Assembly: GCA_018716385.1 (NCBI GenBank)
Contig: DVJZ01000029.1
Coordinates: forward strand, 1-64,000
From: Candidatus Enterenecus merdae
GTDB lineage: Bacteria; Bacillota; Clostridia; Oscillospirales; Oscillospiraceae
Length of the DNA: 64,000 nucleotides
Direction of reading: 5' to 3'
Below the pieces are notes generated by a model. It did no database searches. It was not told the DNA's origin and worked only from the letters and a program-made list of their open reading frames with translations. Shown piece by piece: positions 1-64,000 of this stretch. Both the position numbers and the translations under genes were made by a program. Every line of letters begins with the position of its first letter. Position 1 is the stretch's first letter.

Positions 1-3
1 GAT

Positions 4-245
4 CTTTCAATCCACGCCCCCCGTGAGGGGGGCGACTGCAACGGGCTACTGGGGTGCGGCATCTGCAACGGGCTTTCAATCCACGCCCCCCGTGAGGGGG
101 GCGACGTCATACCGATTGAGAGATAGTACGGGCAGTCAGCAACTTTCAATCCACGCCCCCCGTGAGGGGGGCGACTTTCTTTTGGCAAACATATTTCTTA
201 AATTTGTACGGCCTTTCAATCCACGCCCCCCGTGAGGGGGGCGAC
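4..245 (-). CRISPR. CRISPR array, type I-C, first four repeats (array continues beyond the left edge)
   Basis: Four identical 33-nt repeats lie at 4-36, 73-105, 143-175 and 213-245, separated by spacers of 36-37 nt (37-72, 106-142, 176-212). Read on the minus strand the repeat starts GTCGCCCCCC, forms an 8-bp stem with a TCAC loop, and ends in TGGATTGAAAG, the typical type I-C 5' handle. The leader and cas2 lie to the right, so transcription and acquisition run leftward and the repeat at 213-245 is leader-proximal. No repeat degeneration is visible. Total array size cannot be seen from this window. Confidence 0.97.
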
Positions 246-416
246 AGCAAACCTGTACAAAAATAGCTCTGCGATGCATACAGAATAGCAGATTTTTCAA
301 AAAAATTCAACCAAAAAACTCCAGATTTGCGGCGCAACCCGTCGAAAGATGGGCTCGTTGCCTTTGCAGTTCGGTGCGAACCTCCCGGGCCAATTTTGAT
401 CGCTTACCCTTCGCAC
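246..416 (-). promoter_or_regulatory. CRISPR leader with candidate promoter
   Basis: A 171-base stretch between cas2 and the first repeat, AT-rich at its array end, as expected for a leader. On the minus strand a candidate promoter TTGAAT (305-310), 17 bp, TATTCT (282-287) would start the pre-crRNA about 30 nt before the first repeat. The promoter call is by eye; the leader role follows from position. Confidence 0.7.
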
Positions 417-707
417 TTAAAGGATTATGGGCTCTTCGGGCAGATAGGTCTGTCGGCAGCCGAAATGCTCGATCTTATTGTCATAGCGCCTTCCCAAATA
501 GTAGAACCGTAGACTGTCTCGCTCTTGGTCCATGATGTCCAGCAGTTTGGCCTGTAGCAGCTTGCATTGAACCGGGTCCAGCAGGCACTCAAAGACCGAG
601 TTCTGGACCCGCTGCCCGTAGTTGACGCACAGCTTGGCGATCTGCCTTAGCCGACGGCGGCCGGTAGCGTCCTCTGTATTGACGTCATAAGTGATCAAAA
701 CCAGCAT
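417..707 (-). CDS. cas2: CRISPR-associated endoribonuclease/integrase subunit Cas2
   Basis: A 96-residue Cas2 that partners Cas1 in the spacer-integration complex. The N-terminus MLVLITYDVNTED carries the conserved YDV aspartate of the ferredoxin-like fold, and the central RVQNSVFECLL segment is typical of the family. The frame stays open upstream to 890, but only the ATG at 707 gives the family N-terminus and a start just 7 bases from the end of cas1. It is last in the cas operon, adjacent to the leader. Confidence 0.96.
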   Translation of the reverse strand: MLVLITYDVNTEDATGRRRLRQIAKLCVNYGQRVQNSVFECLLDPVQCKLLQAKLLDIMDQERDSLRFYYLGRRYDNKIEHFGCRQTYLPEEPIIL

Positions 708-714
708 GGCAGCC

Positions 715-1746
715 TCACTTCCACAGAAACGGAGGATAGTCGTCCAGATCGCCCCGTAGTGTCCGAGCCAGCAGCAGCGCCTGGACATAAGGAACCAAGC
801 CCCAGGGCACTTTTTCCCGGAGATAGGGATGGGTGAGCATCTCCCGCTTCCGCTCCTGCCAGCGCTTGAGAAAGGACCGGCGGCCGGCATCAGTCAGAAG
901 GACTGCCCCATTTTCCAAATGGTCAAAATCCTGTTCGCCCACCACGCGGTTATTGAGCAGCGTCAAGACAAACCGATCTGCCATGCAGGGCCGCAATTCC
1001 TCCATCAGGTCCAGCGCCAAGGAGGCCCGCCCAGGTCTGTCCCGGTGGAGAAAACCCACATAGCTATCCAGCCCTACGCTCTCCAGAGCGGCGGCACAGT
1101 CGTGGGTCAGCAGGCTATATGCAAAAGAGAGCAGGGCGTTGACCGGGTCCAGGGGCGGCCGACGGCTGCGTCCGGAGAAAGCGAACAAGGGCTTTTCCCG
1201 CAAAATGAGTTGCTCAAAGACTCCGAAGTACACCGTGGCGCTCGCCCCTTCCAGCCCGCGCAAACTCTCCAAAGAGGCCTCTGAGGCGATTTGGGGCAGA
1301 AGCCCTTTGAGATGGCCGGCCGCTGTGGCCAAAGACTCTCCGTCCACCCGGAGCCCGTGGTCTCGTCGGGTTCGCTGGATGCTCCACTGGGCGTTATAGA
1401 CCTTCCCGAAGATCATGCTCCGGGCGATACGGCAGCAGGGCCCCGGGTCGTCTGCGACCCGATACTGGGCGCGGCGCAGGAGTACATTGCCGGAGCTCTC
1501 TCCCGTGACCCGGGCTAAAAACCGGCCTCTCGGCGTGCAGAAGGCCAGAGCGATGTCCCGCTGGGCGCAGGCGCCCATCAGGGCGGGAGAGGCCCCGGAG
1601 TAGGAGAAGGAGACGATGCCTGACAGGGTGTGGAGAGGGTAGCGGGCCACCTCCTGCCGCTCCCGGTTGGCCACTACATTCTCCCCGTCTAGGGAGAGAT
1701 AGATGTCCTCGCTGGTGACGAATAGGGTGTTCAGGAGATGTTTCAT
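715..1746 (-). CDS. cas1: CRISPR-associated integrase Cas1 (type I-C)
   Basis: A 343-residue Cas1, the catalytic subunit for spacer integration. The N-terminal beta domain (MKHLLNTLFVTSEDIYLSLD) is followed by an alpha-helical domain with the catalytic Glu in GLEGASATVYF, the His in GFLHRDRPG and the acidic DLMEEL segment. The start at 1746 overlaps the end of cas4 by four bases (ATGA), showing translational coupling; the longer open frame to 1815 lies inside cas4. All three metal-ligand regions look intact. Confidence 0.97.
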   Translation of the reverse strand: MKHLLNTLFVTSEDIYLSLDGENVVANRERQEVARYPLHTLSGIVSFSYSGASPALMGACAQRDIALAFCTPRGRFLARVTGESSGNVLLRRAQYRVADDPGPCCRIARSMIFGKVYNAQWSIQRTRRDHGLRVDGESLATAAGHLKGLLPQIASEASLESLRGLEGASATVYFGVFEQLILREKPLFAFSGRSRRPPLDPVNALLSFAYSLLTHDCAAALESVGLDSYVGFLHRDRPGRASLALDLMEELRPCMADRFVLTLLNNRVVGEQDFDHLENGAVLLTDAGRRSFLKRWQERKREMLTHPYLREKVPWGLVPYVQALLLARTLRGDLDDYPPFLWK

Positions 1747-2408
1747 GGCAGATCCTCCATGGCTCGGGCCAGGTAGTCGGCCACAGAGCCCCGCCGAGTC
1801 AGCTGGGGCAGGCACAGGTTTTTCAGAGAACAGGCGCTGCAGGCTCTGGACGGCCTGGCCTTTGGCGTATGACCCCTGCGGTACAGTTGGTGCATCTCAT
1901 CTGCGGCGGAGCGTACAGCCTGGCGCAGCTGTATGGAGAAAGACACCACCGTGCGCCGGCGGGGTTCCCCGTAGAACAGGGCCCCCTCGGGGATGTCGCA
2001 GCAGAGCATCTCCTCCAGGCAGAGCGCCTGGGCGCACAGCTGCATCTCGTCTGCCTGGTGTTCTTTGGGCCGGCCCCGCTTGTACTCCACGGGATAGGGC
2101 AGCCATAGCCCATCCTCCCCATGAAGGGGCACTCCCGCCGGGCCGGCGTGAAATTCCACCACATCGCAGATGCCGGACAATCCCAGCTCGTGGGACACAA
2201 CCGAAAGTCCCCGGAGGATCAGGGTGTTCCCCCGCCGCTCTCGGGCTGTTTCGTCGTGGGCCCGACGGTGGAGCAGGCGCCCCTCCACCGTGCGCAGATT
2301 TTCCTGCCACTGCTGTTCCAGGTGGATCAGCGCCCACTGCCGCCGGCAGAAGACAAAGTGCTGCAGCCCGGAGAGCTGGAGGGGATTCTCCTCTCGGTAG
2401 GAGGGCAT
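1743..2408 (-). CDS. cas4: CRISPR-associated exonuclease Cas4
   Basis: A 221-residue Cas4 of the PD-(D/E)XK family, which trims prespacers and checks the PAM for Cas1-Cas2. Iron-sulfur cysteines are visible: Cys21 in FCRRQW and a C-terminal cluster CSACSLKNLC. Nuclease residues sit in GICDVVEFH and PVEYKRGR. The gene lies between cas7 and cas1 in the standard I-C order and overlaps cas1 by four bases. The presence of Cas4 supports PAM-selective acquisition by this locus. Confidence 0.95.
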   Translation of the reverse strand: MPSYREENPLQLSGLQHFVFCRRQWALIHLEQQWQENLRTVEGRLLHRRAHDETARERRGNTLILRGLSVVSHELGLSGICDVVEFHAGPAGVPLHGEDGLWLPYPVEYKRGRPKEHQADEMQLCAQALCLEEMLCCDIPEGALFYGEPRRRTVVSFSIQLRQAVRSAADEMHQLYRRGHTPKARPSRACSACSLKNLCLPQLTRRGSVADYLARAMEDLP

Positions 2409-2433
2409 TTGAAAACCACCTCTCTGTTTGAAC

Positions 2434-3294
2434 TCACAGCCCTTCCAAAATTTCCGGTTCCAGCCCCTCCAGCGGCTCTATGGAGATGAGATAGTCCTCT
2501 GCGCTGGAGGGAGTGTCTGCTTCAGGATCCAAGGAGGCCTTGACGGAGCGGTGAACCTTGGCGGAGGAGAACTGACCGTCCTTGCAGTTGTGCTCCCACC
2601 AGAAGAGCTTTACCACCTCCATGGAGCCATCGGGTCGGGCGGAGGAAGCATCGTTGACAAAGAGGGTCCGCAGGCATTCCTTGACAACCTGGGCGTCCTC
2701 CTCGGTAAAGCCGGTCTTCTCCGCCAGCTGTACATTGATAGAGCCTTTTATCTCATACAGGCCGAAGCGGACAAAGTGCTTTGTGCCCATCCGGTCGGAG
2801 CTCATGCCCGCGTCGCTGCTGTTTGTCTTTTCCTTTTTCTCTCCATTGACGCTCTTGGTGATCTGGAAGGACTCGATCTCCACAGGGGACAGGCTCACGG
2901 CCTGGTGGATGGATACCGGCCCTCGGATCCCCACAGAGAGCCCTTTGGTATCCTTAAAGGCGAATACCTGCCCGAAAGTACGCACATCCAGCCAGGTCTC
3001 GCAGGCCTTTTTGGCGTAGGCCTCCCGATCCTTTTCCTCCTTCATGACGGCAGAAGCCCGTTCGCTGAGACTGCCAAACCCGTCGTCACAGCGGCTTTCC
3101 GACTGGACGAAGATGGAGTGGCCCAGATCCTGCATCCGGTTGCGGATCTTGCGCTTGATACACACGTCGGAGATCTCCCCGTAGCCGTTATAATCGGTGC
3201 GGGGGCGGTTGCCGTTGAGAGGGTCTCCGTTGCTGTTGGCCATGGTGACGCTGACCAGGACTACAAAGTCGATTTTGTGCTGCAATGTACGCAT
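2434..3294 (-). CDS. cas7c: Type I-C Cascade backbone Cas7 (Csd2)
   Basis: A 286-residue Csd2/Cas7 protein that forms the helical backbone binding the crRNA guide. The N-terminus holds the family signature SVTMANSNGDPLNGNRPRTD (residues about 15-34), followed by RRM-fold sequence. It begins two bases after the end of cas8c and leaves a 25-base gap to cas4. Backbone Cas7 flips every sixth guide base out of pairing, which matters for the self-targeting guide found upstream of cas3. Confidence 0.95.
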   Translation of the reverse strand: MRTLQHKIDFVVLVSVTMANSNGDPLNGNRPRTDYNGYGEISDVCIKRKIRNRMQDLGHSIFVQSESRCDDGFGSLSERASAVMKEEKDREAYAKKACETWLDVRTFGQVFAFKDTKGLSVGIRGPVSIHQAVSLSPVEIESFQITKSVNGEKKEKTNSSDAGMSSDRMGTKHFVRFGLYEIKGSINVQLAEKTGFTEEDAQVVKECLRTLFVNDASSARPDGSMEVVKLFWWEHNCKDGQFSSAKVHRSVKASLDPEADTPSSAEDYLISIEPLEGLEPEILEGL

Positions 3295-3295
3295 T

Positions 3296-5095
3296 TTACA
3301 GTGCCTCCTCTGTCTGGTTGTTTTGATCTTTTTTCGTGTACAATTTCTTTCGCTGGAGGTAGTAGCCCATCAGGTAGGTCTCCCCCAGAGAATCATTCCA
3401 CTGGGATTCTGGCGCTTTTTTGATTTCCTCAAAAATATCCGAGATCAGGCTGCGGTAAAAGGCCCGCATGGCAGGGGTTTTGAGCCGGGGGAAGTAGGCG
3501 TTGTTCAAGTGTTCATTGAGCATGCTGGCGGTTTTCATGGGGCGTCGGCAGAACATCGACATCAACCGGATGGCGTTGGGCTCTCGGGTTTCGTTCTGGT
3601 CATAGGTATCCCGTTCCACCTTTTCCATCACGGCCAGAAGTCGTCCAAATTGCAGACTGCGGTCATCCCGCTCCGAGTGGAGTTCCATGTTACATTCCTC
3701 CTTGTATACATCATAACGGTATTTTTGAATGACAGCGCAGGCGGTGGCCAGAATCACCCGCCATATGGATGGATCGTATGCCTGGGGCGTGGACGCGCGG
3801 TGAAATAGGGCCTTTACGATATCCAACGGCATATGGGCCCGGTCCACCCGGCAGGCCACCAGGCGCTGCATCTGTTGGCCCATGAGTTTGTCGGGCGTTT
3901 TCAGACGGGCTTGTCCCTTTTCTTCTGCCTGTGTCCCGAACGCACAGTTGACGATCTGCCGCAGGGATGGAGACTGGATCTGCTCGTTCCATCCATACCA
4001 GCAGCAGTACTGGTCCCATTCGTGGAGGCGCTGGAGGTAGTCGCTGCTGCGCAGCTCGTTGTAGTAGGTTAGGGACAGCCGCCCGGTGGTGGCTGCGTCA
4101 AAGGCGGCCACCACGATGTCGTGGTTCTGCTCCGGCAGTTGACTGCGATACCCCTCTAAGGTTTTCTTCAATTCCCGCCGATAGTCGCTGGGTTTTGTGA
4201 CCACCTTGCTCCGATCCCCGAAGGGCCCGGCGGCGTGACAGACCCGCACCCCTTGAGGGTTCCAGCAGAGGAAGGTCCGTCCCCCAAAGACAGCGCTGGC
4301 TCCCTGCTCCGCCGCGATCCAGCGCAGGGCGTTGTGGGCCTTTTGTGAGGCCAGATAGCTGACGGTGGCAGCCTGGCTGTCATCGGTGAACCGCCCCCGG
4401 AAGGTAAAGTTGCTGTTATCGTTGGCGGAGATCAGCTTGGCATTCTCGTTGTAGGGGATGATTCCCTTCTGATGTTGTTTGGCTGGAACTGCTTGGACCC
4501 CGGTAATCATACACAGGGAGCGGTTCTCCCCTTGGGAGCTGGCGTACCAGTCCTGGAATGCCCGGTAGAGAGAGGGCTGCTGCCAACAGCCGTCATGGGG
4601 GGTTCCGATCCCATGCACCCGCCAGCGGACCAACAGTTTCTCATTTTTTGGGGCCCCCTTCTCATCCAGTGCGATGAGGCCGATCCCGGCCAGATCGGCC
4701 AGGATGGTGCCGCCCTGCACATAGGTGAGGATTGGGCGCAGCATGGGATGGCTGTGGGGGGAGTCCGCCCAGGAAGCGAGCTGCTTCACATAGAGGGTGT
4801 GCTTCTTTTTGTTATAGGGGGCCAGATAGCAGAGCTGGTCACAGAGGGGATGGGCGCAGGGGCCGCTGGTTCGCCCGGCAGATTCCTCGGTGGCAGGGAT
4901 GGGGATCTTGGGCTCCTCTTGCGCTACCGCGCGAGCGGTGGAGAAGCTGCCGTCCCGCTCCAGAGCGATCTCCAGATCTGCCCGGGTGATGATGTGGGAC
5001 ACAGGAACCAGCATCTGGCGTCCATCTATTGCTCTGCCCACATAGTCGAGATGGGCGTCATAAGTCTCCACCGCCTTTTGAAACAGACCCATCAA
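3296..5095 (-). CDS. cas8c: Type I-C Cascade large subunit Cas8c (Csd1)
   Basis: A 599-residue Csd1/Cas8c, the large subunit that reads the PAM and recruits Cas3; the length is normal for the family. The N-terminus (MMGLFQKAVETYDAH) is typical of Csd1, and segments such as NENAKLISANDNSNFTFRGR and ALRWIAAEQGA match the conserved middle region. In I-C systems an internal start in this gene usually also makes the small subunit Cas11; that is known of the family and was not verified here. It overlaps cas5c by four bases. Confidence 0.94.
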   Translation of the reverse strand: MMGLFQKAVETYDAHLDYVGRAIDGRQMLVPVSHIITRADLEIALERDGSFSTARAVAQEEPKIPIPATEESAGRTSGPCAHPLCDQLCYLAPYNKKKHTLYVKQLASWADSPHSHPMLRPILTYVQGGTILADLAGIGLIALDEKGAPKNEKLLVRWRVHGIGTPHDGCWQQPSLYRAFQDWYASSQGENRSLCMITGVQAVPAKQHQKGIIPYNENAKLISANDNSNFTFRGRFTDDSQAATVSYLASQKAHNALRWIAAEQGASAVFGGRTFLCWNPQGVRVCHAAGPFGDRSKVVTKPSDYRRELKKTLEGYRSQLPEQNHDIVVAAFDAATTGRLSLTYYNELRSSDYLQRLHEWDQYCCWYGWNEQIQSPSLRQIVNCAFGTQAEEKGQARLKTPDKLMGQQMQRLVACRVDRAHMPLDIVKALFHRASTPQAYDPSIWRVILATACAVIQKYRYDVYKEECNMELHSERDDRSLQFGRLLAVMEKVERDTYDQNETREPNAIRLMSMFCRRPMKTASMLNEHLNNAYFPRLKTPAMRAFYRSLISDIFEEIKKAPESQWNDSLGETYLMGYYLQRKKLYTKKDQNNQTEEAL

Positions 5096-5832
5096 ATCAC
5101 CCCCTCAAACTCGCCCAGGCCGGAGAAGTTTCCCAGTGCCTGGCGGAAGGTTTTCTGCTCCATATCCCGCAGAGGCTTGTGCAGAGGGCAGCCCTCGGGC
5201 CGGGGAAAAGCAATGACCCCATTTTTCATCACAGGATACCAGAAGTTGGCGGTCAGCTTTCCCTGGGTCTGCGGGGAATAGGCTTCGTCGGGGTAGGTCA
5301 GGCCATGGTACATCAGCCCAAAGCCCAACTCTGGAATGGCGCCATAATGACCTGGCTCGCTGTCAAAGTCGCAGGGTTCCACATAACCCTGACACTCACG
5401 GGTGCCCAGAAAGATGTCACGCCGGCCCCCTTTCTCGATCATCCGTTTTGCGATATTGTGATGCTTGTTCTCATTCCGGTCGGCGGCCAGCTCTGGGCGG
5501 TTGTCGTTCCACTCAAAGTGGGCCTGGACCCGGTAGCGGACCTGCTTCAGGTAGGTATAGTAGGCCAGGTCGTTTCCGCCGTGATACTTGATGGGCCGGA
5601 CTCCCTTTACCTCTGTCTGGATGGGTTCCATGATCCGCACAGCATCAACGTACCAGATAATGGTTGGCTTCCAATATACCGAGGACAGGATCCCCTTCAA
5701 TGCCTCATAGGTGGGCACCTGGTAGGTACATTTCTCACCCCCCACGCGGGTAATGGGATCACTGAACAGGGCGTAATCCCCTGTTACCTGGAACTCCACT
5801 TGATTAGGATGTTTCGGCTTTGACATCTTCAC
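5092..5832 (-). CDS. cas5c: Type I-C pre-crRNA endonuclease Cas5c (Cas5d)
   Basis: A 246-residue Cas5 of the I-C kind which, unlike other Cas5 proteins, cuts the pre-crRNA at the base of the repeat stem and stays on the 11-nt 5' handle. The family N-terminus (VEFQVTGDYALFSDP) and the YEALKGILSSVYWKP segment are present. It overlaps both neighbours by four bases, so cas3-cas5c-cas8c are translationally coupled. It would be the enzyme expected to process the CreR-like RNA at 8287-8393. Confidence 0.95.
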   Translation of the reverse strand: MKMSKPKHPNQVEFQVTGDYALFSDPITRVGGEKCTYQVPTYEALKGILSSVYWKPTIIWYVDAVRIMEPIQTEVKGVRPIKYHGGNDLAYYTYLKQVRYRVQAHFEWNDNRPELAADRNENKHHNIAKRMIEKGGRRDIFLGTRECQGYVEPCDFDSEPGHYGAIPELGFGLMYHGLTYPDEAYSPQTQGKLTANFWYPVMKNGVIAFPRPEGCPLHKPLRDMEQKTFRQALGNFSGLGEFEGVI

Positions 5833-8219
5833 ACCTCCAAGAATTGATCTGTGGTCTCCGGCTCAAGGACCAGGCCGGTCTCCTGGTGGTAATACTCCGG
5901 ATGCAGGGCCAGGACTGCACCGTCCAGCAGGGGGGATAGCGCCCCTCTGCTCTCCAGGGCTTCCCGCTGAAAGCGATACAGGGAGATGGTGAAAGGACGT
6001 GCCTGCCTCAGCAGTTCCCGTTGTAGCCGCCAGTTGTGCTGCGCTTTGGCGCAGGACAGCGCGGCGATCAGCTCCCGGCCTTTCCCATAGGGGGCCAGCA
6101 CATCGATGGTTTCCTGGTCGAAGACCTGGAAGGCGTGTCCCGCCAGCGAGAAGGCTTGATGGAGTCCGAAGCGTTCCATGCCGGGCTGCCCGGCGGCATA
6201 AGTGTCGTTGGTGGAGAGCAGGTCAAACAGGGTGCCGCCCTCTCGCAAGGGGTAGTCCTGGGCGCCCTCTCCCATGCCCCCGTACAGGCAGCTATAGTAG
6301 CGGGCGATGGCTGCATCGGAGGTCAGATCGCCTCCCAGGGCGGCCGGGTCCTGACGGAACTCTGACAGCAGTTGTAAGGAGGCGGTTTTGGCATCTTGAA
6401 TGTCCCGAAGCTTGCCCAGATTTTCATCGATACAATTGATCAGCAATACTGGAACAGGCGTTTTGGATTCCCCGCTTCGATTGCATCGGCCGGCAGTCTG
6501 GACGGCGTTATCCATGCCGGCGATCAACCGCACAGCCGATCCAAAAGAGAGGTCCACGCCGGCCTCCACCACCTGGGTGGCGACGCACAGCACCTTCGGC
6601 CCACCTGTCCGACTAGCCTTTAGCGCTTCATCCAGCTCTGCGAGGGTGGCCCGCCGGTGTTCTGGACACATGGCCGCCGACAGGTGGAACCGGCGCAGTT
6701 CCGGCCCTGTAGTCTTATGGTAGAGAGACCGAGCCTGGCCTTTCATATTGCATACCACCAGCAGACTGTTGACCCTCTCCAGATGTTCCAAGAGCAGAGC
6801 GGGGATCTCATCCAGCCGCCGTGGCCCGGCGTCTGTCAGCCGGGTGCGACGGAAAGGCGCCCAGATGGCTGGGTCATAGGGGACCAGCTCTGCTACTGGA
6901 CCGGGAATGGGATGGTGGGCTACCGCCAGACTGGGCTGTGTGGCGGAGCAGAGTATGACCGTGGTCCCACAGACATGGGCCAGAAAGTGAATGGCCAGAT
7001 GAAACAGGGTCAGCATCCGGGGTGGAACGGTCTGCACCTCGTCGATGACCAGAACGCTGTTGCAAAGGGACTGAAACCGGCGAATGCAGGTGGTGCGCCC
7101 GTCAAACAGGGTATCGAGCAGCTGGACCAGGGTGGTGATGATGGCAGGGGCTCCCCAGTTCTCGGCCATCAGCTCTCGGGGATCCAGGGATGTGCCGTCC
7201 GATCCTGTCTGGACGATGTTGGAATGGTGCTCCAGGATCAGCGTGTCGTCTCCGATATACTGCCGCAAGACGGCGGCATTTTGCTCCAGGATGCTCAACA
7301 GCGGAGAAGTGAAGATCAGCCTGGACTTGCCGTGCTGAGCCGCGTGAGCCAAGGCATACCGGAGGGAGGCCAGCGTTTTCCCGCCGCCCGTTGGCACATT
7401 GAGCCGGTAGATGCCGCCGCCTTGTCCCGCAGCCTCCCGGCACTGCTGAGAGATGGCCCGCCGAGCCTGTTGGATCGGGGCGTCACGGGGGAGGGAAGTC
7501 AGCTTGGACTCCATGAGATTTAGCAGCTGACTCCAATCGGGGGTAGGTGGGGGAGCGGGAAGGGCCCCGTTGGCCATCCACTGGGCCGTGTCTTGCCGGT
7601 CGCCCTCGATCACGGCGGAGAGCACCAACCGAGCCAAAAGTCCCAAATAGAAAAAGACATCCCGGCCATCCTCTTTTATCTCGGCATTGGCCCACTGAAA
7701 GATAGGGGATAGCTCTTGGTTTGCCTGCTGGAACAGCTGGTCCAGCTCTACGAAACCGGCGCACTGATCCAGAAATTCCTGGTAGGCCTCTTGATAGAGC
7801 TCGTCATCCCACTCCAGGCGGCGGATAAAGCCTATCTGGTGTTGCGCACCCACACAATCGAACAGTCCATGGTGAGCGCCCACGGCGAAAGCCAAGATTT
7901 CCGCCGTCATATCCTCAAAGGAAGTGAAAGCGCCGGGAGTATGGTATCGTTCCAGCAGGAAGCGCGCGCCACCATGGGCATGGATGACGGATCCCCGGCG
8001 GACAGGCTCGCCGGCCGCGGCCCGCTCCAAGTATGCCCGGTAGGTGGGCGTTAACTTGGCAAAATCGTGGGTCAGACCGGCCAGATAACCCACAGACTCA
8101 AGACGGACCGGGCGTAATCGTGATCCTGCGATCTTTGCTGTATTCCGGGAATGCTCTGGCACCGTTTGGAACTCGATGTTTCCGCCTGGACCGATTCTAA
8201 AGTGCGCTGGGTATTCCAT
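5829..8219 (-). CDS. cas3: CRISPR-associated helicase-nuclease Cas3 (HD + DExD/H)
   Basis: A 796-residue single-polypeptide Cas3. The N-terminal HD nuclease shows His23, His51-Asp52 (THDFAK), HAHGGA near residue 80 and HH at 116-117. The SF2 helicase has Walker A VPTGGGKT (275-282), motif II DEVQ near residue 390 (instead of DEAH, a change seen in I-C Cas3), SATQP, ATQVVEAGVDLSF and the motif VI stretch QTAGRCNRSGE. All catalytic motifs look intact, so interference should work. It is first in the operon with a leader of about 170 nt from the promoter at 8395-8423. Confidence 0.97.
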   Translation of the reverse strand: MEYPAHFRIGPGGNIEFQTVPEHSRNTAKIAGSRLRPVRLESVGYLAGLTHDFAKLTPTYRAYLERAAAGEPVRRGSVIHAHGGARFLLERYHTPGAFTSFEDMTAEILAFAVGAHHGLFDCVGAQHQIGFIRRLEWDDELYQEAYQEFLDQCAGFVELDQLFQQANQELSPIFQWANAEIKEDGRDVFFYLGLLARLVLSAVIEGDRQDTAQWMANGALPAPPPTPDWSQLLNLMESKLTSLPRDAPIQQARRAISQQCREAAGQGGGIYRLNVPTGGGKTLASLRYALAHAAQHGKSRLIFTSPLLSILEQNAAVLRQYIGDDTLILEHHSNIVQTGSDGTSLDPRELMAENWGAPAIITTLVQLLDTLFDGRTTCIRRFQSLCNSVLVIDEVQTVPPRMLTLFHLAIHFLAHVCGTTVILCSATQPSLAVAHHPIPGPVAELVPYDPAIWAPFRRTRLTDAGPRRLDEIPALLLEHLERVNSLLVVCNMKGQARSLYHKTTGPELRRFHLSAAMCPEHRRATLAELDEALKASRTGGPKVLCVATQVVEAGVDLSFGSAVRLIAGMDNAVQTAGRCNRSGESKTPVPVLLINCIDENLGKLRDIQDAKTASLQLLSEFRQDPAALGGDLTSDAAIARYYSCLYGGMGEGAQDYPLREGGTLFDLLSTNDTYAAGQPGMERFGLHQAFSLAGHAFQVFDQETIDVLAPYGKGRELIAALSCAKAQHNWRLQRELLRQARPFTISLYRFQREALESRGALSPLLDGAVLALHPEYYHQETGLVLEPETTDQFLEV

Positions 8220-8251
8220 AGCCGGTCATCTCTTTTCTTCAAAACTTGGGG

Positions 8252-8280
8252 TTGCAAATGGCGGGTGAACTGGTTAGAAT
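8252..8280 (+). promoter_or_regulatory. Promoter of the CreR-like small RNA
   Basis: TTGCAA (8252-8257), a 17-bp spacer and TAGAAT (8275-8280) form a good sigma-A promoter pointing right, away from cas3. The predicted start near 8287 falls just before a hairpin (8290-8315) that ends in the CRISPR handle. No protein gene lies downstream on this strand, so the promoter is best explained by a small RNA. Confidence 0.65.
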
Positions 8281-8286
8281 ATGGTA

Positions 8287-8393
8287 TGTCTTCTGCGATG
8301 TGCGCATCAAGGAAGTGGATTGAAATATAAACATATGTTTATATGTATATGCCTCTATGGGGAGGAAGCGGATGCATTCTGCTTCCTCCCCAT
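8287..8393 (+). ncRNA. CreR-like crRNA-resembling regulatory RNA (degenerate repeat + guide + 3' stem)
   Basis: Seen directly: an imperfect hairpin 8290-8315 (outer CTTC/GAAG, inner GATG/CATC, loop TGCG); immediately after it TGGATTGAAAT (8316-8326), which equals the array handle except for the last base; then an AT-rich guide from 8327; and a 13-bp perfect stem 8357-8369/8381-8393 with an 11-nt loop that may end the RNA. The hairpin base sits exactly where Cas5c would cut. Guide positions 1-17 match minus-strand DNA at 8447-8431 except positions 6 and 12, with TTC PAM at 8450-8448. This is the architecture of Cas-regulating RNAs that use Cascade to repress cas genes. The rival reading is that 8325-8344 is a 20-bp palindromic operator. 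No run of T follows the 3' stem. Confidence 0.72.
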
Positions 8394-8394
8394 C

Positions 8395-8423
8395 ATTATA
8401 CATGATATGTCATTGCTTGTAAA
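8395..8423 (-). promoter_or_regulatory. cas operon promoter
   Basis: On the minus strand TTTACA (8423-8418), exactly 17 bp, then consensus TATAAT (8400-8395). The predicted start is near 8388, giving a cas3 leader of about 170 nt that is antisense to the CreR-like RNA. The promoters of the two transcripts face each other. Confidence 0.75.
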
Positions 8424-8430
8424 TATGGAT

Positions 8431-8450
8431 TATAATCATATTTTTATGAA
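8431..8450 (-). promoter_or_regulatory. Predicted CreR/Cascade target site beside the cas -35 element
   Basis: On the minus strand TTC (8450-8448), the usual I-C PAM, is followed by 17 bases (8447-8431) that equal the guide starting at 8327 except at guide positions 6 and 12. In Cascade every sixth guide base is flipped out and unpaired, so the seed-side match is effectively complete. Pairing stops from position 18 on (18-24 all mismatch), as expected for binding without Cas3 cleavage. A Cascade footprint here would cover the -35 at 8418-8423. Confidence 0.7.
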
Positions 8451-8459
8451 ATATTAAAA

Positions 8460-8842
8460 ATGAGACCGAAAAATAGGACCGTAAATTTTCAGGCCACGTA
8501 AGGAATGTCTTGATGATGTTGCTGCAAAGCATCTTGACACAATCAAAAGAGTCCTATATTTTATCAAAAGAGGCCGCCCACTCAACGGGCGATCATATTT
8601 TCGGCTGTTGGCTTAAGATAGCGGCCTGTAAAATCGTTGCTGCACGAGTTCACACAGCGGTTCCAGACCAATAGAAGCCGCTGAGACGCAGCCAAACCTC
8701 CAGCCAAACGGCCGGAGGCTTGGCGTATCTGCGTGAGCCTGAGAGCGAAATACGGCCCCAGCCTTTGGCTGCAAGGCTTTGCCCTGGGACGTTGGAGCGG
8801 CCTGTCCAACGCCCCGGTTCAGGGAACTTTGGGGTGGGTGGA
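8460..8842. other. 383-base non-coding stretch with promoter and strong secondary structure
   Basis: No convincing gene. On the plus strand TTGACA (8534-8539) with TATTTT (8557-8562, 17-bp spacing) points right. Direct repeats ATCAAAAGAG occur at 8542-8551 and 8563-8572. The following bases fold strongly: AGGCCGC (8571-8577) pairs with GCGGCCT (8621-8627), enclosing CGCCC/GGGCG, and several further stems follow to about 8800. It may be a structured RNA or a repeated extragenic element; open frames across it look like shadows. Confidence 0.4.
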
Positions 8843-9286
8843 TCATGAGGTGGATGGGCTGGGCTGATCCCATCCGGAGGGGAGGTCGCTTGGGCGCGCG
8901 CCCCGCAGCTCCCAGGATGTGAGGGATGCGGGGGCGGCCGCCTGTCCCTCTGCAACCGGGACTCGGGAAGGCTGGGCCAGCAGGCTGTACGCCAGGATGG
9001 CCAGCAGCTGCGCGGCGCAAGGTTTGCTGGGCAGCGCCCTGCCCGCCAGCTGCTCCAGCAGGGGCCGCCCCTGCGCCCAGGCGATTCTGCTCACCGTGCG
9101 GATGTTGCGCTCTACCGCCCGCCAATTCGTCTGATAGCGACGGGCTACGTCCGGGTAGAGCCACTTGGTGACCAGTTGGAGCCGCTCAGGCTGTCTCGCG
9201 CACAGCTGCACGGCATAGGCCATGTGAAAGAACCCGGTGTAGTTTGCCGTAACCCCAAGCCGATACAATAAATCGTAAATTTCCAT
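8843..9286 (-). CDS. Stand-alone Spo0A C-terminal-type DNA-binding protein
   Basis: A 147-residue protein whose first about 105 residues resemble the Spo0A C-terminal winged-helix domain: LLYRLGVTANYTGFFHMAYA, VTKWLYPDVARRYQTNWRAVERNIRTVSRIAWAQG. There is no receiver domain, so it cannot be phosphorylated like Spo0A. A Pro/Ser-rich tail of about 40 residues follows. An ATG at 9298 is possible too; 9286 is preferred because GGGGTG lies at RBS distance. It follows an XRE-family gene by 16 bases and is probably co-transcribed. Its target genes are unknown. Confidence 0.72.
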   Translation of the reverse strand: MEIYDLLYRLGVTANYTGFFHMAYAVQLCARQPERLQLVTKWLYPDVARRYQTNWRAVERNIRTVSRIAWAQGRPLLEQLAGRALPSKPCAAQLLAILAYSLLAQPSRVPVAEGQAAAPASLTSWELRGARPSDLPSGWDQPSPSTS

Positions 9287-9302
9287 CTGACACCCCATCC
9301 TA

Positions 9303-9527
9303 CTACCATCTGCTGGTTTCCTCAAACGCCCGCGGGCAGTTTGCTTCGACCCCGTTGACGATCCGGTCGATCGTCTCGGCGGTGGGATTGCCCTGCCCAT
9401 TCCGGTATTGGTAAAGATTTGATAAGGTCACATCAAAATCAAGCGCCATCTCTGTAAAGCTCTTTTGCGTATATTTGTGGTATGCCTCTAGGAGTTCAGA
9501 TATATAGCGATGAACGGATTTCGCCAT
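9303..9527 (-). CDS. XRE-family helix-turn-helix regulator
   Basis: A 74-residue Cro/C1-type protein made almost only of an HTH: KSFTEMALDFDVTLSNLYQYRNGQGNPTAETIDRIVNG. It heads a two-gene unit with the Spo0A-C protein downstream. A 15-bp imperfect palindrome lies next to its own -35, which suggests autoregulation, common in this family. No effector domain is present. Confidence 0.72.
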   Translation of the reverse strand: MAKSVHRYISELLEAYHKYTQKSFTEMALDFDVTLSNLYQYRNGQGNPTAETIDRIVNGVEANCPRAFEETSRW

Positions 9528-9549
9528 TATAATCGCCCCTCCTGTAACG

Positions 9550-9579
9550 ATTATGGCAAAAACTGTCGTCTTATGACAA
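9550..9579 (-). promoter_or_regulatory. Promoter and palindromic operator of the XRE gene
   Basis: Minus-strand TTGTCA (9579-9574), 18 bp, CATAAT (9555-9550). The imperfect palindrome TGTCGTCTTATGACA (9564-9578) overlaps the -35 and most of the spacer, a position suited to repression by the XRE protein itself. Confidence 0.5.
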
Positions 9580-9599
9580 CCTATATATAGGAATTTTCT

Positions 9600-9950
9600 C
9601 CCTTGCTACCCTGATGGGCCGGGAAGGGCTGCGGATAGTGTGTTTTAGGGTGCATCCACCCTACGCGGCCTTTGCCCACTCGATTCTAGAAGAGCACCAA
9701 TTTTTGGGTCTGCCAGCTCCTGGCCCGGGATCGCGAGAACCCCCAGCAAGCGATGATCTTTGCCAAGCTTGCTGGGGGATGATACCTCCAGGTCTACCAC
9801 GGATTGATTGTTATGAATGCCGCGCCAGGGCGGCGGGATTGTACCCAGGCTGCTGTGGCCGGGGCCGTGCGGAGCGCAGACCCGCCCGCTGGCAACGTCC
9901 TGCGCATAGGCAGGCATGACTTCAGGAAGGATGATATTTCATACCAGCGG
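9600..9950. other. About 350 non-coding bases with inverted repeats, ending at a terminator
   Basis: No gene supported. The stretch holds a perfect 11-bp inverted repeat (9740-9750 with 9768-9778, 17-nt loop), a 6-bp hairpin AGGGTG/CACCCT near 9647-9662, and a GC-rich partly self-complementary segment near 9830-9900. A rightward terminator directly follows, implying a transcript of unknown nature. Open frames on both strands have low-complexity, shadow-like translations. Confidence 0.35.
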
Positions 9951-9981
9951 AAAAAACGCTTCCTTATTGTCGCGTTTTTTT
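9951..9981 (+). terminator. Rho-independent terminator
   Basis: AAAAAACGC (9951-9959) pairs with GCGTTTTTT (9972-9980) and leaves a T-rich 3' side. It lies upstream of the response-regulator promoter, so it ends something transcribed from the left. Confidence 0.6.
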
Positions 9982-9993
9982 GATGAAAAGATG

Positions 9994-10022
9994 TTGTGTT
10001 TTATTGGGAATTGGATTATACT
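9994..10022 (+). promoter_or_regulatory. Promoter of the Spo0A-like response regulator
   Basis: TTGTGT (9994-9999), 17 bp, TATACT (10017-10022). The predicted start near 10029 rules out the upstream in-frame ATG at 9996 as the start codon. Confidence 0.6.
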
Positions 10023-10058
10023 GGACAAAACCAGAGGTTTCGGTTGGAGGTGTTGACC

Positions 10059-10847
10059 GTGTCGAGGGAGCTGACCATTCTGCTGGTGGAGGACGATGCG
10101 CAGGTCTGCGAGGAAATCGTCCGCTATGTGGACGAACTGGAGGACGTCAGCCTGGTGGGAGTGACTGGCCACGTGGATCAGGCCATCCAAATCACCAAGG
10201 AGTATGCCCCGGACGCTATGATCCTGGACCTGGAACTCCATGTGGGCAGCGGCAACGGTTTGGCGTTGCTCCAGTCGCTCCGGCAGCTGAGCCTGCCCCG
10301 GGTGCCCTACATCCTGGTTGCCACCAACAACTCCAGTTCCATCACCTACGCCTCGGCCCGCCAGCTGGGGGCGGACTTCATCCTCTCCAAGCACCAGGCG
10401 GACTACTCCCCCAAGGGCTCGGTGGACTTTCTGCGCATGATGCAGCCCGTGCTGCTGCGGGGGAGCGGCCAGGCCGGGACAGGGGACAGCCCGGACCTGG
10501 AGAGCCCGGATCGGCGCAACAAGCGGATGCGCCGCAGGATCTGCGCCCAGTTGGATCAGATCGGCATCAGCCCCAAGGCGGTGGGCTATCGCTACCTGGC
10601 CGACAGCATCCAGCGCATCCTCCAGGAGCCGGAGCCAAACTTCTGCCGGGCGATTGGGGAGCAGTATGGCAGGACGGAGTCCAGCGTGGAGCGGGCGATG
10701 CAAAACGCCATTGCAAGGGCTTGGCGCACCACGCCCATTGACGACCTGCTGCGCCTGTACACAGCCCGGGTGAACTCGGAAAAGGGGATGCCCACCCTGA
10801 CGGAGTTTGTCTACTACTTTGCCAATAAGCTCAAGAATGAAACATAA
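10059..10847 (+). CDS. Spo0A-like response regulator (receiver + Spo0A C-terminal domain)
   Basis: A 262-residue protein. Residues about 1-125 form a receiver domain: acidic pair in LLVEDD, phospho-acceptor Asp in AMILDLEL, switch residues in VATNNSS, conserved Lys in FILSKHQ. Residues about 150-262 are a Spo0A-type DNA-binding domain with GYRYLADSIQRIL and SSVERAMQNAIARAW. GTG at 10059 follows GGAGG (10046-10050) by 8 nt. The sequence differs from canonical Spo0A (HVDQAIQITKEYAPDAMILDLEL), so I call it a paralogue rather than Spo0A. The neighbouring GHKL kinase is a plausible partner though separated by a terminator. Confidence 0.85.
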   Translation: MSRELTILLVEDDAQVCEEIVRYVDELEDVSLVGVTGHVDQAIQITKEYAPDAMILDLELHVGSGNGLALLQSLRQLSLPRVPYILVATNNSSSITYASARQLGADFILSKHQADYSPKGSVDFLRMMQPVLLRGSGQAGTGDSPDLESPDRRNKRMRRRICAQLDQIGISPKAVGYRYLADSIQRILQEPEPNFCRAIGEQYGRTESSVERAMQNAIARAWRTTPIDDLLRLYTARVNSEKGMPTLTEFVYYFANKLKNET

Positions 10848-10886
10848 AAGCCCGGCCACTCCCAGGACGGGGATGGCCGGGCTTTT
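10847..10886. terminator. Bidirectional terminator
   Basis: AAAGCCCGGCCA (10847-10858) pairs with TGGCCGGGCTTT (10874-10885). Rightward it ends the response regulator gene with a short T-run; leftward it could end the small peptide gene at 10900-10947. Confidence 0.85.
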
Positions 10887-10899
10887 GTTGTCTGGCTGG

Positions 10900-10947
10900 T
10901 TAGATCCAGAACCAGAAGATTGCCCAATCTAAGAACCACTTTATCAT
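10900..10947 (-). CDS. Possible 15-residue Trp/Phe-rich hydrophobic peptide
   Basis: A short minus-strand frame encodes MIKWFLDWAIFWFWI. AAAGGAG lies about 10 nt before the ATG, and the hairpin at 10847-10886 provides a terminator about 14 nt after the stop. Seven of 15 residues are Trp or Phe and only Lys3 and Asp7 are charged, so it should sit in a membrane. The gene lies between a response regulator and a membrane sensor kinase and points against both. It could be a signalling peptide, a membrane micro-toxin or chance; conservation would decide. Confidence 0.35.
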   Translation of the reverse strand: MIKWFLDWAIFWFWI

Positions 10948-11069
10948 CAGGCTGTTGCTCCTTTCCTTTTCTGGAAAAAAGCATAAAAAAACACGAAATA
11001 AAGATAAATTGGTTATAAGATGCCTGTTTTTGTGGAAAAATGTTCTGTTTTATGGAGGAAACTATATCC

Positions 11070-12482
11070 ATGATGGTTTCGCTGCTGAAGTACACGGCAG
11101 TCATTGGATGTGCTACCCATGCTACTCGAAAACTGTTAAACCGGGGGCGATCTCTCCCATGCAGGGCTAAGACTCTTCTCGCCCTCCTTCTTGCTATCGA
11201 GGTGCTGGCGATATGTTTGTTACGCCAATACATGCCTTCTGTCAGTATCTTTGCCATGGTAGGCCTTTCTATATGGCTTCATTGGATTTTAGATCAGGAC
11301 AATTTAAGTGGTATTGTGACAGCGACCATCCTTGGCTATGGGATTAGTTATGTGTGTTTTCTACTTGGAGTCATATGCGTAGCTATCCTGTACGGGCTTG
11401 GAAATTATGACATTAGTGAAACTACTTGGATTAATGCTGGTGCGATTGGTCTGGTACAGATGGGGTTGGGTCTTCTCCTATTCCGTATCAAGCGTCTTAG
11501 CCATGGGTTACCTTTTTTGGCGGATTCTCAATATGGGGACATCAGCGTTTTCTTAAGTGTTTCCATTCTATTGGCGGCCTCTCTAGGCGGTTCGGTGACG
11601 GAAAGCTATATCGCCATCCAACTTATTCTTTCCGTTTTGATCATCTGCGGGATGACCCTCTGGTTCTGGTGGAAGCGGCGCATGGAGCGGGAGTACATGG
11701 ATCAGATCCGCAAGCGGGAGCAGGCCCGGCTCCAGGCGGCGGTTACGGCCCTGCAGGATCAGGTGGCGGCCCTCCGGGTGGAGAACGAGACCTTCTCCCG
11801 GATCATCCACCGGGATAACAAGTTGATCCCCGCCATGGAGCTGGCCGTTCAGGAGCTGCTGCAAGCCGCCGGCCAAGGCCAGGCCCAGCAGGAGAGCGCC
11901 CAGGCCCTTCTGGCCCAGCTCCACCAGATGTCCCGGGAGCGGGCAGGGGTGGTGCGGAGCTATGAGCAGGCTGGGGTTTCGCTGCCCCGCACCGGCGTGG
12001 CCGTGCTGGATGCGCTGTTCTCCTACCTGGGGCAGAAGGCCGCCGGGGAGGGGATCACCCTGCGGCTGTGCCTGCCGGAGGACACGCCGGCGCTGTTGCG
12101 CGTTGCCCTGCCCGAGCAGGATGCGGCTACCCTGCTGGCCGACCTGGTGGAGAACGCCATCATCGCCGTCCGGGCCTCCGGCGGCCCGGGCCGGGTGCTG
12201 GTAGAGCTGGTGCAGGCGGAGGGCTGCCCCACCATCCGGGTGAGCGACAGCGGCGTGCCCTTTCCGCCCGAGGTGGCGGCCAACTGGGGTGTGCGCCGGG
12301 TGACCACCCACGGGGACGATGGTGGCAGCGGTATCGGCCTGATGAGCACCTATGAGATTTGCCAGCGCCACCGGGCCAGCTTTTCCGTCCAGGCGCTGCC
12401 CCCGGGCGGGCCCTATACCAAGACGTTGACGGTCCGCTTTGACGGTGACCGAGGTTTCCGGCTGATCGGACCGGAGGGGTAA
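11070..12482 (+). CDS. GHKL-type sensor histidine kinase
   Basis: A 470-residue kinase of the AgrC/GHKL kind. Residues about 30-215 hold six hydrophobic segments (for example TLLALLLAIEVLAICLL and LILSVLIICGMTLWFWW); then a coiled-coil linker rich in Arg, Glu and Gln; a phospho-acceptor region FSRIIHRDNKLIPAM; an N-box LVENAIIAV; and ATP-lid glycine motifs VSDSGVP and GSGIGLMSTYEI. ATG at 11070 follows GGAGG (11054-11058). The membrane half is AT-richer with rare-type codons, whereas the cytoplasmic half from about 11650 matches the GC-rich genome, so the gene looks like a mosaic. Confidence 0.86.
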   Translation: MMVSLLKYTAVIGCATHATRKLLNRGRSLPCRAKTLLALLLAIEVLAICLLRQYMPSVSIFAMVGLSIWLHWILDQDNLSGIVTATILGYGISYVCFLLGVICVAILYGLGNYDISETTWINAGAIGLVQMGLGLLLFRIKRLSHGLPFLADSQYGDISVFLSVSILLAASLGGSVTESYIAIQLILSVLIICGMTLWFWWKRRMEREYMDQIRKREQARLQAAVTALQDQVAALRVENETFSRIIHRDNKLIPAMELAVQELLQAAGQGQAQQESAQALLAQLHQMSRERAGVVRSYEQAGVSLPRTGVAVLDALFSYLGQKAAGEGITLRLCLPEDTPALLRVALPEQDAATLLADLVENAIIAVRASGGPGRVLVELVQAEGCPTIRVSDSGVPFPPEVAANWGVRRVTTHGDDGGSGIGLMSTYEICQRHRASFSVQALPPGGPYTKTLTVRFDGDRGFRLIGPEG

Positions 12483-12530
12483 AATTTGAGGGGATAGCCA
12501 GGAAAATGCTGAAAATTGTGGTTCATACCC

Positions 12531-12559
12531 TTGACAAGTTTGGGCATGGCGGATACAAT
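12531..12559 (+). promoter_or_regulatory. Promoter of the SLH surface protein gene
   Basis: TTGACA (12531-12536), 17 bp, TACAAT (12554-12559): a strong sigma-A promoter with a start near 12566 and a leader of about 150 nt. Confidence 0.75.
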
Positions 12560-12565
12560 GAAGCT

Positions 12566-12714
12566 GTCAATCCGGCCCGACTCCGTGCTTTTATGCACAA
12601 AAAGCTGCTGTTTCCTTTGGGAAACAGCAGGGCTGCCCGTCGTTCCGCCGGGGCCCCACACTCCGGAAGGGGGCGGACAAGCCCGACTACGACTCTGAAT
12701 TTGGAGGTAGAAGA
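12566..12714 (+). promoter_or_regulatory. Structured 5' leader of the SLH gene
   Basis: The leader contains a perfect 11-bp hairpin (12605-12615 with 12620-12630, 4-nt loop) and GC-rich segments before the RBS TTTGGAGG. I compared it by eye with the c-di-GMP-I consensus and found no match. A regulatory or mRNA-stabilising role is possible but unproven. Confidence 0.35.
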
Positions 12715-15700
12715 ATGAAACAACAGAAGAGAAGGGGACCTAGTCGTCTTATCAGCGCCCTGCTGGCCATGGCCATGGTGCTCTCCATGACGCCCTTTGC
12801 CTGGGCGGCAGACGAAACGGTCACTGATTTCGCAGGGCTAAAAAACGCGATTACAAGCGCTACGGCTGGCGATACCATCACCCTGGGTGCGGACATCACT
12901 ATGACCGAGAAGCTCACCATCAACAAGAACATCACCATCGTGGGCGGTGACTACACGATCACCGGCGTGAGCAATGACGTTAGTGTCTACTTCGAGATCA
13001 GTGGCGGTGTGCTCACCATCTCCGACGCTACCCTGACCGGCTTCGGCGATACGGCGGCTACTAGTACCGGTACCGGCGTGTTCAAAATTCCCGCGGAGGC
13101 GGATGCCAGCACCAGCGGGATTGTGGCCACCGGCCTGACGGTGGAGAAGTTTAACCGGGCGGCCTTTGATGTGCGCCAGGGCAGCTTTACCATCGAAGAC
13201 TGCACCATCAACTGCGACAATGGTCAGACTGATATGCTGACCAAGGGTGTGGTGGCCGGTTATGACGACAACAGCAGTGTGACCGGAACGATCACCGGTG
13301 GCCAGATCAATGGCGCGGACTCCGACTTCGCCACTGAGGATGGAAGCGGCTGGACGGCCAGCGGCATTGAGGTGAGCGTTGGCGCGAGCGTCGTTGTAGA
13401 GGGTGTAAGCATTGAGAGCATGAAGGGCGGCATCAGCGTGGCCCGGAACTATGGCCCCTCTAACGGCACGGCCAGCGTGACGGTGAAGGACTGCACCATC
13501 ACGGCCTATGATTTTGCCCTGCGCATCTTTGAGAGCAACAGTAGTTTCCCCACCCCCAAGGGCACGGCCCAGTTGACCGTGGAGAGCGGTACTTACAAGG
13601 GCGATGTCCGCATCTCGAAGACTGGCGACACCACTGGTGGGAACACAAGCAACAGTACCATCACCATCACTGGTGGCACGTTTAAGAGTACGGATGGGTC
13701 GAGCAACGAAGATGTCGAGCGCTTCGTCAAGGACGGCATGAGCCAGGATCCGACGACAGGTGCGGTAGGGATTGATTCCTCCACTGCTGTCGCCCAAATT
13801 GGATCGGTTGGCTATGACGACCTGGCCGAGGCCCTGGCGGCGGCCAACTCTGGCGATACCGTCAAGCTGCTGAAGGATGTGACTTTGACTGCACCCTCTT
13901 CTGGGACTGTGCCTAACATTGACGATGGCGTCACCCTGGAGGTGCCTGAGGGGCTCACTCTTACGGTGTCCGCCGCCACGGCGCTTACCAGCAGCGCGGA
14001 CAGCACCCTGGATGTGAAGGGTACCCTGGCGATGAACATCATGGAATCGTATTGGCTGGCACTGTTGCGGGGGAACATCAAGCTCAATCCCACCACTACC
14101 CTCACCTATGGTCCTGCGGGAGCTATTGAGACCATCCTGTCCCCGGATACGACCGAGGGCTACCTGACCCTGACCAGCGGCGAGGCTACCATGAGCTTCC
14201 AACATGCCGGGGAGATAGGTGGCACCAGTGGCAAGATCGACGTGGGCTACATCAGCCTGATCCTGAACGGCGAAGCCACCGTCAATCAAAATATGGTTGC
14301 CGCGCTGCCTACCACTGACTCGCTGGATTTGTCGGCGGAAGGGGGGAGTGCAGCTACCGTGAATAGTCGGCCCTTCCACATGACGGTGGCCAACGGCAGC
14401 ACCGTGACGGTGCCTGAGAGCGTGACCCTGTCTCTGCCTACCTTGACCCGTATTCCTCCTGCTACTGGCAGCAACGGCAGCACACTGACGGTGGAGTCTG
14501 GCGGCACGTTCGACGTGGAGGGCACCCTGGAGGTGCACATGGGCGCAACCGTTACCGGTACGATCGCGGTGACGGATTCCGGCAAGGTGTACGACTTTGG
14601 AAGCACCAGCCCGGACGCTGAGTACACGCTGGCGCCTGGCGGCGAGGTCTATGCTCAAGCCAACACCCTGACTGTGAGTGATTCGGCTGGCACCATGGTG
14701 ACGGCTGATTCCGGTTCCTACAACTATACTTCTATTTCTGCTGGTAGCACAAACTTTGGCTACAAGTACACGATTTCCACCTACACTGTGACCATCACGG
14801 TGACGGATGATGAAGGCACCACTGTCAACGGGGCGACTGTGACCCTGAATGACAGCTCCACCGAGTATAGCGCCACTGGAACCTCTGGCACCTACACTGT
14901 CGATGTACCCGCCGGAAACTATACCGTTTCGGTCACCTATTCCGACTATGGGATTGATACCGTGACGGTTGGCGGGGCGGATGCGTCTAGTGGCTTTGCG
15001 GTAAGTGGCGCGACCACCGTAGCGGTCACCCTGAAGCCTGTTGTTGCTATATCCCACACCGTAAGCGGTGCGGTCACGCTGGATGGTAACCCGGTTGACG
15101 GCGTGGAGGTAACCCTGACGAGCAGCGCTGGCACCTATACGGATACCACTGACTCGAATGGTGGCTACAGCGTTGATGTGCCTGCCGGGGAGTACACTGT
15201 TTCGGTTGTCTCTGGCAGCGGCTACCAGGCTTATAGCAATACCGTGACCGTGTCGAGTGGCGATGTAACTCATGACATTGCCCTGACGGCTACCACCACC
15301 CCGACGACTCCTACACTGGATGGCCTGACGGTGAGTGCGGGCACTCTGGCTCCCGCCTTTGCTCCCGCCACGAAGGCCTACAACGTCACCGTCCCCAACG
15401 CCACCGACTCCATCACTGTCACGCCCACGGCCACTTCTGGGACGATTACCGTGAATGACACAACTGTTCCCAGCGGGACGGCGTCCAGCCCGATCTCCCT
15501 GAACGTGGGCAGAAATACCATTCATGTTGTGGTAACAGAGGGTGGGGAGACAACCACCTACACCATCACCGTCAACCGGGAGAATGCCTCCACGCCCGGT
15601 GGCAACCCTGGCGGCAATCCCGGAGGAGGTACCACCTACCCAGTGAACGCCCCTGCGGTGGACAACGCCAACGTGGCTGCCAATCCCAGCCCGGCCCAGC

Positions 15701-16431
15701 CCGGCCAGACCGTCACCGTCACCGTCACCCCCGACGAGGGATATGAGGCGAGCGGCGTGACCGTGATTGGCCCAGGGAATGTGACGGTGCCTGTCACCGA
15801 CAACGGGAATGGCACGTATACCTTCGTGATGCCCGAGGGTGGGGTCACGGTGAACGCCACCGTCACTCCGATCCAGCAGCCCGTCTTCCCCTTCGTCGAT
15901 GTGCCGGCCGACGCCTATTACCGTCAGGCAGTGGAGTACATGTATGAGCTGGGGCTGATCCAGGGCACCAGCGAGACTACCTTCGGTCCTATGCTGGCCA
16001 GCACTCGTGGCCAGGTTGTGGCCATCCTGTACCGGCTGGAGGGCTCGCCTGCCGTGAACGGGAGCAACCCCTTTGTGGACGCCACCGCCGACTGGGTGCA
16101 GGCCGCGGTGCTGTGGGCCAGCCAGAACGGCATTGTGGAGGGATACAATGACACGGCCTTTGGCCCCGACGACGCCATCACTCGGGAGCAGCTGGCGGCC
16201 ATCCTGTACCGCTACGCCAGCTACAAGAGCTATGACCTGACTGTGACGGGTGACCTGTCCATCTTCAACGACGCCAGTGATGTGGCCACTTGGTCGCACA
16301 CGCCGCTGGCTTGGGCAGTGGGCAAGGGCCTGATCCAGGGCTCCAACGACTTGGTGAATCCCCAGGGCAGCGCCATCCGGGCGCAGCTGGCCCTCGTGTT
16401 GATGCGCTTCCTGGAGAACGTGGCGGTGTAA
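12715..16431 (+). CDS. Secreted SLH-domain surface protein / adhesin
   Basis: A 1238-residue exported protein. Residues 1-32 form a signal peptide ending AWA. A long Thr/Ser/Gly-rich segment with parallel beta-helix character (repeated TITGG-type turns) runs to about residue 680. Then come Ig-like or carboxypeptidase-regulatory folds (YSVDVPAGEYTVSVVSG), a cadherin-like beta sandwich (LDGLTVSAGTLAPAF..YNVTVP), a Gly/Asn-Pro linker, and three C-terminal SLH repeats (FPFVDVPADAYY, NPFVDATADWV, SIFNDASDVATW) that should anchor it to cell-wall polymer. It has its own promoter and terminator. Ligand unknown; no catalytic motif seen. Confidence 0.88.
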   Translation: MKQQKRRGPSRLISALLAMAMVLSMTPFAWAADETVTDFAGLKNAITSATAGDTITLGADITMTEKLTINKNITIVGGDYTITGVSNDVSVYFEISGGVLTISDATLTGFGDTAATSTGTGVFKIPAEADASTSGIVATGLTVEKFNRAAFDVRQGSFTIEDCTINCDNGQTDMLTKGVVAGYDDNSSVTGTITGGQINGADSDFATEDGSGWTASGIEVSVGASVVVEGVSIESMKGGISVARNYGPSNGTASVTVKDCTITAYDFALRIFESNSSFPTPKGTAQLTVESGTYKGDVRISKTGDTTGGNTSNSTITITGGTFKSTDGSSNEDVERFVKDGMSQDPTTGAVGIDSSTAVAQIGSVGYDDLAEALAAANSGDTVKLLKDVTLTAPSSGTVPNIDDGVTLEVPEGLTLTVSAATALTSSADSTLDVKGTLAMNIMESYWLALLRGNIKLNPTTTLTYGPAGAIETILSPDTTEGYLTLTSGEATMSFQHAGEIGGTSGKIDVGYISLILNGEATVNQNMVAALPTTDSLDLSAEGGSAATVNSRPFHMTVANGSTVTVPESVTLSLPTLTRIPPATGSNGSTLTVESGGTFDVEGTLEVHMGATVTGTIAVTDSGKVYDFGSTSPDAEYTLAPGGEVYAQANTLTVSDSAGTMVTADSGSYNYTSISAGSTNFGYKYTISTYTVTITVTDDEGTTVNGATVTLNDSSTEYSATGTSGTYTVDVPAGNYTVSVTYSDYGIDTVTVGGADASSGFAVSGATTVAVTLKPVVAISHTVSGAVTLDGNPVDGVEVTLTSSAGTYTDTTDSNGGYSVDVPAGEYTVSVVSGSGYQAYSNTVTVSSGDVTHDIALTATTTPTTPTLDGLTVSAGTLAPAFAPATKAYNVTVPNATDSITVTPTATSGTITVNDTTVPSGTASSPISLNVGRNTIHVVVTEGGETTTYTITVNRENASTPGGNPGGNPGGGTTYPVNAPAVDNANVAANPSPAQPGQTVTVTVTPDEGYEASGVTVIGPGNVTVPVTDNGNGTYTFVMPEGGVTVNATVTPIQQPVFPFVDVPADAYYRQAVEYMYELGLIQGTSETTFGPMLASTRGQVVAILYRLEGSPAVNGSNPFVDATADWVQAAVLWASQNGIVEGYNDTAFGPDDAITREQLAAILYRYASYKSYDLTVTGDLSIFNDASDVATWSHTPLAWAVGKGLIQGSNDLVNPQGSAIRAQLALVLMRFLENVAV

Positions 16432-16501
16432 GCCGCCGCCCATAGCCTAAGAGACCTGACCCACAGCAAGGGCCCGCATGGAGCCTCGCTGCGTAGTAAC
16501 G

Positions 16502-16533
16502 AAAGCCCCCCGGCCAATTTGGCCGGGGGGCTT
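16502..16533 (+). terminator. Terminator of the SLH gene
   Basis: AAAGCCCCCCGGCC and GGCCGGGGGGCTTT form a 14-bp stem around AATT, followed by a short T stretch, 70 bases after the stop codon. Confidence 0.9.
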
Positions 16534-16651
16534 TGCAGTGGGCGGGCGTGAGCCGTGGGGGTTTGGGTCGAAGCCGGAGGGGCCGCTTCTGAACGGGGCG
16601 GTGGGTTCATAGGCTGGTAGCGTAATCCTGAAGTAAGGGGAGGGTCAGCTG

Positions 16652-17419
16652 ATGAGATTCCTGTTGATCCGGCGTAAAACCCTGGCGGTGGTGGGCTGTC
16701 TGCTGGCGGCCGCGCTGATGTTTTTCGCCGTGAATAACCCGGCGGTGGTGGGTGCGTCGGCCACCACCAGGCAACTGCCCATCTACTGCGTCCAGAAGGA
16801 CTACAAGGTGCTGTCCATCAGCTTTGACGCTGCCTGGGGCAACGAGGACACCCAGCAGCTCATTGACATCCTGGGCCGCTACCAGATCCAGGCGACTTTT
16901 TTTGTGGTAGGGGAGTGGGTGGATAAATACCCGGAGTCGGTGCGGGCGCTGCACGAGGCGGGCCATGAAATCATGAGCCACTCGGACGACCACGCCCACT
17001 TCAACAGCTTGAGCACAGAAGAGATCACCCAGAACCTGAACGCCTGCAACGACAAAATTGAGGCCATTACCGGGGTACGTCCCACCCTATTCCGCTGCCC
17101 CTATGGGGAGTACGACGACCACGTGATCAATGCGGTGCGGGCGATGGACATGGAACCCATCCAATGGGATGTGGACAGCCTGGACTGGAAGGATCTGTCC
17201 GCCCAGGAAATCACCCAGCGGGTGACAGACAAGGTACAGCCCGGCTCCATCGTGCTGTTTCACAACGCAGCCCTGCACACGCCGGAGGCGCTGCCTTCCA
17301 TCATCGAGAACCTGCTCCAGCAGGGGTACACCTTCGTGCCCATCTCCCAGCTGATCCTGGACGGGACGCACGGGGAGGACTACACCATCGACCACACCGG
17401 TCGGCAGTGCCCGGCCTGA
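16652..17419 (+). CDS. Polysaccharide deacetylase (NodB homology), exported
   Basis: A 255-residue membrane-anchored or secreted deacetylase. An N-terminal hydrophobic segment (residues about 10-27) is followed by the NodB domain: motif 1 SFDAAWGNED (the FDAAWG variant of PdaB/YlxY proteins), the metal motif HSDDHAHF, RCPYGEYDD, DVDSLDWK and VLFHNAA. It probably removes acetyl groups from peptidoglycan or another cell-surface glycan. In spore formers this family includes PdaB, needed for spore stability, but this gene has no spore-gene context. A strong hairpin follows it. Confidence 0.88.
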   Translation: MRFLLIRRKTLAVVGCLLAAALMFFAVNNPAVVGASATTRQLPIYCVQKDYKVLSISFDAAWGNEDTQQLIDILGRYQIQATFFVVGEWVDKYPESVRALHEAGHEIMSHSDDHAHFNSLSTEEITQNLNACNDKIEAITGVRPTLFRCPYGEYDDHVINAVRAMDMEPIQWDVDSLDWKDLSAQEITQRVTDKVQPGSIVLFHNAALHTPEALPSIIENLLQQGYTFVPISQLILDGTHGEDYTIDHTGRQCPA

Positions 17420-17432
17420 GGCTTCGGGGAAA

Positions 17433-17464
17433 CAGGCCGGCGTCCCTTGGGGGACGCCGGCCTG
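17433..17464. terminator. Hairpin after the deacetylase gene
   Basis: A 14-bp GC-rich stem (17433-17446 with 17451-17464, loop TTGG). No T-run follows, so it may act as an mRNA 3' end or attenuator. Confidence 0.6.
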
Positions 17465-17511
17465 CCGGTTGCCAGATGGGACTGCGTAACGGAGTGCCAG
17501 ACCGTCAGGCC

Positions 17512-17540
17512 TTGACAAGTGGGGGGAAAACAGGCACAAT
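17512..17540 (+). promoter_or_regulatory. Promoter of ridA
   Basis: TTGACA (17512-17517), 17 bp, CACAAT (17535-17540). Confidence 0.6.
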
Positions 17541-17591
17541 AGGAGGCGGAAACCCGGGGAATTTTCACGATTGTCGCAAGGAGGAATTTTC

Positions 17592-17960
17592 ATGCACATC
17601 ATCGAAACCAAGCAAGCACCTGGGGCCATCGGCCCCTATTCCCAGGGCTATGAGACCCTGGGGCTAGTCTTCACGTCCGGCCAGCTGCCGGTGAACCCGG
17701 AGACGGGGGAGATGCCCGGAGGCATCGCTGCCCAGGCGGAGTGGAGCTGCCGGAACGTGGGAGCCATCCTGGAGGCGGCCGGTTCCGGATTAGACAAGGT
17801 GATCAAGACCACCTGCTTCCTGGCGGACATGGGGGACTTTGCCGCTTTTAACGAGGTGTACGCTAAGTACTTCAGCTCCAAGCCTGCCCGCTCCTGCGTG
17901 GCCGTCAAGGACCTGCCCAAGGGGGCCCTGTGCGAGATTGAGGCCATCGCGGTCAAGTGA
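17592..17960 (+). CDS. ridA: RidA family enamine/imine deaminase
   Basis: A 122-residue Rid protein that hydrolyses reactive 2-aminoacrylate and related imines made by PLP enzymes. Signature segments are visible: APGAIGPYSQ, FTSGQLPVNPETGE, the substrate-carboxylate Arg in KPARSCVAV, and CEIEAIAV. ATG at 17592 follows AAGGAGG; the frame extends to 17571 but that extension lacks an RBS. Own promoter; a long hairpin separates it from the convergent neighbour. Confidence 0.95.
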   Translation: MHIIETKQAPGAIGPYSQGYETLGLVFTSGQLPVNPETGEMPGGIAAQAEWSCRNVGAILEAAGSGLDKVIKTTCFLADMGDFAAFNEVYAKYFSSKPARSCVAVKDLPKGALCEIEAIAVK

Positions 17961-17981
17961 GTGATCAAGGGTTGCCCGGAC

Positions 17982-18030
17982 ATACAGATCAGGGGCCTTT
18001 CCGCAACGCGGAAAGGCCCCTGATCTGTAT
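17982..18030. terminator. Bidirectional terminator with an unusually long perfect stem
   Basis: 23 bp pair perfectly (17982-18004 with 18008-18030) around a 3-base loop, between convergent ridA and the XpaC-like gene. It should end transcription from both sides. Confidence 0.85.
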
Positions 18031-18040
18031 GGAGAGGCGA

Positions 18041-19507
18041 TCAGGCCATAGGCATGGTCAGATCGTCCCCAGACAGGCCATCCTTCTTCAGCATGTTCTC
18101 CAGCACTTCTACGTCGGAAGTGATGTCCATGGCGTCATTCTGGAACAGCTTATCCAGCTGCTTTTCAAAGCCGGCCACCACCTGGTCCATCATGCCTTCA
18201 ATACGCGCGGTGGCCGCGGTGATATTCTCCCCCTCCACGCCCTGGGCCTCCAGCTGGGCATAGGCCCGGAGGATCTTCAGGGTGGTGGGTAGGTAGTAGT
18301 TCAGGAAGGGGCGCAGCTGTCCCTCCCGATTGGGGTGGGATTTCTGGTAGGCCAGGATCTTGGACGTGATCTCCTCGATGCGGGCGATCTTGGCGCTCAT
18401 GGCCTCGTCGGGAATGGCCTCGTTGATCTGCCGGATCTCTTGGAGGATGGCGTCCTCTTGGCTCTGGGCCTGTGCCCGGGCAGCCGCCTCGTCCTCCTGA
18501 GCCTTGGCTTCCTGCCCCCGGGAGCGGTAGCCATCCTCCGTGAGGTAGAGCTTACCCTCGGCCAAGTCCAGATAGCCGGTGGGGAGGATCCCCTGGGACA
18601 GCATCCGGCGCAGATCTTTGCACAATTTACGCACCGACACACCGAAGGTGGCCGCCATATGGGCCAGGCCCACCTCCTGGTTGCTGCCGATGTAACCCAG
18701 GTAGTTGAGGTACCGCTCCCGGCGGCCCTTCCCGCTGATACCAGCCAGCAACATGGCCAGCCCGCCAGCGAAGAAGATGGCGCAGGCCAGCACGCCCACG
18801 AGACCTTCCGAAAAGAAGTAGCCGCGGAACAGGCTGTCCAGAAACTCAGCCAGCACCGACACCGTGCCAAGGCCAAAGACGCCCGCCATGATGGCGCCGC
18901 CAATGATCAGCCCGGTTTCTCCCTTTTCCCCTTCCTCAATCAGCTTTCGGGAGCCCCGCTTGGCCTTATAGGTTTTGGAGGAGCCGCTCTTCCTCGAGGC
19001 CTTCTTAGCGGAATTTCCCTTCCCGTCTGTCCGCTCCCAGGGTTCCTGGGTAGACGAGGCCTGCTCCCAGGGTTCCTCCGTGGGCCCGGGCTGGGCCCAT
19101 GCTTGGTGGCCGCCGGAGGCGTAGCCAGCGCCGCCGGCCCGGGAGTCGTAGCGCTGATCGGAGAAGCCGGAGGAACGGTTGTCCCGGAACACGTCCTCCA
19201 CCTCTCGGCGGATGCGCTCGGCGGTACGGCGGTACTGGTTATAATAGTAGCGGCGCTGCTGCCGGGACATGCCGGCCACCTTCCGCAGGGCCCAGATGAC
19301 GGCGATGATCTGGGTGATACCGGTGGGGATCAAGAGCAGCACGATGATGCCGATCCAATCCCCCAGGCCGTTTTTCCGGGGCGGCGGGGTCGGGCCGGCG
19401 TTGAAATTGTAGTTGTAATTGTATTCGTAGTGATAGCCCGGCCCCTGGCTGTTCTGGCCGCCGTTTTGGCGGTGATCGCCGGGGCTGCTTTGTTGGGAGC
19501 CAGACAT
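18041..19507 (-). CDS. XpaC-like 5-bromo-4-chloroindolyl phosphate hydrolysis family membrane protein
   Basis: A 488-residue protein. It has an N-terminal low-complexity Asn/Tyr/Gly segment, a transmembrane hairpin (WIGIIVLLLIPTGITQIIAVIWAL), a basic linker rich in Ser/Lys/Trp, two more membrane segments (GLIIGGAIMAGVFGLG and VGVLACAIFFAGGLAMLLAG), and a helical cytoplasmic C-terminus with LPTTLKILRAYAQLE and a DxxxLxxMLxxDGL-type tail typical of XpaC-related proteins. The enzyme name is historical and the real function is uncertain. Toxic-anion-resistance (TelA) genes often neighbour this family, but none is here. Confidence 0.7.
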   Translation of the reverse strand: MSGSQQSSPGDHRQNGGQNSQGPGYHYEYNYNYNFNAGPTPPPRKNGLGDWIGIIVLLLIPTGITQIIAVIWALRKVAGMSRQQRRYYYNQYRRTAERIRREVEDVFRDNRSSGFSDQRYDSRAGGAGYASGGHQAWAQPGPTEEPWEQASSTQEPWERTDGKGNSAKKASRKSGSSKTYKAKRGSRKLIEEGEKGETGLIIGGAIMAGVFGLGTVSVLAEFLDSLFRGYFFSEGLVGVLACAIFFAGGLAMLLAGISGKGRRERYLNYLGYIGSNQEVGLAHMAATFGVSVRKLCKDLRRMLSQGILPTGYLDLAEGKLYLTEDGYRSRGQEAKAQEDEAAARAQAQSQEDAILQEIRQINEAIPDEAMSAKIARIEEITSKILAYQKSHPNREGQLRPFLNYYLPTTLKILRAYAQLEAQGVEGENITAATARIEGMMDQVVAGFEKQLDKLFQNDAMDITSDVEVLENMLKKDGLSGDDLTMPMA

Positions 19508-19548
19508 ATGGGATTGCGCCTCCTCCAGGGGTGAACTGCTGTCGTTCC

Positions 19549-19577
19549 ATTATACACGTTTTGACCAAAGGTGTAAA
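19549..19577 (-). promoter_or_regulatory. Promoter of the XpaC-like gene
   Basis: Minus-strand TTTACA (19577-19572), 17 bp, TATAAT (19554-19549). Confidence 0.7.
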
Positions 19578-19680
19578 GCGATTCTTGCCCTTTGTCAGAT
19601 GGGAATCCTACCCCGCGCTCAGCTCCGGGGAGCAGGGCGAGATGGATTTGGGACAGACGCCCTTTTTTACAAAAATGTTG

Positions 19681-19710
19681 TTGCCCATCTCCCTGGATTG
19701 GTGGTAGAAT
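19681..19710 (+). promoter_or_regulatory. Candidate promoter of the VanW gene
   Basis: TTGCCC (19681-19686), 18 bp, TAGAAT (19705-19710). It lies 92 bases before the start codon. Confidence 0.45.
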
Positions 19711-19802
19711 ATGATGCAGAATAGAATCTAAGGGAGGAGCCGTCGAGATCCCAGCCGGACAGCGGGGGAAAGCGGTGGCGGCGGTGCCTTTGGAGGTGCG
19801 AT

Positions 19803-21641
19803 ATGGAAGGATCAAAACAGAAAAGAAAACTGCCCGCCCCTGCCCTGGCCGGGATCATCGCCGGGGTGGTTCTGGTGGTGCTGGCCGGGGCATATTGCGG
19901 GCTATGCAAATGGGTGCAGGATAACGGCAGGCTGCTGCCCGGCTCTCAGGCCAGGAACAGTGCCGGCGCTGTGGTGCTGGATCTGAGCGGCGTGGCTGAG
20001 CAGGATGCAGTGGCCCGGATGGCGGAATATATGGAGCAAAACCAGGACGAGCAGACCATCACCCTGCGCTATGGCGAGGGGGAGCGGGCGCGGCTGTCTG
20101 GTCAGCTGCTGGCCAGCGATCCCCAGGCGTCGGTGGACCGCGGCATGGAGGCCAAGGCCGACCAGCCCTTCCTCAAGCTGGGGCTGCTCTGGCTGGGGCT
20201 GGGTGGGGAGCAGGTGTCCCTGCCGCTGGCCGCCTCCGCCTTTACTCCAGAAGGGGAGCGCCAGGCCAAACAGCTGATTGAGCAGATCGCCCAGGAGCTA
20301 TATGTGGCCCCCGTGGATTTTACCTATGAGCTGGGGACAAATGAGCTGACCCTCCAGGTGGGTGTGGACGGAGAGCAGGTGGATGAGCAGGCTCTGCTGG
20401 AGCAGGTGCTGGAGGCGTTGGCCGCCGGTCAGAGCGAGTTGCGGGTGGAGACGGTGGCCGCCCCGACCAAGGAGCTGAGCGGCCAGATCTTGGCCGAGTT
20501 GGTCAACGTGGAGCCTCAGGCCTCCACCCTCCAGGCCGACGGCACCATCACCCCCACCGTGGTGGGCGTGCGCATTGACGCCCAGCAGGCTCAGGAGATC
20601 TTGGACGGGACCGGCCCGGGAGAGAGTTGTGTCATCCCGGTGGTCTATGAGCAGCCTGACCTGAGTGAGGCCGAGCAATATCTCTATCAGGACCTGCTCT
20701 CCACCACCACCAACTCCCTGGACGGGGTATACGCCCGCTCCTATAACGTGGCCCTGGCCGCCTCCTCCTGCAACGGGGTGGTCATCATGCCCGGCGAGGT
20801 GTTCTCCTACCTGAATACCATCGGCAGCCCCTCCCAGGCAAACGGCTACCAGGTATCCACCGGCTACGCCGGAGGCGAGACGGTGGACATGGTGGGCGGC
20901 GGGATCTGCCAGGTGTCCTCCTCGCTGTACTATTGCTCAGTATATGCCAACCTGGAGATCGTCAACCGGGCCTGCCACGCCTTCATCGTGGGCTACCTGC
21001 CCAACGGACTGGACGCCACGGTGTATTACCCCACCCTGGACTACCAATTCCGCAACAACACCGACTACCCCATCAAGATCGTCGCCGGCGTCAGCGGCAA
21101 CCGGCTGACCGTGTCCTTCTATGGCACCAAGACGGACGACACCTATGTCCAGACCCAGCGCTACACCCTGTCCACCACCCCCTGGCAGACGGTGTACGAG
21201 CCGGACAGCAGCGTCCCTCAAGGTACCACCAAGGTCAAGACCACCCCATACACCGGTTATGAGGTGAATGTCTACCGGTGCGTGTACGACGGCCAGGGCA
21301 ACCTGATCTCCCGCACCTTTGAGAATTACAGCAAGTATGCCAAGCGGGACCGGGTGATCCTGTTCAACCCTGCCGACGCGGCCAGCCTGGGGCTGACCCC
21401 GGAGGGGGATCCCCTGCCGGCGGGGCCGGCCATCGAGCAGCCCGAGACGCCCAGCCAGGATCCCCAGCCCTCCGTCAGCCCGGAGCCCCAGCCCTCTGAC
21501 CCCACGCCCTCCCAGGAGCCCTCCACCAGCCCGGAGCCTCCTGCCAGTCAAGAGCCTTCCGCCAGCCCGGAGCCTGTCCCCACCGCCTCGGTACCGGCCG
21601 GGCAGGGGAGCCAGACGGACGGGGCGGCCATAGGGAGATGA
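19803..21641 (+). CDS. VanW family cell-wall protein
   Basis: A 612-residue protein with an N-terminal membrane anchor (ALAGIIAGVVLVVLAGAYCGL, residues about 15-35), two peptidoglycan-binding-like repeats (to about residue 290), a VanW domain with PGEVFSYLNTIG, STGYAGGETVDMVGGGICQVSSSLYY and LPNGLDATVYYPTLDYQFRN, and a Pro/Ser/Glu-rich tail of about 70 residues. VanW domains occur in vancomycin-resistance B clusters, but there is no van operon here, so resistance should not be inferred. The last codons overlap the next gene by four bases. Confidence 0.9.
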   Translation: MEGSKQKRKLPAPALAGIIAGVVLVVLAGAYCGLCKWVQDNGRLLPGSQARNSAGAVVLDLSGVAEQDAVARMAEYMEQNQDEQTITLRYGEGERARLSGQLLASDPQASVDRGMEAKADQPFLKLGLLWLGLGGEQVSLPLAASAFTPEGERQAKQLIEQIAQELYVAPVDFTYELGTNELTLQVGVDGEQVDEQALLEQVLEALAAGQSELRVETVAAPTKELSGQILAELVNVEPQASTLQADGTITPTVVGVRIDAQQAQEILDGTGPGESCVIPVVYEQPDLSEAEQYLYQDLLSTTTNSLDGVYARSYNVALAASSCNGVVIMPGEVFSYLNTIGSPSQANGYQVSTGYAGGETVDMVGGGICQVSSSLYYCSVYANLEIVNRACHAFIVGYLPNGLDATVYYPTLDYQFRNNTDYPIKIVAGVSGNRLTVSFYGTKTDDTYVQTQRYTLSTTPWQTVYEPDSSVPQGTTKVKTTPYTGYEVNVYRCVYDGQGNLISRTFENYSKYAKRDRVILFNPADAASLGLTPEGDPLPAGPAIEQPETPSQDPQPSVSPEPQPSDPTPSQEPSTSPEPPASQEPSASPEPVPTASVPAGQGSQTDGAAIGR

Positions 21642-22330
21642 CAGAGATGTTTCAAGGCTTTTCCCAGGAGACGGTGGACTTCATGTGGGGCATCCGGTTC
21701 AACAATGACCGGGGCTGGTTTGAGGCCAACAAGGAGCGTTATCAGCGCTGCTTCTACCAGCCCATGAAGCAGCTGGGCGCACAGCTGCAAAGCGCCCTGC
21801 TGGAGCGTTTCCCCAAGAGTGGGCTGAACGGGAAGGTGTCCCGGATCTACCGGGATGCCCGCCGCCTGTTTGGCCGGGGGCCCTACAAGGACCACCTCTG
21901 GCTGTCCCTGTTCCGCTGGGACGGCGGGGAGGAGGGGGCCCGGCCGGTGCTCTGGTTCGAGCTGGCTCCCGAGTGCTGGAGCTACGGCATGGGCTTTTGG
22001 TGCCCCAAGCCGGTGGTGATGGCCAAGCACCGGGCCCGGATGGATCGGGACCCCCGCCCGTTGCTGCGCCTGGCCAACCGGCTCAAGGGGCAGGAGGAAT
22101 TCGTGCTGGAGGGGGCGGAGTACAGCCGGCCCAAGCAGCCGCCCCGGCCCCAGCTGGCGCACTGGTACAATAAGAGGGAGCTGAGCCTCACCCATGAGGA
22201 GGAGCTGAGCGAGCTGCTGTACAGCCCGGATCTGGTCGGCCGGTTGACGGAGGGATTTGCTTTCCTGATGCCCTACTACGACTATTTCTCCACCCTATGG
22301 GCTGACCCAGACCCCAGGGGGGAGCCCTGA
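21638..22330 (+). CDS. DUF2461 family protein
   Basis: A 230-residue protein that matches the DUF2461/TIGR02453 pattern: FxxxTVDFMWGIRFNNDRGWFEANKERYQ near the start, then SRIYRDARRLFGRGPYKDHLWLSL and LAPECWSYGMGFW. The function of the family is not established. It is translationally coupled (ATGA overlap) to the VanW gene. A shared terminator follows. Confidence 0.85.
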   Translation: MTEMFQGFSQETVDFMWGIRFNNDRGWFEANKERYQRCFYQPMKQLGAQLQSALLERFPKSGLNGKVSRIYRDARRLFGRGPYKDHLWLSLFRWDGGEEGARPVLWFELAPECWSYGMGFWCPKPVVMAKHRARMDRDPRPLLRLANRLKGQEEFVLEGAEYSRPKQPPRPQLAHWYNKRELSLTHEEELSELLYSPDLVGRLTEGFAFLMPYYDYFSTLWADPDPRGEP

Positions 22331-22345
22331 ACCTGACCAGACGAA

Positions 22346-22373
22346 ATGGACCGCACCATCCGGTGCGGTCCAT
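22346..22373. terminator. Bidirectional terminator
   Basis: ATGGACCGCACC (22346-22357) pairs with GGTGCGGTCCAT (22362-22373) between convergent genes. Confidence 0.8.
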
Positions 22374-22387
22374 GATTTGATGGGGGA

Positions 22388-23281
22388 TCAAGCCCCGGCC
22401 CCCGCCCTCCGGCGCAGGAAGGAGAACTTGGTCTCTGAGCACACCACGGCCAGGAAGATGAGCAGGAAGCCCAGATACATCAGGGGTGTGGGAGCCTCCT
22501 GGGCAAAGAGCACGGAGAAGGCCACGCCAAAGGGGGCTTCCAGGGCCAGCAGCACTGCGGCGGAGGCGGGGCTGGTGTATTTTTGACCAATGTTTTGGAA
22601 CAGCAGGGCCAGGGTGGTGGCGGCCACCGCCAGGTAGAGCAGCACCAGCCAGGCCCGGAGGGGCAGCCCATCCGCCGGGATGCCGCCGGAAACCAGGGTG
22701 CCCACCCAGCAGCAGACGGCGGTGGCGGCAAACTGGATGACGGTGAGCAGGAAGATGTCCCGTCCCTGGGAGAAGCGGGCCACGGCGAGGATGTGGCAGG
22801 CAAAGAGGAAGCCGCCGGCCAGGGTCATGCCATCACTCCAGCCAAGGGCCAGCCCGCCGTCCCAGGACACCAGGCCGATGCCGGCAATGCACAGCAGGGC
22901 GGCCAGCAGATGGAACCGGTCGGGCCGCTGGCGGTCCACCAGCCAGTACAGGAAGGGCACGATGACGCAGTACACAGCGGTGAAGAAGGCGTTCTTGCCC
23001 GGAGTGGTGCCCATCAGGCCGTAGTTCTGCACGGCGTAGGCCCCAAAGAGGAACAGCCCCATGAGGCCGCCCCGCCACCAATAGGAGCGGTCCATGGCTT
23101 TCCATCGCTTCCAGAAGACCAGGGCCAAGATGACCGCGGCAAAGGTGAAGCGGAAGGCCAGCAGGAACATGAGGTTCACCTCGTCCAGGGCGTCCTTCAT
23201 GATGAAGAAGGTGGAGCCCCAGATGAGGGTGGCAAGGACGATGAGGGGCCTGGCCAGCTTGCTCAGGGTGGATTCGTTCAT
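22388..23281 (-). CDS. EamA/DMT superfamily transporter
   Basis: A 297-residue ten-helix drug/metabolite transporter with two EamA repeats; the first starts IVLATLIWGSTFFIMKDAL and the second covers residues about 155-290. The substrate is unknown; relatives export amino acids or small metabolites. The start at 23281 (MNESTLSKLARP) gives the usual N-terminus; the open frame upstream overlaps the divergent glycosylase gene and is not used. Confidence 0.88.
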   Translation of the reverse strand: MNESTLSKLARPLIVLATLIWGSTFFIMKDALDEVNLMFLLAFRFTFAAVILALVFWKRWKAMDRSYWWRGGLMGLFLFGAYAVQNYGLMGTTPGKNAFFTAVYCVIVPFLYWLVDRQRPDRFHLLAALLCIAGIGLVSWDGGLALGWSDGMTLAGGFLFACHILAVARFSQGRDIFLLTVIQFAATAVCCWVGTLVSGGIPADGLPLRAWLVLLYLAVAATTLALLFQNIGQKYTSPASAAVLLALEAPFGVAFSVLFAQEAPTPLMYLGFLLIFLAVVCSETKFSFLRRRAGAGA

Positions 23282-23324
23282 GGTGTGATCAACTCCGGGA
23301 ATAGGGATGAAAGGGGGACGGGGG

Positions 23325-23945
23325 ATGCTGCCGCAAGAATTTTTCAACCGGGACACCGTGGAGGTGGCCCGGGACTTGGTGGGCAAATATCTGGTGCGCC
23401 GGTATGACGGCGTCACCCTGGCCGTGCGCCTGACCGAGACGGAGGCCTACGTCGGCCGGATGGACAAGGCCTGCCACGCCTACAACTACCGGCGCACCAC
23501 CCGCACCCAGACGCTGTTTGCCCCGCCGGGCACCGCCTATGTCTATCTGATCTACGGCCTGCACCACTGCTTGAACCTGGTGACCGAACCGGAGGGGGAG
23601 CCGGCGGCGGTGCTGCTGCGGGGCGGCCAGGTGCGCCACAACGGTGCTATCATAGCAGAAAATCGCTTTGGGCGCAAGGAGGAGGCGCTCTCTCCATACC
23701 AGCGCCGGAACCTGCTCAACGGCCCGGGCAAGCTGTGCGCGGCCCTGAAGATTGATCGTGCCCTCAACGGCCTGCCCCACGGCAGAGAGGCTCTGTTCGT
23801 GTGTGAAAACCTGGGAGAGGCCGGCTTGCCGGAGTGGCCGGAGGATCAGGGCCCGCTGCGCGTGCAGGCGGGGCCGCGGATCGGCATCGACTATGCCCAG
23901 GAGGCGGTGGACTTCCCGTGGCGGTTTTATCTGGAGGAAAAGTGA
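23325..23945 (+). CDS. DNA-3-methyladenine glycosylase (AAG/MPG type)
   Basis: A 206-residue base-excision repair enzyme that removes alkylated purines. Family features: LPQEFFNRDTVEVARDLVGKYLVRR, the catalytic-region LTETEAYVGRMDKACHAYNYRRTTRTQTLF, AYVYLIYGLHHCLNLVTEPEG, and NGPGKLCAALKID. Start at 23325 is preferred over 23307 because AAAGGGGG stands 7-8 nt before it. It is divergent from the EamA gene with only 43 bases between. Confidence 0.93.
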   Translation: MLPQEFFNRDTVEVARDLVGKYLVRRYDGVTLAVRLTETEAYVGRMDKACHAYNYRRTTRTQTLFAPPGTAYVYLIYGLHHCLNLVTEPEGEPAAVLLRGGQVRHNGAIIAENRFGRKEEALSPYQRRNLLNGPGKLCAALKIDRALNGLPHGREALFVCENLGEAGLPEWPEDQGPLRVQAGPRIGIDYAQEAVDFPWRFYLEEK

Positions 23946-23987
23946 ATCCGAATCGGAATATTTGTGGGATAAAATCCGAATTGTTAT

Positions 23988-24016
23988 GTCCGGGCAGGGG
24001 AAATCCTTGCCCGGAC
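23988..24016. terminator. Terminator between glycosylase and RNase M5 genes
   Basis: GTCCGGGCAGGG pairs with CCTTGCCCGGAC (one G-U pair) around a short loop, between convergent genes. Confidence 0.7.
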
Positions 24017-24019
24017 GGC

Positions 24020-24616
24020 TTATGATGAGGCCAGTTCCTCCAGCAGTTGGGCCAGCTCCTTCGGCGTGTACAGGGCGTTGAGCACCGACAGCAGGGCCTT
24101 GCTGCTCAGGTGGGAGGGCAGCTCCAACCGGCGCAGCAGGGCGGCACGCCGCTCTGCTGCGTCCGGCGTGCCGGTGAGCCCCAGAGCGAACAGGTCTGCG
24201 GGGGTGAGCGCCCCCCGGGGCGGGGCCTCCTGTTCTCCCTCCACGGTGGCCCCTGCCCGGAGCAGGGCCTGGACGAGCACCTGGGGGGACATGCCCTCCA
24301 CCCCCAGCTTGCCCTCCTTGCCCGGGGCGCGCTTGCGCCGCTCCTTCCCCCACACCTCTGGGATGTAAGCGTGCTTGAGCTGGGCGGGAGGGATGGCGCC
24401 CCGGAGGTAGTTGCGGATGACCAGGCCCGCCCCGTCCGGGTCGGTGAGGACGATCAGCCCCCGCTGGCTGGCCAGCCGGCGCAGCAGGTTGAGCTTGTTT
24501 CGGTCCTTGAACACGCGGAAGCCGGCAGTCTCCACGATCACGGCCTTCACCACCTGGGCCAGGGCGTTCTTGTCATACCGCCCCTCCACCGCGATGGCCT
24601 CCCGGATGCTCAGCAT
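24020..24616 (-). CDS. rnmV: Ribonuclease M5 (5S rRNA maturation)
   Basis: A 198-residue Toprim protein. Motifs: AIAVEGRYDK with the catalytic Glu, and VLTDPDGAGLVIRN with the DxD pair; a DUF4093 C-terminal region starts at about residue 120. RNase M5 trims 5S rRNA precursors in Firmicutes. It overlaps the end of holA by seven bases, an unusual pairing but consistent with a housekeeping operon. It is a little longer than the Bacillus enzyme because of the GC-rich linker. Confidence 0.9.
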   Translation of the reverse strand: MLSIREAIAVEGRYDKNALAQVVKAVIVETAGFRVFKDRNKLNLLRRLASQRGLIVLTDPDGAGLVIRNYLRGAIPPAQLKHAYIPEVWGKERRKRAPGKEGKLGVEGMSPQVLVQALLRAGATVEGEQEAPPRGALTPADLFALGLTGTPDAAERRAALLRRLELPSHLSSKALLSVLNALYTPKELAQLLEELASS

Positions 24617-25665
24617 GGGATGGCCCTGCGCCCGGCGGCCAGCTCGGCCAGCAAGGTGGTGAGCAGCTCCCGCTCCTGCCCGTAGTGGGATTTGAGCTGG
24701 AGCTCAGCCTGGCTGCAGCGCAGCACGGCATGACGGCACCAGGGCAGGGAGAAGGCCCGGGCGGCGTCCATCAGCTTGTCGGCGGGATAGGCGCTGCGCA
24801 GGTTCCAGAGGGTCATCAGCGCCTCCCGGCCCAGCCCACGCTCCAGATACAGCCGGGCGGTGTACAGCTGCCGGAAGTACTTGCCCATGGTGGCCAGGAT
24901 GCGCAGGGGGGGCTCTTGGCTGTGCAGCAGGTCGGCCAGCACCGAGGCGGCCCGGTTGAAGTCCTTGCGGGCGATGGCGTCGGTCATTTGAAAGACGATG
25001 GCCTCCACCTGGGGAATGGCCACCGCGTCGATGTCCGCCCGGGTGACCCGCTGGCCGGGGGCGTAGGCGGCGATCTTACCGATCTCGCCGGCCAGGTTGG
25101 TCATCAGCTCGCCGCACAGGAAGATGAGGTAGCGGGCGTCCTCCCCGGCAATGGAGTGGCCGGCGGCCTGAAACCGCCGGGCGATCCAGTCAGCCAGATC
25201 CCCCTGGGACTGACGCTGGAAGTCCACCACCGACCCGTGGGCCTTGAGGGCGGCGGCCAGCTTGGACCGGCCGTCCGCCTTGTAGGGCAGCAGGTCATAG
25301 ACAAAGACCAGGCAGCAATAGTCGGGCAGGGCGGAGAACAGGGCGGCCAGCTTGTTCCGGGCAGTCTCGCCCTGGCCGTACAGGTCGAAGTCGGTGACCA
25401 GCACCAGGGTGCGCTGGCTCATCATGGGCAGGCAGTCCACCGCCTGCTCGATCCATTCCGCAGAGCAGTCCTTCCCCTGGGCGGTGTGAAGGTTGAAGTC
25501 CTCCAGTCCCGGGGGCAGCAGGGCCTGCTTCAGCCGGCCCACATAGTACTCCCGCAGATAGGCCTCCTCCCCGTGAAACAGGTACAGCCGGCCAGGGGCC
25601 CCATCCCGCAGGTCGTGCTTGAGGGCGGTCATGGCGGCGTTGTCTGTTTTGGATTTGGGCGGCAT
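24610..25665 (-). CDS. holA: DNA polymerase III subunit delta
   Basis: A 351-residue clamp-loader delta subunit that opens the sliding clamp. The N-terminal RecA-like domain begins LYLFHGEEAYLREYYVGRL, the middle includes LVFVYDLLPYKADGRSKLAAAL, and the C-terminal collar domain contains LLHSQEPPLRILATMGKYFRQLYTARL. Start at 25665 (MPPKSKTDNAAM) is followed by a second Met; either may be used. Upstream comEC ends 27 bases before, matching the common comEC-holA order. Confidence 0.94.
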   Translation of the reverse strand: MPPKSKTDNAAMTALKHDLRDGAPGRLYLFHGEEAYLREYYVGRLKQALLPPGLEDFNLHTAQGKDCSAEWIEQAVDCLPMMSQRTLVLVTDFDLYGQGETARNKLAALFSALPDYCCLVFVYDLLPYKADGRSKLAAALKAHGSVVDFQRQSQGDLADWIARRFQAAGHSIAGEDARYLIFLCGELMTNLAGEIGKIAAYAPGQRVTRADIDAVAIPQVEAIVFQMTDAIARKDFNRAASVLADLLHSQEPPLRILATMGKYFRQLYTARLYLERGLGREALMTLWNLRSAYPADKLMDAARAFSLPWCRHAVLRCSQAELQLKSHYGQERELLTTLLAELAAGRRAIPC

Positions 25666-25691
25666 GGCCGTCCCCTCCTTCTCATGAGTGA

Positions 25692-28058
25692 TTATGAAAC
25701 GTCCACCAGCCCGTCCCGGACCGTGATGGTCACTGGGCCGGATAAGTCGGTGCGGTAGACCTGGGCCCCGGCTGCGGCCAGCCGCTCCAGGGTTTCGGGG
25801 GCAGGGTGGCCATAGGAGTTGCGCCCCACCGAGATGACGGCCAGCTCTGGACGCAGCCGATCCAGCAGGACAGGGTCGGTGGAGCCGGCCGAGCCGTGGT
25901 GACCCACCAGCAGCAGCTCCAGATCGGGCAGAGGCTGGTACTTGACCAGCATCCGCTCCACAAAGGCGTCCGCGTCGCCGGTGATGAGCGCGTCAAACCC
26001 CTGGGTGCTGCATAGGGCGAACAGCCCCTCCTCGTTGGAGGTGCCCTGGCCCATGGGTGGCAGCAGGGTGAGCTGGGCGCGGCCCAGGGGATAGGTGAGG
26101 GCGTCCTCCTCCACAAAGGTGAGTTCGGCCCCCTCCCGCTGGGCCAGATCCTCCAGCAGGGCCAGCTGCTGGGGGTGGGTTTGCACCCGGGGCAGGGCCA
26201 CCTGGGCGATGTCCAGCCGCTGGAAGAGTTGGGCCACCCCGTTGAAGTGGTCGTCGTCCAAGTGGGTGAGCACCAGCAGATCCAGCCGGGCGCGGCCCAG
26301 CGCGGCCAGCCGGTCGGCGGCCAGATCCCCCGGATTGTCCCCGCCGCTGCCGCCGCAGTCCACCAGGGCGGCCCGGTCACCGGACAGCAGCAGGGTGGAC
26401 GCCCCCTGCCCCACATCCAAGGCGGTGAGGGTGAGGTCGGCCCGGGCCACGCCCCAGGCGTTCAGGCCGATGGCGGCGGCCAACAGCAGCGCCAGCGAGA
26501 CCGCCGCGGCCGCCAGCCGCCGGGCGGGGCGGAACCCCCAAATCACGGCGGGCAGATGGAGATAGGCCGCCCCCAGCCACAGCTGGAACATGGGCTGGGA
26601 CGCGTCCAGGCAGGCCAGGGGCCAGCTGCCCACCCGCAGAACTACCCACCGGATGTAGTGGGCCAGCAGCCCGAACACCCCGCCGGGTACTGCGGCCAGG
26701 CCGGGCAGAAAGATGCCCAGCACCCCCAGGAACAGCCCCGCCACGGTGAGGGCGCTCACCGCCCACAGGGTGAGGATGTTGGTCAGCGGGGCAACCAGGG
26801 GGATCTGGCCAAAATACAGGGCCAGCAGGGGAGTGGTGAACAGCATGGCGGCCAGGGACACGCTGACGTTGGCTCCCACCCACCGGCAGACCTGCCAGGT
26901 CGCCCGGGCCGGCAGTCCGTCCCGCCCCTTCAGCCGGGTGCGGAAGGGGGAGAGCAGGGCCCGATTGAGGGGATCTGCGGCCAAGGCAATGCCCAGCACC
27001 GCGCCGAAGGACAACTGCAAGCTGATGCTGGCCGCGGCAAAGGGGTTTTGGATCAGCAGGAGCAGCAGGGCCAGGGCCAGGGAGGTGGGCAGGTCCCCCT
27101 CCCGGCGCAGCACCGGCGCGGCCAGCAACACCACCTGCATCAGCACCGCCCGCATGGCGGAGGGGGAGCCGCCGGACAGCAGGGCAAAGAAGAACAGCAG
27201 CGGCACCAGCGCCAGCACCAGGCCCCGCCTGCCCCGGCACAGGAAGAGCAGCACCCCCACCAGAAAGGAGATGTGCATCCCGGACACCACCACTGCGTGG
27301 AGGATGCCTGAGCGGCTGAGGGCGGAGGACAGCCCCTCGTCCAGCCCGGACTGGTCCCCGATGGTGACGGCGGCGGCCAAGGGGGCGGCGGTTTGGTCAA
27401 AGGCGGCGGAGAGGCCGGCCCTCAGGTACCGGGCGCATAGATCGGGCCAGTACATAAGGGGGACGGCGTCCGCCTGCTGTACCTCCAGCGGCGGCTGGTT
27501 GCAGTAGGCGATGAGGAACACGCCCTTGGCGGTGTAGTAGGTGGTCTGCTCCCCGTACATCCAGGTGGAGGCCTCCAGCCGGGCCTGGCAGGTGACCCGG
27601 TCCCCCGGCTTCAGCCCGCCCCACGCCTCGTCGCCATAGAGCAGCACGTCCGGGGCGCGCAGGCCGCCGTCCAGCCGCAGGGTCATGGACCAGCCGCCGA
27701 TGGAGGTCTGCTCCGGGTAGGAGGAGACGGTGCCGGAGATTGGCCCCTCGGTCCCGGCAAGGGCTTGGGCGGGGGCGTAGAACAGAGCGGAGTAGCCGGC
27801 AAACCAGCCGAAGGCCAGCACGCCGCCCAGGCACAGGGCGGCGACCCGGCGGGAGGCGCCAAACAGCCGCTGCCGGGCAACAGGCAGCAGGGACAGATCG
27901 GGGTGCTCCCCCGCCCGGGGCCTGGTCGCCTGCCGGACGGCCAGCATCCCGGCCCCCAGCAGGGCAGCCGCCACGCCGGGGAGCAGGCCGCCCCAGCCGT
28001 AGCAGGACAGCAGGCAGGCCGCGGCGAAGCCGCCGGAAAACCAGGCCAGGGCGCGCAC
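25692..28058 (-). CDS. comEC: ComEC/Rec2 DNA uptake channel
   Basis: A 788-residue membrane protein that passes single-stranded DNA into the cell in competent bacteria. An N-terminal DUF4131 region (to about residue 200), a multi-helix Competence domain (ILHAVVVSGMHISFLVGVLL, about 230-510), and a C-terminal metallo-beta-lactamase domain (VDCGGSGGDNPG, LVLTHLDDDHFNG, GHHGS) are all present, so the gene is full length. No other competence genes are in the window. It is likely transcribed with holA and rnmV. Confidence 0.94.
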   Translation of the reverse strand: MRALAWFSGGFAAACLLSCYGWGGLLPGVAAALLGAGMLAVRQATRPRAGEHPDLSLLPVARQRLFGASRRVAALCLGGVLAFGWFAGYSALFYAPAQALAGTEGPISGTVSSYPEQTSIGGWSMTLRLDGGLRAPDVLLYGDEAWGGLKPGDRVTCQARLEASTWMYGEQTTYYTAKGVFLIAYCNQPPLEVQQADAVPLMYWPDLCARYLRAGLSAAFDQTAAPLAAAVTIGDQSGLDEGLSSALSRSGILHAVVVSGMHISFLVGVLLFLCRGRRGLVLALVPLLFFFALLSGGSPSAMRAVLMQVVLLAAPVLRREGDLPTSLALALLLLLIQNPFAAASISLQLSFGAVLGIALAADPLNRALLSPFRTRLKGRDGLPARATWQVCRWVGANVSVSLAAMLFTTPLLALYFGQIPLVAPLTNILTLWAVSALTVAGLFLGVLGIFLPGLAAVPGGVFGLLAHYIRWVVLRVGSWPLACLDASQPMFQLWLGAAYLHLPAVIWGFRPARRLAAAAVSLALLLAAAIGLNAWGVARADLTLTALDVGQGASTLLLSGDRAALVDCGGSGGDNPGDLAADRLAALGRARLDLLVLTHLDDDHFNGVAQLFQRLDIAQVALPRVQTHPQQLALLEDLAQREGAELTFVEEDALTYPLGRAQLTLLPPMGQGTSNEEGLFALCSTQGFDALITGDADAFVERMLVKYQPLPDLELLLVGHHGSAGSTDPVLLDRLRPELAVISVGRNSYGHPAPETLERLAAAGAQVYRTDLSGPVTITVRDGLVDVS

Positions 28059-28139
28059 GGGCTTCCCCCCTTCCCTCCGCGTATCTCAACGCTTCATTCT
28101 ACCACCCCGGAGGGGGATGCGTCAATCATCCGGGTACGC

Positions 28140-28168
28140 TGTACATTTTTGGGGGATTCTGCTATAAT
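28140..28168 (+). promoter_or_regulatory. Promoter of pcrA
   Basis: TGTACA (28140-28145), 17 bp, TATAAT (28163-28168), 44 bases before the start codon. Confidence 0.6.
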
Positions 28169-28211
28169 GGGTCAGACAAGCCAACCCCTTTGAGGGAAAG
28201 GACGGATACCC

Positions 28212-30725
28212 ATGCTCAACCAAGCCCAGGCCCAGCAGTTTTGCCGCGCCCGGCGGGACGCCATCGCCCTGCAATACCAAAACCTGAACCCCCAGCAGCG
28301 CCAGGCGGTGCTGTGTACCGAGGGGCCGCTGCTGCTGCTGGCCGGGGCGGGCTCGGGTAAGACCACGGTGCTCATCCACCGGGTGGCCAACCTGATGCGC
28401 TATGGCCGGGGCTCGGACAGTGCTGAGGTGCCCGAGTGGGTAGAGGCGGAGGACCTGGAGTTTCTGCGCGCCTATGTGGAGCACCCCGCGCCTGAGGGGC
28501 GGGAGCGGGCCGACCGGCTGTGCGCCCTGGACCCAGCCCCCCCCTGGTCCATCCTGGCCATTACCTTTACCAACAAGGCCGCCGGGGAGCTGAAGGACCG
28601 GCTGGAGCGGATGCTGGGGCCCCAGAGCCGGGACGTGTGGGCGTCCACCTTCCACTCCGCCTGCGTGCGCATCCTGCGCCGGGACATCGAGAAGCTGGGC
28701 TTCCCGGCCTCCTTCACCATCTATGACACCGACGACGCCCAGCGGGTGATGAAGGACTGCCTGAAGGAGCTGAATTTGGACGATAAGCGCTTCCCCCCCC
28801 GGTCGGTGCTGTCGGTGATCTCCCAGGCCAAGGATAAGCTGCAGCTCAGCGACGATTTTGCCCGGGCCAGCCAGGCGGCAGGGGACTTCCGGTTGGAGCA
28901 GATCGCCCGGCTGTACGCCCTGTATGAGAAGAAGCTGTGGCAGGCCGGGGCGCTGGACTTTGACGACCTCATCCTGCACACCGTGCGCCTGCTGGAGCAG
29001 GACGGGCAAGTGCTGGACTACTACCAGCGCAAGTTCCGCTATGTGCTGGTGGACGAGTATCAGGACACCAACAACCTGCAATACCGCCTGACCGCCCTGC
29101 TGGCAGGGGAGCGGAAGAACCTGTGCGTGGTGGGGGACGACGACCAGTCCATCTACCGGTTCCGGGGGGCCACCATTGAGAACATCCTGAACTTTGAGCA
29201 GCAGTACCAGGGCTGCCGGACCATCCGGCTGGAGCAGAACTACCGCTCCACCAAGAACATTTTGGCCGCGGCCAACGCCGTCATCAGCCACAACCAAGGC
29301 CGCAAGGGCAAGCAGCTGTGGACGGCGGGGGCTGCGGGTGACCTGGTGGAACTGCACACCGCCCTGGACGAGAACGGCGAGGCCCAGTATGTGGCCAACG
29401 CCATCCTGGAGGGCTACCGGAAGGGGGGGCGGTGGAACGACTATGCCATCCTTTACCGGATGAACGCCCAGTCCAACCAGCTGGAGGTGGCGTTCAAGCG
29501 CAACGGCATCCCCTACCGGATCATTGGGGGCACCCGCTTCTTCGACCGGGCGGAGGTGAAGGATATGCTGGCCTACCTGTGCGTGGTCAACAACCGCCAG
29601 GACGATCTGCGCCTGCGCCGGATCATCAACAACCCGCCCCGGGGCATCGGGCAGGCCACGGTGGACAAGGCGGCGGCCATCGCCGCTCGGGAGGGGGTCT
29701 CCCTATGGCAGGTCATTGCCCAGCCCGCCGCCCACCCGGAGCTGGAGCGGGCCGCGGCTCGGCTGACCCAGTTTGCCGGGCTGATCGACCAGCTGGCCGC
29801 TCTGGCCCGGAGCACAGACTTGCCCGCCTTTTATGAGGAGGTGGTGGCCCGCACCGGCTATGCCGATATGCTCCAGGCCAAGGGGGACGTGGAGAGCCGC
29901 ACCCGGCTGGAGAACGTGCGAGAGCTGCTCACCTCCATCCAGAGCTACCTGGCCAACGCGGAGGGGGAGCCCTCCCTGGCGGGCTTCCTGGATGAGATCG
30001 CCCTGTACACCGACCTGGACAACCACGACGCCAACGAGGAGGCGGTGGTGATGATGACCATGCATGCGGCCAAGGGATTGGAGTTCCCGGTGGTGTTCGT
30101 GGTGGGCATGGAGGAGGGGATCTTCCCCGGGATGCGCACCATTGGCGACCCGGAGGAGATGGAGGAGGAGCGGCGGCTGTGCTATGTGGCTCTGACCCGG
30201 GCCAAGCGGCGGCTGTGCCTGACCTGTGCGGGCCGGCGGATGCTCTTTGGCCGTACCAACGCCAACCGCCCCTCCCGGTTTGCCGGGGAGATCCCGGAGC
30301 AGCTGCTGGAGCAGACGGGGGACGAGGGGCGGCCCTGGGGGACGGGCTGGCAGCGCGAGGACTTCGACCAGACCCTCGATCCGGCCCCCGATCCGACTAC
30401 CTATGGAGGCTATGCCGACCGAAGCAGCCGCCCCGCCCCACCCCGTCCGTCCGGCTATTACACCCCGCCTGGGGCCTCGGTTCCCAGGAAGCCCGCCCCG
30501 CCCCGCCGGGCCAAGGCTGCCTCTCCGGCGTCCCGGGGGACGGGTACCGCGCCCCTGCCCAGCTATGCTAAGGGGGACGTGGTGGAGCACCGGGCCTTTG
30601 GCCGGGGCATGGTGCTCACGGTGCAGAAGATGGGGGGCGACGCCCTGCTGGAGATCGCCTTTGACGGGGTGGGCACCAAGCGTTTGATGCTGAAATCGGC
30701 CCAGCAGAACATGAAGAAGCTGTGA
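28212..30725 (+). CDS. pcrA: ATP-dependent DNA helicase PcrA/UvrD
   Basis: An 837-residue SF1 helicase. Motifs in order: LLLLAGAGSGKTTVLIHR (Walker A), TFTNKAAGELKDRL, VDEYQDTNNLQY (motif II), VVGDDDQSIYRFRGA, LEQNYRSTKNI, MTMHAAKGLEFPVVFVVGMEEG and YVALTRAKRRL. After a Pro-rich linker the C-terminus has a Tudor-like tail (DVVEHRAFGRGMVLTVQKMGG) that in PcrA contacts RNA polymerase. It acts in excision repair and in clearing replication-transcription conflicts. A strong terminator follows. Confidence 0.96.
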   Translation: MLNQAQAQQFCRARRDAIALQYQNLNPQQRQAVLCTEGPLLLLAGAGSGKTTVLIHRVANLMRYGRGSDSAEVPEWVEAEDLEFLRAYVEHPAPEGRERADRLCALDPAPPWSILAITFTNKAAGELKDRLERMLGPQSRDVWASTFHSACVRILRRDIEKLGFPASFTIYDTDDAQRVMKDCLKELNLDDKRFPPRSVLSVISQAKDKLQLSDDFARASQAAGDFRLEQIARLYALYEKKLWQAGALDFDDLILHTVRLLEQDGQVLDYYQRKFRYVLVDEYQDTNNLQYRLTALLAGERKNLCVVGDDDQSIYRFRGATIENILNFEQQYQGCRTIRLEQNYRSTKNILAAANAVISHNQGRKGKQLWTAGAAGDLVELHTALDENGEAQYVANAILEGYRKGGRWNDYAILYRMNAQSNQLEVAFKRNGIPYRIIGGTRFFDRAEVKDMLAYLCVVNNRQDDLRLRRIINNPPRGIGQATVDKAAAIAAREGVSLWQVIAQPAAHPELERAAARLTQFAGLIDQLAALARSTDLPAFYEEVVARTGYADMLQAKGDVESRTRLENVRELLTSIQSYLANAEGEPSLAGFLDEIALYTDLDNHDANEEAVVMMTMHAAKGLEFPVVFVVGMEEGIFPGMRTIGDPEEMEEERRLCYVALTRAKRRLCLTCAGRRMLFGRTNANRPSRFAGEIPEQLLEQTGDEGRPWGTGWQREDFDQTLDPAPDPTTYGGYADRSSRPAPPRPSGYYTPPGASVPRKPAPPRRAKAASPASRGTGTAPLPSYAKGDVVEHRAFGRGMVLTVQKMGGDALLEIAFDGVGTKRLMLKSAQQNMKKL

Positions 30726-30754
30726 GGACAGCCTTTGCCTGTCCCCGCAGCAAA

Positions 30755-30784
30755 CAAGGGCGCGCGGACTCCCGCGCGCCCTTG
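30755..30784. terminator. Bidirectional terminator
   Basis: A 13-bp stem (30755-30767 with 30772-30784) between convergent pcrA and the end of the aromatic operon. Confidence 0.8.
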
Positions 30785-30788
30785 CCGT

Positions 30789-31436
30789 TTATGATTGGAA
30801 TGGATCAGAGCACACCAGCTCTTCCAGCGAACGGACATACCGGCTGCACACCCGCTGGAGCTCCTCCTGCCGGTGGGCGTAAAAGGGGTCGTACACCCCA
30901 ACGGCGGCCATGCCGGCGGCCCGGGCGGTGGCGCAGTTGGCGGGGCTGTCGTCAAACAGCACGCACGCCTGGGGCGGCACGCCCAGCAGCTGGCACAGCT
31001 GGGTAAAGCACCGGGGATCGTGCTTGTCCAGCCCCAGCTCCTCAGCGTAGACGATGTGCCGGAAGTAGCCGGCCAGTTGGAACCGCTCCAGAGCCAGCCG
31101 GGCCAGGGCAGGGCGGCAGGCGGTGAACAGGGCCATGTCCCGCCCCTCTCTCCGGCACTGCTCCAGCAGGGCCAGGGCTCCCGGCTTCAGGGGGACCTGC
31201 TCCCGGTAGCGCCGGGCGGCCAGGGCCTCCCACTCGGCCATGATGGCCTCCGGGCTGTCGGGCAGGCGGTAGTAGTCCCGGGTGAACCGAGCTGCCACCG
31301 GGAAGATGGAGCGGCCCACCACGTCCTCGTACTCCCGGGTAACCCGCAGGCCCCGGCGGGAGAGGAACTCCAGGTCCACCTGCGCCCACAAGCCGTTGGA
31401 GTCGGTGAGGGTGCCGTCCAGATCAAAGAGGTACAC
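30789..31436 (-). CDS. HAD family hydrolase
   Basis: A 215-residue HAD phosphatase with a helical cap. Motif I DLDGTLTDS, motif II near MALFTACRP, motif III Lys in ELGLDKHDP, motif IV VLFDDSPANC. GTG at 31436 is the start: GGGAGGTG precedes it, and an ATG at 31443 is out of frame. It closes the aromatic operon, 20 bases after pheA; the substrate is unknown and could be a sugar phosphate or nucleotide. Confidence 0.88.
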   Translation of the reverse strand: MYLFDLDGTLTDSNGLWAQVDLEFLSRRGLRVTREYEDVVGRSIFPVAARFTRDYYRLPDSPEAIMAEWEALAARRYREQVPLKPGALALLEQCRREGRDMALFTACRPALARLALERFQLAGYFRHIVYAEELGLDKHDPRCFTQLCQLLGVPPQACVLFDDSPANCATARAAGMAAVGVYDPFYAHRQEELQRVCSRYVRSLEELVCSDPFQS

Positions 31437-31456
31437 CAGCCATCACCTCCCGCCCG

Positions 31457-32614
31457 TCACTCCAGGTTGGAGCGGAAGTTGCCCAACACCCGGAAGTCCC
31501 CGGTGGTCTGGGCCAGCTCATGGAGCACGTCGCTGGTGACCTGCTGGTCCAGATGGCCGTTGAACTCCAGGAAGAACATGTACTCCCAGCTGCGCTGGGG
31601 CAGGGGGCGGGACTCCAGCTTCACCACGTTCAGCCCCCGCATGGCAAAGATGGTGAGGATCTCGTGCAGGGAGCCCGCCTCATGGGGCAGGAGGAAGACC
31701 GTGCTGATCTTGTCCGCCCCCTCCCGCAGCTCCATGCGGGGGGAGACCACAACGAAGCGGGTGGTGTTCTGGCTGTTGTGGTTGATGCCCCGGGCCAGCA
31801 CTTGCAGCCCGTAGAGCTGGGCGGCCCGCTCCGAGCCGATGGCCGCCCGGGTCACGTCGCCGCTGGCGGCCACCATCTGGGCCGATCCGGCGGTGTCCGC
31901 CTGGGGGACTGCCCGCCAGTTTGGGTGGGCGGCCAAGTACTGCTCGCATTGGAACAGGCCCTGCTCGTGGGAGTAGACGTGGGTGATGGTGTCCAGGCTG
32001 GCGCCGGGCGGGGCCATGAGACAGTGCTCCACCCGGACGGTGGTCTCCCCCACGATGAAGTAGTCAAACTGGCTGAGCAGGTCGTAGATCTGGCGGATGG
32101 CGCCGGTGGAGCTGTTCTCGATGGGCAGCACCGCGTAGTCCGCCCGCCCATCCCGCAGGGCCTCAAAGGCGTGCTCAAACTGCTCCACCCCCTGGGCGCC
32201 GGACTGGGGGCCGAAAAAATTCAGGCAGGCCTGCTCGCTGTAAGCGCCGGGCACCCCCTGATAGACCACCCGGGGATGGGCCACCGGGGGGCGGATCTGG
32301 GACCTGGCTTGCAGATAGCGGCGCAGGCCGGGGTTTTCCGCCCCCTCCTGCAGCAGGTCCCGCTGCTGCCGGCGGGACAGGGCCATGATGGTTTGAAATA
32401 GGATGGTGGCCGCCGGGCGCAGCGCCGGCCCGGCCAGCGCCCCCTTGTCCAGCAGGACCTGGCGTTCCCGCTCCTGGTCCAGCACGGGCAGGTGGTGCTC
32501 GGCCTTGTAAAGCCCCACCTGGCGGGTGAGCTCCATGCGCTGGCGAAACAGGTCGATCATCTGCCGGTCCACCTGGTCGATCTGCCCGCGCAGGTGCTGC
32601 AGTTGATCCGTCAT
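31457..32614 (-). CDS. pheA: Bifunctional chorismate mutase / prephenate dehydratase
   Basis: A 385-residue P-protein making phenylpyruvate from chorismate. Residues about 1-90 are an AroQ chorismate mutase (LRGQIDQVDRQMIDLFRQRMELTRQV), about 112-290 the dehydratase (YQGVPGAYSEQAC, LPIENSSTGAI, with the NTTRFVVV motif), and about 300-385 an ACT domain with LESRPL, the Phe feedback site. It is thus both feedback-inhibited and placed behind the Phe-rich leader peptide at 38589-38687. It overlaps the carbonic-anhydrase-like gene by four bases. Confidence 0.95.
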   Translation of the reverse strand: MTDQLQHLRGQIDQVDRQMIDLFRQRMELTRQVGLYKAEHHLPVLDQERERQVLLDKGALAGPALRPAATILFQTIMALSRRQQRDLLQEGAENPGLRRYLQARSQIRPPVAHPRVVYQGVPGAYSEQACLNFFGPQSGAQGVEQFEHAFEALRDGRADYAVLPIENSSTGAIRQIYDLLSQFDYFIVGETTVRVEHCLMAPPGASLDTITHVYSHEQGLFQCEQYLAAHPNWRAVPQADTAGSAQMVAASGDVTRAAIGSERAAQLYGLQVLARGINHNSQNTTRFVVVSPRMELREGADKISTVFLLPHEAGSLHEILTIFAMRGLNVVKLESRPLPQRSWEYMFFLEFNGHLDQQVTSDVLHELAQTTGDFRVLGNFRSNLE

Positions 32615-33102
32615 CGGTACAGCTCCTTCAGGTTGAGATAGTTCTGGGTGCTCAGCTGGAGCGAGTCAACTTCCTCCTGGGTGAGGGAGCGCTTGAGCTT
32701 GGCGGGAGAGCCCACCACCAGGGAACCCTCAGGGATCACCATTCCGCCGGGGACCAGCGCGCCGGCGGCCACGATGCAGTTCCGGCCCACCACCGCTCCG
32801 TCCATGACGATGGCCCCCATGCCGATGATGCAGTTGTCCCCCACGGTGCAGCCGTGGAGTACGGCGTTGTGGCCCACGGTGACCCTCCGCCCTACGCGCA
32901 GCGGGTCGGTGTGGCTGGTGTGCAGGGTGCAGTTGTCCTGGATATTGGTGTCCTCCCCAATGGTGACGCCCGACTCGTCGCCCCGGATCACGGCGTTGAA
33001 CCACACCGAGCAGCCCGAGTCGATCTGGACGTCGCCGACGATGTGGGCGCCGGGGAGGATGACCACGTCCTGCGCGATCCGGCAGTTGGAATTGGTGTTC
33101 AT
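32611..33102 (-). CDS. Gamma-carbonic anhydrase-like left-handed beta-helix protein
   Basis: A 163-residue hexapeptide-repeat protein of the gamma-CA/YrdA family. Metal-ligand histidines are visible in CTLHTSHTDPL and VTVGHNAVLHGC. Trimer repeats such as VGDNCIIGMGAIVMDGAVVGRNCIVAAGALV run through the middle. Activity is not proven for most family members. Its place inside the aromatic operon, coupled to pheA, is conserved chance or unknown function. Confidence 0.9.
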   Translation of the reverse strand: MNTNSNCRIAQDVVILPGAHIVGDVQIDSGCSVWFNAVIRGDESGVTIGEDTNIQDNCTLHTSHTDPLRVGRRVTVGHNAVLHGCTVGDNCIIGMGAIVMDGAVVGRNCIVAAGALVPGGMVIPEGSLVVGSPAKLKRSLTQEEVDSLQLSTQNYLNLKELYR

Positions 33103-33153
33103 GGGCAGATACGCTCCTTTTGAGAAAGATGGTTGGTTGGGACGGGCCGCCGG

Positions 33154-34200
33154 TCAGACCCCCAGTAAGTCACAGGCGGCCAAGGCCGCGGCGGCCTCCA
33201 GCACGGGCACTGCCCGGGGGACCAGGCAGGGGTCGTGGCGGCCGCGCAGCTCCAGCACTGCGTTCTCCCCCTTGGCCAGGTCCACCGTGAACTGGGGCCG
33301 GGCGATGGAGGGGGTGGGGCGCAGGGTGGCCTCAAAGACCAGGGGCATCCCGTTGGTGATGCCGCCATTGATGCCGCCGGCGCAGTTGTGCTCGGCCAGC
33401 ACCGTCCCATCCTCATCCACATACAGCGGATCGTTGGCCTCCGAGCCCCGCATGAGGGAGAAGGCGGTGCCCGCCCCAAAGGCCACGGCTTTCACCGCCG
33501 GGACGGCGAATAGGTACTGGGAGAAGATGCCCTCCGCGTTCTCCCCGAAGTCCGGGCTGCCCAGCCCGGGGGGCAGGCCGAACACGGCGCACTCCACGCT
33601 GCCCCCTACGCTGTCCAGCTCCTCCCGGGCCTGGGCGATGGCGGCCTTCATCTCTTCCCCCTTCTGATCGTTGAGCACGGGGAAGGGCTTGTCCGCCGCG
33701 GCTGACAGGCTCTCCCAGTCCTCCAGGGGGTCGTCGCAGATGCCATAGATGCTGCTGATGTGCCCGCCCACCCGGACGCCCCGCAGGGCCAAAACCTGCT
33801 TGGCCACCGCGCCGGCAAAGACCAGCGGGGCGGTGAGCCGGCCGGAGAAATGCCCCCCGCCCCGGTAGTCGTGGAAGCCGCCGTAGCGCACGAAGGCAGG
33901 GTAATCGGCGTGGCCTGGACGGGCCAGATCTTTGGTGCGGGCGTAGTCCTGGGAGCGGGTGTCCGTGTTGGCGATGACGGCGCACAGGGGCGCGCCGGTG
34001 GTTTTGCCCTCAAACACGCCTGAGAGCAGCTCCGGCCGGTCGGCCTCCTTCCGGGCGGTGGACCAGGGGTTGCGCCCCGGCGCCCGCCGGTCCAGCTCCC
34101 GCTGGATGGCCGCCAGATCCAGCTCAATGCCCGCCGGTATCCCGGACAGGGTGACGCCGATAGCCGGGCCGTGGCTCTCCCCAAAGATGGTGTATTTCAT
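33154..34200 (-). CDS. aroC: Chorismate synthase
   Basis: A 348-residue FMN-dependent enzyme converting EPSP to chorismate. Signatures: FGESHGPAIGVTLSGIPAG at the start, RRAPGRNPWSTARKEAD, and RYGGFHDYRGGGHFSGRLTAPLVFAGA. Length is slightly below the 360-390 usual in the family but all conserved blocks are present. It is seven bases downstream of the acetyltransferase gene within the operon. Confidence 0.96.
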   Translation of the reverse strand: MKYTIFGESHGPAIGVTLSGIPAGIELDLAAIQRELDRRAPGRNPWSTARKEADRPELLSGVFEGKTTGAPLCAVIANTDTRSQDYARTKDLARPGHADYPAFVRYGGFHDYRGGGHFSGRLTAPLVFAGAVAKQVLALRGVRVGGHISSIYGICDDPLEDWESLSAAADKPFPVLNDQKGEEMKAAIAQAREELDSVGGSVECAVFGLPPGLGSPDFGENAEGIFSQYLFAVPAVKAVAFGAGTAFSLMRGSEANDPLYVDEDGTVLAEHNCAGGINGGITNGMPLVFEATLRPTPSIARPQFTVDLAKGENAVLELRGRHDPCLVPRAVPVLEAAAALAACDLLGV

Positions 34201-34207
34201 GGCGCGC

Positions 34208-34672
34208 TCACTCCTTTCGGCAGCTGGCCCCCAGGGCGGCCAGCTCCAATCTCATGGGGACATGGGGGATGCCGTCCTCCAGGAATTCTGCCCCAATCTG
34301 ACGGAAGCCCGCCCGGGCGTAAAAGCCCTTGGCATAGCGCTGGGCCTCTATGGTGAGGGCGGGATAGCCCAGCGTCCGGGCTTTCTGGATGCCCGCCCTT
34401 AAAATCCGATCCCCCAGGCCCAAACCGCGCGCCCGGCTTACCACCCGCCCCAGGCTGGCGGTTTCAAAGGCCAGGCCTGGCGGCAGCAGGCGCAGGTAAG
34501 CGTGGATTCCGGACGCATCCTGCAAGAAGAGGTGCAGGGCGGCGGGATCCTTCCCGTCCAGTTCTGGATAGGGGCACTGCTGCTCCACGACAAAGACGTC
34601 CACCCGCAGGCGGAGGATCTCATACAGCTGCCTGGGCGTAAGGGCCTCAAAAGGCTTGACGATCAACTCCAT
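34208..34672 (-). CDS. GNAT acetyltransferase, ElaA-like
   Basis: A 154-residue GNAT protein similar to ElaA: LYEILRLRVDVFVVEQQCPYPELDGKD, then the acetyl-CoA loop GRVVSRARGLGLGDRIL and the C-terminal YAKGFYARAGFRQIGAEFLEDGIPHVPM. The substrate is unknown. It sits between aroA and aroC with gaps of seven bases on both sides, so it belongs to the operon. Confidence 0.88.
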   Translation of the reverse strand: MELIVKPFEALTPRQLYEILRLRVDVFVVEQQCPYPELDGKDPAALHLFLQDASGIHAYLRLLPPGLAFETASLGRVVSRARGLGLGDRILRAGIQKARTLGYPALTIEAQRYAKGFYARAGFRQIGAEFLEDGIPHVPMRLELAALGASCRKE

Positions 34673-34679
34673 GGCCCGC

Positions 34680-35909
34680 TCACTCCGCTGGGGCGATGCG
34701 CCCGCCCAGGGCCTCGTAGTCGTCCCAGAAGCTGGGATAGGACTTGTCCACGCACTGGGCCCCCAGCAGGGTGACAGGGGCCTGGCACCGGGTGGCGGCG
34801 ATGGCCGCCATCATGGCGATGCGATGGTCGTTGTGACAGGAGAGGGCCATGCCGCCCTGAAACCCGTCCCGACCCGTCACCCGTATGCCGTCGGGGAACT
34901 GCTCCACCAACACCCCCAGGGCGGACAGCACGTCTGCCACCGCGGCGATGCGGTCGCTCTCCTTGATGCGCAGCCGGGCCCCACCGCCGATGCGGGTGGC
35001 CAGGCCGGGCCGGGCGGCGGCCATGAGGGCAAGGGCGGGGAACAGGTCGGGGCATTGGCTCACGTCAATGGACAGCTCCCCCCGTGCCTGGGCCAGCTGC
35101 CGGCTGAGAGCGTCCACCCGGGCGTCCGGCTGGACAGAGGCGGGGTCCAGCCCGCAGATGGATACCGGGCTGCCCAGGGCCTTGGCGGCGTACCAAAAGG
35201 CGGCCTGGGACCAGTCGGCCTCCACGGCCCGGGTCAGGGGCCGGTAGCGCTGCCCACCGGGGACGTCCCAGCCAGACAGCCGCACTCCGGCGGCCGCCAT
35301 GGCTTGGCGGGTGAGGGTTACATAGTCCTCCGACTCCAGCGGGGAGGTGGGTTGGATGCGGGAGGGACCCTCCAGCAGGGGCAGGGCGAACATCAGCCCG
35401 GTGAAGAACTGGCTGGACACATCCCCCGGCAGGGGATAGTCCCCCGGCGGGAGCAGGCCGCTGACGGTGAGGGCCTCCTCCGTCTGGGCCCAGACGATCC
35501 CCTTTTGGGGGAACAGCCGGGCATAGGGGGTCAGGGGCCGCTGCATCAGCCGCCCCCGGCCGGTGAAGATCCCGCCCCCCCGCACCGCCAGGGCCACGGG
35601 GATGAGAAAGCGCAGGGTGGAGCCGGACTCCCCGCAGTCCAGGCGGGGCAGGGCCATCCTGCGCAGGGGGGACATGGGGCTGGCATCCACTCCCTCCACG
35701 GTGACGGTAGAGCCACGGACCTGGATGTGTGCGCCCAACTGCTCCAGGCAGCGGATGGTGGCGGCGATGTCCTGGGACAGGGCCACGTTGGAAATGGTGC
35801 TCTCCCCCTGGGCCAGGGCGGCGGCCAGGAGGAAGCGGTGGGCCTGGCTCTTGGAGGGCGGCGGCGTAACCGTCCCCTGGAGCCGGGTGGGAAGGATGGT
35901 GATGTTCAT
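34680..35909 (-). CDS. aroA: 5-enolpyruvylshikimate-3-phosphate synthase
   Basis: A 409-residue EPSP synthase. Key blocks: PPPSKSQAHRFLLAAALAQG (residues about 16-35), CGESGSTLRFLIPVALA, LKIKESDR-like RIKESDRIAAVADVL, and the C-terminal NDHRIAMMAA. ATG at 35909 follows AAAGGAGG by 8 nt; the frame continues to 35933 without a better RBS. The glyphosate-site motif reads CGESGS, with Glu where many class I enzymes have Asn-Ala; sensitivity cannot be judged from this. Confidence 0.94.
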   Translation of the reverse strand: MNITILPTRLQGTVTPPPSKSQAHRFLLAAALAQGESTISNVALSQDIAATIRCLEQLGAHIQVRGSTVTVEGVDASPMSPLRRMALPRLDCGESGSTLRFLIPVALAVRGGGIFTGRGRLMQRPLTPYARLFPQKGIVWAQTEEALTVSGLLPPGDYPLPGDVSSQFFTGLMFALPLLEGPSRIQPTSPLESEDYVTLTRQAMAAAGVRLSGWDVPGGQRYRPLTRAVEADWSQAAFWYAAKALGSPVSICGLDPASVQPDARVDALSRQLAQARGELSIDVSQCPDLFPALALMAAARPGLATRIGGGARLRIKESDRIAAVADVLSALGVLVEQFPDGIRVTGRDGFQGGMALSCHNDHRIAMMAAIAATRCQAPVTLLGAQCVDKSYPSFWDDYEALGGRIAPAE

Positions 35910-35972
35910 AGCGGCCCTCCTTTCATGCCCCACAGGCCCAGCCGGTGCAGGCCGGGGGAGGGGCGGGCGATC

Positions 35973-37034
35973 TTACAGCAGTTCCAGCAGGGCCTGCTTG
36001 CCCATGGGATAGCGGATGGCGTGGCCGGGCCGGTCAGGCAGGATCAGGGTGATTGCCTCCCCCGCTCCCTTCTTGTCCAGCCCGATGGCGGCGGCATAGT
36101 CCCGGCCGGTGCAGGGGATGTCCCGGGGCAGGCCAAAGGCCTGGGTCAGCTCCCCGATCCGGGCGGCCAGGTTGGGCGGGGTGATGCCCAGCTCCACCCC
36201 CAGCTCCGCCTCCCGCACCATGCCGGCAGCCACCGCCTGGCCGTGGGTCCATAGCTGATAGCGCCCGGCCAGCTCATAGGCATGGCCCAGGGTGTGCCCG
36301 AAGTTGAGCAGCATCCGGGCGCCGGTATCCCGCTCATCCTGCTCTACAACTTTACGTTTTATATCGCAGCAAGTATACAAAACGGATTCAATCTCCTGGG
36401 TGATTTGGGGGCGGCTGGCGTGTTGCTCCAGGAAGCGCAGCAGGGCTTCGTCGGCGATGCAGCCGTACTTGATGACCTCCGCCATGCCGTCGGCAAAGAC
36501 GGGGTCGGGCAGGCTGTCCAGCGCGTCCGGGTCTATGAGCACCAGCCGGGGCTGCCAGAAGGCGCCGGCCAGGTTCTTCCCCCGCTCCAGGTTGACGGCC
36601 ACCTTCCCCCCCACGGAGGAATCCACCTGGGCCAGCAGGGTGGTGGGGATCTGGACGAAGTCCACCCCCCGCAGGATGGTGGCCGCGGCAAAGCCGGCCA
36701 GGTCGCCCACCACGCCGCCCCCCAGGGCGACCACCCCGTCGGTGCGGGTCAGGCCGAAGGCCATCATCTCCTCCCACAGCTGGGCCAGCTGGGCGGCGCA
36801 CTTGCTCTGCTCCCCGGCGGGCACCACCCGCAGGGCCACCTGGAAGCCGGCGCCGGCCAGGCTGGCCCTCAGCCGCTCCTGGAAGAGGAGGCCGGCGACG
36901 CTGTCGGTGATCACGAACAATCGGCCCGCCTGAGGCAGAGCCTGCCGGCAAAGCCGGCCGGCCTGGGCCAGCAGGCCCCGTTGGATCTGGATCTCATAGT
37001 TCCGATCCGGCAGGGACACGGTTAAGCGCTTCAT
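35973..37034 (-). CDS. aroB: 3-dehydroquinate synthase
   Basis: A 353-residue NAD- and metal-dependent enzyme, second step of the shikimate pathway. Motifs: VVALGGGVVGDLAGFAAAT, IPTTLLAQVDSSVGGKVAVN, GKNLAGAFWQP and LNFGHTLGHAYE with metal ligands. It is the third gene of the operon. No aroD, aroE or aroK occurs in the window, so shikimate steps 3-5 must be encoded elsewhere. Confidence 0.96.
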   Translation of the reverse strand: MKRLTVSLPDRNYEIQIQRGLLAQAGRLCRQALPQAGRLFVITDSVAGLLFQERLRASLAGAGFQVALRVVPAGEQSKCAAQLAQLWEEMMAFGLTRTDGVVALGGGVVGDLAGFAAATILRGVDFVQIPTTLLAQVDSSVGGKVAVNLERGKNLAGAFWQPRLVLIDPDALDSLPDPVFADGMAEVIKYGCIADEALLRFLEQHASRPQITQEIESVLYTCCDIKRKVVEQDERDTGARMLLNFGHTLGHAYELAGRYQLWTHGQAVAAGMVREAELGVELGITPPNLAARIGELTQAFGLPRDIPCTGRDYAAAIGLDKKGAGEAITLILPDRPGHAIRYPMGKQALLELL

Positions 37035-37064
37035 AGCGGTCGCCTCTTTCTGCTTGGGATGGGG

Positions 37065-37397
37065 TTACAGCTGATCCAAGGTCTGGGCCAGGGTGTCCAG
37101 GAAGGACTCCTCGCCCATGGTGTTGAGCTTGAAGAACAGGGCCTGGCTGCCGCCGGCGGTCATGGCGATGACCCGGACCCGGTCCCCTTCGCCTACGACG
37201 GTGACGGACATGGCCACCCGGTTGCCGCCCAGCATACTGTACCGCTCGTACATCCGGACGGCCACCTGGACAGCGCCCATGGTGAAGTCGCTCCCCTCCT
37301 CATAAGAGGCGGAGGCGCTGCCGTCCAGTACGCTGTTGTGAAGGTGTTCCACAATGTGATGGAAATCGCCCGTGAGGGTGCGCTCCAGCATAGCCAT
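37065..37397 (-). CDS. Small conserved-looking protein of unknown function between aroF and aroB
   Basis: A 110-residue soluble alpha/beta protein (MAMLERTLTGDFHH..). It has no signal peptide or catalytic motif I can recognise; a resemblance to DUF6054 is possible but uncertain. ATG at 37397 follows GGAGCATCC with an AAAGGAGC RBS. Placement in the middle of the aromatic operon suggests a role in, or regulation of, that pathway, yet nothing in the sequence proves it. Confidence 0.75.
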   Translation of the reverse strand: MAMLERTLTGDFHHIVEHLHNSVLDGSASASYEEGSDFTMGAVQVAVRMYERYSMLGGNRVAMSVTVVGEGDRVRVIAMTAGGSQALFFKLNTMGEESFLDTLAQTLDQL

Positions 37398-37450
37398 AGG
37401 GGATGCTCCTTTCTGTTTCTGGGGGATTGGTTTGGACGGGCGGCCCTGAT

Positions 37451-38470
37451 TTAGGCCAGCGTCTTGCCCATCAGGGACACCAGGGGGCGCAGCCGGCCCA
37501 TCAGATGGCGGAACTTCTCCGGGGTGAGGGACTGCTGGCCGTCGCACTTGGCGTGGGGGGGATCGTTGTGCACCTCCACCATCAGCCCGTCCGCCCCCAC
37601 GGCGGCGGCGGCCATGGCCAGCGGCTCCACCAGCCAGTACATCCCCGCCGCGTGGGAGGGATCCACCACGATGGGCAGATGGCTCATGCGCCGGATGACG
37701 GGGATGGCGGACAGGTCCAGGGTGTTGCGGGTGTAAGTCTCGAAGGTACGCACCCCCCGCTCGCACAGCACCACGTTCTCGTTGCCGGCGGCCATGATGT
37801 ACTCCGCGGACATGATCCATTCCTCATAGCTGTTGGCCAGCCCCCGCTTGAGCAGGATGGGCTTGGACATCTTGCCCACCTCCTTGAGCAGGTCGAAGTT
37901 TTGCATGTTCCGGGCGCCGATCTGCACCAGGTCCACCGTTTCCTCGAACAGCTCGCAGTACTTGGGGCTCATCAGCTCGGTGACGATGGGCAACCCTGTG
38001 GCCTTTCTGGCCTCCAGCAACAGATCCAGCCCGTCGGTGCCCATGCCCTGGAAGGAGTAGGGGGAGGTGCGGGGCTTGAAGGCGCCCCCCCGCATCAGGG
38101 CCGCGCCGGCGGCCTTCACGTCCTGGGCTACCGAGATGATCTGCTCCCGGCTCTCCACTGAGCAGGGGCCGGCGATGACGGTGAAGGCCCCCCCGCCGAT
38201 GGGTACGCCGCACACGTCCACCACCGTGTCCTCGGGGTGGAACTTCCGGTTGGCCTTCTTATAGGGCTCCTGCACCCGCATGACCCGCTCCACATGTTCG
38301 TCCATGGCCAGCTTATCCATGTCGATGTTGGCGGTGTCTCCCACCAGGCCCAGGATGGAGCAGCCCACGCCGTTGGTGATGCCCACCTTGACGCCATGAT
38401 CCTGCTCCAGTTGGCGCACCAGCGCCTGAATGTCCTCCTGCCGGGTACCCGGCCGCATCACGATCACCAT
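37451..38470 (-). CDS. aroF: 3-deoxy-7-phosphoheptulonate (DAHP) synthase
   Basis: A 339-residue type I-beta DAHP synthase, entry step to aromatics. Residues about 1-70 form a ferredoxin-like regulatory domain (MVIVMRPGTRQEDIQALVRQLE), followed by the TIM barrel with IAGPCSVESREQI, RGGAFKPRTSPYSFQG, QIGARNMQNFDLL and VDPSHAAG. ATG at 38470 is the only start giving the family N-terminus. As first gene of the operon it is directly downstream of the attenuator. Confidence 0.96.
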   Translation of the reverse strand: MVIVMRPGTRQEDIQALVRQLEQDHGVKVGITNGVGCSILGLVGDTANIDMDKLAMDEHVERVMRVQEPYKKANRKFHPEDTVVDVCGVPIGGGAFTVIAGPCSVESREQIISVAQDVKAAGAALMRGGAFKPRTSPYSFQGMGTDGLDLLLEARKATGLPIVTELMSPKYCELFEETVDLVQIGARNMQNFDLLKEVGKMSKPILLKRGLANSYEEWIMSAEYIMAAGNENVVLCERGVRTFETYTRNTLDLSAIPVIRRMSHLPIVVDPSHAAGMYWLVEPLAMAAAAVGADGLMVEVHNDPPHAKCDGQQSLTPEKFRHLMGRLRPLVSLMGKTLA

Positions 38471-38512
38471 ATGCGTTCTCAGTCCTTTCTTTGACCCATG
38501 AGATAGAAAGAA

Positions 38513-38541
38513 GCCCATTGACAGCGGACGTGTCAATGAGC
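38513..38541 (-). terminator. Attenuator terminator of the aromatic operon
   Basis: On the minus strand an 11-bp stem (one T-G pair) GCTCATTGACA/TGTCAATGGGC encloses the loop CGTCCGC and is followed by GGCTTCTTTCT. The loop is exactly complementary to GCGGACG at the end of the leader peptide gene (38601-38595), which offers an alternative, mutually exclusive fold. Confidence 0.65.
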
Positions 38542-38588
38542 TTCGGCATCCATAGCCTGTCGCGCGCCCCGGCGAAGGGGGCGGAAAC

Positions 38589-38687
38589 TCACAGCGTCCG
38601 CAGTCTCTCCATGGCAAAATAGCCGAACCCGGTAAATCGAGTCCAGCCAAACAGGGAGGAAAAACGGTGGGCGCGGCGCAGCTTCAT
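38589..38687 (-). CDS. Aromatic-amino-acid leader peptide (attenuation)
   Basis: A 32-residue frame starting MKLRRAHRF, with the core FSSLFGWTRFTGFGYF (residues 9-24) holding five Phe, one Trp and one Tyr in 16 residues. It lies between a good promoter (38718-38746) and a terminator (38513-38541) directly before aroF-pheA. Its last codons form the antiterminator arm. This is the design of pheA/trp-type leader peptides: ribosome stalling on aromatic codons decides whether the terminator folds. AGAGG precedes the ATG. Firmicutes more often use T-boxes here, so this is notable. Confidence 0.75.
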   Translation of the reverse strand: MKLRRAHRFSSLFGWTRFTGFGYFAMERLRTL

Positions 38688-38717
38688 ACGCGTACCTCTC
38701 AGTCGATGGTTGCCCAT

Positions 38718-38746
38718 AGTATACTCCAAGCTGGAACAGATTGCAA
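38718..38746 (-). promoter_or_regulatory. Promoter of the aromatic operon
   Basis: Minus-strand TTGCAA (38746-38741), 17 bp, TATACT (38723-38718); predicted start near 38711, 24 nt before the leader peptide ATG. Confidence 0.7.
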
Positions 38747-38754
38747 GGGTTTTC

Positions 38755-38783
38755 TTGACAAGGCCGGGCAGGGGGGGTACCAT
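38755..38783 (+). promoter_or_regulatory. Promoter of cinA
   Basis: TTGACA (38755-38760), 17 bp, TACCAT (38778-38783), divergent from and adjacent to the aromatic operon promoter. Confidence 0.5.
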
Positions 38784-38808
38784 GGAGGAGAAAAGGAGTT
38801 GACAGGCC

Positions 38809-40077
38809 GTGAGCCATAGTGTGGAACTGCTGGCGGTGGGCACCGAGCTGCTGTTGGGCAGCGTGGCCAACACCGACGCACAGTTGCTCTCCCGGGAGCT
38901 GTCCGGGCTGGGGCTGAACGTATACTACCACTCCGTGGTGGGGGACAACCCGGACCGGCTGGCCCAGGCGGTGGAGCTGGCCAAGTCCCGGGCGGACGTG
39001 CTCGTCACCACCGGCGGGCTGGGGCCCACCTGTGATGACCTGACCAAGCGGGTGGTGGCCCAGGCCTTTGGCAGGCAGCTGGCCTACCACCCCGCGTGTG
39101 CCGAGGCCATCCGGGCCTACTTTGCCGCTTCCGGCCGGGAGATGCCGGAGAACAACTTGCAGCAGGCCTGGCTGCCCGAGGGGTGCCAAGTGCTGGAAAA
39201 CCACTGGGGCACCGCCCCGGGCTGCGCCTTTCACAGCCAGGGCCGCTGGGTGGTGATGCTCCCCGGCCCGCCGGGGGAATGCCTGCCCATGTTCCGGGAG
39301 CAGGCCGTCCCCTGGCTGGCCCAGCTGAGCGAGGGGGTGATTCGCTCCAGGACCCTGCGGGTGTTCGGATGGGGGGAATCCCAGGTGGAGAGCCTGCTGC
39401 GGCCCCAGATGGACCGGCTGACCAACCCCACCCTGGCCCCCTATGCCAAGCAGGGGGAGGTGGAGCTGCGCATCACCGCCAAGGCGGAGGACGGGCAGGC
39501 CGCCCAGGCCCTCATCGCCCCGGTGGAGCGGGAGGTGCGCTCAGTGCTGGGGGATCTGGTCTACGGAACGGAGGAAAACAGCCTGGAGCGGGTGGTGCTG
39601 GAGGGGCTGAAGGACCAAGGGCTTACCTTGGGCACCGCGGAGAGCTGCACCGGCGGGCTGCTGGCCAAGCGGATGACCGACCTGCCCGGAGCCGCCGCAG
39701 CATTCCGGGGGGGCGTGGTGAGCTATGTCAACGAGGTGAAGCGCCAGGTGTTGGGGGTGCCCCAGGCCCTGCTGGACGAGCAGGGGGCGGTTTGCGAGGA
39801 GGTGGCCCGGGCCATGGCCCAAGGAGCCCGCAGGGTGTTGGGATGCGATTTGGCGGTGGCCACCACCGGCGTGGCTGGCCCCGACAGCGATGAGTGGGGC
39901 AACCCGGTGGGGCTGGTGTATGTGGCCCTGGCCGCGCAGTCGGGGTGCTGGGTGAGAAAGCTCAACCTGGCCGGGGCCAGGGAGGGCCGGGACCGGGTGC
40001 GCACCCTGGCGGCCAGCCACGGGCTGGATATGGTTCGCCGCTGGCTGGCCGGGCTGGAGATCGTCCCCGAGCTGTGA
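38809..40077 (+). CDS. cinA: CinA family nicotinamide-nucleotide amidase / competence-damage protein
   Basis: A 422-residue two-domain protein. The N-terminal MoaB/MogA-like (COG1058) domain begins VELLAVGTELLLGSVANTDAQ and includes TTGGLGPTCDDLTK and LPGPPGE; the C-terminal amidase domain starts near residue 265 with TLGTAESCTGGLLAKRMTDLPGAA. CinA clears NMN and related compounds. GTG at 38809 follows AAAGGAG. Confidence 0.93.
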   Translation: MSHSVELLAVGTELLLGSVANTDAQLLSRELSGLGLNVYYHSVVGDNPDRLAQAVELAKSRADVLVTTGGLGPTCDDLTKRVVAQAFGRQLAYHPACAEAIRAYFAASGREMPENNLQQAWLPEGCQVLENHWGTAPGCAFHSQGRWVVMLPGPPGECLPMFREQAVPWLAQLSEGVIRSRTLRVFGWGESQVESLLRPQMDRLTNPTLAPYAKQGEVELRITAKAEDGQAAQALIAPVEREVRSVLGDLVYGTEENSLERVVLEGLKDQGLTLGTAESCTGGLLAKRMTDLPGAAAAFRGGVVSYVNEVKRQVLGVPQALLDEQGAVCEEVARAMAQGARRVLGCDLAVATTGVAGPDSDEWGNPVGLVYVALAAQSGCWVRKLNLAGAREGRDRVRTLAASHGLDMVRRWLAGLEIVPEL

Positions 40078-40088
40078 GGTGCGGCGGC

Positions 40089-40117
40089 TTGACAGGGCTT
40101 TCCAGGCGGGGTAGAAT
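40089..40117 (+). promoter_or_regulatory. Promoter of thiI
   Basis: TTGACA (40089-40094), 17 bp, TAGAAT (40112-40117), starting 12 bases after the cinA stop codon. Confidence 0.7.
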
Positions 40118-40166
40118 ATGGGGACGCGATGGGCATTGGCCCTGACGAGGGATGGAGGGGAGACGT

Positions 40167-41339
40167 GTGAGGGAGATCATACTGCTCAAACAGGGGGAGA
40201 TGGTGCTCAAGGGGCTCAACCGCCGGGGCTTTGAGGACAAGCTGATGGGCAATGCCCGGAGGCGGCTGAAGAAGCACGGTTCCTTCCAGGTGTATACCCG
40301 GCAGTCCACCACCTATGTAGAGCCCCAGGACGAGGGCTGCGACCTGGAGGGGGCCTGGCAGGCCATGGGGAAGCTGTTCGGGGTGGCGGGGCTGTGCCGG
40401 GCTCAGTCCTGCGCCAAGGACAAGCAGGCCATTGTGGCCTGCGCCAAGGAGTATCTGGGAGACCAGCTGCGCCAGGCCAAATCCTTCAAAGTGGAGTCCA
40501 AGCGGGCGGACAAGACCTTTCCCATGACCTCCATCCAGCTGTCCCAGTATGTGGGCGGGGCGCTGCATGATGCCTTCCCACACCTGGCGGTGGACGTGCA
40601 CAACCCCCAACTCACCGTCCATGTGGAGGTGCGCGACTATGAGGCCTTCGTCCACGCCGACGCGCAGGCGGGGGCGGGCGGCCTGCCTGTGGGCATGGGG
40701 GGGCGGGCGCTGTCCCTGCTGTCCGGGGGCATCGACTCGCCGGTGGCCTCCTGGATGGTGGCCAAGCGGGGGGTCATCGTGGACATGATCCACTACTATT
40801 CCTATCCTTACACCTCCCCCGAGGCCAAGGAGAAGGTGCTGGAATTGGCCCGGCTGCTGGTGCCTTATCTGGGCAAGACCTGCGTCCATGTGGTGCCCTT
40901 CACCGCCGTTCAGGAGACGCTGCGCCGGGCCTGTCCGGAGGAGCTGTTTACCCTGCTCATGCGCCGCTTCATGATGCGCATTGCCTGCCAGGTGGCCCAG
41001 CACAACGGCATCCAGGCGCTGGTTACCGGGGAGTCGGTGGGGCAGGTGGCCAGCCAGACCCTGGAGGCGCTGGCCTGCACCGACGCGGTGTGTACCCTGC
41101 CGGTGCTGCGCCCGGTGGTGGGCATGGACAAGGAGGAGATCGTGGCCGTGGCCCGGCGGATCGGCACCTTTGAGACGTCTATCCTGCCCTATGAGGACTG
41201 CTGCACCGTTTTCACCCCCCGGCATCCCCGCACCCGTCCCCGGGTGGAGCAGCTGGAGCAGGCGGAGGCCGTTCTGGATGTGCAGGCCATGGTGGACGAG
41301 GCGGTGGCCGGCATCCAGCGGGTGGTGTTGGAGCTGTAA
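40167..41339 (+). CDS. thiI: tRNA 4-thiouridine synthetase ThiI
   Basis: A 390-residue enzyme that adenylates and thiolates U8 of tRNA. N-terminal ferredoxin-like and THUMP domains (EIILLKQGEMVLKGLNRRGFE..QVYTRQSTTYVE) are followed by the PP-loop LLSGGIDSPVASWMVAKRG and ETSILPYEDCCTVFTPRHP. The rhodanese domain of the enterobacterial enzyme is absent, as in Firmicutes. GTG at 40167 follows GGAGGGG by 7 nt and is preferred over ATG 40152. Confidence 0.94.
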   Translation: MREIILLKQGEMVLKGLNRRGFEDKLMGNARRRLKKHGSFQVYTRQSTTYVEPQDEGCDLEGAWQAMGKLFGVAGLCRAQSCAKDKQAIVACAKEYLGDQLRQAKSFKVESKRADKTFPMTSIQLSQYVGGALHDAFPHLAVDVHNPQLTVHVEVRDYEAFVHADAQAGAGGLPVGMGGRALSLLSGGIDSPVASWMVAKRGVIVDMIHYYSYPYTSPEAKEKVLELARLLVPYLGKTCVHVVPFTAVQETLRRACPEELFTLLMRRFMMRIACQVAQHNGIQALVTGESVGQVASQTLEALACTDAVCTLPVLRPVVGMDKEEIVAVARRIGTFETSILPYEDCCTVFTPRHPRTRPRVEQLEQAEAVLDVQAMVDEAVAGIQRVVLEL

Positions 41340-41368
41340 GCCCGCCCGATCCGAGAGAGACGACAAAA

Positions 41369-41410
41369 CAAGGCCCAGGCCCCCGGCGTATGCCGGGGGC
41401 CTGGGCCTTG
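41369..41410. terminator. Bidirectional terminator
   Basis: A 19-bp perfect stem (41369-41387 with 41392-41410), loop GTAT, between convergent thiI and the next minus-strand gene. Confidence 0.85.
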
Positions 41411-41424
41411 TGGCGGGCAGGGGC

Positions 41425-41751
41425 CTACAGCAGTTCGGATACGACGGCCTGGACATAGTCCAGATCTTCAAAGCTGGTGGAGGCGCTGATGGAAAACAGC
41501 AATACCCCGTCCTGACTCTGGCAAAAGACGTTTGCCCTGGCCAGGGCCTGGGCAGCCTGCTGGGCGTCCACCCCAGCGATCTGGGCGGATACCAGTCCGT
41601 CCCGGAGGATCTCCACCGGGGCGATCCCCTCCTGGCTGTACTCCCGCAGCCGGGCGGCCAGGTGGCCGGTGAGGCGGCGCAGCAGGCTGGGATCGGCCGG
41701 AGGGCCGGCCCAGTCCGGATGATCGGGGGTTAGTACAACGGTGCGCTTCAT
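41425..41751 (-). CDS. Small protein of unknown function
   Basis: A 108-residue soluble protein starting MKRTVVLTPDHPDWAG. The C-terminal part (VFCQSQDGVLLFSISASTSFEDLDYVQAVVSELL) faintly resembles the small domain of fold-type I aminotransferases, but no PLP-binding part exists, so the name stays open. ATG at 41751 is used because an RBS-like GGGAGG lies before it. It follows the deacetylase-like gene by 43 bases. Confidence 0.6.
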   Translation of the reverse strand: MKRTVVLTPDHPDWAGPPADPSLLRRLTGHLAARLREYSQEGIAPVEILRDGLVSAQIAGVDAQQAAQALARANVFCQSQDGVLLFSISASTSFEDLDYVQAVVSELL

Positions 41752-41794
41752 GAAGATCCCTCCCAAGTGTGGGGTGTGGATGGGGAGATGGGGG

Positions 41795-42925
41795 TTACAG
41801 GTCAGTGGCCAGGGTGGGGAGCAGCCGGTAGCCCTCGCCAGTCAGCGCTTGCAGGGCGGCGGAGAGGGCGGCATGGCCCTGGCTGTCGCATACCGCCTCC
41901 ACGTAGTTGGCCCGGCTGCCGCTGAGCCGGCCAAGCAGTTGGTAAGCGGTGGCGGGCGAATCCCACCGGACGGTGGCCGACCAGACCGCCCAGCCCTCCT
42001 GCTCCAGCTGGGCGCGCTGGGCCTGATCCAGCCCGTCTGCCCGGACCAAGTAGGCCGGGCAGCGGGCGATATCGGCCAGCAGCTGGCTGCCCTGCTGGGC
42101 CTGCTGGAGGCATTGTGCCACAGTGTTCCCGGTCAGATCCAGGCCCACGCTGTGCCCCGCTCCCACCAGCTGCCGCACCAGGCTGTCCTGCTGGGCAAGC
42201 TGCTCTGGGGTGAAGAGGAACAGGGCCGGTGTGCCCAGCTCGGACATCTGCTCCGCTATGGCCTGCGCCGTGTCTCCCCAGAGGAAGGCCAAGTAGACCG
42301 TGGAGCCTGAGTCGGGCGGCTCTGAGGGTTCCGGCTGGGGCTGGGAGGGGCTGGCAGAAGAGGGCTGGTTCTGCTGGCTGATGGCCTGCTGATAGCTGGC
42401 CAGGTTATCCCGCAGCAATCCGTCGGCGGCGTCCAGGAAATCCGCATCGCTGAGCACCACCGAGCTGTTGGTGAGGCGCACCAGCGTACCGTAGGGGGTC
42501 CAGTTGGTGGTGTAGCGGGTCAAGCCAAAGTAGCTGCACACCCAGGCCAAGGGCAGGAAGACCATGGCGTTGCGCATCACCGCCCGGGCGTTCACCGGGT
42601 TACCCTGGGCGTCGTAGGCGGTGTTGCTTTGCAGATCAAAGACGACGCTCCTGAAGCCATCGGAGACCAGGGTGGTCTGGCGGGAGGTGTTGTACTGGGC
42701 GCTGACGCCCAGATTGATTCCCGTATGCTGGATGGACAGCATGATATAGGGGACGTAGAGGGCCCCATTCACCGACATGGGCATATTCTCCGGCGTCATC
42801 TCCACAAACCGCTCGTTTACGGCCATGAAGTACACATTGGAGGCTGCTCTGGAGCCGGCCACGGCGATGGCCAGCAGCAGCGCCATGCCCAGCAGCGCTG
42901 TGCCGACCCGGCGCAGGATGCCCAT
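41795..42925 (-). CDS. Exported copper-amine-oxidase-N-like / degenerate deacetylase protein
   Basis: A 376-residue exported protein. A signal peptide (residues 1-28, ending SRAAS), a stalk-like domain of the copper amine oxidase N-terminal kind (NGALYVPYIMLSIQHTGINLG.. VFLPLAWVCSYFGL), a Pro/Ser/Gln linker (about 188-210), and a C-terminal barrel resembling NodB deacetylases. The NodB catalytic aspartates and HxxxH metal motif are replaced (VYLAFLWGD, VGLDLTGNT), so it is probably inactive and binds rather than cuts glycan. Confidence 0.65.
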   Translation of the reverse strand: MGILRRVGTALLGMALLLAIAVAGSRAASNVYFMAVNERFVEMTPENMPMSVNGALYVPYIMLSIQHTGINLGVSAQYNTSRQTTLVSDGFRSVVFDLQSNTAYDAQGNPVNARAVMRNAMVFLPLAWVCSYFGLTRYTTNWTPYGTLVRLTNSSVVLSDADFLDAADGLLRDNLASYQQAISQQNQPSSASPSQPQPEPSEPPDSGSTVYLAFLWGDTAQAIAEQMSELGTPALFLFTPEQLAQQDSLVRQLVGAGHSVGLDLTGNTVAQCLQQAQQGSQLLADIARCPAYLVRADGLDQAQRAQLEQEGWAVWSATVRWDSPATAYQLLGRLSGSRANYVEAVCDSQGHAALSAALQALTGEGYRLLPTLATDL

Positions 42926-43019
42926 CCCGGTCCCTCCCTTTCCAGCAGATGTTTAGATAAGGGAATCATAGCACATACCGGGGCCTGGGCGCAAGGGGCA
43001 GCCGCACAGGAACAGACAA

Positions 43020-43044
43020 ATGCCCCGGCAAAGCCGGGGCAAAA
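43020..43044 (-). terminator. Terminator of the orphan Spo0A-C gene
   Basis: GCCCCGGC/GCCGGGGC stem with a 3-base loop; leftward it is followed by ATTTGTCTG. Confidence 0.65.
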
Positions 43045-43049
43045 GGAGC

Positions 43050-43373
43050 CTATGGCCTGCCGTCACAGTAGGCGGCCAATCCAGCCATAAACTGCTGGAT
43101 CGAGGGCAGCGCGGAGGTGGCGCACATGGCGCGCACCTCCGGGGCGCTGTGCCGGTAGCATACCTGCACGGCAGTGCGGATGGCCTGATCCACATTGCCG
43201 ATGTCAATCCGGCACAGGCGGGCCACCTCCGGATAGATCAGTTTGCTGGGCATCTCCAGCGCGGTCGGATCCGCGTGGACCAAGAGCGCTGCGTACACCA
43301 GGCAGCGATAGCCCTGGTAGCAGCCAGTCAGCCCAAAACTGCGCAGCTTACTTTCAACTTCCGAATGGATCAT
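43050..43373 (-). CDS. Stand-alone Spo0A C-terminal-type DNA-binding protein (second copy)
   Basis: A 107-residue protein consisting only of a Spo0A-C-like domain: LRSFGLTGCYQGYRCLVYAALLVHADPTALEMPSKLIYPEVARLCRIDIGNVDQAIRTAVQVCYRH follows the helix pattern of the Spo0A recognition domain. There is no receiver domain. It differs clearly from the copy at 8843-9286 and lacks an XRE partner. It sits 57 bases downstream of the EIIC-like permease gene and may be co-transcribed with it. Confidence 0.68.
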   Translation of the reverse strand: MIHSEVESKLRSFGLTGCYQGYRCLVYAALLVHADPTALEMPSKLIYPEVARLCRIDIGNVDQAIRTAVQVCYRHSAPEVRAMCATSALPSIQQFMAGLAAYCDGRP

Positions 43374-43430
43374 GGCCGTTCCCTCTTTCCGCTTCCCGCA
43401 AGATCTGGTCAGCGCCCCGCACCGGCTCAG

Positions 43431-44519
43431 TCAGTCCAGGGCCAGGTCGCCGGGGCGGATCCAGCCCAGGCGGCGGAATAGCAGCCCAAAGGCCCAGCTG
43501 AGCACCCCGGGGAGCAGGAAGCACAGCAGGGCCATGGCAACCCAGTCCATGGCGGTGATAGCCTGCTTCACCCCTGCGGCCACATCGGCCACCCAGCCGG
43601 CGTATACCCCGATGGGGCCCACCAGGCCGCAGGTGCCCATCCCAGCGGCCACGCCGCCAGCGGGATCATTCATCTGGAAGTGGAACACGCAGGTGGCCAA
43701 GGGGCCGGTGATGGCCGAGGTGAGGATGGCAGGCAGCCAGATGCGGGGGTTCTTGACGATGTTGCCCATCTGGAGCATAGAGGTGCCCAGTCCTTGGCTG
43801 ACCAGGCCGCCCCAGCGGTTCTCCCGGAAGGACAGTACCGCAAAGCCCACCATGTTGGCGCAGCACCCGGCCACCGCCGCGCCGCCGGCCAGCCCCGTCA
43901 GCCCGAAGGCGGCACAGATGGCGGCCGAGGAGATGGGCAGGGTCAGGGCCACGCCGATGACCACAGAGACCACCACCCCCATGAGGAAGGGCTGCAGATC
44001 GGTGGCCAGCATGACAAAGCCGCCCACCGCCGTGGCGGCGGTGCCGATGGCGGGGGCCAGCAGGGCGGATAGGCCCACCCCCACCAGGATGGTGACCAGG
44101 GGGGTGACCAGGATGTCCACCTTGGTCAGCTTGCTCACGGCCTTACCTGCCTCTGCGGCCAGGATGGCGATGAACAGCACCGCCAGCGGGCCGCCTGCCC
44201 CCGCCCCGCCGTCCAGGGTGGTGGAGCCCAGGGCATTGGCGGCATAGCCCGCCGTGGCCAGGGAGAACAGGGCCAGCGGCGGGGCCTTCAGCGCCCAGCC
44301 GATGGCGATGGCCATGGCCGGGCCGCTCATAGCTGAGGCGTACTCCCCCACCCGCACCAGGAAGTCCAGGCCGAGCTGGGTGCCCAGCGTGTCCAGAATG
44401 GTGCCGATGAGCAGGGAACAAAACAAGCCCTGGGCCATGGCGCCCAGGGCGTCGATCCCATATCTGCGCAGGGAGATCTCAATCCCCTGCCGCTTGAGGA
44501 ACTGAGAGGTTTTTCCCAC
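43431..44519 (-). CDS. PTS EIIC-like membrane permease
   Basis: A 362-residue polytopic membrane protein of the PTS_EIIC_2 type (PF13303-like), with about nine or ten hydrophobic helices and conserved glycine-rich turns such as TLDGGAGAGGPLAVLF and NDPAGGVAAGMGTCGLVGPIGVYAGW. No EIIA or EIIB domain or gene is nearby, so it may be a transporter or sensor rather than a working PTS. GTG at 44519 follows AGGAGG by 8 nt; the frame upstream to 44570 has no RBS. Confidence 0.8.
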   Translation of the reverse strand: MGKTSQFLKRQGIEISLRRYGIDALGAMAQGLFCSLLIGTILDTLGTQLGLDFLVRVGEYASAMSGPAMAIAIGWALKAPPLALFSLATAGYAANALGSTTLDGGAGAGGPLAVLFIAILAAEAGKAVSKLTKVDILVTPLVTILVGVGLSALLAPAIGTAATAVGGFVMLATDLQPFLMGVVVSVVIGVALTLPISSAAICAAFGLTGLAGGAAVAGCCANMVGFAVLSFRENRWGGLVSQGLGTSMLQMGNIVKNPRIWLPAILTSAITGPLATCVFHFQMNDPAGGVAAGMGTCGLVGPIGVYAGWVADVAAGVKQAITAMDWVAMALLCFLLPGVLSWAFGLLFRRLGWIRPGDLALD

Positions 44520-44585
44520 AGCCCGCGCCTCCTGCCCTGTGAAAATCCTCAGGCGGCCGTCAGCCGCCAAACGTCTTTGCAGATT

Positions 44586-44614
44586 ATGATAGCGGCCAGG
44601 GGGAGGGTTGTCAA
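44586..44614 (-). promoter_or_regulatory. Promoter of the EIIC-like gene
   Basis: Minus-strand TTGACA (44614-44609), 17 bp, TATCAT (44591-44586). A TATTTCTT/AAGAAATA palindrome lies farther upstream at 44681-44697. Confidence 0.7.
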
Positions 44615-44718
44615 CTATTTTTTTGCCAACTTCGCCAATCAGGGCAGGAAGAAACCCGGCCTATGCAATCCAAATGGTTATATTTCTTAAAGAAATAACA
44701 AAATGGAGCCTATCTGCC

Positions 44719-45693
44719 TCATAGCTGAATGATAGAACCGGAGGACAGGGTGTGGTGCGTCCCGTCTGGGCAGGTCACCTCCAGGGCGAAGCGGTCGGTG
44801 ACGGCCAGGGCGGTGCCGGAGCGGGCCTCCCCATCAGCCTGGAAGGCCACCGGGCGGCCCAGGGTGAGGCAGTGGGTGCGGTAGCGGGCCAGGTAGTCCT
44901 CCTGCCGCTGTGGGAAGGACTGGATCATCTCTTCCAGGGCGGCCAGGATGCAGGCGGCCAGATGGTGCCGCTCGGGAAAGAATCCCTCCAGAGCCAGGGA
45001 GGTGGCCACGCCTTCCAACCCCTGGGCCTGGAAGTCCCGGGCGGTCTGGGTGAGGTTGACCCCCGCCCCCAGCACCACGTAGTCTGGCTCCCCGCTCTCC
45101 CCCAGCAGGGCCAGCTCGGTGAGGATACCGCACAGCTTGCCCCGGCCCAGATAGAGGTCGTTGAGCCACTTGATGCCGGCGCTGGCGCCGCAGGCGGTCT
45201 GGATGCCCTCCCGCAGGGCGACGGCGGCCCACCCGGTGAGGGTGAGCAGCTGCTCCAGGCCGGCCTTGGGCCGCAGCAGCACAGACAGATACAGGCCCTG
45301 CCCTTTGGGGGAGCAGAAGGCCCGGCCCCGGGTGCCCCGCCCGGCGGTCTGCTCCTCGGCCAGCAGTACGCTCCCCTCTGGGGCGCCAGCTGCGGCCAGC
45401 GCTTTGAGCCGGGTATTGGTGGAGTCCACGCTGGCCAAGGCCTGGATTTGCCCGGAGAACAGGCTGCCGGAGGGCAGCAGACCCTCCAGATAGGGGCCGG
45501 ACAGGGCGGGAGGGGGGCCGGACAGGCGGTAGCCTAGCCGGGGGGAGGACTGGATGGGCCAGCCCTGCTGGCGCAGCAGGGTGATCTGCTTCCACACCGC
45601 AGCCCGGGTGACGCCCAGGGTACGGCTCATCTCCTGGCCGGACAGCCATTGGCTGCGGCCGGCCAGCAGGGAGACGACGGCGTTGGGATCCAT
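44719..45693 (-). CDS. birA: Bifunctional biotin-protein ligase / biotin operon repressor
   Basis: A 324-residue group II BirA. An N-terminal winged HTH (LSGQEMSRTLGVTRAAVWKQITLLRQQGWPI, residues about 17-48) precedes the ligase domain with SVDSTNTRLKALAAAGAPEG, the nucleotide loop QTAGRGTRGRAF, IKWLNDLYLGRGKLCGILTE and a C-terminal SH3-like part. It attaches biotin to carboxylase carrier proteins and can repress biotin genes; no bio genes are in the window. Confidence 0.95.
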   Translation of the reverse strand: MDPNAVVSLLAGRSQWLSGQEMSRTLGVTRAAVWKQITLLRQQGWPIQSSPRLGYRLSGPPPALSGPYLEGLLPSGSLFSGQIQALASVDSTNTRLKALAAAGAPEGSVLLAEEQTAGRGTRGRAFCSPKGQGLYLSVLLRPKAGLEQLLTLTGWAAVALREGIQTACGASAGIKWLNDLYLGRGKLCGILTELALLGESGEPDYVVLGAGVNLTQTARDFQAQGLEGVATSLALEGFFPERHHLAACILAALEEMIQSFPQRQEDYLARYRTHCLTLGRPVAFQADGEARSGTALAVTDRFALEVTCPDGTHHTLSSGSIIQL

Positions 45694-45745
45694 GCTTGCG
45701 CTCCTCTCCTGGGGATGGGGACAGGCCGCCGGCCGGCCCAGGGCG

Positions 45746-46987
45746 TCAGGACTGGGCGGCCAGGCTGTCGTAAAGGGTGATGGACAGGGTGAGGGGCTGC
45801 CCCTCCCGCAGGACGGTGAGCTCCACCGTGCCGCCCACGCCGGCGGCGTATAACCCCCGGGTGAGCTGATAGAAGCTGTCGATGGCCTGGCCGTTGAGGG
45901 CGGTGATCTCGTCCCCCGCTTGCAGCACCCCCTGAGCCGGGGAACCAGGGGTGATCTCAGCTACCACCACCCGCTGGCGGCTGTCCTGGGTGTAGATGTT
46001 GCAGGTGACGCCCAGAGCGGGTCGGCAGGTCCGCCCGGTCTGGACGATGGAGTTGAGGAAGGGTAGGCTGTCCGTGATGGGGATGGCCAGCCCGATGCCC
46101 TCGGTGACCACATCGTCGTTGACGCCGGTGATTTTGGCCGAGGTGATGCCCACCACCTGGCCGTAGACGTCTACCAGCGCCCCGCCGGAGTTGCCGGAGT
46201 TCAGGGCGGCGGAGGTCTGGATCAGGGTCATGTCCCGGCTGTCCACCTCCACCTCCCGGGCCAGGGAGGAGACGATGCCGTCGGTCATGGTGCCATAGAG
46301 GTAGCCCATGGGGTTGCCGATGGCATAGACCTGGTCACCCACCTGAAGCAGGTCGGAGTCTGCCAGCCGGGCGGGGGTGAGTCCCTGGGCGTCCACCTTC
46401 AGTACGGCCAGGTCCAGATCCTCATCATAGCCGATGAGCAGCGCCCCGTCGTACACATGCTGGTTGGACAGCAGCATCACCTCGATGGCAGAACTGCCCT
46501 CGATGACGTGGTAGTTGGTGACCAGATAGCCGTTTTCGGTGAGGACCACCCCGGAGCCCACACTGTAAGAGGAGCCGTGGTCGGCTTGGACGCACACCAC
46601 GGAGGGGAGCACTTGCTGGTAGATCTCCTGGGGGGTGAGCACCTGCTGGGAAGGGGTGTCCAGCTCGATCTGCACGGAGGGATCCGGCTCCCCCCAGGGC
46701 AGGGTCTTCTGGTCAGCCCAGTCCTCTGATTGGCTCTGGGGGAGCAGGCGGCTGGGCAGGACGGGGGGCTGGGCAGTCTGGGGGATGAGCCGCTCGGCCA
46801 GGACAAGCCCCCCCCAGAAAGCGCCCCACACCAGCAGGGCCAGGCCGGCCAGACAGCCGAGGGTGATCAGCATTCCCCGGAATACCCGCCCGCCCCGGTG
46901 GCGAGGCCGACGGGGCGGGGACAGGGACACGGACAGGGGGGTGGAGCCGGCCCGGTCGGGCCAGCGGTGGGAGAGATGGTTGCGCAT
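45746..46987 (-). CDS. HtrA/DegP-type S1C serine protease with PDZ domain
   Basis: A 413-residue membrane-anchored protease. A basic Pro/Arg-rich cytoplasmic start is followed by one membrane segment (LITLGCLAGLALLVWGAFWGGLVL, residues about 40-63). Catalytic triad: His in VTNYHVIEG, Asp in DEDLDLAVLKV, Ser in SGNSGGALVD. The C-terminal PDZ contains ITPGSPAQGVLQAGDEITALNG. It degrades misfolded surface proteins. ATG at 46987 has the better RBS distance than GTG 46990. It follows the two-component genes by 54 bases, perhaps their target. Confidence 0.94.
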   Translation of the reverse strand: MRNHLSHRWPDRAGSTPLSVSLSPPRRPRHRGGRVFRGMLITLGCLAGLALLVWGAFWGGLVLAERLIPQTAQPPVLPSRLLPQSQSEDWADQKTLPWGEPDPSVQIELDTPSQQVLTPQEIYQQVLPSVVCVQADHGSSYSVGSGVVLTENGYLVTNYHVIEGSSAIEVMLLSNQHVYDGALLIGYDEDLDLAVLKVDAQGLTPARLADSDLLQVGDQVYAIGNPMGYLYGTMTDGIVSSLAREVEVDSRDMTLIQTSAALNSGNSGGALVDVYGQVVGITSAKITGVNDDVVTEGIGLAIPITDSLPFLNSIVQTGRTCRPALGVTCNIYTQDSRQRVVVAEITPGSPAQGVLQAGDEITALNGQAIDSFYQLTRGLYAAGVGGTVELTVLREGQPLTLSITLYDSLAAQS

Positions 46988-47041
46988 CACATACCTCCTG
47001 CATGGAGTGGGGTCAGGACCGGCCTGCCGGGCTGAGGGCCG

Positions 47042-48460
47042 TCAGGCCAGGGTGAGGGTGAAGGTGAACACGGTCCTGCCGTCCTGGCTGACGCAGGTGA
47101 TGTCCTCCTTGTGGCTGTTGAGGATGGTCTTGACGATATACAGCCCCAGGCCCACACCGTCCCGGTCGGCGCTGCGGGAGTGGTCGGTCTTGTGGAAGCG
47201 GTCAAAGATCAGGGGCAGTTCCTCTGGGGAGATGGTCTGCCCTTCGTTGCCGATGGTGATCTGGGCCTTGGCCCCTTTGGCGGTGACCGAGATGGTCAGC
47301 GGACCCCCTTCCGGGGAGAACTTGATGGCGTTGTCCAGCAGGTTGTAGCACACCTGGGTGATGGCGTCCTGATCTCCCCAGACCTGCACGGGATCGTCGG
47401 GCAGCTGGGTGTCCACATTCAAGTTCTTTCCGCTGATCTTGTTCTCCAGGCTGACCAGCACCCGCAGCAGTGTCTCGCTGATGTCAAACTGCTGCTGGGC
47501 GGCCCGTTCGTCAGACTGCAGCCGGGACAGGTCCAGCATGGAGCGCACCAGCCGGGACAGCCGCCTGGTCTCCGAGGAGATGACTTGCAAATACTGCCGC
47601 TCCTTCTCCTGGGGGATGGTGCCGTCCAGGATGCCGTCGGCAAATCCGGCAATGGTGGTCATGGGGGTTTTCAGCTCGTGGGAGACGTTGGCGATGAACT
47701 CCGCCCGGCGCTGCTCGCTCTTGGCCAGGGAGTCGGCCATGGAGTTGAAGGCCTCGGCCAGCTCCCCCACCTCGTCCCGGCGGCGGCCCACATCCACCCG
47801 CACGTTCAGCTCCCCGTGGCCAAACTGCCGGGCGGCGGCGGCGATCTCCTTCATGGGCTTGGACTGGCGCATACTGGTCACCGAGCTGATGATGGCTGCG
47901 ATGAGGATGACCGCCGCGGCGGTGACCAGGAAGATGGAGGACAGATCCTCCCACATGCTGCTGATCTCAGACGCCTCGCAGGACACCAGGATCATGCCCT
48001 GCAAGTTGTCCACATACTGGATGGGCAGGCCCACCAGGTACCGGGGCCGCTCGTACAGCCCGCCCAAGGTGGTGGAGCCTACAAAGGAGCTGTCGGTGAT
48101 GGCCGACACGACCTGCTCAGGCAGGGCCTTCCACTCCAGCGCAGTCAGTTCATTTCTGCCGTCGGTGGCGTACACCACCACACCCTCCACACTGCCCAGC
48201 ATGATGTGGGAGTCGGTGACCAGGGCCAGGTAGCGCAGCTGGTTTTGGAAGTCGGAATTCTGCCAGGAGGAGCCGGTGTTGAGCAGGAAGTAGTTGGAGG
48301 CATAGCTGGCGATGATGCCGGCGTTGCGGCTCATGGAGTCCTGTTTATCCCGGATGGTGTACTGATAGCTCAGGGTGGCGAAGGAGGCGCCCAGCATCAG
48401 GAAGGACAGCAGGATCATGCCGGCCATGGTGGCAAACTGCCGGCCGTACATGCTCTTCAC
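47042..48460 (-). CDS. Two-component sensor histidine kinase (HAMP-HisKA)
   Basis: A 472-residue membrane kinase: TM1 near residues 10-32, an extracytoplasmic sensor (to about 170), TM2 (SIFLVTAAAVILIAAIISSVTSM), HAMP, phospho-acceptor His in NVSHELKTPMTTIAGFADG, N-box CYNLLDNAIKFSPEGG, and lid DGVGLGLYIVK. It overlaps the response regulator gene by four bases. The HtrA protease downstream suggests a cell-envelope stress circuit, which is inference. Confidence 0.95.
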   Translation of the reverse strand: MKSMYGRQFATMAGMILLSFLMLGASFATLSYQYTIRDKQDSMSRNAGIIASYASNYFLLNTGSSWQNSDFQNQLRYLALVTDSHIMLGSVEGVVVYATDGRNELTALEWKALPEQVVSAITDSSFVGSTTLGGLYERPRYLVGLPIQYVDNLQGMILVSCEASEISSMWEDLSSIFLVTAAAVILIAAIISSVTSMRQSKPMKEIAAAARQFGHGELNVRVDVGRRRDEVGELAEAFNSMADSLAKSEQRRAEFIANVSHELKTPMTTIAGFADGILDGTIPQEKERQYLQVISSETRRLSRLVRSMLDLSRLQSDERAAQQQFDISETLLRVLVSLENKISGKNLNVDTQLPDDPVQVWGDQDAITQVCYNLLDNAIKFSPEGGPLTISVTAKGAKAQITIGNEGQTISPEELPLIFDRFHKTDHSRSADRDGVGLGLYIVKTILNSHKEDITCVSQDGRTVFTFTLTLA

Positions 48461-49146
48461 GGGGCGTTCACCTCAAACTTATAGCCAACACCCCACACCG
48501 TCTTGAGCGACCACTGGGGGGATACGCCCTCCAGCTTTTCCCGCAGGCGCTTGATGTGTACGTCCACCGTGCGGCTGTCCCCGAAGTAGTCAAAGCCCCA
48601 CACCTCGTCCAGCAGCTGGTTGCGGGTGAACACCCGGTTGGGGGAGGAGGCCAGGTGGAACAGCAGCTCCAGCTCTTTGGGCGGGGTGTCCACCCGTTTG
48701 CCGTCCACCAGCAGCTCGTAGGAGTCCAGGTTGATGACCAGCTTGTCGAAGCTGAGCTTGCGCTCGGCCCCCTGCTCCTCGCCGCCAAAGCGGCGCAGCA
48801 CCGCATGGATGCGGGCCAGCACCTCCTTCATCTCAAAGGGCTTGGTGATATAGTCGTCCGCCCCCATCTCCAGGCCGGATACCTTATCCTCCAGCTCCCC
48901 CTTGGCGGTGAGCATGATGATGGGCACTTTAGAGTTCTCCCGGATCTTCTTACAAACCGCCCAGCCGTCCATCCCGGGCAGCATGATGTCCAGCAGCACC
49001 AGGTCGGGCTGGAACTGGTGGAACAGCTCCAGCCCGGCCAGCCCGTCCTCGGCCAGCTGGCATTCCATTTGTTCCTTCTCCAAATAGATGCGCAGCAGAT
49101 CGGCAATATTCTTATCGTCCTCAACGACCAAAACTTTGGTGGACAT
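48457..49146 (-). CDS. OmpR/PhoB-type response regulator
   Basis: A 229-residue regulator. Receiver (residues 1-120): VVEDDKNIADLL, phospho-Asp in LVLLDIMLPGMDGWAV, MLTAKGE, and Lys in DDYITKPFEMKEVL; then the winged-helix DNA-binding domain with SRTVDVHIKRLREKL. ATG at 49146 (MSTKVLVVEDD) matches the family start; the frame upstream to 49167 is discarded. Paired with the overlapping kinase. Confidence 0.96.
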   Translation of the reverse strand: MSTKVLVVEDDKNIADLLRIYLEKEQMECQLAEDGLAGLELFHQFQPDLVLLDIMLPGMDGWAVCKKIRENSKVPIIMLTAKGELEDKVSGLEMGADDYITKPFEMKEVLARIHAVLRRFGGEEQGAERKLSFDKLVINLDSYELLVDGKRVDTPPKELELLFHLASSPNRVFTRNQLLDEVWGFDYFGDSRTVDVHIKRLREKLEGVSPQWSLKTVWGVGYKFEVNAP

Positions 49147-49202
49147 AGGCGCGCCCCTTTCGCACACGGCATGGGAATCGAATTGTATCGTATCATGATA
49201 AG

Positions 49203-49231
49203 ATTATACCGCAATCTGCGAGATGTGTATA
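49203..49231 (-). promoter_or_regulatory. Promoter of the two-component/HtrA unit
   Basis: Minus-strand TATACA (49231-49226), 17 bp, TATAAT (49208-49203), 57 bases before the regulator ATG. Confidence 0.6.
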
Positions 49232-49263
49232 GACAAAGTGTGAATTGTGCTTTCTGGGTGGCG

Positions 49264-50433
49264 TCATGGCACATGGCTGTGGTCCACCTGGATGACCGTG
49301 TGGCAGCGGGGCTCCAGGGCGCGGATCTGGGCGGTGAGGCGGGCTTTGATCTGCTCGTCAGACAGTTCCAGGTCATAGGGGGCTACCACGTCGAAGATCA
49401 GGTTGGTGTGCAGTGGGCCCGTAGTGATGCGAAAGTCGTGGATGGTGAGGGCGGGATGGAGCTGGGCGGCCAGCTGGGCGGTGAGCTGGCGCAGCCGGTC
49501 CACCTCCGGGTTGCCGATCTGAATGGGATCGATGTGGATGACCGCCTCAATGCGGAACTTCCGGTTGAGCTCCCGCTCGATGTGGTCGATGATATCGTGG
49601 ATCTCCACCAGGTCGGCGTCGGCGGCCACCTCGGCGTGGACGCTCATCATCCGCCGGCCAGGGCCGTAGTCGTGGATGATCAGATCGTGGATGCCCACCA
49701 CCTGGCGGTGGCTGAGGATCACGTCCTGGATGGCCTGGACGGTTTCCGGCTCAGGGGCCTGGCCCAGCAGGGGATCTAGGGTAGCCTTGGCCGCCCCGAA
49801 ACCGGACTTCAGGATGAACAGGGCCACCAGCAGGCCGATCCAGCCGTCCAACGGCAGCTGGGTGAGGTGGGAGACGGCCAGCCCCGCCAGCACCGCGGCG
49901 GTGGCCACCGCGTCGGAGCGGGAGTCCACGCAGGCGGCCCGCAGGGTCTGGGAGGCGATGCGCCGGCCCAGCGCCCCCTGGAACCAGCCCATCCCCAGCT
50001 TGACCAGGATGGACGCGGCCAGGACGCCCCCGGTGAGGGGGGTGAGCAGGGTGGGCTGGGGATGGAAGATCTTTTGCAGGGAGCTCTGGCCCAGCTCCAC
50101 CCCCACCAGCAGGATGAGCAGGGAGACGATCAGCCCGGCCAGGTACTCTGCCCGGCCGTGGCCGAAGGGATGGTTGGCGTCGGCCTTCTGTCCGGCCAGC
50201 CGGAAGCCCACCAGGGTGACCACCGAGGAGGCCGCGTCAGACAGGTTGTTGAAGGCGTCGGCGGTGACCGAGATGGCTCCCGAGATCAGCCCCGCGGTCA
50301 GCTTGCCCGCGAAGAGCAGCAGGTTGAGCCCCAGGCCCACCGCTCCGGCCACCACGCCGTAGCGCCGGCGCACGTCGGGATCTTGCGTCTGGTCATAGTT
50401 GGGAATGAGCGCGCGCAGCAGGGCATTGAGCAT
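49264..50433 (-). CDS. Cation diffusion facilitator family transporter
   Basis: A 389-residue CDF exporter with six membrane helices and two cytoplasmic dimerisation segments. TM2 shows ADAFNNLSDAASS, an NxxxD metal site, and TM5 shows VDSRSDAVAT, a DxxxD site. DxxxD is linked to manganese or iron rather than zinc in this family, but the metal cannot be settled from this. The C-terminal extension beyond the first cytoplasmic domain (about 90 residues) is longer than in simple CDF proteins. Confidence 0.9.
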   Translation of the reverse strand: MLNALLRALIPNYDQTQDPDVRRRYGVVAGAVGLGLNLLLFAGKLTAGLISGAISVTADAFNNLSDAASSVVTLVGFRLAGQKADANHPFGHGRAEYLAGLIVSLLILLVGVELGQSSLQKIFHPQPTLLTPLTGGVLAASILVKLGMGWFQGALGRRIASQTLRAACVDSRSDAVATAAVLAGLAVSHLTQLPLDGWIGLLVALFILKSGFGAAKATLDPLLGQAPEPETVQAIQDVILSHRQVVGIHDLIIHDYGPGRRMMSVHAEVAADADLVEIHDIIDHIERELNRKFRIEAVIHIDPIQIGNPEVDRLRQLTAQLAAQLHPALTIHDFRITTGPLHTNLIFDVVAPYDLELSDEQIKARLTAQIRALEPRCHTVIQVDHSHVP

Positions 50434-50516
50434 GTGCGGAGACCTCCCGGGATGGAGTGGGCGCGGGGCATGGCGCCGATGGTACTAAGATATGCCGGTG
50501 CGGGGGAAGACAAAAC

Positions 50517-50541
50517 CGCCCCGGGTCGGGGACCGGGGCGT
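50517..50541 (-). terminator. Terminator of the mltG-U32-acetyltransferase unit
   Basis: CGCCCCGG/CCGGGGCG stem followed leftward by GTTTTGTCTT, just after the acetyltransferase stop codon. Confidence 0.75.
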
Positions 50542-50551
50542 TGGGGCGGGC

Positions 50552-51049
50552 TCAGCGGACGGTGGCGGGCAGCGTCAGGCGCATCTGGTGCCAGAGCGCG
50601 CCGCCGTGTTGGGAGGGGGAGGGCCCCTCGTCGGCGAAGCCGAAGCTGGCGTAGTAGCCGATCAGCTGGGGCTTGCAGGTGAGCACCAGGCCCCGCCTGC
50701 CCTGGGCGGCCGCGTCCGCAATGACCCGGCGCAGCACCTGGCCAGCGCATCCGCGTCCCTGGAACTGGGGGATGGTGCCCACGCCGAAGATCATTTGCCA
50801 GGCCCCGTTTTCTTGATGGACGGAGGGGTCGTGGTACATCCAATCAGCCAGGTCAGGCTGCTCTGTGACAGGCCCGTTGACATAGGACACCAGGCGCTCT
50901 CCCGCCCACAGCAGCCAGAAATGGCCGGGATAGGCCAGCAGCCGGCCCCGGAGAGAGTCCAATCCGGCGGCCTCGGCAGGGGGGAAGCACAGGGCTTCCG
51001 CCCCGGCCAGGGCGTCCAGATCAGCCAGGGTGGCGCATCGGATCTCCAA
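50552..51049 (-). CDS. GNAT family acetyltransferase
   Basis: A 165-residue GNAT protein: the N-terminus MEIRCATLADLDALAGAEALCFPP, acetyl-CoA loop GTIPQFQGRGCAGQVLRRVI and late motif LVLTCKPQLIGYYASFGFADEG. The substrate is unknown; relatives acetylate small amines or protein N-termini. It is last in the unit mltG-U32-GNAT. Confidence 0.88.
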   Translation of the reverse strand: MEIRCATLADLDALAGAEALCFPPAEAAGLDSLRGRLLAYPGHFWLLWAGERLVSYVNGPVTEQPDLADWMYHDPSVHQENGAWQMIFGVGTIPQFQGRGCAGQVLRRVIADAAAQGRRGLVLTCKPQLIGYYASFGFADEGPSPSQHGGALWHQMRLTLPATVR

Positions 51050-51064
51050 GGGGAATCGCTCCTT

Positions 51065-52276
51065 TCAGGAATTGGGGCGGCAGGCGCGCAGCACGGATAG
51101 GGGAGGCACCGGCCGGGGTAGTTTCATGGAAAAGACCATCTGGGGATGGCGGGGCTGATCCAGAGGCAAACCCGCCTCGTCAGTCATCCCGGAGGCAACC
51201 AGGGAGAAGGGGGCCACATCGGGGCCCACCACTTCGATCTCATCCCCGGCGGAGAACTTGTTGCGCAGGGACAGCCGGGCGTTGCCCGCCTCGTCGCAGG
51301 CCATGACCACCGCCAGCACCTGCCAGTCCCGGAGGTAGCGGGCGCAGTCGGTGTGCTGGCCGGGCTGGCCGAAGTAGAAGCCGGTGGAATAGGGCCGGTG
51401 GCTGACCTTGTCCACCTCGTCCCGCCAGGCAGCTTCCAGGGGCAGGCCCTGGGCGGCGGCGTCGATGGCGTGGCGGTAGGCGGCGGTGACCATGCCGGTG
51501 TAGTAAGCGCTCTTGGCCCGGCCCTCGATCTTCAGGGAGTGCAGCCCGGCTGCCAGCAGTGCCGGGACGTGGTCGATCATGCACAGGTCCCGGCTGTTGA
51601 GGATGAAGGTTTCCCCGTCCTCCTCCACGATGGGGAAGTACTCCCCGGGCCGCTTTTGCTCCACCAGGGCGTAAGCGTAGCGGCAGGGCTGGGCGCAGGC
51701 GCCCCGGCCGGCGTCCCGCCCGGTCATGTAGTTGGACAGCAGGCACCGGCCGGAATAGCTCATGCACATGGCCCCGTGGACAAAGGCTTCCACCTCCATG
51801 CCCTGGGGGGACTTGGCGCAGATCTCCGCCACCTCGTCCAGGGACAGCTCCCGGGCCAGGATGGCCCGGCTGGCCCCCAGCTCGTGCCACACCCGGACCA
51901 TCTCGTAGTTGGTGATCCCCGTCTGGGTGGACATATGCACCTGGACATGGGGAGCATGGCGTTGGCACAGATGCAGCACCTCCACGCCGGCGGCGATGAC
52001 CGCGTCCACCCTGATGCTGTCCAGGTATTCCAGATATTCGGGCAGCCGGGCCACCTCGTCATTGCGGGCCAGGGTGTTGCAAGTCACGTGTACCCGCTTG
52101 CCCTGCCCGTGAGCCAGCTCCACCGCCTGGGCCAGCTCTGGGCGGTCAAAGTTGCCCGCGAAGGCCCGCATCCCAAAGGCGTTGCCCGCCAGGTAGACCG
52201 CGTCCGCCCCGTAGGCCAGGGCCATGCGCAGCCGCTCCATGTCCCCGGCGGGGGCGAGCAGCTCGGGCTTATCCAT
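51065..52276 (-). CDS. Peptidase U32 family protein
   Basis: A 403-residue U32 protein. It begins KPELLAPAGDMERLRMALAYGADAVYL, has HVTCNTLARNDE, the family signature EAFVHGAMCMSYSGRCLLSNYMTGRDAGRGACAQPCRYAY with its cysteines, and RDLCMIDHVPALLAAG. Many relatives act in tRNA or ubiquinone hydroxylation (TrhP-like) rather than proteolysis. It overlaps mltG by eight bases. Confidence 0.93.
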   Translation of the reverse strand: MDKPELLAPAGDMERLRMALAYGADAVYLAGNAFGMRAFAGNFDRPELAQAVELAHGQGKRVHVTCNTLARNDEVARLPEYLEYLDSIRVDAVIAAGVEVLHLCQRHAPHVQVHMSTQTGITNYEMVRVWHELGASRAILARELSLDEVAEICAKSPQGMEVEAFVHGAMCMSYSGRCLLSNYMTGRDAGRGACAQPCRYAYALVEQKRPGEYFPIVEEDGETFILNSRDLCMIDHVPALLAAGLHSLKIEGRAKSAYYTGMVTAAYRHAIDAAAQGLPLEAAWRDEVDKVSHRPYSTGFYFGQPGQHTDCARYLRDWQVLAVVMACDEAGNARLSLRNKFSAGDEIEVVGPDVAPFSLVASGMTDEAGLPLDQPRHPQMVFSMKLPRPVPPLSVLRACRPNS

Positions 52277-53444
52277 TGGAGGCGTACCGGGCCGTCTTGG
52301 CCTGGTGCTCGGCGTAGGTGCGGCTGAAGTCGTGCCGGTTGGTCTCGGGGTCGAGCACATAGTAGTAATAGCTGGTGCTGTTGGGGTTCATGGCCGCATA
52401 GAGCGACTCCATACCCGGGTTGGAGATGGGGCCGGCTGGCAGCCCCTGATACAGATAGGTGTTGTAGGGGGAGTTGATCTCCCGGTCGGCCTCGGTGGGC
52501 ACCTGGCCGCCGTTGATATACACCAGGGTGGCGTCGATTTGCAGGTAGCCCGCGGTCTCCGCCGCGGTGTTCTCCAGCCGGTTGTAGATGACCGAGGCGA
52601 TGTCCCGATAGTCCTCGCCGTCGGTCTCCCGCTCGATCATGGAGGCGATGGTGACGATGTCGTGCAGGGAGTACTCGCTCTCCTGGGTGAAGTCGTCCAG
52701 GTACTCCTCCATGCGGTCATAGAAGTTCACCAGCATCTTGTTGATGGCGTACAGGGGATCCTCCCCCAGATAGAAGGTGTAGGTGTCGGGGAAGAGATAG
52801 CCTTCCAGGCGGTGGTAGTCCCCCAATGGGATATCAGCCAGGAAGTCAAAGTCATAGTTATGGTTGGCCGCCGTCTCCTCCAGCTGGGACACGGTGGAAA
52901 CCCCCTGCTCGTCCAGCAGGGCGAAGATCTGGTCCACGGTGTACCCCTCGGGGATGGTCAGGTCGATGGTCTGCCGGGTGGAGGAGGACGAGCTCATGTT
53001 GGTCACCAGGGCCCGGTAGTCCATTTGGGTGTTCAGCTCATAGGTACCCGCCACAATCTTCTCGTCGGCGTTGGAGAACCAGGAGTAGAGCTGGAAGAGG
53101 AACTTGTACTCAATCAGCCCCTCCTGCTCCAATTGATCCACGATCTGGCCCATATCCGCCCGGGTCACGGTGTAGGTGTCACCGTTCTCATCGGTGCGCT
53201 CGGAGTAGGTGATGACCTCGTCAGGGATGGTGATGATGACGGAGGTGTACTCCTTGTTCAGCGCCAGCAGGTCGTTGGCCCACACCCAGCCCAAGGTGGC
53301 CAGGACGGCGGACAGGCCGATGACGAACAGAGCATACAGGGCCGCGCTGGCCCCCTTTGAGGGCCGGCCGCGGCGGGGATGGGAGGTACGGGGACGGCGC
53401 TGGGGCTGCTGCCCGGAGGGAGGGCTGCGATGTGCTTCTGCCAT
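52269..53444 (-). CDS. mltG: Endolytic murein transglycosylase MltG
   Basis: A 391-residue membrane enzyme that ends glycan strand growth during peptidoglycan synthesis. A basic, Pro/Arg-rich cytoplasmic part (to residue about 30) is followed by one membrane segment (ALYALFVIGLSAVLATLGWVW), a LysM-like region (LTIPEGYTVDQIFALL) and the catalytic YceG domain with GYLFPDTYTF, ASMIERETDGEDYRDIASVIYNRL and INSPYNTYLYQGLPAGPISNPG. The catalytic Glu lies in MIERET. Confidence 0.95.
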   Translation of the reverse strand: MAEAHRSPPSGQQPQRRPRTSHPRRGRPSKGASAALYALFVIGLSAVLATLGWVWANDLLALNKEYTSVIITIPDEVITYSERTDENGDTYTVTRADMGQIVDQLEQEGLIEYKFLFQLYSWFSNADEKIVAGTYELNTQMDYRALVTNMSSSSSTRQTIDLTIPEGYTVDQIFALLDEQGVSTVSQLEETAANHNYDFDFLADIPLGDYHRLEGYLFPDTYTFYLGEDPLYAINKMLVNFYDRMEEYLDDFTQESEYSLHDIVTIASMIERETDGEDYRDIASVIYNRLENTAAETAGYLQIDATLVYINGGQVPTEADREINSPYNTYLYQGLPAGPISNPGMESLYAAMNPNSTSYYYYVLDPETNRHDFSRTYAEHQAKTARYASNG

Positions 53445-53623
53445 GGCGTTTCGCTCCTATCGTAAGTTCAGGGTGGTGGGGGAAGGGGGGGAACCAATTC
53501 TGCCGCCTCCACATAGGATGACGCAGAAACGGAGAAACGGGTGCCGCCTCGGGCGCCGCTCCCCAGGGGGCGGAGTCCGAGCCGGTACCTGTGACCGGAC
53601 ATCAAATGTGAGGTGACAAAATC

Positions 53624-53761
53624 ATGTGTGGTAACAATGGTTTCGGTGGCTGCTGGTGGATCATCATCCTGGTTCTCATCCTGTGCTGCTGCTGCGGCAA
53701 CGGTTTCGGCAGCGGCTGTGGCTGTGGCAATAGCTGCGGCTGCAACGACGGCTGCTGCTAA
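53624..53761 (+). CDS. Cys/Gly-rich small membrane protein (45 residues)
   Basis: A 45-residue protein with the start MCGNNGFGGC, one hydrophobic segment WWIIILVLIL (residues 11-20), then CCCC and a tail of Cys-Gly and Cys-Asn pairs ending GCC. Twelve of 45 residues are Cys. GAGGTG precedes the ATG and a strong terminator follows, so it reads as a real gene. It may bind metal or form a disulfide-rich membrane peptide. I do not recognise the family; YjcZ-like short proteins are a loose comparison. Confidence 0.65.
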   Translation: MCGNNGFGGCWWIIILVLILCCCCGNGFGSGCGCGNSCGCNDGCC

Positions 53762-53800
53762 GCGGCGCTGGGCGGTGACCCCCACCGCGGGGGACATCGG

Positions 53801-53826
53801 GACGGAGGGGCCGCGGCCCCTCCGTC
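53801..53826. terminator. Terminator of the Cys-rich gene
   Basis: A palindromic stem GACGGAGGGGCC/GGCCCCTCCGTC followed by TTTCC. Confidence 0.8.
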
Positions 53827-53854
53827 TTTCCGCCCTGGGATGGGACAGGCCCGC

Positions 53855-54406
53855 TCAGCCGGCATAGCACACCTCGTCGCGCACCTGCTGGGCAACCTGG
53901 GCGCCCGCCAGCGCCTCCACCAGCGCCAGGCCAAAATCGAAGGCGGAGCCGGGGGCCCGCCCGGTGAGAAAGCGCCCGTCCAGCACGGTGGAGCGGTGAG
54001 GGCAGGGGATGGCGCCGTGGCCGGACAGGTCCCCCTCCATACCGGGGTAGCACACCGCCTGCCGTCCAGACAGCAGGCCCAGCCGCCCAAGCAGGGCGGG
54101 GGCGGCGCAGATGGCGGCCAGCCACAGCGACTCGTCCTGGGCGGCCTGGCGGGCCAGGGCCAGGGCGGCGGGGCTGGCCTCCAGCCGCTCCACCCCGGGG
54201 CCGCCGGGCAGCACCACCATGTCGCCGGGGCGCAGGGTCACCTGGCTGGCCACTGTATCCGCCGTCACCAGGATAGCGTGGGAGCCGGCCACCTGGCTGC
54301 CCTCCACCCCGGTCAGGGCCACGGGGACGCCCGCCCGGCGCAGCAGGTCGGCGGGGACCAGGGCCTCCGCCTCCTCAAAGCCGGGGGCAAGCAGAATGTA
54401 TACCAT
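53855..54406 (-). CDS. DJ-1/PfpI family protein
   Basis: A 183-residue DJ-1 family protein: MVYILLAPGFEEAEALVPADLLRRAG, LPGGPGVERLEAS and the nucleophile elbow AAICAAPALLG with the reactive Cys. Family members act in oxidative-stress defence or as chaperones; the exact role is open. ATG at 54406 is used; MVSH upstream adds nothing conserved. Confidence 0.92.
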   Translation of the reverse strand: MVYILLAPGFEEAEALVPADLLRRAGVPVALTGVEGSQVAGSHAILVTADTVASQVTLRPGDMVVLPGGPGVERLEASPAALALARQAAQDESLWLAAICAAPALLGRLGLLSGRQAVCYPGMEGDLSGHGAIPCPHRSTVLDGRFLTGRAPGSAFDFGLALVEALAGAQVAQQVRDEVCYAG

Positions 54407-54436
54407 ATGGGAAACCACCTTTCCAGTCAGGGTTGC

Positions 54437-55093
54437 TCACAGGTAGGAGAGGATCTCTTGATGGATGTCCTGGGGCGGCCGCAGCCGGCCGCCGCCGTCA
54501 ACACAGGGGATGCGCTGCCAACCAAAGAAGTCTGCGGCCTGGGCCGCGGCCCGGCGGCAGGCGGCCAGGTAATCCTGGTCCACCTCGTGGATGTCCCCGG
54601 CGGTGTGGGTGTCCCGCTCCCGCCGGCGCAGGTTGTCCGCCGCCAGGGGGGTGGGCATGTCCAGCCACAGCACCAGGTCGGGCTGGGGCAGACCCAGCGC
54701 ACCGTACTCAAACTCGGACAGCCAGTGGAAGAAGGCCTCCCGCTCCGTGGGGGAGAGCTTGGCAGACTGGTGCACGGCGTTGGAGGTGGTGTACCGGTCC
54801 AGCACCATCAGCCCACCCTGCCGGTAGTACTCCCCCCAGAAGCGCTGGTATCCGGCGTATCGGTCCACGGCGAAGAAGGTGGAGGCGGCGTAGGGGTTGA
54901 CGTCGGAGGGCCGGGAGCCGAACTGGCCGCCCAGATACATGCGCACCAGGGCGGAGGACTCCTCCTGATACTGGGGATAGACGAAGGTGCGGAAGTCCCG
55001 GCCCGCCCGCTCCAGCGCCTGGCGGGCCAGGGCGAACTGGGTGGACTTGCCCGACCCGTCCGTCCCCTCAAAGACGATCAGCTTGCCGGCCAT
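54437..55093 (-). CDS. tmk: Thymidylate kinase-like protein
   Basis: A 218-residue dTMP kinase-type protein: P-loop IVFEGTDGSGKSTQFALARQAL, LDRYTTSNAVHQ with the DRY motif, and LVLWLDMPTPLAADNLRRRERD. It is a little longer than the usual about 205-210 residues. The frame continues upstream over tagA's end, but ATG at 55093 gives the family start. It probably phosphorylates dTMP. Confidence 0.88.
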   Translation of the reverse strand: MAGKLIVFEGTDGSGKSTQFALARQALERAGRDFRTFVYPQYQEESSALVRMYLGGQFGSRPSDVNPYAASTFFAVDRYAGYQRFWGEYYRQGGLMVLDRYTTSNAVHQSAKLSPTEREAFFHWLSEFEYGALGLPQPDLVLWLDMPTPLAADNLRRRERDTHTAGDIHEVDQDYLAACRRAAAQAADFFGWQRIPCVDGGGRLRPPQDIHQEILSYL

Positions 55094-55103
55094 AGCCCAC
55101 ACC

Positions 55104-55826
55104 TCACTTTCCACGCAGCCGGGCGCCCACCGCGCGGCCCAGGAACAGGGGCAGCTTAGCCACCCGTTTGAACCGGGCGGGCTGCCGGATGGCCCGATAG
55201 AGCCACTCCAGGCCCAGCCGCTGCCAACCCTCCGGAGCCCGGGCCACCTGCCCGGAGAATACGTCCAGCGAGCCGCCAAGCCCAACCAGCAGCCGGGCTC
55301 CCGTCTGGCCGCCGTGGGCAGCGGCCCACTTCTCCTGCCGGGGCGCGCCCAGGCAGACGAACACCACGTCCGCCCGGGCCTCCCGGATGGCCTGGACGAC
55401 TGGTTCATCCTGCTGGAAGTAGCCGTCGTGGGTTCCGCACAGGTTCAGGCCGGGGTACTGGGCTTGCAGGCGCTGGGCAGCCAGCTGGGCCACGCCCGGC
55501 TTGGCGCCCAGCAGGAACAGCCGTCCCCCCGTCCGGGCCAGCCGGGCCATCAGTGCGCCGGCAAAATCCGCCCCGGGCACCCGCCCCGGCAGGGGCCGGC
55601 CCAGGATCCGGGCGGCATAGACCACCCCCACCCCGTCCGGGAGCACCAGGTCGGCCCCGGCGATCAGGGCGGCAAACTCCGGGTCGGACCTGGCCTGCTG
55701 TACGATTTCGGCGTTGGGGGTGACCACCAGGTGGGGGCCATCCTGCTCCAGCAGGGCCATGGCCCGGTCCACCGCCTGGTCCAGGGTCACCTGGTCAAAG
55801 CCAACGCCCAAAATATCTGTGCGCAC
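55104..55826 (-). CDS. WecG/TagA family glycosyltransferase
   Basis: A 240-residue GT26 enzyme that adds ManNAc-type sugars to lipid-linked precursors of teichoic acid or other wall polymers. Markers: ILGVGFDQVTLDQAV, VTPNAEIVQQARSDPEF, LPDGVGVVYAARILG, FLLGAKPGVA and VFVCLGAPRQEKW. GTG start at 55826 follows AGGAGG by 8 nt. The tag locus partners are not nearby. Confidence 0.92.
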   Translation of the reverse strand: MRTDILGVGFDQVTLDQAVDRAMALLEQDGPHLVVTPNAEIVQQARSDPEFAALIAGADLVLPDGVGVVYAARILGRPLPGRVPGADFAGALMARLARTGGRLFLLGAKPGVAQLAAQRLQAQYPGLNLCGTHDGYFQQDEPVVQAIREARADVVFVCLGAPRQEKWAAAHGGQTGARLLVGLGGSLDVFSGQVARAPEGWQRLGLEWLYRAIRQPARFKRVAKLPLFLGRAVGARLRGK

Positions 55827-55948
55827 CGCGCTTCCTCCTTAGCAAATCGCCCTCGCAGCTGCCCAACAGTATAGCATGTCCGACAAAAAAAGTCCATGCC
55901 TGAGCAGGGGTTCCCCTCTGTTCACGCTCCGCCGCCGGGGCGGGCGGG

Positions 55949-57640
55949 TCATGGAGCGGGCTTGAAGCTGTCCTTCAGGCTCACCGCCCGGTTGAACACC
56001 AGATGGCCGGGGGCGCAGTCCCTGCCGTCGGCACAGAAGTAGCCCTGGCGCAGGAACTGGAAACGCTCCTCGCTGCCGGCGTGGGCCAGGCTGGCCTCCA
56101 CCTTGGCCCCGGACAGCACTTCCAGGGAGTGGGGATTCAGGCAGGACAGGAAGTCCTTGTCCGCCCCATCCGGATCGGGGTCGGAGAACAGGTTGTCGTA
56201 CAGCCGCACCTCCGCGTCCAGGGCGGTGGCCGCGTCCACCCAGTGGAGGGTGGCCCCCTTCACCTTCCGCCCGTCGGCTGGGTCTCCCCCTTTGGAGTCC
56301 GGGTCGTACTCGGCCAGGATCTCGGCCACGCTGCCGTCCTCGGCCTGCCGGTAGCCCACACATTTGATCAGGTAGGCCCCCTTCAGCCGGCACTCCGGCC
56401 CATCCGGGTACAGCCGCTTGTACTTGGGCACGGGCTGGGGCAAAAAGTCCTCCGCCTCCACATACAGGTGCCGGGAAAAGGTGAGCGGGCGGGTCCCATC
56501 CTGGGGGCGATTGGGGTTGTGCTCCACCTCAAAGCACTCGCTGTGCCCCTCCGGGTAATTGACGATGGTCAGCCGGACGGGACGCAACACCGCCATCACC
56601 CGGCGGGCGGACTCGTTCAGGTCTTCCCGCAGGCAGTGCTCCAGAAAGGCGTATTCAATGGTGTTCTCCGACTTGCTCACCCCCACCCGCTCACAGAAGT
56701 TGCGGATGGAGCGGGGGGTGTATCCCCGGCGGCGCATCCCGCACAGGGTGGGCATCCGGGGATCGTCCCAGCCGGACACCAGCCCCTGCTCCACCAGCTG
56801 GCGCAGCTTGCGCTTGCTCATCACCGTGTGATCGATGCCCAGCCGGGAGAACTCGATCTGCCGGGGCCTGTGGTAGGGGATGGACAGGTTGCTCACCACC
56901 CAGTCGTACAGGGGACGGTGGTCCTGGAACTCCAGGGAGCACAGGGAGTGGGTGATCCCCTCCAGCGCGTCCTCAATGGGGTGGGCGAAGTCGTACATGG
57001 GATAGACGCACCACCGGTCCCCCTGGCGGTGGTGGTGGGCGAAGTGGATGCGGTAGAGCACCGGGTCGCGCAGGTTGAAGTTGCCGCTGGCCAGGTCGAT
57101 CTTGGCCCGCAGGGTCATGGAGCCCTCGGGGAACTCCCCGGCCCGCATCCGGGCAAACAGATCCAAGGACTCCTCCGCCGGCCGGTCCCGCCAGGGGGAG
57201 ACGGCGGGCACGCCGATGGAGCCACGGTTCTGCTTGAACTCCTCGGGGGAGAGCTGGCAGACGTAGGCCAGCCCCTTCCGGATCAGCTCCTGGGCGAACC
57301 CATACATCTGCTCAAAGTAATCCGAGGCGTAGAACAGCCGGTCGCCCCAGTCAAAGCCCAGCCAACGGATATCCTCCTGGATGGCCTGCACGTACTCCTG
57401 ATCCTCCTTGGCGGGGTTGGTGTCATCCATGCGCAGGTTGCAAAGCCCCCCGTACTTCTCCGCGGTGCCAAAGTCAATGACCAGGGCCTTGCAATGGCCG
57501 ATGTGGAGGTAGCCGTTTGGTTCGGGGGGGAAGCGGGTGTGGACGGCAATACCGTGGTAGGCCCCGCCGGGAGCGAGGTCCTGGTCAATCAGCTCGTGGA
57601 TGAAGTTCTGGCCCGTGGACGGGCTGTGCGCTTCCGCCAT
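55949..57640 (-). CDS. glnS: Glutaminyl-tRNA synthetase
   Basis: A 563-residue class I synthetase. HIGH motif in RFPPEPNGYLHIGHCKALVIDFG, LRMDDTNPAKEDQEYV, and KMSKS-type VMSKRKLRQLV; two beta-barrel anticodon domains follow. The FPPEPNGYLHIGH form separates GlnRS from GluRS. Most Firmicutes make Gln-tRNA through GatCAB, so a GlnRS points to horizontal gain known in some Clostridia. ATG at 57640 has AAGGAG 8 nt before it. Confidence 0.95.
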   Translation of the reverse strand: MAEAHSPSTGQNFIHELIDQDLAPGGAYHGIAVHTRFPPEPNGYLHIGHCKALVIDFGTAEKYGGLCNLRMDDTNPAKEDQEYVQAIQEDIRWLGFDWGDRLFYASDYFEQMYGFAQELIRKGLAYVCQLSPEEFKQNRGSIGVPAVSPWRDRPAEESLDLFARMRAGEFPEGSMTLRAKIDLASGNFNLRDPVLYRIHFAHHHRQGDRWCVYPMYDFAHPIEDALEGITHSLCSLEFQDHRPLYDWVVSNLSIPYHRPRQIEFSRLGIDHTVMSKRKLRQLVEQGLVSGWDDPRMPTLCGMRRRGYTPRSIRNFCERVGVSKSENTIEYAFLEHCLREDLNESARRVMAVLRPVRLTIVNYPEGHSECFEVEHNPNRPQDGTRPLTFSRHLYVEAEDFLPQPVPKYKRLYPDGPECRLKGAYLIKCVGYRQAEDGSVAEILAEYDPDSKGGDPADGRKVKGATLHWVDAATALDAEVRLYDNLFSDPDPDGADKDFLSCLNPHSLEVLSGAKVEASLAHAGSEERFQFLRQGYFCADGRDCAPGHLVFNRAVSLKDSFKPAP

Positions 57641-57687
57641 GTGTGTCACTCCTTGGTAAAACTGGTGAGATCGGGCGTGTTTTCAAC

Positions 57688-57716
57688 ATTATAACGGCAA
57701 CGGTTCGGAAAAGCAA
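57688..57716 (-). promoter_or_regulatory. Promoter of glnS
   Basis: Minus-strand TTGCTT (57716-57711), 17 bp, TATAAT (57693-57688). Confidence 0.6.
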
Positions 57717-57812
57717 CCATGATTCTCCTTGCCCCGGCGGCGGCCATCTGGGCCGGAGCAGAACCAAATTGGAGCAAAAAATGATAAATAATTAACAAAA
57801 TGGGGTTCATGA

Positions 57813-57841
57813 TTGACAAAAGAAGGGTGGTGTGCTATCAT
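57813..57841 (+). promoter_or_regulatory. Promoter of the P-type ATPase gene
   Basis: TTGACA (57813-57818), 17 bp, TATCAT (57836-57841); start near 57848, about 50 nt before the riboswitch. Confidence 0.75.
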
Positions 57842-57897
57842 TTCGTAATGTGAAGGAAACGCTTTCGGCAATGGAAAAAACCTCTCTCATGAAACCT

Positions 57898-58006
57898 GGA
57901 TAGGGGAGTATGCATCGCGCTGGCCTCCCGGCGCGAGGCGGGTTCGTCAGGACGTCTCCGAGGCTACCCCGGGGATCGGACCCGTCTGAAACGCAGAGAC
58001 CTGTTC
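57898..58006 (+). ncRNA. yybP-ykoY manganese riboswitch
   Basis: The 5' arm GGATAGG is followed by the conserved GGAGTATGC loop; the 3' side has GCAGAGACC (the GCnAGACC loop), and its arm CCTGTTC pairs fully with GGATAGG (7 bp, two G-U). Inside, GGCGGGTTC (57938-57946) pairs with GGACCCGTC and the conserved TTCGTCA segment is present. These are the L1 and L3 features of Mn2+-sensing yybP-ykoY RNAs. The remaining leader (58007-58125) would be the expression platform. Recognised by eye; a covariance search would confirm. Confidence 0.78.
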
Positions 58007-58125
58007 GGCAGCGCTGCCAAACTGTGTATGCGCCCTGCTGAGCGGGGATACTTTGCAAGAAGACGGATCCTGCCGCGCCGGGCTCCTCCCTGCGCGAAAC
58101 TTCTCATGGAGATAGGAGACCTTGC

Positions 58126-60732
58126 ATGAAATCATGGTACACGCTTTCGGAAGAGGAAGTCCTGAGCCAACTTGGGACCGACCGGGCCGCCGGCCTGTCC
58201 CAGTCGGAGAGCGCCCAGCGGTTGGAGCGATACGGCCCCAATGAGCTGGAGGGGCACAAGAAGGAGAGCATGCTCAAGCGGGTGCTGGATCAGCTGAAGG
58301 ATCCGATGATCATCGTGCTGATCATTGCCGCGGCGCTGTCCTATGTCTCCAGCGGGTTTACCGACTGGGTGGACTCGGTGATCATCCTGCTCATTGTGGT
58401 GATCAACGCGGTCATTTCCATCTCTCAGGAGGACAACGCCAACAAGGCGCTGGAGGCGCTGCAAAAGATGTCCGCCCCCCTGGCAAAGGTCATCCGGGAT
58501 GGGCAGATTGTCCGGCTGGAGACCAGCAAGCTGGTGCCCGGCGACCTCATCGTGCTGGAGGCGGGCGACCTGGTGCCCGCTGACGCGCGCATCCTGGAGT
58601 GCGCCAACCTGAAGGCGGACGAGTCGGCCATGACCGGCGAATCCGTACCGGTGAGCAAGCAGGTCATCTCCTCCCTGCCGGAGCAGACCGCCCTGGGCGA
58701 CCGGAAGAACATGGTCATCTCCTCCACCGTCATCACCAACGGCCGGGCCACCTGCGTGATCACCGGCACGGGGATGGACACCGAGGTGGGCCGCATCGCC
58801 CAGATGCTCACCACCAAGGACGACAACCAGACCCCCCTGCAAAAGAAGATGGCGGAGATATCCAAGGTGCTGTCCATCATCTGCTTGGGCGTGTGCGTGG
58901 TCATGTTCGGCGTGGGCCTGCTGCGGGGCATGGAGCTGCTGGAGATCTTCATGATCGCGGTCTCCCTGGCGGTGGCGGCCATCCCCGAGGGGCTGGCCGC
59001 CGTGGTCACCATCGTGCTGGCCCTGGGGGTACAGCGTATGGCCCGGCGCAATGCCATCGTCAAGAAGCTGCCCGCGGTGGAGACTTTGGGCTGCGCGTCG
59101 GTGATCTGCTCGGACAAGACGGGCACCCTGACCATGAACAAGATGACCGTGGTGGAGGTGTGGACCGCCCGGGAGGACGACCGGGCCCTGGCGCTGACCA
59201 TCGGCGCGCTGTGCAACGACACGGTGCTCACCTACGGGGAGGACGGTGCGCCCAAGACCGCCGGCGACCCCACCGAGACCGCCTTTGTGGATCTGGCGGT
59301 CCAGGAGGGGCTGGACAAGAACGAGTTGGAAAAGGCTATGCCCCGCGCGGCGGAGCTCCCCTTTGATTCCGAGCGCAAGCTGATGAGCACCATCCACCCC
59401 TTTGAGGGCAAGTACCGGGTGATGGTCAAGGGCGCCCCCGACGTGCTGCTGGGCCGGTGCGTGGCCGACAAGGCCACTGTGGACGCGGCCACCGAGCAGA
59501 ATGCGCACATGGCCTCCCGGGCCCTGCGGGTGCTGGGGGTGGCCTATAAGGACATTGACGCCATCCCCCAGGGGGAGCTGACCAGCCAGGAGCTGGAGGC
59601 CGGCCTGACCTTTGTGGGGCTGGTGGGTATGATCGATCCCCCCCGGCTGGAGGTCAAGCAGGCGGTGGCCGAGTGTTACAGCGCGGGTATCCGCCCGGTA
59701 ATGATCACCGGCGACCACAAGCTCACCGCCGTGGCCATCGCCAAGGAGCTGGACATCTTCCGGGATGGGGACCAGGCCCTCACCGGCGAGGACCTGGACG
59801 CCATGGACCAGGCCACCCTGGAGCAGCATGTGGAGCAGTACGCGGTGTACGCCCGGGTCTCCCCCGAGCACAAGATGCGCATCATCCAGGCCTGGCAGAA
59901 GCGGGGCATGGTGGTGGCCATGACCGGCGACGGGGTGAACGACGCTCCCGCTCTGAAGGTGGCCGACATCGGCTGCGCCATGGGCATCACCGGCACCGAC
60001 GTGGCCAAAGGGGCGGCGGATATGATCCTCACCGACGACAACTTCGCCACCATCGTCCACGCCGTGGAGCAGGGCCGGGGCATCTATGCCAACATCAAAA
60101 AATCCATCCAGTATCTGCTCTCCTGCAACATCGGCGAGATCATCACCATCTTTGTGGCCACGGCCTTGGGCTTCCCGCAGATGCCCTTGGTGGCCATCCA
60201 GCTGCTGTGGCTCAACTTGGTCACCGACTCCCTGCCTGCCCTGGCCCTGGGTATGGAGCCGGTGGAGGCGGGCGTGATGCGGCAAAAGCCCCGGGATCCT
60301 AAGGCCAGCCTGTTTGCCAACGGCTTTGCGGTGAGCATGGTGCTCTACGGCGTGCTGGTGGGGGTCATCACCCTGACGGCCTACGCGCTGGGCGAGTATG
60401 TGCTGTCCGGCCCCAATGCCGACGCCAGCGCCAACACCATGGCCTTTGCCACGCTGGTGTTCTGCGAGCTGACCCGGGCTTTCGCCGTGCGCAGCGAGCG
60501 GCTGAGCATCTTCCAGATCGGCCTGTTCTCCAACAAGACCATGAACAAGGCCTTCCTGGTGGGGCTGGTTTTGCAGCTGTGCGTGCTGCTCATCCCCCCG
60601 TTCCAGTCGATCTTTGAGATCACCAGCCTGAGCGCCGCCCAGTGGGGCACGGTCATCGGGCTGGGGCTGCTCCCGCTGATCATCAGCGAGATCGTCAAGG
60701 TGGTAGGCCGCATCCGGAACCGGGCGGCCTGA
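58126..60732 (+). CDS. P-type cation-transporting ATPase, probably Mn2+ (or Ca2+) exporter
   Basis: An 868-residue P2A-type ATPase. Motifs: cation N-domain (residues about 1-70), TGES in [14 protein letters not shown], ion site [18 protein letters not shown], phospho-Asp in [52 protein letters not shown], and a C-terminal six-helix block. Relatives are annotated as calcium pumps, but the manganese riboswitch upstream argues for Mn2+ export. A very weak RBS region is part of the riboswitch leader (GGAGACCTTGC before ATG). Confidence 0.94.
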
Positions 60733-60769
60733 GGGCGCACAACCGGCCCATCTTCCTTTGTGGGAATAT

Positions 60770-60783
60770 TGTGCATCTGCACA
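60770..60783. promoter_or_regulatory. Candidate operator upstream of the thiolase gene
   Basis: The palindrome TGTGCATCTGCACA (arms TGTGCA/TGCACA) lies 40 bases before the thiolase ATG, in the promoter zone. It resembles Rex- or CRP/FNR-type operators only loosely. Confidence 0.35.
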
Positions 60784-60823
60784 GTTTACTCAAATATTTA
60801 AAATCATGAGGAGGACATGAGAG

Positions 60824-62083
60824 ATGAGAGACGTATACGTCGTAAACTGCTGCCGGACGGCGGTGGGGTCCTTTGGCGGGTCGCTGAAGGACGTACCCGC
60901 GGTGGAGCTGGGAGCTGTTGTGGTGAAGGAGGCGCTGAAGCGGGCCGGAGTCAAGCCGGAGACGGTGGACGAGGTCATCTTCGGCGGCGTGCTCACGGCC
61001 GGCCTGGGCCAGAACGTGGCCCGGCAGGTGGGAGTGAAGGCTGGGATCCCGTATAGTGTGCCCGCCTTCACGGTGAACATGGTGTGCGGCTCCGGCATGA
61101 AGACGGTGATGGAGGCGGCCCGGGCCATTGTGGCCGGGGACGCGGAGATCGTGGTGGCCGGCGGGACGGAGAGCATGTCCCAGGCTCCTTTCACCCTGCC
61201 TGACGAGCGCTGGGGCGCCCGGATGGGGGACAAGAAGGTGGTGGACACCATGATCAAGGACGGATTGTGGGACGCCTACAATAACTACCACATGGGCACC
61301 ACCGCGGAGAACATCAACGACGTGTGGGGCATCACCCGGGAGGAGCAGGATGCCTTCGCCGCCTCCAGCCAGCAGAAGGCGGAGGCTGCCCAGAAGGCAG
61401 GCCGTTTTGAGGCGGAGATCGTCCCGGTGATGATCAAGAAGAAGAAGGAAATGGTGGAGTTCAAGGTGGACGAGTACCCCAAGCCCGGCGTGACCGCCGA
61501 GGGGATCGGCAAGCTGAAGGGCGCGTTCCCCGCGGGCCCCGATGGGGTTGAGGATGAGATCGTCCATACCTTTGAGCCCACCCAGGTGCACCAGGCCGAC
61601 GCTAAGAAGCATGTGCAGCGGGTGACGGCGGCCAACGCCTCCGGCCTGAACGACGGGGCGGCGGCGCTGATCGTGGCCAGCGGCGAAGCGGTGGCCAAGT
61701 ACGGGCTCAAGCCCATGGCCAAGCTGGTGGGCTGGGGCCAGGGCGGCGTGGACCCGAAGATCATGGGCGTGGGCCCGGTGCCCGCCTCCCGTCAGGCGCT
61801 GGCCAAGGCGGGGCTGAGCATGGCCGACATCGACCTGGTGGAGGCCAACGAGGCCTTTGCCGCCCAGTCCATCGCCGTGGGGCGCGAGCTGGGCTTTGAC
61901 ATGAGCAAGGTGAACGTCAACGGTGGGGCCATCTCCATCGGCCATCCCATCGGCTGCTCCGGGGCGCGGATCATCGTGACCCTGCTGCACGAGATGCAGA
62001 AGCGGCCGGAGGCCAAGCGCGGCCTGGGCACCCTGTGTATCGGCGGCGGCATGGGTGTGGCCACCATCTTTGAGAAGTGCTAA
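60824..62083 (+). CDS. thlA: Acetyl-CoA acetyltransferase (thiolase)
   Basis: A 419-residue biosynthetic thiolase that condenses two acetyl-CoA to acetoacetyl-CoA. Catalytic residues are in place: Cys in [11 protein letters not shown], His in [13 protein letters not shown] and Cys in [10 protein letters not shown]. Compared with clostridial Thl (about 392 residues) it has an insertion of about 25 residues (around 223-250: [15 protein letters not shown] and [12 protein letters not shown]) just before [13 protein letters not shown]. It is followed by CoA-transferase genes, fitting acetoacetate or butyrate metabolism. Confidence 0.94.
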
Positions 62084-62233
62084 AGTCCTCCGCGCGCCCG
62101 CTCCAGGCGGGTGTTACGGGAACAGCTAAGCGGCCGCCCAAGATAGCGCAAACCCCAAGGGCGGTATGAAAACTTGCCCTGCGGCCGGCGCAATCCGGCT
62201 GTTGTGTGGCAGAGCGCGTCCATGATGCAGGTA

Positions 62234-62276
62234 GCAAGGGGAGGGCGGGCCCTAATTTGGAACCGCCCTCCCTTGC
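62234..62276. terminator. Hairpin between thiolase and CoA-transferase genes
   Basis: GCAAGGGGAGGGCGG (62234-62248) pairs with CCGCCCTCCCTTGC (62263-62276) with one bulged G. Only weak T-richness follows. It may partly end the thiolase transcript. The stretch 62084-62233 holds no gene I can see. Confidence 0.55.
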
Positions 62277-62322
62277 TCTATAAAAGTTCTAAAAACCATT
62301 CATTTTTGAGGAGGCCAAAAAA

Positions 62323-63012
62323 ATGCCTAAATTCGTAAGCATGGAAGAGGCGGCAAAGCTGATCCCCAGCGGAGCCACCGTTATGGCCGGTGGTTTCATG
62401 GGTTGCGGCAGCGCCCACCGGTTCCTCACCGCACTGAGCCAGAGCGGAGTCAAGGATCTGACCATCATCTGCAACGATGGGTCTAAGCCCGGCGGCCCGC
62501 TGGGTGAGGACTACTATGGGGTGGCCAAGCTGATCCACAACCGGCAGGTGAAGCGGCTGATCACCAGCCACGTGGGTCTGAACCCGGAAGTGGCCCAGCA
62601 GAACATGCAGGACGGCACCCTGGAGGTGACGCTGGTGCCCCAGGGTTCTCTGGCCGAGATGATCCGGGCCGGCGGCGCCGGCCTGGGCGGCATACTTACC
62701 CCCACCGGCGTGGGCACCGTGGTGGAGGAGAGCCCCCTCTGCCTGGGCAAGCAGACCATCAACGGCAAGGACTATCTGCTCATGGCGCCCCTCCATGCCG
62801 ACTTTGCCATCATTGCCGGCTATAAGATCGACCGGGAGGGCAACGTGTGGTACAAGGGTACCACCATCAACCACAACATGGTTATGGCCACCGCCGCTGA
62901 CACCGTCATTGCCGAGGCCGAGCAGGTTGTGGAGGTGGGGACCATTGCCCCGGAGGACGTGCGCACTTCTGGCGTGTTTGTGGATTATGTGGTTGAGGGA
63001 GGTCTTTATTAA
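62323..63012 (+). CDS. Acetoacetate-type CoA-transferase subunit A
   Basis: A 229-residue class I CoA-transferase alpha subunit: the N-terminal VSMEEAAKLIPSGATVMAGGFMGCGSAHRFL and MIRAGGAGLGGILTPTGVGT glycine-rich loop match the family. It pairs with the beta subunit at 63012 and moves CoA between acetoacetyl-CoA and a carboxylate such as acetate or butyrate. AGGAGG precedes the ATG. Its stop codon overlaps the beta-subunit start. Confidence 0.92.
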   Translation: MPKFVSMEEAAKLIPSGATVMAGGFMGCGSAHRFLTALSQSGVKDLTIICNDGSKPGGPLGEDYYGVAKLIHNRQVKRLITSHVGLNPEVAQQNMQDGTLEVTLVPQGSLAEMIRAGGAGLGGILTPTGVGTVVEESPLCLGKQTINGKDYLLMAPLHADFAIIAGYKIDREGNVWYKGTTINHNMVMATAADTVIAEAEQVVEVGTIAPEDVRTSGVFVDYVVEGGLY

Positions 63013-63665
63013 TGGAAAAGTCTCAGATCAAAGGGTTCATTGCCGCCCGCGTGGCCAAAGAGCTGAAGGACGGCGACGTGGTCAACCTGGGCATCGGCGT
63101 GCCCACCCTGGTTCCCAATTATCTGCCCCAGGACGTCCATGTGACCCTGCAGGCGGAGATCGGCACCGTGGGATCCGCCCCCGCCGGCGACAACCCCGAT
63201 CCCATCCATGTCGTAGACGCGGGCGGCGCTCCCTCCGGGGTGCGTCCGGGCGGCTGCTTCATTGACTCGGCCACCTCCTTCACCCTGATCCGGGGCGGTC
63301 ATGTGGACGCCACGGTACTGGGCGGACTGGAAGTGGATGAGGAGGGCTCCCTGTCCAACTGGCTCATCCCCGGCAAGAAGATGCCCGGCATGGGCGGAGC
63401 TATGGACCTGCTGGTGGGCGCCAAGACGGTCATCGTGGCCATGGAGCACACCGCCGGCGGCAATCCGAAGATCCTCAAGAAGTGCCGCCTGCCCTATACC
63501 GCGGTCAAGTGCGTGAATAAGATCATCACCGAGATGGCCGTGATCGAGGTCACCGACAAGGGGCTGGTACTGACCGAGTATAACCCCGAGTTCACCGTGG
63601 AGCAGATCCAGGCGGCCACCGAGGCCACGCTGACCATCAGCCCCAATTTGAAGAGCATGGTGTAA
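63012..63665 (+). CDS. Acetoacetate-type CoA-transferase subunit B
   Basis: A 217-residue class I CoA-transferase beta subunit, beginning IAARVAKELKDGDVVNLGIGVPTLVPNYLP. The catalytic Glu region reads LQAEIGTVGSAPA, whereas most family members have SENG; the Glu itself is retained. MDLLVGAKTVIVAMEHTAGGNPKILKKCRLPYT is typical. The substrate (acetate, butyrate or a beta-keto acid) cannot be read from the sequence; the thiolase nearby favours acetoacetyl-CoA. Confidence 0.92.
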   Translation: MEKSQIKGFIAARVAKELKDGDVVNLGIGVPTLVPNYLPQDVHVTLQAEIGTVGSAPAGDNPDPIHVVDAGGAPSGVRPGGCFIDSATSFTLIRGGHVDATVLGGLEVDEEGSLSNWLIPGKKMPGMGGAMDLLVGAKTVIVAMEHTAGGNPKILKKCRLPYTAVKCVNKIITEMAVIEVTDKGLVLTEYNPEFTVEQIQAATEATLTISPNLKSMV

Positions 63666-63700
63666 GCTGGCTCCGGTTTCACAAGGCGGGAGAGTAAGAC

Positions 63701-63732
63701 AAGGGGGGTGGGCCTACTGGCCCAACCCCCTT
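63701..63732 (+). terminator. Terminator of the thiolase/CoA-transferase unit
   Basis: AAGGGGGGTGGGCC pairs with GGCCCAACCCCCTT and is followed by GATTTTTT. Confidence 0.85.
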
Positions 63733-63759
63733 GATTTTTTGCACCCATGTCCCCCTGGC

Positions 63760-64000
63760 TTAGCTGTTTCCGGTGGGCAGGAAGGGCCGGATAGCCAGGG
63801 CCACGCCGTTGATGGGCATGGTTTGCAGCCAGACCTTGCCTGGGCCGGTGAGCAGGGTGTGAAACAGCCCCTCCCCACCCAGGAACTTGTTCTTCAAACC
63901 TGGTACCTGCCGGACCTCCATGGACACCGTGGGCTCAAAGCCGGCCACGTTCCCCGTATCCACCACGATCTGCTGGCCTGGGGCCAGGGTGTATTCCACC
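63760..64000 (-). CDS. AIM24/TIGR00266 family protein, partial (5' end beyond window)
   Basis: The visible 79 C-terminal residues contain NVAGFEPTVSMEV and GPGKVWLQTMPINGVA, the typical beta-helix repeats and end of TIGR00266/AIM24 proteins, whose role in bacteria is unknown. The gene enters from the right edge. It is convergent with the CoA-transferase genes. Confidence 0.8.
   Translation of the reverse strand, partial: VEYTLAPGQQIVVDTGNVAGFEPTVSMEVRQVPGLKNKFLGGEGLFHTLLTGPGKVWLQTMPINGVALAIRPFLPTGNS

What the first reader, a model, noticed from the sequence alone, without database searches (positions are those of the whole stretch)
8287..8450. CreR-like self-targeting guide RNA upstream of a type I-C cas operon
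Seen: a hairpin (8290-8315) ending exactly at the CRISPR handle TGGATTGAAAT (8316-8326; the array handle ends in G instead of T), then a guide from 8327. The guide's first 17 bases match minus-strand DNA 8447-8431 with mismatches only at positions 6 and 12, and a TTC (type I-C PAM) stands directly 5' of the match. From position 18 on pairing fails. Known: Cascade flips out every sixth guide base; short seed matches allow binding without Cas3 cleavage; crRNA-like CreR/CreA guides autorepress cas genes in several CRISPR types. Inference: this RNA recruits Cascade over the cas -35 (8418-8423) and throttles the operon; phage anti-CRISPRs or loss of Cascade would derepress it. I do not know of a described example for this organism group in type I-C.
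Basis: partly seen in the sequence, partly recalled or inferred. Interest (0 to 1): 0.95.

Follow-up and report, generated by a model that had tools for sequence, protein, structure and literature searches.

The report
Guide RNA throttling its own CRISPR
Upstream of a bacterium's CRISPR defence genes lies a predicted small RNA with a CRISPR tag and a guide that matches DNA at those genes' predicted promoter, so it likely steers the defence complex to turn down its own production; eight other loci show the same layout with a matching guide and target, which makes chance very unlikely.

Summary
At 8290-8326 (+) a hairpin ends at TGGATTGAAAT, the 5' handle of type I-C crRNA. The guide that follows matches minus-strand 8447-8431 over 17 bases, with mismatches only at 6 and 12 and a 5' TTC PAM. 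In the 1.8-Mb genome this is the only exact match to TTC plus the paired positions.

I scanned upstream of cas3 in 90 loci. Nine, window included, carry an antisense handle plus a TTC-flanked target: seven guide lineages in six genera. Mismatches within positions 1-11 fall at position 6 in 5 of 9 loci and elsewhere in 2 of 90 cells. In three sister species guide and target stay constant while neighbouring DNA drifts; they change only at 12 (both) and 18 (target), sixth positions that Cascade leaves unpaired.

The best reading is a type I-C CreR: a crRNA-like RNA that would recruit Cascade to the cas promoter and repress it. Expression and repression are untested. Three other antisense handle-like elements have no target. 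CreR is a known kind; whether I-C cases are in print could not be settled. Here, unusually, the element lies inside the predicted cas leader, antisense to it.

The parts
8252..8280 (+). predicted promoter of the crRNA-like RNA: TTGCAA-17-TAGAAT
   Evidence: consensus scan, 9 of 12; letters checked; activity untested
8290..8315 (+). degenerate repeat hairpin (CTTCT...GGAAG stem) where the array repeat has its GC-rich stem
   Evidence: RNA fold; array repeat stem is different
8316..8326 (+). type I-C 5' handle TGGATTGAAAT
   Evidence: only exact ectopic TGGATTGAAA in the window
8327..8356 (+). guide; bases 1-17 (8327-8343) match the target except at 6 and 12; 8326-8343 is a perfect palindrome
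8357..8393 (+). 3' hairpin (16 bp) that stands where a second repeat would be
   Evidence: RNA fold of 8287-8393: -46.7 kcal/mol, z -6.2, 0 of 200 shuffles as stable
8431..8450 (-). target: PAM TTC (8450-8448) plus matched protospacer 8447-8431; a 36-base protospacer would run to 8412, over the -35
   Evidence: only exact match in the 1.8-Mb genome; 0 of 2000 shuffles
8395..8423 (-). predicted cas promoter P1: TTTACA-17-TATAAT
   Evidence: 11 of 12 consensus
8429..8457 (-). second promoter-like site P2: TTAATA-17-TATAAT, overlapping the target
   Evidence: 10 of 12 consensus
5829..8219 (-). cas3
   Evidence: Pfam and NCBIfam Cas3 models
5092..5832 (-). cas5c (the likely repeat-processing nuclease in I-C)
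   Evidence: TIGR01876 type I-C Cas5c
3296..5095 (-). cas8c/csd1
   Evidence: TIGR01863
2434..3294 (-). cas7/csd2
   Evidence: TIGR02589
1743..2408 (-). cas4
   Evidence: TIGR00372
715..1815 (-). cas1
   Evidence: PF01867
1..245 (-). end of the type I-C CRISPR array (4 repeats in the window)

Best explanation
This locus encodes a predicted type I-C CreR, a crRNA-like RNA likely cut by Cas5c at 8315/8316 and loaded into Cascade, that would guide Cascade through a 17-base, PAM-flanked partial match to the predicted cas promoter and so repress the cas operon. Shown: the handle, the guide, the PAM-flanked match, its uniqueness in the genome, and nine guide-target pairs in related loci with most mismatches where Cascade does not pair. 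Inferred: transcription from 8252-8280, Cas5c processing, loading, binding without Cas3 cleavage because pairing stops near base 17, and steric block of RNA polymerase at P1 (its -35 lies at protospacer bases 25-30) and at P2 (its -10 lies at bases 14-19). Array crRNAs or anti-CRISPRs that take Cascade away would derepress the operon; this last step is carried over from work on other subtypes.
For: (1) Window anatomy. (2) Specificity: 0 of 2000 shuffles; single exact match in the genome. (3) Comparative: nine of 90 loci, seven guide lineages, the handle antisense to cas in all nine; each pair 0 of 2000 shuffles. A scan that set no handle cut-off gave 2432 guide/TTC-target pairs with at least 10 of 14 matches in 89 loci (arrays included); exactly nine had a handle score of 9 or more of 11, these had 12-14 of 14 matches, and the next handle score was 8 with 10 matches. 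(4) With no PAM asked for and no position skipped, the best match in the whole 3.9-5.4 kb locus is TTC-flanked in 8 of 9 loci; in the window it is second to the guide's own palindrome. (5) Mismatches: position 6 in 5 of 9, position 12 in 7 of 9, the other ten positions of 1-11 in 2 of 90 cells. (6) Three sister species: of 49 columns (handle 12, guide 1-17, PAM and target 1-17) 47 are constant, the two exceptions being guide 12 and target 12; neighbouring columns 116 of 176; hypergeometric 4.5e-6. (7) The target overlaps, or stops 3 bases short of, a predicted cas promoter in 8 of 9: the top-scoring one in seven loci, the second in L044, none in L070; in the window, L044 and L097 the -35 falls at protospacer bases 23-30. 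(8) Precedent: CreA of type I-B needs guide bases 1-5 and 7-11, tolerates changes at 6 and 12, uses TTC (PMC8501985, passages); I-C Cascade with a TTC PAM represses a promoter (PMC10865793, passages).
Against: No expression or repression data. The guide is a palindrome and could fold on itself. The 3' hairpin has no clear U-tract, so the RNA's end is uncertain; in L042 and L081-L083 it begins inside the guide. In the relative with the highest cas3 identity (L004, G106) a handle-like element exists but no target was found in that genome; L020 and L016 also lack one. 81 of 90 loci show no such pair under this search. L079, scanned over coding DNA by mistake, gave a one-mismatch sense handle with a score-11 TTC match, so a score of 11 can arise by chance in 3.4 kb. 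L070 pairs only over bases 1-11, does not overlap the best cas promoter, and its subtype rests on cas3 alone. The scoring skipped sixth positions, which lets mismatches there pass; one search did not skip them and found the same sites. Other PAMs (CTT, CTN, TTT) are predicted for I-C of related genera (PMC8482600, passages).
Confidence: 0.88

Rival explanations
1. The two similar AT-rich sites are operators of a DNA-binding protein: the palindrome TATAAACATATGTTTATA at 8326-8343 and a related site at 8431-8447, and the handle-like bases are a coincidence.
For: The guide stretch is a perfect 18-bp palindrome.
Against: In the other eight loci the longest perfect palindrome in the guide is 8 bases or less, yet handle, PAM and pairing are the same. 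An operator model predicts neither TTC next to the target, nor mismatches at 6/12/18, nor a handle ending exactly at the first guide base.
Confidence: 0.04
2. The RNA acts as an antisense RNA or by polymerase collision: it lies inside the predicted cas leader on the opposite strand and would pair with it.
For: P1 lies upstream of the element, so the RNA is complementary to the predicted cas 5' leader. L075 may have the same layout.
Against: In seven of nine loci the element lies outside the predicted leader and points away from the cas promoter, yet handle, PAM and pairing are kept. Antisense action would not need a target outside the transcript. It may act in addition.
Confidence: 0.04
3. It is a relic: a leftover or captured repeat-spacer unit without function.
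For: Single degenerate repeat; L004, L020 and L016 have handle-like elements with no target.
Against: Constant handle, guide and target in three species with change only at 12 and 18; the same layout with seven guide lineages in six genera.
Confidence: 0.03
4. It is the CreA half of a CreTA toxin-antitoxin pair and the repressed transcript is a small toxin RNA in the cas leader.
For: The predicted cas leader has a 12-codon mini-ORF with GGGGAGG seven bases before its ATG (8391-8339 minus).
Against: The repressed promoter leads straight into cas3; a simple Shine-Dalgarno-plus-ATG scan found none in the predicted leaders of seven other loci (L075 not scanned).
Confidence: 0.02

Closest known systems
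CreR, Cas-regulating RNA (Liu et al. 2023, Cell Host Microbe; not read, known here from passages of reviews PMC12737573, PMC13131331, PMC12948488)
   Same: crRNA-like RNA with a partial match to the promoter of its own cas operon, no toxin
   Different: One review names I-B, I-E and V-A, another says type I and V-A in general; this is I-C, where Cas5 processes the repeat (figure legend in PMC10651486), and here the RNA lies inside the predicted cas leader
crRNA-like elements / mini-arrays of Shmakov et al. 2023 (NAR; not held, content recalled; reference entry seen)
   Same: as recalled: standalone repeats with spacers partly complementary to cas promoters, mostly type I
   Different: as recalled, mini-arrays often have two repeats; here one repeat and a 3' hairpin. 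Whether I-C cases are listed there could not be checked
CreA of CreTA (PMC8501985, PMC9458426; passages)
   Same: degenerate repeat, seed 1-5 and 7-11, TTC PAM, mismatch tolerance at 6 and 12, terminator in place of the second repeat in H. hispanica
   Different: target is the cas promoter, not a toxin promoter; subtype I-C, not I-B
RacrIC1, phage solitary repeat against I-C (PMC10651486, passages)
   Same: solitary I-C repeat mimic
   Different: phage-borne inhibitor; here the element sits at a cas operon and its guide has a target

Membership tests
CreR (cas autorepressor RNA) | ectopic repeat/handle of the cognate CRISPR outside the array | tested here: met
   handle identical to the array's but for its last base
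CreR (cas autorepressor RNA) | guide with seed match and PAM at the promoter of its own cas operon | tested here: met
   17-base match, mismatches 6 and 12, TTC; predicted -35 within the protospacer
CreR (cas autorepressor RNA) | guide-target pairing kept in relatives | tested here: met
   nine of 90 loci; three-species alignment; not met in L004, L020, L016
CreR (cas autorepressor RNA) | RNA is made, processed by the Cas nuclease and bound to the effector | not testable with these tools
   promoter-like site and folds only
CreR (cas autorepressor RNA) | represses cas transcription; derepressed by abundant crRNA or anti-CRISPR | not testable with these tools
   no expression data
CreA/CreTA | repressed gene is a toxin | tested here: inconclusive
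   the target promoter faces cas3 with a predicted leader of about 170 nt; no toxin gene was recognised, but small RNA toxins cannot be excluded by sequence, and a 12-codon mini-ORF is present
Type I-C CRISPR-Cas | cas5c, cas8c/csd1, cas7/csd2 models above cut-off | tested here: met
   TIGR01876, TIGR01863, TIGR02589
Racr (RNA anti-CRISPR) | carried by a phage or plasmid | tested here: not met
   sits directly at a cas operon with its array and has a target at the predicted cas promoter
Racr (RNA anti-CRISPR) | blocks immunity | not tested
   needs an assay

The most novel reading that the evidence does not exclude
The window's element is a self-flipping switch. CreR-Cascade represses the cas promoter, but that promoter's transcript runs back through the creR gene and is antisense to CreR, so each burst of cas transcription would both collide with creR transcription and soak up CreR. 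Mutual inhibition would give two stable states, immunity low or immunity high, rather than the graded feedback described for other CreRs; the seven loci with the divergent layout would lack it.
Probability: 0.17. Interest if true: 0.78.

Novelty: new member of a known kind. Interest (0 to 1): 0.62.

Why it matters
If true, autorepression by a crRNA-like guide extends to type I-C in four bacterial families of one phylum, with natural guide-target pairs that can be tested at once. The pairs also record how Cascade reads DNA: evolution leaves positions 6, 12 and 18 mostly free and holds the rest. I-C Cascade is used for gene repression tools, and its native throttle and the effect of anti-CRISPRs on it would be directly testable. 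The convergent layout here raises the question of whether some CRISPR systems are bistable.

Tried and rejected
Rfam: no family at gathering threshold in 1-12000. Antisense handle-like elements without a target: L004 (G106; its guide holds a 14-base tandem duplication; the genome search at up to 3 mismatches found only two places in its own guide and one unrelated site with 3 mismatches), L020, L016 at -668 (score 2) and L013 at -848. Sense-strand handle-like hits occur in nine loci: arrays in L084 and L103, whose 16 guides score 4 or less (a natural control); solitary exact repeats in L091 and L100 (3 or less); one-mismatch hits in L059, L094, L022, L015 (3 or less); and L079, where cas3 starts off the contig and my script wrongly scanned coding DNA: it gave a score-11 TTC match, dropped as not upstream of cas3. 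The window's own three complete spacers, and a 3-base stub of a fourth, score 2. Operator, antisense, relic and toxin readings were weighed as rivals.

Literature: searches; among the listed papers (lists capped at 20 or fewer) I saw none describing an I-C CreR. The two main papers were not read: the DOI of Shmakov 2023 is not held; Liu 2023 appeared only as a citation and was not looked up by id (my notebook entry 2 wrongly calls it not held). So no claim of first report is made.

Rows dropped: of L001-L106, ten duplicates or re-fetches (L001, L002, L033 = same DNA as L049, L065-L067, L072, L073, L104, L105) and six with no cas3 alignment of 600 aa (L019, L028, L030, L031, L032, L106); 90 remained, 89 (without L079). 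Seventeen of the 90 have under 33% cas3 identity to the nearer query and may be other subtypes; L070, L020 and L016 are among them. Locus lists were capped at 20-30 per search and cut at E 1e-110 to 1e-120 in most. Genera of two early hits (G223, G302) and of G1160 were sampled on purpose, so 9 of 90 is not a prevalence. An earlier count said the element is divergent in six others; the count is seven.

Full report
What is there. The window holds a type I-C operon on the minus strand: cas3 (8219-5829), cas5c, cas8c, cas7, cas4 and cas1, with array repeats at 1-245. The handle is the only exact copy of TGGATTGAAA in the window outside the array. A promoter-like site lies at 8252-8280 and a 16-bp hairpin at 8357-8393. 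The fold of 8287-8393 is 6.2 standard deviations below shuffles. Promoter calls are weak evidence: 6 were found in 8100-8700 against 1.7 expected.

The target. Guide bases 1-17 match minus-strand 8447-8431 but for positions 6 and 12, next to TTC. TTC is the most common type I-C PAM, though other PAMs are predicted in some related genera (PMC8482600, passages). No shuffle of 2000 reached the score. In the whole 1.8-Mb genome the pattern of PAM plus paired positions has one exact match, this target. A 36-base protospacer would run over the -35 of the best cas promoter-like site and covers the -10 of a second one.

Related loci. Cas3 searches of 1,698 genomes counted with overlaps and one of genome contigs, with two places and three regions, made L001-L106; 90 remained after dropping duplicates and short alignments. 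Antisense handles with at most one mismatch occur within 700 bases upstream of cas3 in twelve loci; nine of these have a TTC-flanked target: L003 (window), L042, L044, L070, L075, L081, L082, L083, L097. L004, L020 and L016 have none. The nine hold seven guide lineages in six genera and four families; L081-L083 are three species of one genus. No shuffle of 2000 reaches any of the nine scores. The link between handle and match does not rest on my handle cut-off: in 89 loci, 2432 pairs had at least 10 of 14 matches; nine had a handle score of 9 or more of 11, and they are the same loci, with 12-14 of 14 matches; the next handle score was 8. Without asking for a PAM and without skipping positions, the best match in the locus was TTC-flanked in 8 of 9; in the window it came second to the guide's own palindrome.

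Where the mismatches fall. Position 6 is mismatched in 5 of 9, position 12 in 7 of 9, position 18 in 7 of 9; the remaining ten positions among 1-11 in 2 of 90 cells. This is the pattern expected of Cascade, which does not pair every sixth base; the same tolerance at 6 and 12 was shown by mutation for CreA of type I-B (PMC8501985, passages). In the three sister species the 33-base guide changes only at 12, and PAM plus target 1-18 only at 12 and 18, while 116 of 176 neighbouring columns are constant; for handle, guide 1-17 and PAM plus target 1-17 together 47 of 49 columns are constant (hypergeometric 4.5e-6). I consider this the strongest single result.

Anatomy across the set. A hairpin 3' of the handle is predicted in all nine; it starts inside the guide in L042 and L081-L083. 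A repeat-like stem before the handle is predicted in seven; it is absent in L082, weak in L083, and takes in handle bases in some others, L081 among them. Where the array is known (window, L042, L044, L075, L081, L082) its stem differs from that of the element. Degenerate repeats are the published picture for CreA (PMC8501985, passages; PMC9458426, start of abstract, and passages). Matches to cas5c, cas8c and cas7 follow cas3 in seven of eight fetched regions (L065, L066, L067, L107, L108, L109, L111); L110 (G787, the L070 genome) ends in cas3, so its subtype rests on cas3; the L083 genome was not fetched. The target overlaps or nearly abuts a predicted cas promoter in 8 of 9; L070 is the exception.

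How it likely works. Cas5c would cut at the hairpin base and leave the 11-base handle (handle length recalled; Cas5 as the I-C processing enzyme from a figure legend in PMC10651486). Cascade loaded with this RNA would bind the PAM-flanked seed at the promoter and block polymerase. Pairing ends near base 17, so Cas3 cleavage is not expected; this is inference from other subtypes. I-C Cascade without Cas3 has been shown to repress a promoter through a TTC-flanked spacer (PMC10865793, passages). Competition by array crRNAs or loss of Cascade to anti-CRISPRs would lift repression, as described for CreR (PMC12737573, passages).

What is peculiar here. In the window the element lies between the predicted cas promoter and cas3, antisense to the leader, so the two transcripts would overlap; L075 may share this, while seven loci have the element beyond the promoter, pointing away. 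The guide is a perfect palindrome of 18 bases; in the other eight guides the longest is 8. These invite the switch reading in the section on the most novel reading, which is untested.

Against. There are no RNA or repression data. Three antisense handle-like elements have no target. 81 of 90 loci show no pair under this search. L079 gave a score-11 match by mistake in coding DNA, so scores of 11 do occur by chance in longer stretches; the weakest of the nine pairs (L070 10, L075 11, L097 11) are thus less secure than the others taken one by one. The RNA's 3' end is uncertain for want of a U-tract. My sampling was partly directed at genera with hits, so 9 of 90 is not a rate.

Novelty. CreR is a known kind. 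One review lists I-B, I-E and V-A (PMC13131331, passages), another speaks of type I and V-A (PMC12737573). The two primary papers were not read, so I file this as a new member of a known kind and make no claim of first report.

Noticed in passing
window 8843-9400 (-) and 9996-10847 (+): Two genes with Spo0A C-terminal DNA-binding domains lie next to the cas operon; the second also has a response-regulator domain and is followed by a histidine-kinase-like gene (11040-12482)..
   Followed up: partly
window 12715-16431 (+): Large predicted surface protein with S-layer homology, cadherin-like and other beta domains; a 1201-aa ORF on the other strand overlaps it, perhaps a composition artefact.
   Followed up: no
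L067/L004 (G106), about 100 nt upstream of cas3: Handle-like element with a 14-base tandem duplication in its guide and no target in that genome; perhaps a CreR that lost its target.
   Followed up: partly
L084 (G1183), upstream of cas3: Same genus as three CreR-bearing species, but the 700 bases upstream of cas3 hold a sense-strand array and no antisense handle.
   Followed up: no
L042 (G223), antisense -83 to -118: The 36-base protospacer also covers the predicted -35 of the CreR's own promoter, so this CreR might repress itself as well as cas.
   Followed up: no
window 8391-8339 (-): The predicted cas leader carries a mini-ORF (MHPLPPHRGIYI) with a Shine-Dalgarno-like GGGGAGG seven bases upstream; not seen in seven other predicted leaders.
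   Followed up: partly
L091 at -88 and L100 at -310, sense strand: Solitary sense-strand repeats upstream of cas3 without a target in the region.
   Followed up: no
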